A program made the translations under genes and the position numbers. The notes under the pieces were generated by a model, which worked only from the letters and a program-made list of their open reading frames with translations, did no database searches and was not told the DNA's origin. A stretch of DNA of 31,119 nucleotides from the IMG/VR virus record IMGVR_UViG_3300046727_000022, positions 1-31,119 of that record; one strand, written 5' to 3'. Origin of the DNA: a virus. This document shows, one piece after another, positions 1 through 31,119 of the stretch (within the stretch, counting starts at the first letter, position 1; each line of letters opens with the position of its first letter).

Positions 1-2
1 GC

Positions 3-185
3 GGCCTGTGTGGAACCGCAATCGAAGAACGATACGTCGATCATTGCCATTCGACGGATGAGGTTAGGGGAGGACTTTGCCACGGATGCAATATTGGGAT
101 CGGATTTATGGAGAAGCGGGGTAGGAAATGGGCAGAATCAGCACTTAGATGGTTGTCCGGCCCTAACAATGATAAAAACTGGTGA
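3..185 (+). CDS. Recombination endonuclease VII (HNH/His-Me), C-terminal part
   Basis: The gene enters from the left edge, so only the last 60 codons are visible. In this frame I read LCGTA, then YVDHCHSTDEVRGGLCHGCN, followed by a basic helical tail and TGA at 183-185. The VDHCH...VRG.LC..CN pattern is the signature of the T4 endonuclease VII family (PF02945): a Zn-binding Cys pair, the catalytic DH and the closing Asn. Family members resolve branched DNA such as Holliday junctions or act as homing-type nucleases. The segment is about 52 percent G+C by hand count, against about 38-40 percent just downstream, hinting at separate ancestry. It overlaps the next gene by 17 nt. A longer open frame over the same bases is a shadow without motifs. 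Confidence 0.85.
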   Translation, partial: GLCGTAIEERYVDHCHSTDEVRGGLCHGCNIGIGFMEKRGRKWAESALRWLSGPNNDKNW

Positions 186-468
186 TCGCAATTGGGAAAA
201 AGGAATGCCACTAAGTCAGTATATTAAAAGTGCAGAGAATCATTTAGCCAAACTTAAAGCTGGATTACGAGATGAACCTCATGCTACACAAGTAATCTGG
301 AATATGATTGGGTACATATTTACAGCGGCATTAATTAAACTCGGACACAGGCCAAAAGAGTTTAATGATATGCCAGATCAGTTTAATGAAAAAGATAAAA
401 TAGCAGAACCTTTGTCACCAGCAGAATATAAGAGTCTATCAACCTTTATAGGAGAAGAAATAAAGTGA
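169..468 (+). CDS. DUF5664-like dATP/dGTP diphosphohydrolase (short form)
   Basis: The 99-residue product begins MIKTGDRNWEKGMPLSQYIK and continues with an AENHLAKL helix and a HATQVIWNMIGYIFTAAL helix. This matches the core of the DUF5664 family (annotated as dATP/dGTP diphosphohydrolase, N-terminal domain): a (G)xxNWxKG loop, then a helix with H and a second helix with H...W. Typical members have about 30 extra N-terminal residues (K.RFDLLP...GA.KYG). Those are absent here because upstream sequence belongs to the endonuclease gene, so this is a short or truncated form. I chose ATG 169 because it keeps the NWEKG loop; its Shine-Dalgarno is weak. The frame stays open to position 1, but that extension is antimotif shadow. 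Its place before nucleotide-pool genes supports the call; activity is inferred. Confidence 0.7.
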   Translation: MIKTGDRNWEKGMPLSQYIKSAENHLAKLKAGLRDEPHATQVIWNMIGYIFTAALIKLGHRPKEFNDMPDQFNEKDKIAEPLSPAEYKSLSTFIGEEIK

Positions 469-890
469 GTGTATATTTAGCTAACCAGTTTTCGAAGATG
501 CACGAAACCAGAGAAGCCGCTACTTATCTAAGAAGTTTTGGAATAGAAGTTACTTCTACGTGGCTTACTGAAACAGGTGACCCTAATGGAAGTATGAAAG
601 ATACTCCAGAAGATTTTTGTAAAATGGTTGCCCGTCAAGATGTAGAAGATATATTACGTGCTGATGATTTTGTTATATTTACTGTAGACACAGATACTCC
701 TACTCGTAGAGGAGGAAGACATGTAGAAACAGGAATAGCATTGGCATCAGGAAAAAGAGCTATAGTGTGCGGTCCTAGAGAAAATGTTTTCCATTTTCTT
801 AGTGGGGTTACTGTCTGTTCTACCATAGAAGAAGTAAAAGATATTCTTTTAACTAAAAGAAATACTATAACTAATATATGGTTTGGATAA
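465..890 (+). CDS. Nucleoside 2-deoxyribosyltransferase-like protein
   Basis: The 141-residue protein begins SVYLANQFSKMHE and has a DDFVIFTVDT strand, then GGRHVETGIALASGKRAIV, the C-terminal signature of the nucleoside 2-deoxyribosyltransferase fold (PF05014-like). E88 occupies the position of the family's catalytic glutamate; D60, D67 and D68 are candidate active-site acids. Family enzymes swap the base on a deoxyribonucleoside or act as (deoxy)nucleoside 5'-monophosphate N-glycosidases. The start is GTG, sharing GTGA with the previous stop and preceded by GGAG about 11 nt upstream, so translation is probably coupled. Neighbouring pyrophosphohydrolases and ribonucleotide reductase fit a role in nucleotide salvage or modified-base supply. 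Substrate cannot be deduced. Confidence 0.75.
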   Translation: MSVYLANQFSKMHETREAATYLRSFGIEVTSTWLTETGDPNGSMKDTPEDFCKMVARQDVEDILRADDFVIFTVDTDTPTRRGGRHVETGIALASGKRAIVCGPRENVFHFLSGVTVCSTIEEVKDILLTKRNTITNIWFG

Positions 891-891
891 T

Positions 892-1158
892 ATGTCTGAT
901 ATACTTAAAGGTGAAGTAGAAAACATTTTAGCCGAGATAGTCGAAGAATTAGCTAGAGCAAATAAGCTTCATAAAGATTTTAATAGTCTTCATGAAGCGT
1001 ATGCAGTAATACTAGAAGAGTTAGATGAAGTATGGGATTTTGTAAAAATGAGATATCCTAATACTTCTGCACTGAAGAAAGAATTAGTACAGGTAGCCGC
1101 GATGTGTATAAAAGCTATATTAAATTTAGAACTAGATAAGGAGAATAATGAATTTTAA
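892..1158 (+). CDS. MazG-like nucleotide pyrophosphohydrolase (first)
   Basis: An 88-residue all-helical protein. The pattern HEAYAVILEELDEVWDFVK followed by KKELVQVAAMCIKAI is that of small phage MazG-like NTP pyrophosphohydrolases. EELDEVW supplies the ExxE-type metal ligands and ELVQVAAM the second helix's acidic residue. These enzymes hydrolyse (d)NTPs to monophosphate and pyrophosphate. I start at ATG 892, one base past the previous stop (TAATATG). An in-frame TTG at 883 is possible but overlaps the preceding gene and lacks a good ribosome site. The following gene is a second, differently patterned MazG-like protein overlapping by 11 nt. Confidence 0.75.
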   Translation: MSDILKGEVENILAEIVEELARANKLHKDFNSLHEAYAVILEELDEVWDFVKMRYPNTSALKKELVQVAAMCIKAILNLELDKENNEF

Positions 1159-1483
1159 GGAATACCAACAAAGTACAGCTAAAACTGCGGTATATACCGG
1201 ACGACAATCTGTAGGCGGATTAGTGTACACTACGCTTGGATTAACTGGAGAATCGGGGGAGATAGCTAATAAAGTAAAGAAGATTTTAAGAGATAGCGAA
1301 GGTATTTTAACAGATGAAGTTAGACAAAAGCTTCTAGCAGAATCTGGAGACTGCCTATGGTATTTATCTCAATTTATTACTGAACTTGGTGGTAGCTTAG
1401 AAGAGGTAGCGATTGCTAACATAGCAAAGCTAACCAGTAGATTAGAACGTGGTGTAATACAAGGTAGTGGAGATAATCGTTAA
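1148..1483 (+). CDS. MazG nucleotide pyrophosphohydrolase (second)
   Basis: A 111-residue protein that starts with an excellent ribosome site (AAGGAGAATAATG). It carries TTLGLTGESGEIANKVKK and, after a 20-residue spacer, LAESGDCLWYLSQF: the ExxE...ExxD arrangement of canonical MazG domains (PF03819). Family members cleave NTPs or dNTPs to NMP and PPi on an acidic metal-binding four-helix scaffold, usually as dimers. It overlaps the upstream MazG-like gene, and its stop shares one base with the reductase start (TAATG), so all three are likely translated from one message. Two MazG types side by side suggest distinct nucleotide substrates, but that is inference. Confidence 0.85.
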   Translation: MNFKEYQQSTAKTAVYTGRQSVGGLVYTTLGLTGESGEIANKVKKILRDSEGILTDEVRQKLLAESGDCLWYLSQFITELGGSLEEVAIANIAKLTSRLERGVIQGSGDNR

Positions 1484-3462
1484 TGGAGTTTAAGAATCCG
1501 GCAGCAGAATTTATATATTATAGAACGTATTCACGATGGATAGAAGAACTAGGGCGCAGAGAAAACTGGCCGGAAACAGTCAAGAGATATTTAGATTATA
1601 TTAAACTAAAACTTGGAGATAAAATACCGGCCAAAGTATTAACAAAGATAGCAGAAAATGTTTTATCTTTTAATGTTATGCCGTCCATGAGATTCTTGTG
1701 GGCGGCTGGTCCTCCTGCAGAGCAAGACAATACTACTATATATAATTGTAGTTTTGCCGCCATAGATAAAGTAGAGACATTTGCAGAAGCATTATATATC
1801 CTTATGTGCGGTTCTGGATTTGGATTTTCTGTTGAGAATAGGTATATATCTCAACTTCCTGAAGTACCAAACTTTATCATTCCTAATGGGCAAGTACACG
1901 AAGTAGAAGATTCTAAATTTGGATGGGCGGATTCTATAAAAATACTTATGCACTCTCTATACGCAGGTATTGATATAGATATACGATATAATAAAGTAAG
2001 ATTAGCAGGAACTAGATTAAAAACTATGGGAGGAAGGGCGTCTGGTCCTGGCCCACTAGCGCAACTCCATTCTTTTATACGAAGTGTATTTTATAATGCG
2101 CGAGGTAGAAAACTAACTAGTTTAGAATGTCATGATATTCTTTGCGAGGAAGCTCAAATAGTTGTAGTTGGCGGAGTAAGAAGAAGCAGTGAAATATCTT
2201 TGTCTGATTTAGATGATAAAGATATGCAGTTGGCTAAATCTGGTAACTTTCCAGTTAGAAGATATATGGCTAATAATTCTGGAGTATATTATACCAAACC
2301 AGATATTATTACTTTTATGAGAGAGTGGTCAAATTTAATAGCTTCTAAATCAGGAGAAAGGGGTATCTGTAATCTAGAATCTGCTAAAACTATGTCTTCT
2401 AAAAGAAGAAACTCTTCTCTGATAAAAGGTGCAAATCCTTGTATGGAGATAATGCTTCGTTCCGAAGAGTTTTGTAATCTTTCAGAAGTAGTTACTAGAA
2501 CAGAAGATAATATAGAAAGTATATTAGAAAAAATAGAAACTGCTACATGGATGGGAGTAATACAAACATGTTTTACAAACTTTCCATATCTTAACTCACA
2601 ATGGAGAAAGAACTGCGAAGAAGAAAGACTATTAGGCGTATCTATAACCGGACAACTAGATAATCCAAAATTATTTAGCGAAGAGGCTATATCGGCGTAT
2701 AAAGCTAAAACCTTAAAGATAGCTAAGAAAGCGTCTGATATAATGGGAATACCAATGCCTGCAGCCGCTACCTGTGTTAAACCTTCTGGCACAGTTAGTC
2801 AGTTAGTAGATTCAGCGTCTGGATTACATCCTAGATTCTCTAAATACTATATACGTAGATATAGGATTAGCTCTACCGATCCGTTATGTAAAATGATAAA
2901 AGACCAAGGTGTTCCTATTAACCCTGAGAACGGGCAAAGAAAGAAAGATTATTCTAAAGCACTAAAACTCTTTGAAACGTTTGATATAGAACTTGAAGGA
3001 TTAAAAGAAGCTAAATCTGTATGCTCAATATTCGATAATAAAGGTTGGAGTGAAGATAAAGTTAATACGTGGGTAGTTTCATTTCCAATACAGTCTCCAG
3101 AAAATGCTATAACTACCGAAGATATGTCTGCACTAGATCAGTTAGAATGGTATAAAAAGATACAAAAATTTTGGTGTGAGCATAACGCTTCTATAACGGT
3201 ATATGTTCGCCCCGATGAATGGCTTACCGTAGGTGATTGGGTATATAAGAATTGGGAAATAGTTAACGGTGTATCTTTCCTACCGTTATCGGATCATATA
3301 TACGAGCAATCACCGTATGAAAAAATAACAAAAGAAAAATACGAAGAACTAATTAAATCTTTTCCTAAAATTGATTATACACAATTAAGTAAATATGAAA
3401 AAGAAGATAACACCGAAGGGGCGCGCACTCCAGCTTGCGGCTCTGGACAATGTGAAATATAA
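1483..3462 (+). CDS. nrdJ: Adenosylcobalamin-dependent (class II) ribonucleotide reductase
   Basis: The 659-residue protein is a B12-dependent ribonucleoside (tri)phosphate reductase that makes deoxynucleotides for phage replication. Visible catalytic elements: YNCSF with C89 (N-terminal redox cysteine); NPCMEI at 318-323 giving N318, the thiyl-radical C320 and E322; C331 as the second redox cysteine; KPSGT at 433-437 for substrate phosphate; and a C-terminal CGSGQC pair (C652, C657) that re-reduces the active site, with the five-residue offset seen in Lactobacillus RTPR. At 659 residues it is somewhat shorter than the roughly 740 of that enzyme. There is no partner small-subunit gene, as expected for class II. 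GGAGA lies upstream, and the start overlaps the previous stop by one base. It is the largest gene of the + operon. Confidence 0.95.
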   Translation: MEFKNPAAEFIYYRTYSRWIEELGRRENWPETVKRYLDYIKLKLGDKIPAKVLTKIAENVLSFNVMPSMRFLWAAGPPAEQDNTTIYNCSFAAIDKVETFAEALYILMCGSGFGFSVENRYISQLPEVPNFIIPNGQVHEVEDSKFGWADSIKILMHSLYAGIDIDIRYNKVRLAGTRLKTMGGRASGPGPLAQLHSFIRSVFYNARGRKLTSLECHDILCEEAQIVVVGGVRRSSEISLSDLDDKDMQLAKSGNFPVRRYMANNSGVYYTKPDIITFMREWSNLIASKSGERGICNLESAKTMSSKRRNSSLIKGANPCMEIMLRSEEFCNLSEVVTRTEDNIESILEKIETATWMGVIQTCFTNFPYLNSQWRKNCEEERLLGVSITGQLDNPKLFSEEAISAYKAKTLKIAKKASDIMGIPMPAAATCVKPSGTVSQLVDSASGLHPRFSKYYIRRYRISSTDPLCKMIKDQGVPINPENGQRKKDYSKALKLFETFDIELEGLKEAKSVCSIFDNKGWSEDKVNTWVVSFPIQSPENAITTEDMSALDQLEWYKKIQKFWCEHNASITVYVRPDEWLTVGDWVYKNWEIVNGVSFLPLSDHIYEQSPYEKITKEKYEELIKSFPKIDYTQLSKYEKEDNTEGARTPACGSGQCEI

Positions 3463-3557
3463 TGTTAGATAAAACAAAAGCAATAGAGGTAGAAAAACAA
3501 CCAAGGAAGTCTGAACGAGAACAATTAGCTAAACTAAAGGCTAAGTATGATAGTTGA
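3462..3557 (+). CDS. Small charged ORF, 31 residues
   Basis: A short frame begins in the TAATG that ends the reductase gene and ends inside the start of the next gene (overlap 3547-3557). The peptide is very rich in Lys and Glu (for example EVEKQPRKSEREQLAKLKAK) and likely helical. Support is positional only: start-stop overlap on both sides, filling an otherwise empty 84-nt gap in an operon where every other junction overlaps. It has no recognisable family. It may act only to couple translation across the gap. Confidence 0.4.
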   Translation: MLDKTKAIEVEKQPRKSEREQLAKLKAKYDS

Positions 3558-3762
3558 GATAACAATAAAAGATGATTATGGAAATGTAGTTGCCCACTCT
3601 AACGGTCTAGCGGAACAACCGTTAGAGTGGAAAGCGCCTAATGGATATCCGTTACTAATAGAACGTTCCGGAAAAGATAGCGGCGCGTATTTTTTATATA
3701 GCTTTGTATATACACCTAGAACTATGTTAAATTTACAATGGAGAAAACCTTTAAATGGATAA
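3547..3762 (+). CDS. Hypothetical protein, 71 residues
   Basis: I do not recognise this protein. It begins MIVEITIKDDYGNVVAHSNG and looks like a small beta-rich fold with alternating hydrophobic and charged residues and several aromatics in the C-terminal half (YFLYSFVY). AAAGG lies about 6 nt before ATG. The end overlaps the next start in the string ATGGATAA, the junction type repeated further down this operon. Co-transcription with the reductase is likely; function unknown. Confidence 0.7.
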   Translation: MIVEITIKDDYGNVVAHSNGLAEQPLEWKAPNGYPLLIERSGKDSGAYFLYSFVYTPRTMLNLQWRKPLNG

Positions 3763-4081
3763 TATACGACTTGGTCCTGGAGAACAATCGTTTCCCACTA
3801 AAGAAGAAACATATATAGTTGTAAATAATATATTAAAAGGATTAAAAATGAATAAAGTACGAGGTAAATTTAAAGTTCAGGAAACAACTAAATATGCTTG
3901 GCCGGGAACTAAAGTTATATTAAAAGCAGAGTACGATACCACTATTCCGGAAGATGCAAGGTACGCAACTGCAACTCCTAGCGGTACTATAGAAATGTAC
4001 GTAAACAATCCTCCCGCTGAATCTTTCTTTATACCGGGAAAGTATTATTATATAGAGTTTACTGAGGTTAATAATGGATAG
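3755..4081 (+). CDS. Conserved phage protein with ATPSG...F.PGK.Y domain
   Basis: From residue 32 (MNKVRGKFKVQETT) onwards this matches a widespread small phage protein type: a KVRxKFKV strand, then ATPSGTIEMYVNNP and FFIPGKYYYIEFTEV at the end. I know it only as a conserved phage protein of unknown role. The first ATG at 3755 has GGAG 11 nt upstream and overlaps the previous stop. The internal ATG at 3848 has AAAGGA 5 nt upstream and would yield exactly the conserved 77-residue domain. The 31-residue N-terminal extension could be a separate translation-coupling segment. Either start is possible; I report the longer. Confidence 0.7.
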   Translation: MDNIRLGPGEQSFPTKEETYIVVNNILKGLKMNKVRGKFKVQETTKYAWPGTKVILKAEYDTTIPEDARYATATPSGTIEMYVNNPPAESFFIPGKYYYIEFTEVNNG

Positions 4082-4247
4082 TGAAGTATATAAACGTACT
4101 AGTGAAAATTTACCGTATATATTAGCTTTTCTTTCAAACCCTCATGTTTTAGAGGAATTAAAAAATAAAGGATATTCAATTAGCTATAGAGAAGTATCTA
4201 AAGTAATTGAAAATTTACTAGATTGTGGTAAAATAATAAATGGATAA
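4074..4247 (+). CDS. Small helical protein, 57 residues
   Basis: ATG 4074 sits inside the end of the previous gene (ATGGATAG) and the frame runs to TAA 4245-4247, again within ATGGATAA. The peptide (MDSEVYKRTSENLPYILAFL at the start) seems mainly helical, with a possible small helix-turn-helix-like segment, ELKNKGYSISYREVSKVIEN. The resemblance is too short to claim DNA binding. The overlapped starts and stops and lack of other coding in this stretch support a real gene. No family recognised. Confidence 0.6.
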   Translation: MDSEVYKRTSENLPYILAFLSNPHVLEELKNKGYSISYREVSKVIENLLDCGKIING

Positions 4248-4398
4248 ACAAAGACTATCAGATAGCGAACTGTTGAATATTATAAGTAAATTTAAAGATA
4301 TAAAAGATTCTAAATATGATTATGAGTGGTTAAAAGAAGCTTTATTAGCACAACTAATATTAGATACAAGAAATATAAGTTTTCAAAGTCTAATGTAA
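4240..4398 (+). CDS. Small helical protein, 52 residues
   Basis: The last gene of the + operon starts at ATG 4240, overlapping the preceding stop by 8 nt, and ends at TAA 4396-4398, only a few bases before the terminator stem. The product is acidic/basic amphipathic helix (MDKQRLSDSELLNIISKFKD at the start). No family recognised. Its fit between an overlapping start and the terminator is the main evidence. Confidence 0.6.
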   Translation: MDKQRLSDSELLNIISKFKDIKDSKYDYEWLKEALLAQLILDTRNISFQSLM

Positions 4399-4403
4399 AA
4401 CAA

Positions 4404-4431
4404 AAAAGCCCTGCCGTGAGACAGGGCTTTT
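4404..4431. terminator. Bidirectional intrinsic terminator between convergent operons
   Basis: AAAAGCCCTG (4404-4413) pairs with CAGGGCTTTT (4422-4431) around an 8-nt loop. The stem is followed by T-rich sequence on the + strand, and the A-run before it gives the U-run on the - strand. It sits exactly between the end of the nucleotide-metabolism operon (4398) and the end of the structural operon (4447), so it can stop transcription from both sides. Confidence 0.85.
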
Positions 4432-4446
4432 CCGTTTTCCGGAATT
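4429..4446 (-). repeat. 18-nt element, copy 1 (one mismatch)
   Basis: On the - strand this reads AATTCCGGAAAACGGAAA, immediately after the stop of the 1659-residue protein and overlapping the foot of the terminator. It differs by one base from three other copies (AATTCCGGAAAATGGAAA) at 9272, 21307 and 25194. Confidence 0.7.
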
Positions 4447-7400
4447 TTAGAATATACCTAGCTTTTTGAAAACTCCTCTTCGTACATCTTCAATTACATC
4501 TTTAGCATCTTTTACTGCTGATTCTAACTGCATAGATGGTTTATAACTCTGAGATAACCGTAGATCATCTATATATGGTTGCAGTGCATGTATATATGAT
4601 TTCTTATCTTCGTCTTTAGATTTATCTTTACCGTCTAAAGAGTTTATTAAGTGTATATATGTTCCGACTATAGAGCCTTGTTGCTCTGGAGTAAAATCTT
4701 TAAATTTTATTCCGTTATTGTACAATGCAGTCATATTTTTCGCATTTGGTATTCCATATCTATCTTCACCAAATTTATTAGCGAACTGCATAGAGCTTTC
4801 CCCACCTTGAGATTGATAAACGTGAGTAATCTCGTGTCCTACAATTGCTTCTTTCGATATAGGAGCAGTAGACAAATACTTCTTATTTGATGTAATAGCT
4901 ATATCATTTTTACGCTCTTCATTTTGAAATGCGTAATTTCCTTTTCCTTCTGATAGATAATCTATTAACTGTTGTGGAAGTTCATGAATTTTAACCTGAC
5001 CTAAATCTAAAAGTTTTTCAAATATAGGAGCAGCTTTAGCTAACTCATCTGCGTTAAGCTTTCTTCCTTTAAACAGATCAAAAGCTTTATCAATGCTATC
5101 AATAGTTTTTCCTCCTATTACTGGTGGAGGCGGTTCATCATCGCTTGAAGTACTTTTCTGCGATCCGTATAAACTAGGTTTAGTTTTATTTGGTGTTGAG
5201 TTAGTACCTCCAGGAATAATATTATTTATATTACTTCCGCCAAAAGGTGAGTCTTGAGGAAACATACTTCTAATCCATTGATACGTTGAATCGGAAGTTC
5301 GCTCCTGCGGAGACATATCTTTAATAGCTTTTTTAATATACGCCTGTTTCTTCTTCAGTAAAAGAGGGGCCAATAAAGCTTTCTCATGATTAGTACTTGC
5401 TTCCCATATTTTAATCATATCAGACATAGGCGCACGACTAGCGTGAGAGTATAGACGAGCTAAATCAGGGTCCATGCCTGTAGTTTCTTTTACATTCTTC
5501 TCTATAGTTCTTGCTTCGTTAGAATGTAATTGACCTTCATCAATTAACTGATGAAGAGTAGATACAGGAGCTTGTCCGTTACGAATTTGATCTTCTAACC
5601 GTAATACGGCTTGATGTCTACGAAGTTTATCTTGGTCAACTGCTCCTTGTTCACTATGATCGGCTGCAATTTTAGCCGCCAACTTTTGTGCTTCCGTTCT
5701 ATACGGAAATACGGTTCCGCCAACTGCTTTAATAGCAGAATCAACTCCAGTAATTCCAGGGTCTTCTCCTGTTATCTTCTTGGCGGCAGATTGAAGTCCT
5801 ATAGGAGCTATATTCTTTAAAGCATTAATCCATAGTCCATTTTCCGGAAGTTTTCTTCCAAATTCATCCCTACCAGTATATGTCTGTATACCAGTTCGAA
5901 CTAATGGAGCAACACGACCACGTACAAATCCTGCAGGATCACTAACTGCATGAAGCATGTCTGTAGGCATAGTTCTTACGCTATAGATTTTGGTTCTACC
6001 GTCTTCGTCTTTATGAGCAACTCCAAATGGGGCTTCGTTATGCATATTGCCGTTATCGACTAGCGCATTGAGAACTCTGGCTGCACCCCACAAAGCTAAC
6101 GCCATTTTAGCGGTATCTCTACGAGTTATCTTTCCACCTTCACCAAAAAGACTTCCCATAAATCTAATTTCAGATTCAAGCCAATCTGGAGCTAACGCTA
6201 TAAGTCTAGTAGCATCCATAGTTCCGGCAGCACGTCCCATACGCTTATACGGAATACCGCCAAACCTATTAGCTGTATCAGCAGCGGCAACATTAGCTGC
6301 TTTATCTGCTGCCCAGTCGGGATATGCTTTTTGATATCGGTTATATAGATTTTCGAATGCACGAAGTTTTAAACTAGGAATATATCTGTCAAATAAAAAT
6401 CTTTGTTGCCAATCTTGGATTTGAGCAAGGCCGGGTATTTTAGATATAAGTTTACTATGTCCTGCTAATCCCTCTTGAAATGCCGTTGCTCCTTTATATT
6501 CTTTGCCTTCCCATACGCCTTTACTCGCCGCTAATCTATGCATAGGATTATTGGCATCAAACTCAGTATGTCCAAAGGGACTTATGCCCGTCATTACTGC
6601 TCTAAGCCCTTCCTGTATAATATGGAAAGGCGATCCAAACAGTAAAATACCTTTAGCTTCTTGTCCGGCTTTAAGTAAAGATTTTACTCCTGGAACCTTA
6701 GAAACTAGTGATTCTTGATTACCAAATCTACGATTTAAATATTCATGTGCTTCTGGATGTGCTTTTAAGTCAGATTCTATATAAATAGGATTACCTTCAG
6801 AATCTTGAACTCTGCTAGCCCATCCTTTAAAAGATGAATTATTTACATCTCTATAATCATAGGTAGTCCAAGCGTATAACTGTTTACCAGTTTTAGAATC
6901 CTCTCCGAATTTTACAATTCTTCCTTCTTTGAAAAGTTTATCAAGCTCAGTGACTTCCGACTTTATAAGTTTTCCTGGTTTAACTTCTTCAGTTGCAAGT
7001 CTTTCTCGTATATAGTTGTCAGAAGAGTAACCTGATTTCCATAAAGGGTCTTTGCTATTTTTCCAATCTTCAAAAAGTTTTATGTGGTCAGGATTATTAA
7101 ATTTATCTATTTCTCCGGTAAATGGAATTTTAATTTTTTCTTCTGGGCTATATTCTGCTACCTTAATTATATTGTTTTTTAATCCCTCTACAACTTTATC
7201 CGCAATACGAAGACTTTGAGCACGTCCTGGTTGAACAGCAGTACCTATTCTATTACCATCTTCATCTATCATAGCATGTCCAGTGCCAGATAGTGCAACC
7301 ATAGGTCTTCCGTCAGACGCACGAACACTCTTACTCCGCAAATTCTCTAGTGTATTGCGGGCATTTATAATTCGTCCGAATTCGTTTCCGTTATGAGCCG

Positions 7401-9426
7401 CTAATGCTATTGGATCAAAATCTGCTAATTCATGTCCGTTTAATATACCTTCTAAAGTAGTATCAAATACACGCTTTCTAGAAAACGGGGTGTATGTAGA
7501 AAAGCTACTCGATTGAGATGCCGGTCTAAATTTTCTAACGGTATCATTTTCAGGATTCTTAAATATACGAGTAATATAATTATTAGCGCCTTCAGTTAAA
7601 ACACCTGCTTCTCTAGCTTGCTCTAAAGTTTTATTAAAATGATCTGATACTTCTTTTGCAAAATCAACATGTTTGTCTTCTAACTTATCTGGATCAAGTT
7701 GATTAAGAAGTTTATCGACATAAGCTTTAGGTTTGTTTTTTAACTCTTGTTTGTCTATTGCTTCTCTAAAAGAATCTTCAATTTTTTTATCACTAAAATC
7801 TATTTTTCTTCTATCACCTAAAGCCGTATCCTTAGTAACTTTATATTCTCTACTAAGACTATCCCAGATTTTATTAGCTTCTGGAAATGTTAATACATCC
7901 GTGACTAGCCCTGTCTTTCCTTTAGATTTTAAGAAGTCTATAGCCTGACGGTGCATTTCTGTGCCTATTCCCTTTTGACGCATATCTTCGGGAACATTTA
8001 TCCAGCTAGCTTCCATATGTCCAGGTTTTACATCATATGCAGATGTCAATGCAAACTCACCGGCATCTTCACCATTATGTGTAAATCTAAATAGATAATC
8101 ACCCTTTGCATCGGGATGAACGGACATTTCTAATTTAGGACGTTCTTTTTCTACGTATTTTCTTTCGTCTCGCCCAGCAGACTCGGCTACTGCATCATGC
8201 CATCTAGCTAAACTATTCTTATCCGATCCAGATTCATAGTAAAATCTGGCACGCTGCATATCATCGTCTGACAACTCTTTGTGACGACTACGCATATCCT
8301 TTTCCCATTGTTTATGGGTTTCAGACGTAATTATATTATCTCTGTCATGCTTTTCAAACTCTTTGATTAGTTTAATATTTTCGTCTGAAGGTTTTACACG
8401 AAGTCCTAGTTTAGCAGCAGCATCAGGCATCAACTCGCCAGCGTGTGTATATGCCTGATGCGCTCCTAACCCAGCAAACAAACCTGTGCCCGCAGCTTCT
8501 ACTGCAAGCTTTTTAGCCGTTTCGTAATCACCTTCTTTAATAGCGTCAAATACTCTTGGAGAAATTATAGCAGCGGCATACGCATTTTGAACAGTAAATC
8601 CTGCATCAATAGCAGATTGAGTCCATGTAGCCACATTCTCTGCCATAGCGGTATCTACGCCTATTTGTCGTAACACAGACGATCCTGCTCTTCTTATAAC
8701 TCCTGTAGATGTTAGACTCTCTGGGGTTAATCCAGCATTTTTAATTACGTCTAATCCTTCTGATATTTTTTGAACATCGAAACCTTTAGAGGCTAACCCC
8801 TGCCAAACTAAATCAGAATCGTGTCCTGCATGTATTAGTTTAGAGGCCAATCCAGAACCTTCTACAACAGCATCTATATCTTTAGCAGCCCATCCAGCAG
8901 CTTTGAGCGCAGCTACGCCACCGGCATCAAGAAGTGCCCCTGATCCGAAAGTACCTATTGTAAGAGCTAGTTGTAGCGGAGATGTTAGCCCAGAAAGTAA
9001 ACTAAAGAAACCTTGACCTAATCCACCCCAACTATGAACATCCGCACCAAACCAGTTCTTAGCAGTTGTTTCATCAAATAGTGGTTCGTTAACGGCGTTC
9101 CATGCTTTTTTATACCACGGAGCGTTAGCATCAACAGCTTCTTTATTTGTTTGAACTACTTTTTGAGGTTCTAGTTCGTTCAGAGATTGGTCAGATGGTT
9201 TATCTAAAAAACCAAAATCTCCTGCGGATGTAGATGCAGGAGCGGATTTATCTAATCCTGAAATCCCTAAATTTCCATTTTCCGGAATTGTTTGCGTTGG
9301 CGTAGATGGCTTATCAAAGGTTTGCTCTTGAGCAGGTTTGCTATCTAGAAACGATAGCCCTCCCTGCTCTTGAGTAGATGTCTTTTGAGCTGAATCTAGG
9401 AATCCAAAATTGTCCGTTTGCGGCAC
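4447..9426 (-). CDS. Giant polyvalent/internal virion protein with GNAT-like and HExxH peptidase-like domains
   Basis: A 1659-residue protein, last gene of the structural operon. Start is GTG with GAGGA 8 nt upstream. Residues 7-75 hold four FGFLD-like repeats in low-complexity sequence. Residues 130-340 are Ala/Gly-rich, helical and possibly membrane-active. About 432-540 looks like a GNAT acyltransferase: substrate strands, then NVPEDMRQKGIGTEMHRQAI with the RxxGxG acetyl-CoA loop (483-488). About 640-700 contains FSRKRVFDTTLEGILNG, recalling motifs in phage/plasmid polyvalent proteins. Residues 920-1240 are helical. A Pro-rich linker (1400-1440) leads to a C-terminal domain with VGHEITH (HExxH at 1531-1535), a zinc-metallopeptidase signature. 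Such proteins are carried in virions and injected with DNA. Enzyme activities are inferred from motifs only. Confidence 0.85.
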   Translation of the reverse strand: MPQTDNFGFLDSAQKTSTQEQGGLSFLDSKPAQEQTFDKPSTPTQTIPENGNLGISGLDKSAPASTSAGDFGFLDKPSDQSLNELEPQKVVQTNKEAVDANAPWYKKAWNAVNEPLFDETTAKNWFGADVHSWGGLGQGFFSLLSGLTSPLQLALTIGTFGSGALLDAGGVAALKAAGWAAKDIDAVVEGSGLASKLIHAGHDSDLVWQGLASKGFDVQKISEGLDVIKNAGLTPESLTSTGVIRRAGSSVLRQIGVDTAMAENVATWTQSAIDAGFTVQNAYAAAIISPRVFDAIKEGDYETAKKLAVEAAGTGLFAGLGAHQAYTHAGELMPDAAAKLGLRVKPSDENIKLIKEFEKHDRDNIITSETHKQWEKDMRSRHKELSDDDMQRARFYYESGSDKNSLARWHDAVAESAGRDERKYVEKERPKLEMSVHPDAKGDYLFRFTHNGEDAGEFALTSAYDVKPGHMEASWINVPEDMRQKGIGTEMHRQAIDFLKSKGKTGLVTDVLTFPEANKIWDSLSREYKVTKDTALGDRRKIDFSDKKIEDSFREAIDKQELKNKPKAYVDKLLNQLDPDKLEDKHVDFAKEVSDHFNKTLEQAREAGVLTEGANNYITRIFKNPENDTVRKFRPASQSSSFSTYTPFSRKRVFDTTLEGILNGHELADFDPIALAAHNGNEFGRIINARNTLENLRSKSVRASDGRPMVALSGTGHAMIDEDGNRIGTAVQPGRAQSLRIADKVVEGLKNNIIKVAEYSPEEKIKIPFTGEIDKFNNPDHIKLFEDWKNSKDPLWKSGYSSDNYIRERLATEEVKPGKLIKSEVTELDKLFKEGRIVKFGEDSKTGKQLYAWTTYDYRDVNNSSFKGWASRVQDSEGNPIYIESDLKAHPEAHEYLNRRFGNQESLVSKVPGVKSLLKAGQEAKGILLFGSPFHIIQEGLRAVMTGISPFGHTEFDANNPMHRLAASKGVWEGKEYKGATAFQEGLAGHSKLISKIPGLAQIQDWQQRFLFDRYIPSLKLRAFENLYNRYQKAYPDWAADKAANVAAADTANRFGGIPYKRMGRAAGTMDATRLIALAPDWLESEIRFMGSLFGEGGKITRRDTAKMALALWGAARVLNALVDNGNMHNEAPFGVAHKDEDGRTKIYSVRTMPTDMLHAVSDPAGFVRGRVAPLVRTGIQTYTGRDEFGRKLPENGLWINALKNIAPIGLQSAAKKITGEDPGITGVDSAIKAVGGTVFPYRTEAQKLAAKIAADHSEQGAVDQDKLRRHQAVLRLEDQIRNGQAPVSTLHQLIDEGQLHSNEARTIEKNVKETTGMDPDLARLYSHASRAPMSDMIKIWEASTNHEKALLAPLLLKKKQAYIKKAIKDMSPQERTSDSTYQWIRSMFPQDSPFGGSNINNIIPGGTNSTPNKTKPSLYGSQKSTSSDDEPPPPVIGGKTIDSIDKAFDLFKGRKLNADELAKAAPIFEKLLDLGQVKIHELPQQLIDYLSEGKGNYAFQNEERKNDIAITSNKKYLSTAPISKEAIVGHEITHVYQSQGGESSMQFANKFGEDRYGIPNAKNMTALYNNGIKFKDFTPEQQGSIVGTYIHLINSLDGKDKSKDEDKKSYIHALQPYIDDLRLSQSYKPSMQLESAVKDAKDVIEDVRRGVFKKLGIF
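9272..9289 (-). repeat. 18-nt element, copy 2 (inside coding sequence)
   Basis: A perfect AATTCCGGAAAATGGAAA on the - strand, unlike the others inside a gene: it encodes part of IPENGNL in the low-complexity N-terminal region of the giant protein. Here it is translated, so selection on DNA or RNA sequence is less certain. Confidence 0.7.
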
Positions 9427-9443
9427 TGTTTAATCCTCAATTC

Positions 9444-11135
9444 TTATTTCTGTGAGAAGGAATTTGCAGGTTGAGATTCTTCTTCAACATTAACTCCTTG
9501 GTCTTTTAATTTCTTTATAACTTCTTCTGGAGATTTACCTATTTCAGTTGCCATAGATTGTACAGCAGTAAATGGAATGACTGTTTTCATTGCTTTTGCT
9601 AGCGCAACTCTTTGAGAGTTAGTAGTTAGTAAAGGTATTTTATTAATATTATCCCAAGATAAAGGCTGACCACCGGATTTAGCATTATTGTCATAAACAT
9701 TAGCAGTAGTGGAATCCATCTGAACTCCCGCTCTAGATACTCCTCCAGTTGTAGTAGAAGCCGGTAATTTAGCTTGTAATCCTAATATCTTATTTAGTGC
9801 ATTATGATACATTTCAAGCGTTTTATACTGATCTTTACCTTGATCTGTATTTCCATAGTTAGGATCACTCTTTAACTGATCTCCAAACTCTTTTCTTTGT
9901 TCGTCAGCAGCTTTTATAAGAGTATCAGTTATAGGTTTCAATTTCTTTATTTGATCCGGAGTCATTTTACTTACATCGCCACTGGCCGTTGTAAACAATC
10001 TCCAGGCTTCTTCGGCGTCTTTCTTATCTTTAGCTTCGGTATATATTTTAGAAGTTTCAGCTTTAAGATGAGAGATTTGTGCTTTACTAAAATCTATAGC
10101 GGATTGCTCTTTCTGAGTATCTAAATCTTTCTTATCTTTCTCGTACTTATCTTCTCTCATTTTCTTTTCTTGCTGAGTGAAAGTTAAATAGTGTTGAACA
10201 TCTAATTGTTTATCTTTAGTGAGATGATTCCATAAATCGCTACCGTAAACTTTATCTAATCCAACAGCTTTCCATGCCTTAACATTAGCATCTGTAACAT
10301 TAACTTGCGTATTAGGATCAACCTTCATAGCGGATAAAGTATTTATATGTTGCGGATTTCCATCTTTATCTAATACTATTTTAGTTCCAGTAGGCTGCCA
10401 TAAAAGATGAGTTGCATCTGGATTACTTTTTAGTATATCATTTACTTCGGTTTCTGGCACATCTCTAAAAGTATAAGGAACTCCAGCGGCTTCTAAAGCT
10501 GAAAACTGTGCTTTTCCGTTTGCCGCCATCTGTTCATGATGAGTATAATCTTCAAACTGAGAATTTTTAATCTCACGAAGAGTTTGAGCATTATGCATAG
10601 CTATCTGTGCTCGCATTAAATCTATTTGAGTAGTGGCGTGTTTTTCTTCTGTATTTGCACGTCTAGCTTCTAGATTCTGTTTAAAATCAGCTCTAGCGGC
10701 ATCTTGTTTAGCTTTATCTTGATTTTGCTTATTTTGTATCTCAGCCGCGCCGCCTTGTACAGCTCCGCCTAAGAAATCCTTAGCGCCAGACTTTTGAGCA
10801 GCGGCACCACCAAGTATGACACCTGATATAATATTACGCCATATTTGTCCTGGTTTAGTGGGAACATCTTGTTCTACTGTTTTTCCGGTAGCTGGATCAA
10901 CTGTATACGAACGTTCATTCCCAAAAAGACTTTGGACTATTTTACCTAATCCGTAGTGGTGGCCTAAATCGGCCATTGCTTCGGGAGGGGGTCCGGCTGG
11001 TGCCCCAGAAACAGGCGCATTCGTGTTTGGCTGGCTTATAGGAAGCTTTTGAAGACCGTTTGGGTCTGAACCTATATTCGGTGGTGTCGAAGGCTCCTGA
11101 GAGCCGCCAAGAGGATTTTGATTATTTTGATCCAT
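9444..11135 (-). CDS. Coiled-coil internal virion-type protein, 563 residues
   Basis: I do not recognise a named family. The N-terminal 55 residues are Pro/Asn/Gly-rich. About 95-135 is a Gly/Ala-rich stretch (ISGVILGGAAAQ, FLGGAVQGGAAE). From about 135 to 215 there is a long charged helix (KQNLEARRANTEEKHATTQI), and a second Lys/Glu-rich coiled coil lies at about 325-380. The C-terminus is again disordered. This layout, together with its place directly upstream of the giant polyvalent protein, resembles ejection or internal virion proteins of short-tailed phages. AGGA precedes ATG 11135. It starts back-to-back with a + strand gene only 20 bp away. Confidence 0.75.
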   Translation of the reverse strand: MDQNNQNPLGGSQEPSTPPNIGSDPNGLQKLPISQPNTNAPVSGAPAGPPPEAMADLGHHYGLGKIVQSLFGNERSYTVDPATGKTVEQDVPTKPGQIWRNIISGVILGGAAAQKSGAKDFLGGAVQGGAAEIQNKQNQDKAKQDAARADFKQNLEARRANTEEKHATTQIDLMRAQIAMHNAQTLREIKNSQFEDYTHHEQMAANGKAQFSALEAAGVPYTFRDVPETEVNDILKSNPDATHLLWQPTGTKIVLDKDGNPQHINTLSAMKVDPNTQVNVTDANVKAWKAVGLDKVYGSDLWNHLTKDKQLDVQHYLTFTQQEKKMREDKYEKDKKDLDTQKEQSAIDFSKAQISHLKAETSKIYTEAKDKKDAEEAWRLFTTASGDVSKMTPDQIKKLKPITDTLIKAADEQRKEFGDQLKSDPNYGNTDQGKDQYKTLEMYHNALNKILGLQAKLPASTTTGGVSRAGVQMDSTTANVYDNNAKSGGQPLSWDNINKIPLLTTNSQRVALAKAMKTVIPFTAVQSMATEIGKSPEEVIKKLKDQGVNVEEESQPANSFSQK

Positions 11136-11155
11136 ATTATTCCTAAGAGGTTAAA
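11136..11155. promoter_or_regulatory. 20-bp divergent ribosome-binding spacer
   Basis: Only 20 bp separate the ATG of the - strand coiled-coil gene (11135) and the ATG of the + strand 70-residue gene (11156). The core CCTAAGAGG supplies AGAGG to the + gene and, from its other strand, TTAGGA to the - gene. Any promoter for either gene must lie within the opposite coding sequence. Confidence 0.5.
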
Positions 11156-11368
11156 ATGAAAACTGAAAAGACGTATTGGAAAGTAGAAACAGGAGAAGAG
11201 TTTAACTCTTCTACTATTATACAATATTATGACGAAGGAATGAGATTTGGGAAGTTTTTAAGAGCCAATGATAAATATGCTTGGATAAAAATATTAGATA
11301 AAGAGATTAAGATTCCAATTGATAAGTTGGAGATGTACCTTCCAGAAAAAAGGAAAGAAGAGTTTTAG
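11156..11368 (+). CDS. Small hypothetical protein on the opposite strand, 70 residues
   Basis: Reads MKTEKTYWKVETGEEFNSST at the start, with later strands YAWIKILDKEIKIPIDKLEM; it looks like a compact beta-rich, charged protein. AGAGG sits 5 nt before ATG. It is one of only three + strand genes inside the structural block. Its last 62 bp overlap, tail to tail, the end of the - strand gene at 11307. No family recognised. It could be an independently expressed accessory gene; good protein-like composition and ribosome site support it, but no promoter was identified. Confidence 0.6.
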   Translation: MKTEKTYWKVETGEEFNSSTIIQYYDEGMRFGKFLRANDKYAWIKILDKEIKIPIDKLEMYLPEKRKEEF

Positions 11369-11723
11369 AAGTTATAGTGTCATCTTTTAATGCTCTTTTA
11401 ATAAAACTTACACAGTTATCTATAGCAGCTTTTTCACTAAATCCATACACTCTTAATAGATTCTCCAGATTATCTGTTGGCTTTAATCCGGCGCGAGATA
11501 ATCCTTTAAGTTTTAATTCACAATCAAAACAGGCTGCTTTTAATCCTGCGAGCATAGAACCAAATACACGAACTCCATCGCTATTAGTTAAATGTCTTCC
11601 AGGCTTGGCAAATGACTTTAACTTTAAAGGATTTCGTAACTGATAAGCCTCGCTGTCAGGCGAGTGGGTATTGTTGATTCTTGCTATGCTATCTACTATT
11701 GACTCTATGCGATTTACTGACAT
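11307..11723 (-). CDS. Conserved phage structural-cluster protein, 138 residues
   Basis: The product contains QLRNPLKLKSFAKPGRHLTN, then RVFGSMLAGLKAACFDCELK and a C-terminal FIKRALKDDTITSKTLLSFF. I know this LRNP.LLKSFA.PG.H / LENLLRVYG pattern from conserved uncharacterised proteins next to tail and internal virion genes of short-tailed phages. I chose ATG 11723 (MSVNRIES) because AAAGGA lies 6 nt upstream; an in-frame ATG at 11750 would overlap the preceding gene. The C-terminal 62 bp overlap the opposing + strand gene. Role unknown, probably virion-related. Confidence 0.75.
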   Translation of the reverse strand: MSVNRIESIVDSIARINNTHSPDSEAYQLRNPLKLKSFAKPGRHLTNSDGVRVFGSMLAGLKAACFDCELKLKGLSRAGLKPTDNLENLLRVYGFSEKAAIDNCVSFIKRALKDDTITSKTLLSFFLEGTSPTYQLES

Positions 11724-11733
11724 ATTTATCCTT

Positions 11734-12561
11734 TTATACCTGACTATCATCAGCAGCTAGAGGATCGCCTCCACCACCGCCGCCAACAAACGGAGGGGTA
11801 CCTCCATTATTATTACTACTACCGCCTAACCAACTTCCGAATTTACCACCTAATGCAGCACCGCCAGGACCGCCTAAGAATGCTCCTGCGGCTCCTCCAA
11901 CTAATCCGCCAATAGTTCCCCAAGGACTAGCAGCCCTCTTCTGATTATAAAGAGATGTAGCTATATCAAAAGTTCCTTTAGAAGCTTGAGTAGCAGCACT
12001 AGCATATCCTAGCGGATTATAAGCTTGGGCAGTAGATAGATCGCCACTTGTCGCTGCTAGGAAGTTCTGTCTACCCTGTTCATATCCGGCCTCAGTAACG
12101 CCTAACTGTTTTCCAGATTCAGATTCCGCAGCTCTACCTGCTAAATCAGCTTGTATACTTTCTTCTGCTCCAGAAGGCAATAAAGTATTTCCACCGCCAC
12201 GAGCTGCTAATTGTTCAGATAAGGCTTTCTTAGCTTGAGCATACGTTTGAGCAGTTCCTTCTGACGCTTGTGTTCGTAGTGCAGTTTCTTCTGCTTTAGA
12301 AAACCCAAACTGATTTATACCGGCTTGAACTATAGGGTCTAACGCATTATGTATAGAACCAAGTATAGCAGATTGATTTGTGAAAGCAGTATCATAGTTA
12401 GCAGTTAACGTCGATTGTAACGCTTTCATGCTTTCTAAGGCCGATGTTTGATCTGCGGTTGGACCGCCTTTAGCTAATTGAACAGGGCCATAATACAATC
12501 TAGTATTCTTAGATACTATATCTAAATTAGAATCCCATACTATACGAGTTGCAATTCTCAC
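11734..12561 (-). CDS. Virion-cluster protein with C-terminal glycine zipper
   Basis: A 275-residue protein with a Gln/Ala/Ser-rich helical body (KALQSTLTANYDTAF, QAKKALSEQLAARGG). It ends in a glycine-zipper segment (TIGGLVGGAAGAFLGGPGGA...GSWLGG, roughly 220-250) and a Gly-rich tail. Glycine zippers insert into or assemble at membranes, so a role in DNA ejection is plausible but inferred. Start is GTG, right after the upstream stop (TAAGTG), with GGAGC upstream, implying coupled translation. Confidence 0.75.
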   Translation of the reverse strand: MRIATRIVWDSNLDIVSKNTRLYYGPVQLAKGGPTADQTSALESMKALQSTLTANYDTAFTNQSAILGSIHNALDPIVQAGINQFGFSKAEETALRTQASEGTAQTYAQAKKALSEQLAARGGGNTLLPSGAEESIQADLAGRAAESESGKQLGVTEAGYEQGRQNFLAATSGDLSTAQAYNPLGYASAATQASKGTFDIATSLYNQKRAASPWGTIGGLVGGAAGAFLGGPGGAALGGKFGSWLGGSSNNNGGTPPFVGGGGGGDPLAADDSQV

Positions 12562-12975
12562 TTATTGCTCCTGTTCAGGCTCCAGATCACGTATTTTAGC
12601 CTTATATACCGTGTAAGGTAGCGGTTCGAAAATAGTAGCTTCAGCTATATTATTAACTGAATCATCTGTTCCTAAAAAATATATTTCTGACACACCTTGA
12701 ATATGCGCCTGTGATACTAAAAATTGAATAAATTCTTTAAAAGCTATAGCTGCTTCCGCATCGGTAGCTTCTGGATTTTTAGCTATAGTTTCTAACATAT
12801 ATGGCCTCTGAACAGGCATAAACGAAATTACATGTTTCTTATTATAGCTAGCTAGTGTAAACACTCCAGGTTGATAAGCTATTTCTGGATCAAAGCCAGG
12901 AACGTTTACCGACCAATTAAAAAACTTACTGCCTTCCGTGTTTCTCGCAGCGCGAACAAATACAGGATTACTCAT
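12562..12975 (-). CDS. Hypothetical virion-cluster protein, 137 residues
   Basis: Begins MSNPVFVRAARNTEGSKFFN after AAGGAAAATAATG, a clear ribosome site. The middle has an alpha-helical stretch (TDAEAAIAFKEFIQFLVSQA) and the end is acidic and Gln-rich. No family recognised. It is packed between nozzle-region and glycine-zipper genes with a 1-base gap or overlap on the downstream side, so it is probably a minor structural or assembly protein. Confidence 0.7.
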   Translation of the reverse strand: MSNPVFVRAARNTEGSKFFNWSVNVPGFDPEIAYQPGVFTLASYNKKHVISFMPVQRPYMLETIAKNPEATDAEAAIAFKEFIQFLVSQAHIQGVSEIYFLGTDDSVNNIAEATIFEPLPYTVYKAKIRDLEPEQEQ

Positions 12976-12984
12976 TATTTTCCT

Positions 12985-13290
12985 TTATATTATAGGTTGC
13001 CCAAAAGCTTTTTCTAAAGCTTGAAGAGCTAAATTTCGAATATACGTGTTTACATTTAATGTTTCTCTATTTCGAGTATACGCAGAATATGGAAAAAATA
13101 ATCTAGTATCCGCATCTGAAGTAAACTCAGCGGGTGGAAGTCCCCTTTGAGGAGCTATACTTCCTGGAATAGATAGAACGTTGTCTGCATAATATCCAGA
13201 AGTTTCATTTCTGTTACCTTTATAAAGAGGAACTTCTGGATATGAATTTTCTATATCTGGCGTTATGTTTCGTTCCCCTATATTAGGCAT
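12985..13290 (-). CDS. Hypothetical virion-cluster protein, 101 residues
   Basis: Begins MPNIGERNITPDIENSYPEV and ends in a helix (TYIRNLALQALEKAF). Its start overlaps the stop of the large nozzle-like gene by one base (TAATG), so it is probably translated by reinitiation. Mostly extended, Pro/Tyr/Asn-rich sequence, compatible with a small tail or neck component. No family recognised. Confidence 0.7.
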   Translation of the reverse strand: MPNIGERNITPDIENSYPEVPLYKGNRNETSGYYADNVLSIPGSIAPQRGLPPAEFTSDADTRLFFPYSAYTRNRETLNVNTYIRNLALQALEKAFGQPII

Positions 13291-16175
13291 TATTCCTCGT
13301 ATCTAAGCTTTCCAAATATAGAAAGAGTTAATAACTCATTTTTAAAAGCTTCGCTTGCCCAAGAAATTTTAACTTGTAAATGTCTACAAAGCTGCGGATT
13401 ATTTCCTTGTGATAAATCAAAACGCTTAGAGTATACAGTAGAACTTGGTTTGAGCCTTGCAGGGCTATCTACCGAATTAACTAAGTTTTCAAAAGTCCCG
13501 CTTATTTCTTCTAATAAAACACCGATATTTGGAATGCTTCCAACTTTTTGAAGTTCAACGTTTATACTAGAAACTTCTGCAATCTGACCCGGTTGTGCTA
13601 ATACTATACTACCGATAGAGGCAAAAGCAGAATACGAAACTCCGTTATCCGCAAATACTGTTAAATCTCTCATTAACACTGTTCCGTCAGATTGTCCTAT
13701 AAGTAAGTTATGAACACCTGGAGAAGTTTCTACTGAAACTACAGCAGTTGCGCCACCAACTATAAATGCTTTAGGACTCCATGCTGGACCACCCTCTGGA
13801 GGTTGATTCCAATTACATCTATACCAATTGGAAGTTCCATCTGCTATAAATACGGCTTTATCAGTTGTTCCGGCTATTAAAGATGCAACATACACATTAG
13901 CAGGGTTAAAAGTTGCCTGTAATGTATCTCCAATAGCAAATCCTATCTCTTGCGCCCCAGACGAATTCGCAGCAATAAACTGTTTATCTGAAGTATACAT
14001 AAACATATTACTACCCTGAACATCCAGTGCATTCCAAGATAATATACCTATACCTTCTTGATACATCATATCGTAAAAAGTAGCAGTGGTAGTTCCAACT
14101 ATAGCCCAAACATCATCTGTAGTAAACACTAATAATGAGTTTGATATAGGAACTAATTTCTTAATAGCTGAAGGTAGTACAAAAACATTACTAGGAGGAA
14201 ATGCCTCCGCACCATTTCCAAGATTTGTATCCGGCCCTCCAGAATAATACAGTATATTTCCTACTGAACCCCATACTCTGTTTAAGTGATATGTTAAATT
14301 TATTAATCCTGCTGGAGGAGGATTATTTGTAAAAGTAGGAGAAGATAAAAAGAAATTAAACAGATTCAAAGATGAATCAGGTGATGCATCTGTAATATTT
14401 GTACTAGTGTTAGGATATGGAGATGTCGGTAACTCAAAAAACGTACTTCCACCATCTTTAGTTCTAAATACTCTAATCTGGTTAACTTGAGGATCAGTGC
14501 TAGCTGTCAGCGTAACCGATACGTTTAATTTGTTAGTAAACACACCAGTACTAGCTGATGGTGGTGTAGGATTAGATACATGGGCACTATTAGAATTTCC
14601 ATATGCAAAAACATACGCATATCCGACAGTGGCGCTAAATGATCCGGCTGCTCCGCTTACTGCGATAACAGGGCCGCCTGTGCCGAATATAGTTATTCTG
14701 ACAAAATCTACAGACCAAATTCCGTTCGATGAGCCAGAATTTAATCCTTGAATAGATACTCCAAAACTGGCGCTATTTATATCCCCAGGAGAAAACGTAG
14801 TACCCCATAAGTCAGAACTTCCTCCAAGGGATATAAAATTATTTGATCCGAGTAACTGTATGCCAGTTTTAGCTACTCCGGATTGAGAACCATTTTTTAA
14901 TATTGAAACTGTTAGAGAAGTTCCTACTGGTTGGGAATTTCCTACTCCTTTTATTTCTACTAATATTCCACTTATAGTGTTAGCAGAAGATAGTGCAAAT
15001 CCAAAATTAGTTCCTTCAAGTAAATCGGTAAAAGAAGTGTTTCCTACTGGAACAGTATAATTTATTGTTATACTTATAAAATCTACTAAAGCAGTTACAT
15101 TTGTACCAAAAGCGTTATTATTACCGACTGCAACGCCAGCTTTTAGAAGTTGAACTACCGTATCAGTTGCTCCTCCAACTCCATTTCCTTGAACTTGAAG
15201 CTGCACACCAAACCCACTGTTGTTTATGTCTGCAGGAACCCACGAAGTTCCCCATAAATCTGCAATACTCCCATATGCTAAAGATATAGCTCCTACACCT
15301 ATATAAAATATAGAAACAATAATTCCGTTAATAGTAGCATTATTAGGTATTCCAAAGTTATACGCTGATCCCTGTAAAAATTGAGAATCGTTAAATCCTG
15401 GAACTGTTGTAGATGCGGCAGAACCGTCTAAAGATTCTATATTTGCGGGATTTAACCATATAGCTCCTGCACCTGTAGTAATAGCGTTACTAGGTGCATT
15501 AGGGCCAGCAGTAAAAGTTCCGGGATTAGGTGGAGTTAGTGTTATAGTAGCAAAACTACCGTCATTAGCAGTTATATTTCCAGGATTAGCCCATATTGTT
15601 CCAGGAACATTAACATCTGACCCGGTACCGCAGCCATTAGGTCCAACAGAACTAGAGACATTGCTCATAGCAATCCCCCAATTTCTCGTGGTACCCGTTC
15701 CATTCCACGCCTGTAAATCTGCTCCATCGCCTATATAAAGAGTTGTACCAACTCCTTGAAAATAGCTTTGTCCAGAACCATTTGCTTTAGTCAATATAGA
15801 AGTTTTAGCAGTCGGACTAAGGGTATAGACATTTGTTGCGGTATCTGCTATAATGGTTATCGGATTGATGGCATTGGAAGGCGGATGAAAAGAATAAAAG
15901 GTAATTGGGGAACTTCCAAGATTCGCAGTAGAAAATACAGAAGTTCCCGGTCTTCTTTGTAACGTTCCTATATTACTTAACTCAACGTTAAGTCCATCAA
16001 TGAGCATGTCAGGACGCCCGCCAAGATAGCGGTACTCCGATCTAGAACTATACGGACTAAATGGAGAACGTTGAGTAACAAGCCCAGAGAACCACGATAA
16101 CGTTGTTATCGGAGTGTACTTTGGTGTCCTTGTCGGCGCGCTTCCGGCTTGTGCTAGTATTGTAGGAACGCTCAT
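13290..16175 (-). CDS. Tail nozzle-like (tail tubular B-like) protein with inserted repeat domains, 961 residues
   Basis: The N-terminal region reads YLGGRPDMLIDGLNVELSNI then GTLQRRPGTSVFS. The D-G-x-N-V-x...L-x-x-RPGT pattern is typical of tail nozzle/tubular B-type proteins that build the distal tail of short-tailed phages. The rest is beta-rich (Ser, Thr, Gly, Asn), ending CRHLQVKISWASEAFKNELL. Residues about 235-375 and 380-498 are two copies of one domain (NFGxx...ADLWGTxxxPxDINxxxFGV...VDFxxITI), with a partial extra copy of its start at 190-212. The gene has weak Shine-Dalgarno and begins 9 bp after the 46-residue gene, so it may be translationally coupled to it. The nozzle assignment is by pattern and position. 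Confidence 0.75.
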   Translation of the reverse strand: MSVPTILAQAGSAPTRTPKYTPITTLSWFSGLVTQRSPFSPYSSRSEYRYLGGRPDMLIDGLNVELSNIGTLQRRPGTSVFSTANLGSSPITFYSFHPPSNAINPITIIADTATNVYTLSPTAKTSILTKANGSGQSYFQGVGTTLYIGDGADLQAWNGTGTTRNWGIAMSNVSSSVGPNGCGTGSDVNVPGTIWANPGNITANDGSFATITLTPPNPGTFTAGPNAPSNAITTGAGAIWLNPANIESLDGSAASTTVPGFNDSQFLQGSAYNFGIPNNATINGIIVSIFYIGVGAISLAYGSIADLWGTSWVPADINNSGFGVQLQVQGNGVGGATDTVVQLLKAGVAVGNNNAFGTNVTALVDFISITINYTVPVGNTSFTDLLEGTNFGFALSSANTISGILVEIKGVGNSQPVGTSLTVSILKNGSQSGVAKTGIQLLGSNNFISLGGSSDLWGTTFSPGDINSASFGVSIQGLNSGSSNGIWSVDFVRITIFGTGGPVIAVSGAAGSFSATVGYAYVFAYGNSNSAHVSNPTPPSASTGVFTNKLNVSVTLTASTDPQVNQIRVFRTKDGGSTFFELPTSPYPNTSTNITDASPDSSLNLFNFFLSSPTFTNNPPPAGLINLTYHLNRVWGSVGNILYYSGGPDTNLGNGAEAFPPSNVFVLPSAIKKLVPISNSLLVFTTDDVWAIVGTTTATFYDMMYQEGIGILSWNALDVQGSNMFMYTSDKQFIAANSSGAQEIGFAIGDTLQATFNPANVYVASLIAGTTDKAVFIADGTSNWYRCNWNQPPEGGPAWSPKAFIVGGATAVVSVETSPGVHNLLIGQSDGTVLMRDLTVFADNGVSYSAFASIGSIVLAQPGQIAEVSSINVELQKVGSIPNIGVLLEEISGTFENLVNSVDSPARLKPSSTVYSKRFDLSQGNNPQLCRHLQVKISWASEAFKNELLTLSIFGKLRYEE

Positions 16176-16184
16176 ATGATATAA

Positions 16185-16325
16185 TTATTTAGATGGAGGG
16201 CAAGGTCCGCTATCGCCGGGAAGACAACCTGGTCTAGGTGCTCCATCTGGAGAAATAGTAGTTGTTTTAATAGTACCGAAAGTTAATATAGTTAAAAAAA
16301 TAAGAGAAAAGGCTAAACGTTTCAA
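16185..16325 (-). CDS. 46-residue signal-peptide protein with TTG start
   Basis: A gene too short for most callers. It reads (M)KRLAFSLIFLTILTFGTIK, a typical Lys/Arg plus hydrophobic signal or anchor segment. The tail is Pro/Gly-rich with two cysteines (PGCLPGDSGPCPPSK) and the stop is TAA 16185-16187. AAGGA is 7 nt before the TTG codon. No lipobox is clear, so the product may be periplasmic or membrane-anchored rather than a lipoprotein. The TTG shares its first base pair with the ATG of the divergent + gene. It lies 9 bp before the nozzle-like gene. A spanin-like or assembly role would be speculation. Confidence 0.6.
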   Translation of the reverse strand: MKRLAFSLIFLTILTFGTIKTTTISPDGAPRPGCLPGDSGPCPPSK

Positions 16326-17026
16326 TGTATATTCCTTGGTATGAGTATTGTTTATGGCTTGCAGTTATAATTACAAAAGTTTTCTTATTCTATATATGTA
16401 AACCTATCAGAAGATTAGCTTTCCTGCGTATATTTATATTATATGGATTAGCGTATGAATTTATAACATTGTTAATATTTTTTAAATATCCTGTTATATA
16501 TTCACAATCTATATGGTTATTAGATTATATAAAATATTTTATATCTGCTATGCTAGCCGTACAACTAGCTACAATTAAAGAAAATAAAAATATATCTTTT
16601 TATTCTTTTCTTACTTTACTAACAATAATGTTTGGATTTGCCGCTAACGTTCAATTATCTTTTACAGAACCTTTATTACGTATGGCAAGGTTTATAGATG
16701 GGCTATGTATAGGAATCACATTATTCGTATTTTTCCAGAAAATGGAAAAACTATATAAAAATATAGCAATAGGATTATCTGGAATACTTGCTAGTGATTT
16801 TATATGTAATACTATGCAAGCTATCGACCACTGGAATCACTGGAGCGTGGTCCGACCCTTGTACGCTGTTTCTTATCTAATCTCTGTTCTTGTATTGGTA
16901 TTCCTGATTCGCTTCGGGTTATCAGATAATTTTCAATCCTCTCAAGTCGAGGAATTATCTCTTCCCGCTGTCGAGCTAGTTCCTGCTCAACACTGTTTGC
17001 TTTCTCCAGAGCTTTATCTGCCCTAG
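16325..17026 (+). CDS. Polytopic membrane protein, about 7 helices
   Basis: A 233-residue very hydrophobic protein. Likely helices lie near residues 7-26, 33-53, 64-81, 93-110, 122-137, 143-160 and 177-197, with basic loops between the first helices (KPIRRLAFLR). No domain recognised. It runs against the structural operon. At its 3' end, 206 bp (16821-17026) are antisense to a - strand gene; this covers its last helix and a tail rich in Glu, Leu and Pro. AAAAGG lies about 11 nt before ATG. An AT-rich composition higher than its neighbours and the opposite strand suggest an independent accessory gene, for example one altering the host envelope; that role is a guess. Confidence 0.65.
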   Translation: MYIPWYEYCLWLAVIITKVFLFYICKPIRRLAFLRIFILYGLAYEFITLLIFFKYPVIYSQSIWLLDYIKYFISAMLAVQLATIKENKNISFYSFLTLLTIMFGFAANVQLSFTEPLLRMARFIDGLCIGITLFVFFQKMEKLYKNIAIGLSGILASDFICNTMQAIDHWNHWSVVRPLYAVSYLISVLVLVFLIRFGLSDNFQSSQVEELSLPAVELVPAQHCLLSPELYLP

Positions 17027-17144
17027 TTCCGACATTATCTACCCATATGACGGCGCTAAATAAAATTGTAAGTATAGTAAGAACTGATACTAGCGTACCG
17101 ATTCTTGTGTTAGCTAGAGTCCATGTTTTTTCCGTAGCGTTCAT
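16821..17144 (-). CDS. Single-helix membrane protein with coiled coil (holin- or tail-associated candidate)
   Basis: A 107-residue protein: short N-terminus (MNATEKTWTLANTRIG), one transmembrane helix at about 15-35 (TLVSVLTILTILFSAVIWV), then a charged coiled coil (RADKALEKANSVEQELARQR) and a basic tail. This resembles small phage membrane proteins found near tail genes and is compatible with a holin-like or virion role, without proof. GAAAG lies about 7 nt before ATG. The C-terminal 206 bp overlap the end of the + strand membrane protein in antisense; both frames look protein-like. Confidence 0.65.
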   Translation of the reverse strand: MNATEKTWTLANTRIGTLVSVLTILTILFSAVIWVDNVGTRADKALEKANSVEQELARQREEIIPRLERIENYLITRSESGIPIQEQRLDKKQRTRVGPRSSDSSGR

Positions 17145-17232
17145 AGATATCTTTCAAGTGTAGTTAATCAAATAAAACGCTGATACTTTCAGCAAAATGT
17201 TGTAGATGTTAGTTTTAATTCCAAAGGATAAA

Positions 17233-18087
17233 ATGTTTAAAAAATTATTAGGTATTTTTTTATTGTTTGTATCACTATATAGCTATTCTCAAGTAATGAC
17301 TGCTGACCAAGTTTTTAATGAAAATATGATAGGAAATGTTTGGCATTTTAAAGACGGACATTCTCCTGCAAACGAGCTGTGGATAATACTTGAACCTCCT
17401 CCGCAATCTGTTATAGCTGGATTTGGAGGGGTAAATGTTGTAGTAAGATATTTAAAATCTACTGCTAATTGCGCTAACGGACATCCTGAACTTGATGGTT
17501 ACTGGGGTGCCGGTGCATGTGGAGCAGGACTGCGATTTGTAATGCATAAAGTTGATGCTATAGATCAAGCAAATGGAATGACGGCTGACATAGGAAGCTG
17601 GATTTCAATTGCATCATTAGTTAATTTTCCTGTCGGGCCTACATGGGCGCCAGGGTTACCTTTAATCGAAACTATAAACGTATCTATTAACCCTTCAGGG
17701 ATTCAACAAGGATATTTAATTCTTACTCCGTCTGAACCAACGAATCTTACCGTACATACTACTCAAACGAGTTATCTTTTTTGGAGTAAATTGAATAATT
17801 TAACTTTTAACTCTATTGCATCAGGTTCTCCAAACGGGCCTATTAGATGGGTAGTTTTTAATTATGCAGGAGGAAATCTTGTGATTCCTAATGTATATTC
17901 TGGTCCTGTATTCACAACTAATCAGATGGAAAACTGCGACGGAACCCCGCCAGCGGGCGGAATTGGGTGTGCTTGGGAGTTATGGGATTATGCTCCTGGA
18001 TTGGGAATAGTACGAATCGCTCCTTTTAATAAAGGTGATAATGTAGTTCTCCCTAGTACATATATAATGATTAGACAACCATATTAA
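17233..18087 (+). CDS. Secreted protein of unknown function, 284 residues
   Basis: I start at ATG 17233 because AAAGGATAAAATG gives a strong ribosome site and the product then begins with a clean signal peptide: MFKKLLGIFLLFVSLYSYSQ, with likely cleavage after that Gln or nearby. An in-frame ATG at 17206 would bury the signal. The mature part is beta-rich with Gly, Pro, Trp and about five cysteines (STANCANGHPE, GAGACGAG, ENCDGTPP, GGIGCAWELW) that could form disulfides. No family recognised. It is on the + strand, opposite the tail genes, and ends exactly against the tail fibre stop. Export from the infected cell or to its envelope is likely; a role in exclusion or lysogenic conversion is possible. 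Confidence 0.7.
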   Translation: MFKKLLGIFLLFVSLYSYSQVMTADQVFNENMIGNVWHFKDGHSPANELWIILEPPPQSVIAGFGGVNVVVRYLKSTANCANGHPELDGYWGAGACGAGLRFVMHKVDAIDQANGMTADIGSWISIASLVNFPVGPTWAPGLPLIETINVSINPSGIQQGYLILTPSEPTNLTVHTTQTSYLFWSKLNNLTFNSIASGSPNGPIRWVVFNYAGGNLVIPNVYSGPVFTTNQMENCDGTPPAGGIGCAWELWDYAPGLGIVRIAPFNKGDNVVLPSTYIMIRQPY

Positions 18088-19335
18088 TTATTGTATTTGC
18101 TTAACTATAAACATTATACCTGTCCAAGTATCTGTATTGGCTACGTTAAATGTGCAAGTAACTGTTTGATTAGCAGCCCAATTAAGACCAGTAACTGCTA
18201 CTGAAAATGAATTAAGTATACTACCAACACCCGGAGCAACGCCCCAAGAACCTGCTGTAGTTGCTCCGGTTCTTAATACTTCTGATTCCAAAGATATTGA
18301 TTGGCTAGCGGTTGTTCCACTAACTCCAGTAACTACTTGTACACCGTTAACAAATAAAGCCAAAGTTGTATTAGCTGTGCCACTAGCATGAACTAAAGCT
18401 GCTCGTATATTTATACCTTTTGAATTAGTATCTATAGTATTAGCCGGTAAAGTATATGTATATATGACTTGAGCAGAAGAATTTCCAGTTAACGGCCCTA
18501 CTGAACCTTGTGCGTTCAGTACTAATATTGTATTTCCTGTAGTAGCGCCCGTAAAGTTCTTATTCAAAAGACTATCTGTAGTAGCTCTGCCTATTAAAGT
18601 ATCAGTAGATGTCGGAAGAGAAAGATCGCCGCCATTGTTAAGTTTAGCTAGCGCAAGTTTACCACTAGCATCTGTTCCTACACCTGTACCTAGTGCAAAA
18701 GATGCCGCACCTACTCTAACTAATGCTCCATCAAGAGAAGCACCGAATCCCCACTTATATCCCGCTCCAGAAGAGTTTATAACTCTGACATCTGTTGTTT
18801 CTATAACAAAAGCTAACGCACCTAAAGTAGTAAATCCTATAGTGTCGGTTGCTTGCTTATACATTCCGGTGTTTGTTTCACCGATAAATCCAAAAGAAGG
18901 ATTAGTAGCAGTTCCGCTAGGAGCTAAAAAGCTACCATTTAATATAGATAAATTTCCTACACTTATACTTTGACTAGATAAAGGATTTTGAAGAACTGGA
19001 TTACTTAATAATATACTTAATGTTGTAGGAACTGCAGTATTAAGATTAAAACTATTTCCTGTTATTAATACTGATTCAGCTCCCCATATTAACCCGCCAC
19101 CCGGAGCAACTACACTTATAGTGTATGTAAGATTTCCAGGAGATAATTCATCCGAAAACCATAGTTTATAATTAGCGGGTATGCTTCCCGTGTTATCTAA
19201 AGTAGTGAAAACTAATTGTGGGGCAATCTGTGCCGATCCTATAGCAACCGCATCCTGAGGCAGCTTAAACCACACTTTAGCCCCTATTGCAGCAGTTCCA
19301 TCTGCGTATTGCCACGTCCCGGAAACATTTTTCAC
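18088..19335 (-). CDS. Tail fibre / receptor-binding protein candidate
   Basis: A 415-residue protein rich in Gly, Ser, Thr, Ala and Asn. The N-terminus (GTWQYADGTAAIGAKVWFKL) resembles a small beta-sandwich anchor. The centre has fibre-like repeats (NPSFGFIGETNTGMYKQATD, GAASFALGTGVGTDASGKLA) as in trimeric tail fibres. The last 130 residues form a probable beta-jelly-roll tip (TYTLPANTIDTNSKGINIRA ... FIVKQIQ). Start is GTG overlapping the previous stop (TAGTG), with AAGGAAG upstream. Position after the adaptors and before the nozzle-like protein fits. Receptor type cannot be read. Confidence 0.75.
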   Translation of the reverse strand: MKNVSGTWQYADGTAAIGAKVWFKLPQDAVAIGSAQIAPQLVFTTLDNTGSIPANYKLWFSDELSPGNLTYTISVVAPGGGLIWGAESVLITGNSFNLNTAVPTTLSILLSNPVLQNPLSSQSISVGNLSILNGSFLAPSGTATNPSFGFIGETNTGMYKQATDTIGFTTLGALAFVIETTDVRVINSSGAGYKWGFGASLDGALVRVGAASFALGTGVGTDASGKLALAKLNNGGDLSLPTSTDTLIGRATTDSLLNKNFTGATTGNTILVLNAQGSVGPLTGNSSAQVIYTYTLPANTIDTNSKGINIRAALVHASGTANTTLALFVNGVQVVTGVSGTTASQSISLESEVLRTGATTAGSWGVAPGVGSILNSFSVAVTGLNWAANQTVTCTFNVANTDTWTGIMFIVKQIQ

Positions 19336-19610
19336 TATTTACTTCCTTTTAGTATAGATACAGTTAGTATATTAAGGGCATTAGTTAAATCTCTCATAGC
19401 ATTTATTTGCTCTGATTTAGAATCAGATATTAAACGTCTTGTATCTTCAAATTGCTTTTCCCAATATGAAGGAAGCGTCTCACCTGTACTTATATCGGCT
19501 AATGATTTTCTTTTATTTTTTAATAGCGTTAAAGTTTCTCTTAGCGCCCACGCCAACGCTACAACAGATGCGTATATAATTTCATTTGAAGTTGGAGAAT
19601 CTGCGAACAT
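19335..19610 (-). CDS. Small protein with hydrophobic N-terminal helix, 91 residues
   Basis: Begins MFADSPTSNEIIYASVVALA; residues about 8-28 form a moderately hydrophobic helix, followed by a KNKRKS basic stretch and a helical region (YWEKQFEDTRRLISDSKSEQ). This could be a membrane-associated helper or a small holin-type protein, but the hydrophobic span is short. It overlaps the tail fibre start by one base and lies 8 bp after the adaptor gene. No family recognised. Confidence 0.65.
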   Translation of the reverse strand: MFADSPTSNEIIYASVVALAWALRETLTLLKNKRKSLADISTGETLPSYWEKQFEDTRRLISDSKSEQINAMRDLTNALNILTVSILKGSK

Positions 19611-19618
19611 ATATCCTA

Positions 19619-20584
19619 CTAAAAAGTTGTCGGAAAATATGGATAGGCAGGGCCGATAGGTAATCCGCCACCGTATGTTCCCATACCACCCGTTACTAAA
19701 CCATCGGCGGGAATAAGAGAAGTTTGATCTCTTTCTCTATCTGATCCTTTAAGAGCAGTAAATAAATCTTCTTTCCATCTCTCTATTTCATTTTGCGCAG
19801 TTCGATTACCCGCATGTTTTAAACACATTGCTAATAAACCCTGTCTAAATAAATATCCAAATTCATCTGGAATTGGAGATATTGTATTAGACAACTTTGT
19901 TTTAATTGGCGGTTTCTTTTGATAGTATGGTTTTATCTGCCACACTATTCCAGATATTGCAGGTAACGGAGCTAATCTAAAAGCAATACCATTAGGATCA
20001 GCAACTTTCCACGTTACTGTTCCGTCTACAATAGTGGTTCCTGCGGGAGAATTAGCCGGTAAAAGTGGTTGAACGTTATCACTTGTTCCATTTACACTTA
20101 CAAAAAGAAAATTACCGTTAACGTCTATAAACTGCTGAATAGGAGAAGTAGGTGTAGCTGCAGCACCTAATCCGGTTGGATAACTTGTATTGGCTTGCCA
20201 TGTCCCGTATATGGCGAGGTTATTCGGTATCCACGATACTTGGAACGGAACTTGTTGCCAAGATACCTGTTGCAAATCTCTAACCATTTCTAACGAATAT
20301 ATAGGTTTAGGGATTGCTGTATTATTAATATCTATTCTCCAGCCTTGTTCTACCCAAGCTAGATCAGTGATAGATGTTATATAATCTTGTTGTAAAGCTA
20401 CAGTTAAAAAAGGAGAAGCAGCCGCTCTGTTAAACTTCCAAGGTAAAGTCTGAGAAAGCATCATCTGAATAGTATCGTTAGCAATTGATAACGCCGGTTC
20501 AGTCCCAGGAGAAGTAGTTAATATAGGAACTACTTGCGGATACGCTCGTATTTGATCTATATAATCACTTATCGTTAACGGCAT
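19619..20584 (-). CDS. Tail adaptor-like protein 2 with inserted beta module
   Basis: A 321-residue protein paralogous to its upstream neighbour. Shared landmarks are EPALSI then PWKFNRA (neighbour AWRWNRA), and AFRLAPLP...YQKKPP...PIPDEFGYLFRQGLLA (neighbour TFRVHPSP...YQKACP...PLPDYMYNIYAQGFLA), followed by helices. Such proteins in this position are typically head-to-tail adaptors or gatekeepers (P22 gp4 / T7 gp11-like role; inferred). Residues about 128-195 are an insertion absent from the paralogue: W-x-A-N-T-x-Y...VNGTSDN...VDGTVTW, a small beta module seen in many phage virion proteins. The start overlaps the neighbour's stop by one base. Confidence 0.75.
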   Translation of the reverse strand: MPLTISDYIDQIRAYPQVVPILTTSPGTEPALSIANDTIQMMLSQTLPWKFNRAAASPFLTVALQQDYITSITDLAWVEQGWRIDINNTAIPKPIYSLEMVRDLQQVSWQQVPFQVSWIPNNLAIYGTWQANTSYPTGLGAAATPTSPIQQFIDVNGNFLFVSVNGTSDNVQPLLPANSPAGTTIVDGTVTWKVADPNGIAFRLAPLPAISGIVWQIKPYYQKKPPIKTKLSNTISPIPDEFGYLFRQGLLAMCLKHAGNRTAQNEIERWKEDLFTALKGSDRERDQTSLIPADGLVTGGMGTYGGGLPIGPAYPYFPTTF

Positions 20585-21300
20585 TATAATCCACTTCTAG
20601 CTTGTTTTCCAAGCTGGCCTGATAAACTTACTGACTGCTCTTGGCGGGTACTATTAAGAAAATCAGATGCAAAAGCTCTTTTTTGGCTTTCTGACAATCC
20701 TTCACTTACTGATAATAACGATCTTAAAAATAATTGATATGCCGGTATAGCCCTAGTATCATCTATGTATTCATATGCTTTTGCTAAAAATCCCTGTGCG
20801 TATATGTTATACATATAATCAGGCAGAGGTGCCCATGTATCCGATAAACTTGAAAAAGTAGGGCAAGCTTTTTGGTATGTAGATATTATAGTGTACACAG
20901 CATCAGGACTAGGGTGTACTCTAAAAGTTATATTTCCGGCGTCATCATCTAATCTAGCTGAAACAAATCTTGGCCTACTTCCTGAACTATCTTCTCCAAG
21001 ACTTAATACGGTTTCTGCAGTATATATAGTTGTTCCATTATTTACTGTAGAAGATTCTAACCATCCAAAATTAGGGAGGTTTTGCGGATAATCTTGTGTT
21101 CCGTCGTTTAAAGTAGGAAAAGAAACTACTGCTCTATTCCATCTCCACGCAAAAGGCGGTTGTAAACAAAATTGACGAACCCAATCTCCGATAGATAAAG
21201 CAGGTTCCAGAGGATTACCACCAATTCCGGTCAGAGGGGCGTTACGGATTATGTTTTCGGTTACCTTTGTAACTCTAAGCAAAGTATTTAATGCGGCCAT
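20584..21300 (-). CDS. Tail adaptor-like protein 1
   Basis: A 238-residue protein with N-terminal helices, a beta-rich middle (FRVHPSPDAVYTIISTYQKA) and C-terminal helices (MYNIYAQGFLAKAYEYID, AIPAYQLFLRSLL). It is homologous to the next gene along nearly its whole length but lacks the inserted module. The order portal, capsid, adaptor, fibre, nozzle supports a head-to-tail connector role. GGAAAGG, part of which belongs to the 18-nt repeated element, is the ribosome site just before the ATG. Confidence 0.75.
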   Translation of the reverse strand: MAALNTLLRVTKVTENIIRNAPLTGIGGNPLEPALSIGDWVRQFCLQPPFAWRWNRAVVSFPTLNDGTQDYPQNLPNFGWLESSTVNNGTTIYTAETVLSLGEDSSGSRPRFVSARLDDDAGNITFRVHPSPDAVYTIISTYQKACPTFSSLSDTWAPLPDYMYNIYAQGFLAKAYEYIDDTRAIPAYQLFLRSLLSVSEGLSESQKRAFASDFLNSTRQEQSVSLSGQLGKQARSGL

Positions 21301-21306
21301 AACGCC

Positions 21307-21324
21307 TTTCCATTTTCCGGAATT
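21307..21324 (-). repeat. 18-nt element, copy 3
   Basis: A perfect AATTCCGGAAAATGGAAA on the - strand bridging the stop codon of the AT-hook/zinc protein and the ribosome site of adaptor 1. The final GGAAA feeds directly into the GGAAAGG Shine-Dalgarno. Confidence 0.7.
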
Positions 21325-22036
21325 ATGCTCTACGAGCGAAAGAAGGCTTCTCTACAACTAGTTCAAATCCAGCAGATCGGCCAAAAGGCTCTGGATGTTC
21401 TTTTCTAGCCCACTCTTCTACGGCTTGAGCGCTTACCATTCGATCTCCAGATTCAGAAGCGGTGTTATAACTTCTCTTGCTTCTCCAGAATCTGTAATCT
21501 GGGTCATTTGGCCAAAACTGTCTATTACAAGCAGTACATATTCCAATCCAAAAATGAGAATGAACTTCATGCCATATAATAGCAGAATCATTACTTTCTC
21601 TACTTCCTGGATAATTACCCGCCATATGAGAACAATTAGCTTGGCCATTTATAATATTTAGCCGTTTAGTTTCTTCTTGTATTCGAGATTGCTCTCTCTG
21701 CCTACGCTCATTTTCTAGATCAGCTTCTGATTTATACGGCTTACGAACATCTTTTAAAGCTTGAGTAAACTGAGAAATTAAATCGACCGTAGATACAGCT
21801 TCTTGAGAAGGAGTTTTAACTCCAATTTGATTTGTTTTAACAAATTCTAAAATACCTTTAAGTTCTGCTAATTCCGATTTACTAATAGTTACAAACTCTT
21901 CAGAGTTATATAACGGCTGTAAATCTCCTGTACCTTGAGTATTATAATCTGTAGACTCTTCTATAGCAATTTTTTGTGCAGGTGGGCGACCCGGTCTACG
22001 TTTTTCCCCGCCTAGTATATCTTTTTCTTCTGACAT
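21323..22036 (-). CDS. Zinc-motif protein with AT-hook-like N-terminus
   Basis: A 237-residue protein. Residues 12-19 (KRRPGRPP) match the AT-hook minor-groove-binding core. The middle is helical and charged (ENERRQREQSRIQEETKRL). From 135 comes a putative metal site: C135-x-H137, W155-H156, then WIGICTACNRQFWPNDPDY with C167-x2-C170. The same C-terminal module occurs in the gene at 27719, so the two are paralogues. AAGGAG is 8 nt before ATG. Placement between head and neck genes suggests a role in head assembly or DNA handling; function unknown. Confidence 0.7.
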   Translation of the reverse strand: MSEEKDILGGEKRRPGRPPAQKIAIEESTDYNTQGTGDLQPLYNSEEFVTISKSELAELKGILEFVKTNQIGVKTPSQEAVSTVDLISQFTQALKDVRKPYKSEADLENERRQREQSRIQEETKRLNIINGQANCSHMAGNYPGSRESNDSAIIWHEVHSHFWIGICTACNRQFWPNDPDYRFWRSKRSYNTASESGDRMVSAQAVEEWARKEHPEPFGRSAGFELVVEKPSFARRA

Positions 22037-22049
22037 TCAAATGCTCCTT

Positions 22050-22067
22050 ACAGATAATCCGATCTGT
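22050..22067. promoter_or_regulatory. Small inverted repeat in leader
   Basis: ACAGAT and ATCTGT form a perfect 6-bp inverted repeat around 6 nt, inside the 47-bp gap between two zinc-protein genes and just upstream of the AAGGAG of the downstream gene. It lacks a U-tract, so it is not a terminator. It could be an operator or weak RNA hairpin. Confidence 0.3.
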
Positions 22068-22083
22068 TAGCGGAATTTAAGTA

Positions 22084-22761
22084 CTAAATCTTTTTGCCAT
22101 TTCTCCATTGCCAGAGTTCTCGACTCCAAACAATATCTGCTCCCGGAGTTGGCTCTCCAAAAGCCCATTTACAATCATCTTCCGTTATGATTCTACTTTT
22201 TATAAGTCTAAGAAGAACGGTACGCCATCCTCTTTTCTTCTCTCTAACGGGAACTAACATATTGTTAAATTCGATTAACGATGCTTCTGGCATAGTATAA
22301 TCTGTAGGTACGTACATTAAGTAAGAAAAATCTCTATTATCTAACTCCGGCTGTTTTCTACCGTATATTTTATATAATGATAGGTCACCTTTAAAATTAC
22401 CGGGAATAAATAATAAATCTTTACATATCCAGTCTAGCCTGCGAACTAGCTCTACATGATCCATCCAGTGACCCATTCTAGCTTCATCGTTCATGTAGTC
22501 TAACTGGTGCGCCCATCTTTGACGACCGGCAGCTATAAAATTTTTTTCATTAAGAGCATCTACGTGCTCTCTAGTAGATAGTGCAGGAGCACTTTCGCAC
22601 TCGGTACATCTATCACTCCTACCATCTCTGAAACTACTATCTTTTCTAAAATGATTATATCGTAAAGCCCTGATACAGCACACACATTCTTTGCCGAGCA
22701 GTTCAGGGCTTTCCGCGAGTTCTCTATCAATACTATTTCTTACATCTTGTGTATCGTGCAT
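22084..22761 (-). CDS. Zinc-ribbon-containing phage protein, 225 residues
   Basis: The N-terminal third carries C26-x2-C29 and, after FRKDSSFRDGRSDR, C52-x2-C55: a four-cysteine zinc ribbon/knuckle. The remainder is helical and aromatic (NDEARMGHWMDHVELVRRLD; later GWRTVLLRLIKSR). The GRSDRCTEC pattern is familiar from uncharacterised phage head-region proteins. I see no HNH catalytic set, so I do not call it a nuclease. The leader contains CCGCGAAAGGG, a strong Shine-Dalgarno block shared with the zinc gene at 28123. Confidence 0.7.
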   Translation of the reverse strand: MHDTQDVRNSIDRELAESPELLGKECVCCIRALRYNHFRKDSSFRDGRSDRCTECESAPALSTREHVDALNEKNFIAAGRQRWAHQLDYMNDEARMGHWMDHVELVRRLDWICKDLLFIPGNFKGDLSLYKIYGRKQPELDNRDFSYLMYVPTDYTMPEASLIEFNNMLVPVREKKRGWRTVLLRLIKSRIITEDDCKWAFGEPTPGADIVWSRELWQWRNGKKI

Positions 22762-22764
22762 ACT

Positions 22765-22775
22765 CCCTTTCGCGG
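22765..22775 (-). promoter_or_regulatory. Shared leader CCGCGAAAGGG with ribosome site
   Basis: Eleven bases, CCGCGAAAGGG, end 4 nt (plus spacing) before the ATG at 22761. The same 11-mer precedes the ATG at 28123. AAAGGG acts as the Shine-Dalgarno; the CCGCG part is unexplained. Confidence 0.5.
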
Positions 22776-22788
22776 AATATAAATAATA

Positions 22789-23478
22789 TTATACGTTTTC
22801 TATAACAAATTCGTTAACCTGAATAGTTCCGCCAACGGCATTACCCCACGTAGCTGTAGCACAAAATGTTAATCCAGCTACGGATGTAACGGAGGCAGCG
22901 TTTGTTAAAATGGCACCGGCACCAAAACCATTGGTAGGCTGAGTACCGTTATAAGCTATTCTCCATCTTTGGTTTCCGACAAGAACCTGTTGTGTAGAAT
23001 CCCACTGTAGATCAACTTCAAATACAAAATTTAAACTAGCTGCAGATGCAGTTGCAACGGCAGTATGAGTGGCTATAACCGTACCACCCTTACTCGATCC
23101 AGAATATATTTTAAATAGTATGGTATTACCTGCGTTAGCTACGGCAGTTCCAAAGCCATCTAAACGTAGTCTGAAGGTAGTTCCAAACTTACCCATGTCC
23201 CACGAAGTATTACAAAAATACGGGGCGTTTTCTCCCAATCCTCTGCCAAACTGACTTCCTCTGTCTAAGCCTATAATAGCTGCATTGGCGCACGGATTAA
23301 GAGGATTAGACGATCCCAAAATTTCAGTACCTTGGGGTAAAGTTAGTACGGCAATAGCGCCAGTACCATTATCAGTATTAACTCTAAATTCAGTTTCAGT
23401 TGTCGAGGCTAAAGTTTGCAGACCTATTTGATTAGTCTTAGTTCCGCCAAAATAACCTACTATTGTATTAGCATTCAT
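22789..23478 (-). CDS. Capsid decoration- or fibre-like virion protein
   Basis: A 229-residue beta-rich protein with high Gly, Thr, Ala and Asn. It contains alternating strands (FEVDLQWDSTQQVLVGNQRW, GTIQVNEFVIENV) compatible with a jelly-roll domain. No named family recognised. The location a few genes after the major capsid gene and its composition fit a head decoration protein or head fibre. AAGGAATTATAATG is a clear ribosome site. Confidence 0.65.
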   Translation of the reverse strand: MNANTIVGYFGGTKTNQIGLQTLASTTETEFRVNTDNGTGAIAVLTLPQGTEILGSSNPLNPCANAAIIGLDRGSQFGRGLGENAPYFCNTSWDMGKFGTTFRLRLDGFGTAVANAGNTILFKIYSGSSKGGTVIATHTAVATASAASLNFVFEVDLQWDSTQQVLVGNQRWRIAYNGTQPTNGFGAGAILTNAASVTSVAGLTFCATATWGNAVGGTIQVNEFVIENV

Positions 23479-23493
23479 TATAATTCCTTTTAT

Positions 23494-24159
23494 TTAACTA
23501 TTTAAACTGGATTGCTTACCAGTTCCTAAAACATTTTGTGTAGTGGCTTTTTTGTCTGGCTTAAAGATAGGCTGAACTGATAGCCCACTATCCGTAATAT
23601 AAACTGCTATAACTCCTCCTGGTTTTACGTGAGCATCTTTACTTCCGAATGCTTCCCCTACTTCATGGATTAAAGAACTGTGAACTACGAGTAAACCTGG
23701 AACTCCTAAACTATTTCCGACCTCAACAGCTTCATAAAATAGTGGACGAATTCTCGATCTAAATTCTTCAAGAGAACTTCCTCCAGGAACTGTTAGCATA
23801 GGATTATCTACATATTTTTGAAGTTTAGCAATGTTTTCTTTATCTTTTGGCTTTCCACCAAAATCCCCTATATTCCACGGCGCTAAAAGACCATTTGAAA
23901 TAGGTTTAAGAAACTCTATATTTTCTTCTAAGTTTGTTTTTTTAGAAAGATATATTATATCCGCAGTAATTAACGCTCTTTGTTTCTCAGAAGAAACTAT
24001 AAAAGATAACTCAATAGGATTAAAATAATAAGCTAATTCATTAGCATCTCTAAAACCGTTTTTATCTAGCGGAGGATCTAAATTTCCTCTAAAAATATTC
24101 TGTTCGTTTAAAACAGTTCTACCGTGTCTGGCTACATATAAACAAATTTGAGGCTGCAT
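23494..24159 (-). CDS. Histidine phosphatase superfamily protein (phosphoglycerate mutase-like)
   Basis: A 221-residue protein with the full branch-1 signature: LYVARHGRTVLNEQ (R11, H12 phospho-acceptor, R14), SSEKQRALITADII (R61), GGSSLEEFRSRI at 127-138, and LLVVHSSLIHEV with the second catalytic H160. The length matches stand-alone enzymes. Family members dephosphorylate sugar phosphates, nucleotides or proteins through a phosphohistidine. All catalytic residues visible to me are intact. It lies in the middle of the head-protein operon, with GGAGGATACATG as ribosome site, so it is expressed late, with virion proteins. The substrate cannot be deduced. The last 25 residues are Lys/Ser/Gln-rich and may be disordered. 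Confidence 0.88.
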   Translation of the reverse strand: MQPQICLYVARHGRTVLNEQNIFRGNLDPPLDKNGFRDANELAYYFNPIELSFIVSSEKQRALITADIIYLSKKTNLEENIEFLKPISNGLLAPWNIGDFGGKPKDKENIAKLQKYVDNPMLTVPGGSSLEEFRSRIRPLFYEAVEVGNSLGVPGLLVVHSSLIHEVGEAFGSKDAHVKPGGVIAVYITDSGLSVQPIFKPDKKATTQNVLGTGKQSSLNS

Positions 24160-24169
24160 GTATCCTCCA

Positions 24170-24580
24170 CTACACGGTATTATTTTCTAATAAACTAGGC
24201 TCTTCTTCTTTTGTGATACTTTTAAAAGAACTTCCAAACTTAGGAGTTATACTTTTTAATCTTTCTATCTCTGCTTCTAATTCTATAATCCTAAGTTCAT
24301 CCTTAGTTTTCAAAGGCTCCTCCGTAACAGTTTCTACTATATCTTGTATATCATTTTCAGCTTTCTTTTCATCTTCTATCTCAGCCCGAAGACTCATAAG
24401 ATATCCTAAATTACTATACGGATGATTTCGAGAAATTAAAAACTTAACGGCTGCTTTTCGCCATTCTTTAGAGTTAGATTCGTTACGAGCGATGTCTCGT
24501 AAAACTTCGTTAGTTAGACTAGAAAAGCTTATTTCAGCGTTAGTTCTATCTTCTTTGCCTTGTTTATCATTAGGATTCAT
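24170..24580 (-). CDS. Hypothetical head-region protein, 136 residues
   Basis: I start at ATG 24580 (MNPNDKQGKEDRTNAEISFS) because AAGG lies 5 nt upstream and overlaps the prior stop; an ATG at 24610 would intrude into the previous gene. The middle reads NSKEWRKAAVKFLISRNHPY, a helical segment I associate with uncharacterised phage head-cluster proteins. The end is a Glu/Lys-rich coiled coil (ELRIIELEAEIERLKS). Function unknown. Confidence 0.65.
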   Translation of the reverse strand: MNPNDKQGKEDRTNAEISFSSLTNEVLRDIARNESNSKEWRKAAVKFLISRNHPYSNLGYLMSLRAEIEDEKKAENDIQDIVETVTEEPLKTKDELRIIELEAEIERLKSITPKFGSSFKSITKEEEPSLLENNTV

Positions 24581-24587
24581 ACATACC

Positions 24588-24971
24588 TTATACGTAGTTA
24601 ATGGTGACAATTACGGGGTTACTAGGGGCGGTTACACCTGCGGTGCCTCCTGCTGTTACACAGGCCGCGCTTAAAGCAGTTCCAAAAGTTTTACCGGGGG
24701 CGGATTTAGTAAATAGAAAAACCTCTATTTGCTGCCCGGCAGGAGTGTATATGACTTCATCTGGTACAGTAGTACCTACCGTAACACCGCCAGAAGCGAG
24801 ATTATATAGTTTTACATACGATGCCGCGCCACCGTTAGCAGTATTATCTACGAACACGCTATACACTAAAGCAGAACTAGCTTTTACACCGTCAACAGTA
24901 GAACCCATAACTGTATCAGTAAATTGAAGTTGTCCAGTTGGACTTCCGACTGTTATTTGAGATATTGCCAT
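24588..24971 (-). CDS. Small beta-rich virion protein, 127 residues
   Basis: Begins MAISQITVGSPTGQLQFTDT and continues as alternating beta strands with many Ala, Thr, Val and Gly, ending VIVTINYV. It resembles small decoration or tail-associated beta proteins, but no family is recognised. TTTCC on the + strand gives AAGGAAAATATG, a good ribosome site. An antisense open frame over the same bases is a shadow. Confidence 0.7.
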   Translation of the reverse strand: MAISQITVGSPTGQLQFTDTVMGSTVDGVKASSALVYSVFVDNTANGGAASYVKLYNLASGGVTVGTTVPDEVIYTPAGQQIEVFLFTKSAPGKTFGTALSAACVTAGGTAGVTAPSNPVIVTINYV

Positions 24972-24978
24972 ATTTTCC

Positions 24979-25200
24979 TTACGAACAACTACATTTTTCT
25001 AAAGTGCTAGTAGGCCATTTGCTATAAACATCAGCAGATATATTTTCATGAATTTGCCCACAATTACATACTACTCTGTAAAATCCATCACATATAGGCA
25101 CTTCGGGAGGAGGATTTATATAAGTGCGTATCTCATCAATCCCCACTTGTTTACCTTTACGATCATAAATAGGTATACGAGTTATAGTAAAATTTTCCAT
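24979..25200 (-). CDS. Small cysteine-rich protein, 73 residues
   Basis: Begins MENFTITRIPIYDRKGKQVG and ends with CDGFYRVVCNCGQIHENI...EKCSCS. Six cysteines, arranged as C, CxC and CxC, suggest a small zinc-binding knuckle. Its ATG lies inside copy 4 of the 18-nt element, so its ribosome site (CCGGAAA) is only about 2 nt from ATG, which is unusually close. Function unknown. Confidence 0.6.
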   Translation of the reverse strand: MENFTITRIPIYDRKGKQVGIDEIRTYINPPPEVPICDGFYRVVCNCGQIHENISADVYSKWPTSTLEKCSCS

Positions 25201-25211
25201 TTTCCGGAATT
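25194..25211 (-). repeat. 18-nt element, copy 4
   Basis: A perfect AATTCCGGAAAATGGAAA on the - strand. It starts within the stop codon of the 77-residue gene and contains the ATG of the 73-residue gene, so here the element is the translation junction itself. Confidence 0.7.
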
Positions 25212-25443
25212 ACTCTTCTATAAGTTTAGGTTCTTCTGGTTTAGACACCAAAAGAATTCCACCGGCCAATCCATTCTGAACTGGAATAGGAATTTGATTA
25301 ATATTTATAAGAACAAAAGGAGGCTCTCCTATTATTCCTGCCGGAACATGATCTACTTTTGCAAGCGCCATGTTTCCAGTTCCTAGAGAATAGGCCACTA
25401 CGCTACCTTTTTCTATTATATTTCCTAATGCATCTCTAATCAT
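25210..25443 (-). CDS. Small SH3-like beta protein, 77 residues
   Basis: Begins MIRDALGNIIEKGSVVAYSL; the D-x-x-G-x-x-I-x-x-G-x-x-V-x-Y pattern is common in small SH3-like barrels of phage genomes. The remainder is hydrophobic and beta-rich, ending in an acidic Pro/Glu tail. GGA lies 5-6 nt before ATG. It is the first gene after the major capsid gene, separated from it by a strong hairpin. Function unknown; a decoration role is possible. Confidence 0.6.
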   Translation of the reverse strand: MIRDALGNIIEKGSVVAYSLGTGNMALAKVDHVPAGIIGEPPFVLININQIPIPVQNGLAGGILLVSKPEEPKLIEE

Positions 25444-25458
25444 TTTTATCCGTATAAC

Positions 25459-25483
25459 GGAGGGAGAGATAGGCTCTCCCTCC
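25459..25483. promoter_or_regulatory. Strong hairpin downstream of major capsid gene
   Basis: GGAGGGAGAG and CTCTCCCTCC form a perfect 10-bp stem around a 5-nt loop (ATAGG), in the 49-bp gap after the capsid stop. No U-tract follows on the - strand (GTTATACGG), so full termination seems unlikely. Protection of the capsid mRNA 3' end, or partial attenuation, is more plausible. Confidence 0.7.
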
Positions 25484-25492
25484 TTAGTTTGT

Positions 25493-26476
25493 TTAGCTTG
25501 AGCTTGTTTCGCTCTGTAATCTACGCAATGTCATTGTAGAACCAGGACGAAGCGTATTAGTATATTTAACGTTATAACTAACCCATCCGCCAATTTGACG
25601 AGCAGGATCGGAAACTGAACCTTGAGAAGGAGCTTCTTGAATTAAGAGACGATAGTTCTTATCTCCGCTTTCAGGATTCTTACCAAGGAATACACTAAAC
25701 AGAGCATCATCAGCGAAGATATATGTCTGATAGTAAGTATTTCCAGATATAGTTGTCGTAGGAGCAGTTGTAGTTTGCTTAAATTTAATACCGGCGAACT
25801 CAATTACCTGTTCATTTTGTAGAGGAGCGAACAACTTTTGAGCATCCGAGCCACGCTTGATTATATCAGTCAGACCATTAAACGATGTATCGTTTAACAG
25901 ATCGTGAACCACAAACGGATGTATAATTCCACCATAGTAACCGTCAGTAGTTAACGGTCTTGCATTAACGCCCGCCAATTGCTGACTAGCGGTACGAAGG
26001 TTATTAGCGGTTAAGAAACTTCCATTTGCCAACTGAATATTAACAGAAGCATCTGTAGTTACTGCGCTATCTGCCGTAATCTGAACCAAGCTATTAAGAG
26101 TAAGAGCCAGACGATAATTCAACTCTGTCGCAAGGTTCTGCAACAGACTCGGATCATCAATAGCTACATCCATCGCCAGATCAGAGCTATTAATATAGTC
26201 TGAATACTGACCCATAGTTGCAACTATCTTAGTCGAACTCTCAGTGATCGGACTGCCGACCACGCCTTCTGCAGATTGCTGAGTGTTACCACTAAACAAT
26301 GCGTATGTGAAAAACTGAATCTGGTTTCCTGAACGAAGCGGAATAGGTTTCTGCTTAGTCATGCTCAAAAAAGGCGTCTGCGCCTTCAGGTTTGGAATAC
26401 TTTGACGCTCATAGTAAATGGCGTTTAAATTGGGAAGTGCTCCCGATGTTACAATACTTGCTGGTGTAAAACTCAT
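25493..26476 (-). CDS. Major capsid protein, N4-gp56 family
   Basis: A 327-residue protein forming the HK97-fold icosahedral shell. Recognisable features are NLNAIYYERQSIPNL near the N-terminus, PFLSMTKQKPIPLRSGNQIQ, then SDLAMDVAIDDPSLLQNLAT and YGGIIHPFVVHDLLNDTSFN, finishing with GGWVSYNVKYTNTLRPGSTM. This order of segments is that of N4-gp56-type capsid proteins. AGGACT lies 7 nt before ATG. The gene is flanked upstream by a scaffold-like protein and downstream by a strong hairpin, as expected for the most highly expressed virion gene. Confidence 0.9.
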   Translation of the reverse strand: MSFTPASIVTSGALPNLNAIYYERQSIPNLKAQTPFLSMTKQKPIPLRSGNQIQFFTYALFSGNTQQSAEGVVGSPITESSTKIVATMGQYSDYINSSDLAMDVAIDDPSLLQNLATELNYRLALTLNSLVQITADSAVTTDASVNIQLANGSFLTANNLRTASQQLAGVNARPLTTDGYYGGIIHPFVVHDLLNDTSFNGLTDIIKRGSDAQKLFAPLQNEQVIEFAGIKFKQTTTAPTTTISGNTYYQTYIFADDALFSVFLGKNPESGDKNYRLLIQEAPSQGSVSDPARQIGGWVSYNVKYTNTLRPGSTMTLRRLQSETSSS

Positions 26477-26498
26477 ATAGAGTCCTATTATTTATCTT

Positions 26499-27662
26499 TT
26501 AACGCCGAGAAGAACCATACTTTTGCTGTATTCTATATCGGTCAGTAGCTGCTTTTAACTCAGCAAGTTGCTGATCGGACATGTTCTCTAACTCGTCGGC
26601 TGAGGGCGCTCGTTCTACATCTAGTTCCGGAGGAGCAGTTTGTATACTACCCGGACGGATACCTAAGCCGCCTCTCACTTCTCTCTTAACATTCGCAATA
26701 CGCGGATTTGGAGGAGTAGCAGGAATTACCTGCGGTGGCGCGGGCGCAGGAGGCGCTGGCGCTGGTATATCTTGTACTGGTTCATCTTCAGACTCTAGTT
26801 CAAGCAATCCCGCTTCTTTTAAGTCTTCAAACGCTTCAGTTAAATTTTCTACTGTGTATAAATTCTTTTTTACTAATTCTGCGGAAATAGTTCCAAAATT
26901 ATCATTAATGGTAGGTTGTCTACGTAGTTTATGTACACACAACCAATACCACATATTTGAAGAATTGGGGTTATTTGGAATGTAATCAGGATTCGCAGCT
27001 AAGAATGCCTTAGATACTCCTTCAACTGTTAATTCTTCGCTAGCCTCAACTCCTTTTTGAGAGTCTTCACTGACTCTTTCTAACAAGGCTGTTAACTGTT
27101 CAAATGACTTTCCATACTTCTTCTGAAACCACGTTTCTAATGCGAGATCGGGGTTATCGGCTAAAGCAGTTTTAATCTGGAAAATATCATCGGCGGTAAG
27201 AGTTTTCTTCTGAAAAGCTGGAGTTCGCACAGGGGCAGGTTCTGGTGCGGCAGTTACTCTACCCAACTTCAGTTCTTTATTCAGATTATCAATCTGCTTA
27301 CTTGCTTGTAATTTTCCAGCCAAAACGTTGGCTAGCAATTCGTTTTTGTTTTTACCTTTGAAAACTTCTGTTCGTTTACCCTTAAGAGTACCCTTCCAAC
27401 CAGTACTAGTTTTCTCGATTATAACTTGCCCGCCATCTACATCATAGATTTCAGGTTTATCTTCTTCGATAGGTAATATAGGTTCTACTATCGGTTCATG
27501 AACCGGAGCAGGTTCTATTACAGGGTCTACGTTTGGTACTAATTCCGGATGCTCTTCAGCTATCTTAGTAAGGTCTGCTATATGTTGCGGACCTGTTCTA
27601 GTATCTAAAGGAACACCCATACTGTCATCCAGAAAAGGATCGACTTCTTGCATATTTGGCAT
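26499..27662 (-). CDS. Scaffold-like protein upstream of capsid
   Basis: A 387-residue acidic, Pro-rich protein. The N-terminal third is disordered (VIEPAPVHEPIVEPILPIEE). Then comes DVDGGQVIIEKTSTGWKGTL and FKGKNKNELLANVLAGKLQA, a block I associate with proteins directly upstream of N4-gp56 capsid genes. The middle is helical and the C-terminus basic (LGIRPGSIQ; DRYRIQQKYGSSRR). This architecture and position suggest scaffolding, assembly or minor head protein. I chose ATG 27662 because GGAG is 6 nt upstream; ATG 27728 adds 22 residues but has no ribosome site and overlaps the previous stop. Confidence 0.75.
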   Translation of the reverse strand: MPNMQEVDPFLDDSMGVPLDTRTGPQHIADLTKIAEEHPELVPNVDPVIEPAPVHEPIVEPILPIEEDKPEIYDVDGGQVIIEKTSTGWKGTLKGKRTEVFKGKNKNELLANVLAGKLQASKQIDNLNKELKLGRVTAAPEPAPVRTPAFQKKTLTADDIFQIKTALADNPDLALETWFQKKYGKSFEQLTALLERVSEDSQKGVEASEELTVEGVSKAFLAANPDYIPNNPNSSNMWYWLCVHKLRRQPTINDNFGTISAELVKKNLYTVENLTEAFEDLKEAGLLELESEDEPVQDIPAPAPPAPAPPQVIPATPPNPRIANVKREVRGGLGIRPGSIQTAPPELDVERAPSADELENMSDQQLAELKAATDRYRIQQKYGSSRR

Positions 27663-27718
27663 AACATTCTCCATGCGGGTAATCCGACCCGATGCGGTGA
27701 ATTCGTCCATTCTGGACG

Positions 27719-28123
27719 TTAAAAACATGTGTTAAAATTTATATCAAAATTATAATCACTATTAAGATCGTTAAATTGACTCGCTATTTCTTTCTGTACT
27801 TCTTTAGAATTCCATTCTTCTTCTGTAATAGAAATCACCTGTCCAGATTCTGATCGTGTGCTATAACTTACTTTATTGAACCAATATTTATAGTCAGAAT
27901 CTTCCGGCCAAAACTGTCTATAGCACTCTTGGCAAATACCAATCCAAACTCCGGTATTAAGTTTGTGCCACACTATACAAGTATCAGCTTCTTTAAATGC
28001 AGGATATATTTTTGATAAAGAACCCGCTAAATGTGGGCAAGCATCTTGCAAGATTTTTATACTTTGTTTTCGTTCAATTTCTACTAACTGACACTGTCGT
28101 TTTAGTAATTCTTTATCTGTCAT
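27719..28123 (-). CDS. Zinc-motif protein, paralogue of the AT-hook protein
   Basis: A 134-residue protein containing C29-x-H31, W52-H53 and GVWIGICQECYRQFWPEDSD with C64-x2-C67, followed by YSTRSESGQ. The AT-hook protein at 21323 has the same series (CSH, WH, WIGICTAC.RQFWP.D.DY, SESG). It lacks the AT-hook half. I start at ATG 28123, preceded by CCGCGAAAGGG; an ATG at 28162 would extend into the upstream gene. Likely a small zinc-binding helper of head assembly; unproven. Confidence 0.7.
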   Translation of the reverse strand: MTDKELLKRQCQLVEIERKQSIKILQDACPHLAGSLSKIYPAFKEADTCIVWHKLNTGVWIGICQECYRQFWPEDSDYKYWFNKVSYSTRSESGQVISITEEEWNSKEVQKEIASQFNDLNSDYNFDINFNTCF

Positions 28124-28126
28124 ATA

Positions 28127-28137
28127 CCCTTTCGCGG
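28127..28137 (-). promoter_or_regulatory. Shared leader CCGCGAAAGGG with ribosome site
   Basis: Second copy of the 11-mer that also precedes the zinc-ribbon gene at 22761. Here it overlaps the space just after the preceding stop and ends 3 nt before ATG 28123. Confidence 0.5.
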
Positions 28138-28139
28138 TA

Positions 28140-28556
28140 TTATTCAGGGCCAGCAGGAACACCTTTAGTAATTTGATATCCTTCTTTTACTATATTAGGT
28201 ACAGTTCTTGAGGCTTCTATATCAGACTGTATTTCAGCGTTTAATCTTTTAAAAATATTTGCGCTGGCGTATGCTACGGCATGTCTGGCGGCTACTTCAT
28301 CTTTATTGCCAGTTGGCTCTGTGCTAAACAATACTATAGCATCTTCTTCCATATACTTGCGAAGTTTTTCTATAATTATAGCGTATCCAGAAGAATTGAC
28401 AACAGATAATAGTTCTCTTCCACTATGCCATTTATACGCTAACTGCTTCTCTTCATCGGTCACCCCGGTAAAAAGATCAGAATTAAGTTGTGCTTCTTTA
28501 AACCGGGATAACTCTACTATTTCAAATATTTTTTCTAAATAACTTGTATCACTCAT
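28140..28556 (-). CDS. Hypothetical head-region protein, 138 residues
   Basis: Begins MSDTSYLEKIFEIVELSRFK and is mainly helical and acidic (FKEAQLNSDLFTGVTDEEKQ; SANIFKRLNAEIQSDIEASR). The start shares a base with the portal stop (TAATG), so it is translationally coupled to the portal gene. No family recognised. Its position right after the portal suggests a head-assembly partner. Confidence 0.65.
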   Translation of the reverse strand: MSDTSYLEKIFEIVELSRFKEAQLNSDLFTGVTDEEKQLAYKWHSGRELLSVVNSSGYAIIIEKLRKYMEEDAIVLFSTEPTGNKDEVAARHAVAYASANIFKRLNAEIQSDIEASRTVPNIVKEGYQITKGVPAGPE

Positions 28557-31119
28557 TAGCTACCGAATCCTTGTGTATTAGGGTTCCCGCCTAATGTTTC
28601 TGGTGTTTCTGAAACTATAAGAGCATGTCTTAATACTTCTCTACCCGCTCTAGCTTCGTTTTCAGATTGTATCAAATCAAGTTTATTGTTGTGTCTAACT
28701 TGCTCTTGTTGCGCCATCATCTGACCTTTAGCTTGTGCCTGAGCAGCGGGAGTATTAGCTTGCGCTCTTTGCTTTTCTTCAGGAGTCATATCGAGTATCC
28801 AGTCAGATTTTGTCTTCCAACCAGAGACTTCTAACATACTGGCGAATAATGCGTTAAAATCAACTTTCTTGTTTTGCATTGCTAAATGCTGTAATGTTGG
28901 GTCGTTTGTCAGTAACTGAGTTATAATCGGAAGAGTAGAAGCCATTTGTTTTCTAGCTTGCATCTTACTTCCAGCCAGCACCGAGAACTTAACACCTGCA
29001 TTAAGAAGTTCTATTAAATCTCCGCCTTGAGAGAAATATTCATGTTCTAATTCTTCATCAAGTATATAATGTATAGTTTCTTTTGGTAACAAAGCTCTAT
29101 TCATTTCATGAACTCTGTATAGAAAAGGAATAAACACATTAGTAACGAACTTCTCTACAAAATCTTGTGGTCTAGAGTCTGCACCGGCTCCGAGTAAATT
29201 AGCGCCGCTAGCTGATCTAGCCATATTAGAATGTGCGGCGTTACCCGCTATACCTTGGGCAGTTACTTCATTTGCTCCGCTAGTAAGTTCTACTCTAGCT
29301 TGAGACATTGTTATATGTTGAGACGCTTCAGGAACTGGATCGAGTCTTTTCAACGGTTCAAATTTTCCATCTGCCTCGATGTTTACTATTTTACCAGGAG
29401 ACATGCGAATACTTTGAGACTGCTGACCTTTACCAAGAACTCTTACATATGTTCCGGAAAGATTAATAGATGCGTTATCTAACCAAGTATCAGTAATACC
29501 TTTTTGAAGACGCTGTTCAGCGCCAACAGTATTGTGGGTAATTATAAACCTATCTGTTACATATAAATGGTTTTCGACATCAACCATAATACACTGGCAA
29601 GATTTTATCCCGACTAATTCTACAAACGAAATTCCTCTAGAAACAGGGTATTTAGTTCTTGGTTTAAATAAATCTTTCTTTCTCGTCAATTTAAATGGAT
29701 TAAAACTATTAAAAGCAATAGTTAATTTATACGCTCTTCGACCCTCTAATTTTTCACCGTTGTATTCATATTTAGGAATATAGTTATATTCAGTAGCCTG
29801 TCCACCAAGAGATTCGACTAAGAATCGAACGTCATCGCAAAGCTGTTTAGACACACTTGTATACTGAGTTGTTCCGTCAGAACAGCTACCATCTGTATCT
29901 AATAGTCCTGCTAATACTTCTTTTCTTTGATCTATCGACCCAAACTTATATACATCGGGTATAAACTTATCTTCAGAACCTTTTCCCCACAGACCTAATT
30001 GTGTTAATTCTCTACGTATAGTATTAGTTTGATTATTAGATATTATTCTATAATCATAGTTTCCGCTATACTTTAATTCCATATTTTTAGGAAGTTTAGA
30101 AGAAAAAATATTTAACAGTTCTTTATCAGCACTACTTATACAAGGAGTTTCATATTTTATAGTTCCATCACCAAGTAGCGCACCTATAATATACGGGTCT
30201 AACGGTTGACTCTGTTCTTTAAACTGTACCGGTTCAACAACCGGAATAAAAAACCTAGAGTTGCCATAGGCATCAACAAGTTTATTTTTAATACTTTGTA
30301 ATTCAACTACTTTAGATTTCCATCCATTATATTTACCAGCAGGAGTCTGAACTTCCCACAAGTGTTCATCGGTACATTCTGTACTAGACCCATCAGTAAA
30401 AGTTACTTTAAATACTTCTTTTTCACCTTGAGGAAACACACCAGTAACCTTATGAGGTTTACCATCGGAACCAATTACTTCATCTCCAACAGACATATCA
30501 CCCATCAATTTCCAGCCAGAAGGAGTAAGAATCTTAGCATCTAACGGTTGTGCTTTGGCAAGACCCATACTCCAAAAAGCTTCTGGAACATCCCACCATC
30601 CAACAGATAAAAACGGAATCTTACCATAAGGGTTTTTCTGATTACATATGACTAATTTCTTTTGAATAACTACTGTAACAGTCTCATTATCCCAACGCTC
30701 CAAAACTTCTAAAGGTTGATTTAGTATATCTGCGGTAGTTGGAATATATCTTGGCTCTGATCTAGCATCATATAACGGATTTCTAGCAGTAACTTCATTA
30801 CCAGCCATTTCAGGCTGCTCAATTGGAGGAACAAACCAACTTATAACTTCTTGTTGGGAAGGAATATTATATCCAGGAGTTTCTTTTAGTTTCTCTAAAT
30901 CTTTATATGTTAAATATAATCTATGAACAACATATTTAGCTTTTTGTATATCAGGTACGCTTAATCCTGGATCAACTAAAACATATCTTAAATTAGTAAT
31001 GTTTTCGAAAAAGGGACGATCTATATATTCTTCGTAAGTTACTTCTTCTAAATCTTCGTCATTCTGGAGATCAAAAGATTTTGGCTTTCCTATATTAGAA
31101 AGAGGATCAGGTATAGAGA
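28556..31119 (-). CDS. Portal protein, intein-containing, N-terminus outside window
   Basis: The frame stays open to the right edge, so the true start is not visible. An ATG at 30808 lies inside the protein, not at its start: 103 further codons upstream (ending VISWFVPPIEQPE) are in frame. Excluding the intein, visible host sequence is about 512 residues. The junction joins MGLAK to TVGAEQRLQKGITDTWLDNA, matching the portal motif G(I/L)A(K/R)xxGxxQR. Later come SQARVELTSGANEVTAQGIA and a Gln-rich helical C-terminus. Portal proteins form the dodecameric DNA channel at one capsid vertex. Downstream head genes agree with this assignment. Confidence 0.85.
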   Translation of the reverse strand, partial: SIPDPLSNIGKPKSFDLQNDEDLEEVTYEEYIDRPFFENITNLRYVLVDPGLSVPDIQKAKYVVHRLYLTYKDLEKLKETPGYNIPSQQEVISWFVPPIEQPEMAGNEVTARNPLYDARSEPRYIPTTADILNQPLEVLERWDNETVTVVIQKKLVICNQKNPYGKIPFLSVGWWDVPEAFWSMGLAKAQPLDAKILTPSGWKLMGDMSVGDEVIGSDGKPHKVTGVFPQGEKEVFKVTFTDGSSTECTDEHLWEVQTPAGKYNGWKSKVVELQSIKNKLVDAYGNSRFFIPVVEPVQFKEQSQPLDPYIIGALLGDGTIKYETPCISSADKELLNIFSSKLPKNMELKYSGNYDYRIISNNQTNTIRRELTQLGLWGKGSEDKFIPDVYKFGSIDQRKEVLAGLLDTDGSCSDGTTQYTSVSKQLCDDVRFLVESLGGQATEYNYIPKYEYNGEKLEGRRAYKLTIAFNSFNPFKLTRKKDLFKPRTKYPVSRGISFVELVGIKSCQCIMVDVENHLYVTDRFIITHNTVGAEQRLQKGITDTWLDNASINLSGTYVRVLGKGQQSQSIRMSPGKIVNIEADGKFEPLKRLDPVPEASQHITMSQARVELTSGANEVTAQGIAGNAAHSNMARSASGANLLGAGADSRPQDFVEKFVTNVFIPFLYRVHEMNRALLPKETIHYILDEELEHEYFSQGGDLIELLNAGVKFSVLAGSKMQARKQMASTLPIITQLLTNDPTLQHLAMQNKKVDFNALFASMLEVSGWKTKSDWILDMTPEEKQRAQANTPAAQAQAKGQMMAQQEQVRHNNKLDLIQSENEARAGREVLRHALIVSETPETLGGNPNTQGFGS
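29531..30553 (-). other. Intein with LAGLIDADG homing endonuclease in the portal gene
   Basis: 341 residues, in frame. Block A is AQPLDAKILTPSGWKLMGDM; block B is TDEH (TxxH). Endonuclease blocks are YIIGALLGDG and VLAGLLDTDG, the paired LAGLIDADG motifs. Block F lies around CIMVDVENHLYVTD and block G is FIITHN, followed by Thr as the +1 residue. Removing it restores GLAK-TVGAEQR, which aligns without gaps to portal consensus. Aligning block A to standard inteins puts Ala at position 1, instead of Cys or Ser; a Gln1 reading would leave one extra residue in the portal. The endonuclease would spread the element by cutting intein-less portal genes. Confidence 0.9.

Follow-up and report, generated by a model that had tools for sequence, protein, structure and literature searches.

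How does an intein with alanine as its first residue and threonine after its last one splice, and how did it come to lie in the portal gene of a phage? The questions arise from a stretch of viral DNA of 31,119 nucleotides (IMG/VR record IMGVR_UViG_3300046727_000022, positions 1 to 31,119; hereafter the window), in which an open frame of 853 residues on the minus strand (28556-31117) codes for a portal protein together with an insert of 341 residues, the 5' end of the frame lying beyond the right-hand edge of the window. We conclude, with a probability of about 0.88, that the insert is a mobile class 3 intein which homes between portal alleles, and that the portal line of this intein derives from one at the P-loop of SNF2 helicases.

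Boundaries of the insert and its host gene

The insert extends from Ala1 to His340-Asn341 and is followed by Thr+1 (Table 1). Its junctions were located with the portal of L001 (IMG/VR 3300015078_000001), which is 87% identical to the window portal and carries no insert. Across the junction, marked here by a slash, the spliced window portal ...EAFWSMGLAK/TVGAEQRL... aligns without a gap with EAFWSLGLAK/TIGAEQRL of L001. Moreover, 39 related portal loci are empty at the same site, which reads [K or R]/[T, V, I or L]-[I or V]-G-x-EQ. The earlier note on this DNA had claimed a complete intein inside the portal gene with Ala1/Thr+1 junctions rather than Gln1, and had suggested an alignment with intein-less portals of related phages; this alignment upholds the GLAK/T junction, and the intein is real with exactly the boundaries of Table 1. 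That the insert is an ordinary portal domain is ruled out by the 39 intein-less portals.

A junction shifted by one residue, making Gln2 the first residue of a Gln1 intein, would be compatible with the glutamine at the second position and with the several first residues that class 3 inteins accept. However, it would add one residue to the portal compared with the 39 empty sites, and an identical boundary is seen in P-loop insertions, in which K/T needs restoring. In a structural model that includes six extein residues on each side, residue 7 (Ala1) is aligned on residue 1 of the solved class 3 DnaB inteins, and residue 347 (Asn341) lies at their end. Because the structural alignment starts at Ala1, in agreement with the empty site of L001, we prefer Ala1 and regard the shifted junction as hardly credible.

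Assignment of the host gene relies on profile matches. The whole window protein matches Pfam SU10_portal (PF23899) at 1.6e-7 over residues 533-805, and phrog_332 (head-tail adaptor) covers both extein halves, the N-terminal part to profile position 280 and the C-terminal part from 312. Searched singly, the halves yield weak phrog_332 matches (0.0016 and 0.0039) and no match in Pfam; the portals of close relatives match better, as at L036 (SU10_portal 2.3e-14, phrog portal 5.9e-12). With matches on both sides of the insert, the extein is classified as a SU10-type portal.

Table 1. Features of the intein and the interrupted portal gene, in window positions
Feature	Position	Strand	Evidence
Intein assigned to class 3, 341 residues (Ala1 to Asn341), with embedded LAGLIDADG endonuclease	29531-30553	-	Empty site of L001, PHROGs, Pfam, WCT triplet, AlphaFold model, PDB matches
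Ala1, non-nucleophilic first residue of the intein	30551-30553	-	Empty-site alignment, family alignment, structural register
Block B, His64 (B:10) to Trp66 (B:12)	30356-30364	-	Both invariant, 109/109
First LAGLIDADG motif PYIIGALLGDG, residues 120-130	30164-30196	-	Sequence; Gly128-Asp129-Gly130 invariant in 4-member alignment
Second LAGLIDADG motif VLAGLLDTDG, residues 213-222	29888-29917	-	Pfam LAGLIDADG_3, protein residues 397-453
Block F, Cys321 (F:4), putative initiating nucleophile	29591-29593	-	Invariant, 109/109; role per PMC3196547, PMC5222942
Block G, Thr339 (G:5), His340 (G:6), Asn341 (G:7)	29531-29539	-	Invariant, 109/109
Thr+1, C-extein nucleophile	29528-29530	-	Sequence; T 97/108, S 10/108 in relatives
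N-extein of SU10-like portal, 188 residues in the window (5' end outside), ending ...WSMGLAK	30554-31117	-	phrog_332 profile positions 172-280; 37 related loci
C-extein of the portal, 324 residues plus stop, starting Thr+1-Val-Gly-Ala-Glu-Gln	28556-29530	-	SU10_portal in the whole protein; phrog_332 from profile position 312

Other genes of the window were inspected in passing. Two predicted proteins on the minus strand (21323-22036 and 27719-28162) share, by eye, the segment CxHxAGxxP, WHxxxxxxWIGICxxCxRQFWPxDxDYxxW, and the pair resembles a duplicated zinc-ribbon-type protein. Among the structural genes, the product of 23494-24159 (-) starts with an RHGRT segment which, also by eye, recalls histidine phosphatases (phosphoglycerate-mutase-like), and the 1659-residue protein of 4447-9426 (-) contains a weak match to GNAT acetyltransferases at residues 443-507 (0.0016, under the Pfam cut-off). 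A ribonucleotide reductase (phrog_367, 2.6e-153) with the C-terminal end CGSGQCEI is encoded at 1483-3462 (+).

Splicing class, predicted fold and proposed mechanism

Class 3 inteins are without an N-terminal nucleophile and carry the triplet Trp B:12, Cys F:4 and Thr G:5 (PMC3196547), and their +1 residue is Ser or Thr in place of Cys (PMC5222942). The window intein has Trp66, Cys321 and Thr339 at the triplet positions, Thr at +1, and, by empty-site alignment and structural register, Ala instead of Ser, Cys or Thr at position 1. The triplet residues as well as His64, His340 and Asn341 are invariant in all 109 aligned inteins, a set gathered by sequence similarity with two search patterns containing the EHLW segment, so that the invariance of Trp66 partly reflects the collection. 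Since position 1 is Ala in 103 of the 109 and the +1 residue is Thr in 97 (Ser in 10 and Cys in 1; n = 108), Ala1 with Thr+1 is the norm of the family. Judged by these residues, the window intein belongs to the known class 3, with the commonest combination of terminal residues in its family. The proposal in the earlier note that Ala1 would force direct attack by the +1 residue, making the pairing with Thr unusual, is contradicted by the WCT triplet, with which Cys F:4 is expected to attack first.

Direct attack of Thr+1 on the N-terminal peptide bond would place the intein in class 2 (KlbA-like) as an unprecedented Ala1/Thr+1 case. Ala1 and Thr+1 are truly present, but class 2 is defined by a non-nucleophilic first residue, splicing motifs that in other respects resemble those of class 1, and no class 3 triplet, whereas all three signature residues are found here and are invariant across the family. 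We therefore consider a class 2 intein very improbable.

The predicted fold points to class 3 as well. AlphaFold modelled the C-terminal strand with low confidence from 5 sequences, whereas 72 sequences settled it (pLDDT 95.3, pTM 0.93). Comparison of the model with the PDB, for which Foldseek was also run, matched its splicing domain to the class 3 DnaB inteins 6bs8 (Z 19.4, rmsd 1.5 A) and 6riy (Z 19.2), the superpositions giving rmsd values of 1.5-1.9 A over 123-128 residues. At whole length the best PDB match is PI-SceI (Z 28). Both LAGLIDADG motifs described earlier were recovered: GALLGDG and GLLDTDG provide the two helices with acidic residues, the fold matches PI-SceI and I-DmoI, and Pfam LAGLIDADG_3 is matched at 4.7e-8. 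In profile searches, E-values down to 1.5e-41 were obtained against intein-containing terminases, well beyond chance. The endonuclease is presumably active.

In the class 3 route, Cys321, which Trp66 would hold and His64 and Thr339 would assist, would attack the Lys(-1)-Ala1 bond and take over the N-extein, which would then pass to Thr+1 by transesterification. Cyclisation of Asn341 would free the intein, and a final acyl shift would leave a continuous portal, ...GLAK-TVGAEQ.... If, on the other hand, the intein had decayed and lost the ability to splice, the phage would be left with a dead or altered portal, and a tailed phage requires its portal. In the window copy, moreover, the frame is open, no catalytic residue is missing and the fold is predicted with confidence, all of which argue against decay. 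Decay has a precedent in the Arthrobacter class 3 intein, a known pseudogene (PMC3196547). Some portal copies may likewise be decaying or mis-assembled: in the related intein L100 (record G006:C1:3985-5030, -), which is close to L050, the reading frame is interrupted around residue 268 of the intein, through decay or an assembly error. For the window copy we regard decay as improbable, and we infer splicing in the manner of class 3.

Proposed mobility among portals and a probable helicase origin

The portal at L036 (same contig as L047) contains an intein 60% identical to that of the window at the identical position, and further portal inteins occur at L050, L051 and L100. Portals with an intein are scattered over the portal tree instead of grouping in a single clade, and well-supported branches force three changes; the inteins, unlike the portals carrying them, are monophyletic. 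The nearest portal relative of the window is without the intein, and the 109-kb record of the closest phage (G001) gave no match to the intein alignment. The scatter of the portals together with the single intein clade is consistent with homing, in which the LAGLIDADG endonuclease would recognise the DNA flanking the insertion site and carry the intein between portal alleles. The conserved site and the scattered occurrence of the intein lend indirect support to cleavage of the intein-less allele. One old gain followed by many losses could also produce a scattered presence; nevertheless, homing between alleles explains it best.

The residue at +1 should bear on which portals can be invaded. It is Thr in 23 of the 39 empty portals, Val in 13, Ile in 2 and Leu in 1, or 18, 9, 1 and 1, respectively, among the 29 distinct sequences. 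Natural alleles in which Val, Ile or Leu replaces Thr+1 (11 of the 29 distinct portals; observed at L010, L013, L016, L021, L027, L030, L032, L034 and L044) should be closed to the intein, as no splicing is expected there.

The window record, searched with the intein as query, contains a single copy and no second one. In the phage of L051 (record G004), a segment of a 627-residue frame (L213, 88223-88576, +) gives a second match, a weak one, to the endonuclease part of the intein alignment (E 2.4e-9) and is possibly another homing element.

Most relatives of the intein occupy a different kind of site. Of the 108, 88 are preceded by GK, and most of the sites are P-loop-like (GxGK/T or GxGK/S), the position between Lys and Thr of the P-loop having been called the "classic" insertion site (PMC5050341). 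Among the matches listed, the relatives in phage records lie in helicases, terminases, PhoH and similar or unnamed genes, and none is labelled portal. A tree calculated from 59 inteins unites the four from portals in a single clade (support 100/98), with the L048 intein as their sister (98/90). L048 is inserted at DEMGLGK/TIQA in a SNF2 helicase (Pfam 6.9e-27). As the tree is unrooted, we rely on parsimony to read the move as one from P-loop to portal.

The portal site WSMGLAK/T resembles the SNF2 P-loop site MGLGK/T, and the likeness extends to the DNA. We built a 30-base profile from 19 insertion sites of the SNF2 type and used it to score 28 phage loci whose portals are empty. The actual portal site came first in 15 and among the top three in 20, out of 9,782 to 17,052 positions; these ranks are descriptive, as similar residues are encoded at the sites compared and the 19 helicase sites used for training include near relatives. 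Eight of the 28 empty sites rank below third, four of them below 40, and a broader profile (102 sites) does worse, placing the portal site first in 11. When longer sequences are scanned with the SNF2 profile, the portal site takes rank 1 of 189,438 (G007) and 12 of 217,714 (G001), and the joined site of the window scores above every 30-mer of the window.

We propose that the portal line arose once, by a jump from an intein at the SNF2-helicase site DEMGLGK/T, and that the jump was enabled by the likeness of the conserved portal codons for (S/G)MGLAK/T to the P-loop target. Alternatively, the likeness of the sites might be convergent and the portal line an independent, old branch of class 3; the placement is carried by one sister sequence, L048, and the deeper forks of the intein tree are weak. 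The 98/90 support for the portals with L048 and a site ranking far from chance speak against such a branch, which we judge unlikely. Hence a single move from the SNF2 P-loop into a non-ATPase portal by target mimicry, with subsequent spread by homing limited to portals that offer a +1 nucleophile, seems to us the probable history.

Comparison with known inteins

The intein shares with the class 3 inteins of mycobacteriophage Bethlehem DnaB, Msm DnaB-1, MchDnaB1 and Deinococcus Snf2 the lack of an N-terminal nucleophile, the WCT triplet and Ser or Thr at +1. The predicted fold is likewise that of class 3 (Z about 19 to 6bs8 and 6riy), and many inteins of the class are found at P-loop K/S or K/T junctions. 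It differs from them in its host, a portal and not an ATPase, and from the mini-inteins Msm DnaB-1 and MchDnaB1 also in being full-length, with an endonuclease. Among the SNF2-helicase P-loop inteins, the nearest, L048, is 50% identical to the window intein and its sister on the tree, and the target DNA looks alike; in contrast to the window intein, inteins of this group interrupt the ATP-binding loop of a helicase. PI-SceI, the yeast VMA intein, has the same arrangement of a Hint splicing domain with an inserted LAGLIDADG endonuclease, but is a class 1 intein (Cys1) in a eukaryotic host gene, with an identity of about 17%.

The earlier note had considered the portal host remarkable. A portal is indeed an uncommon host for an intein, but one with precedent, since portal inteins (PORT) are listed for cluster C1 mycobacteriophages (PMC5050341). 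These belong to a different phage group, and the comparison, made by host gene alone, yields the phage portal as the shared trait; in the phage Breeniome candidates examined for it, no portal gene was recognised.

The seemingly odd pairing of Ala1 with Thr+1 can thus be assigned to a known mechanism. In addition, the locus offers a testable case of an intein reaching a new gene family, in which a motif of a structural protein may have mimicked a P-loop target, and for which donor-type and recipient-type sites are both at hand.
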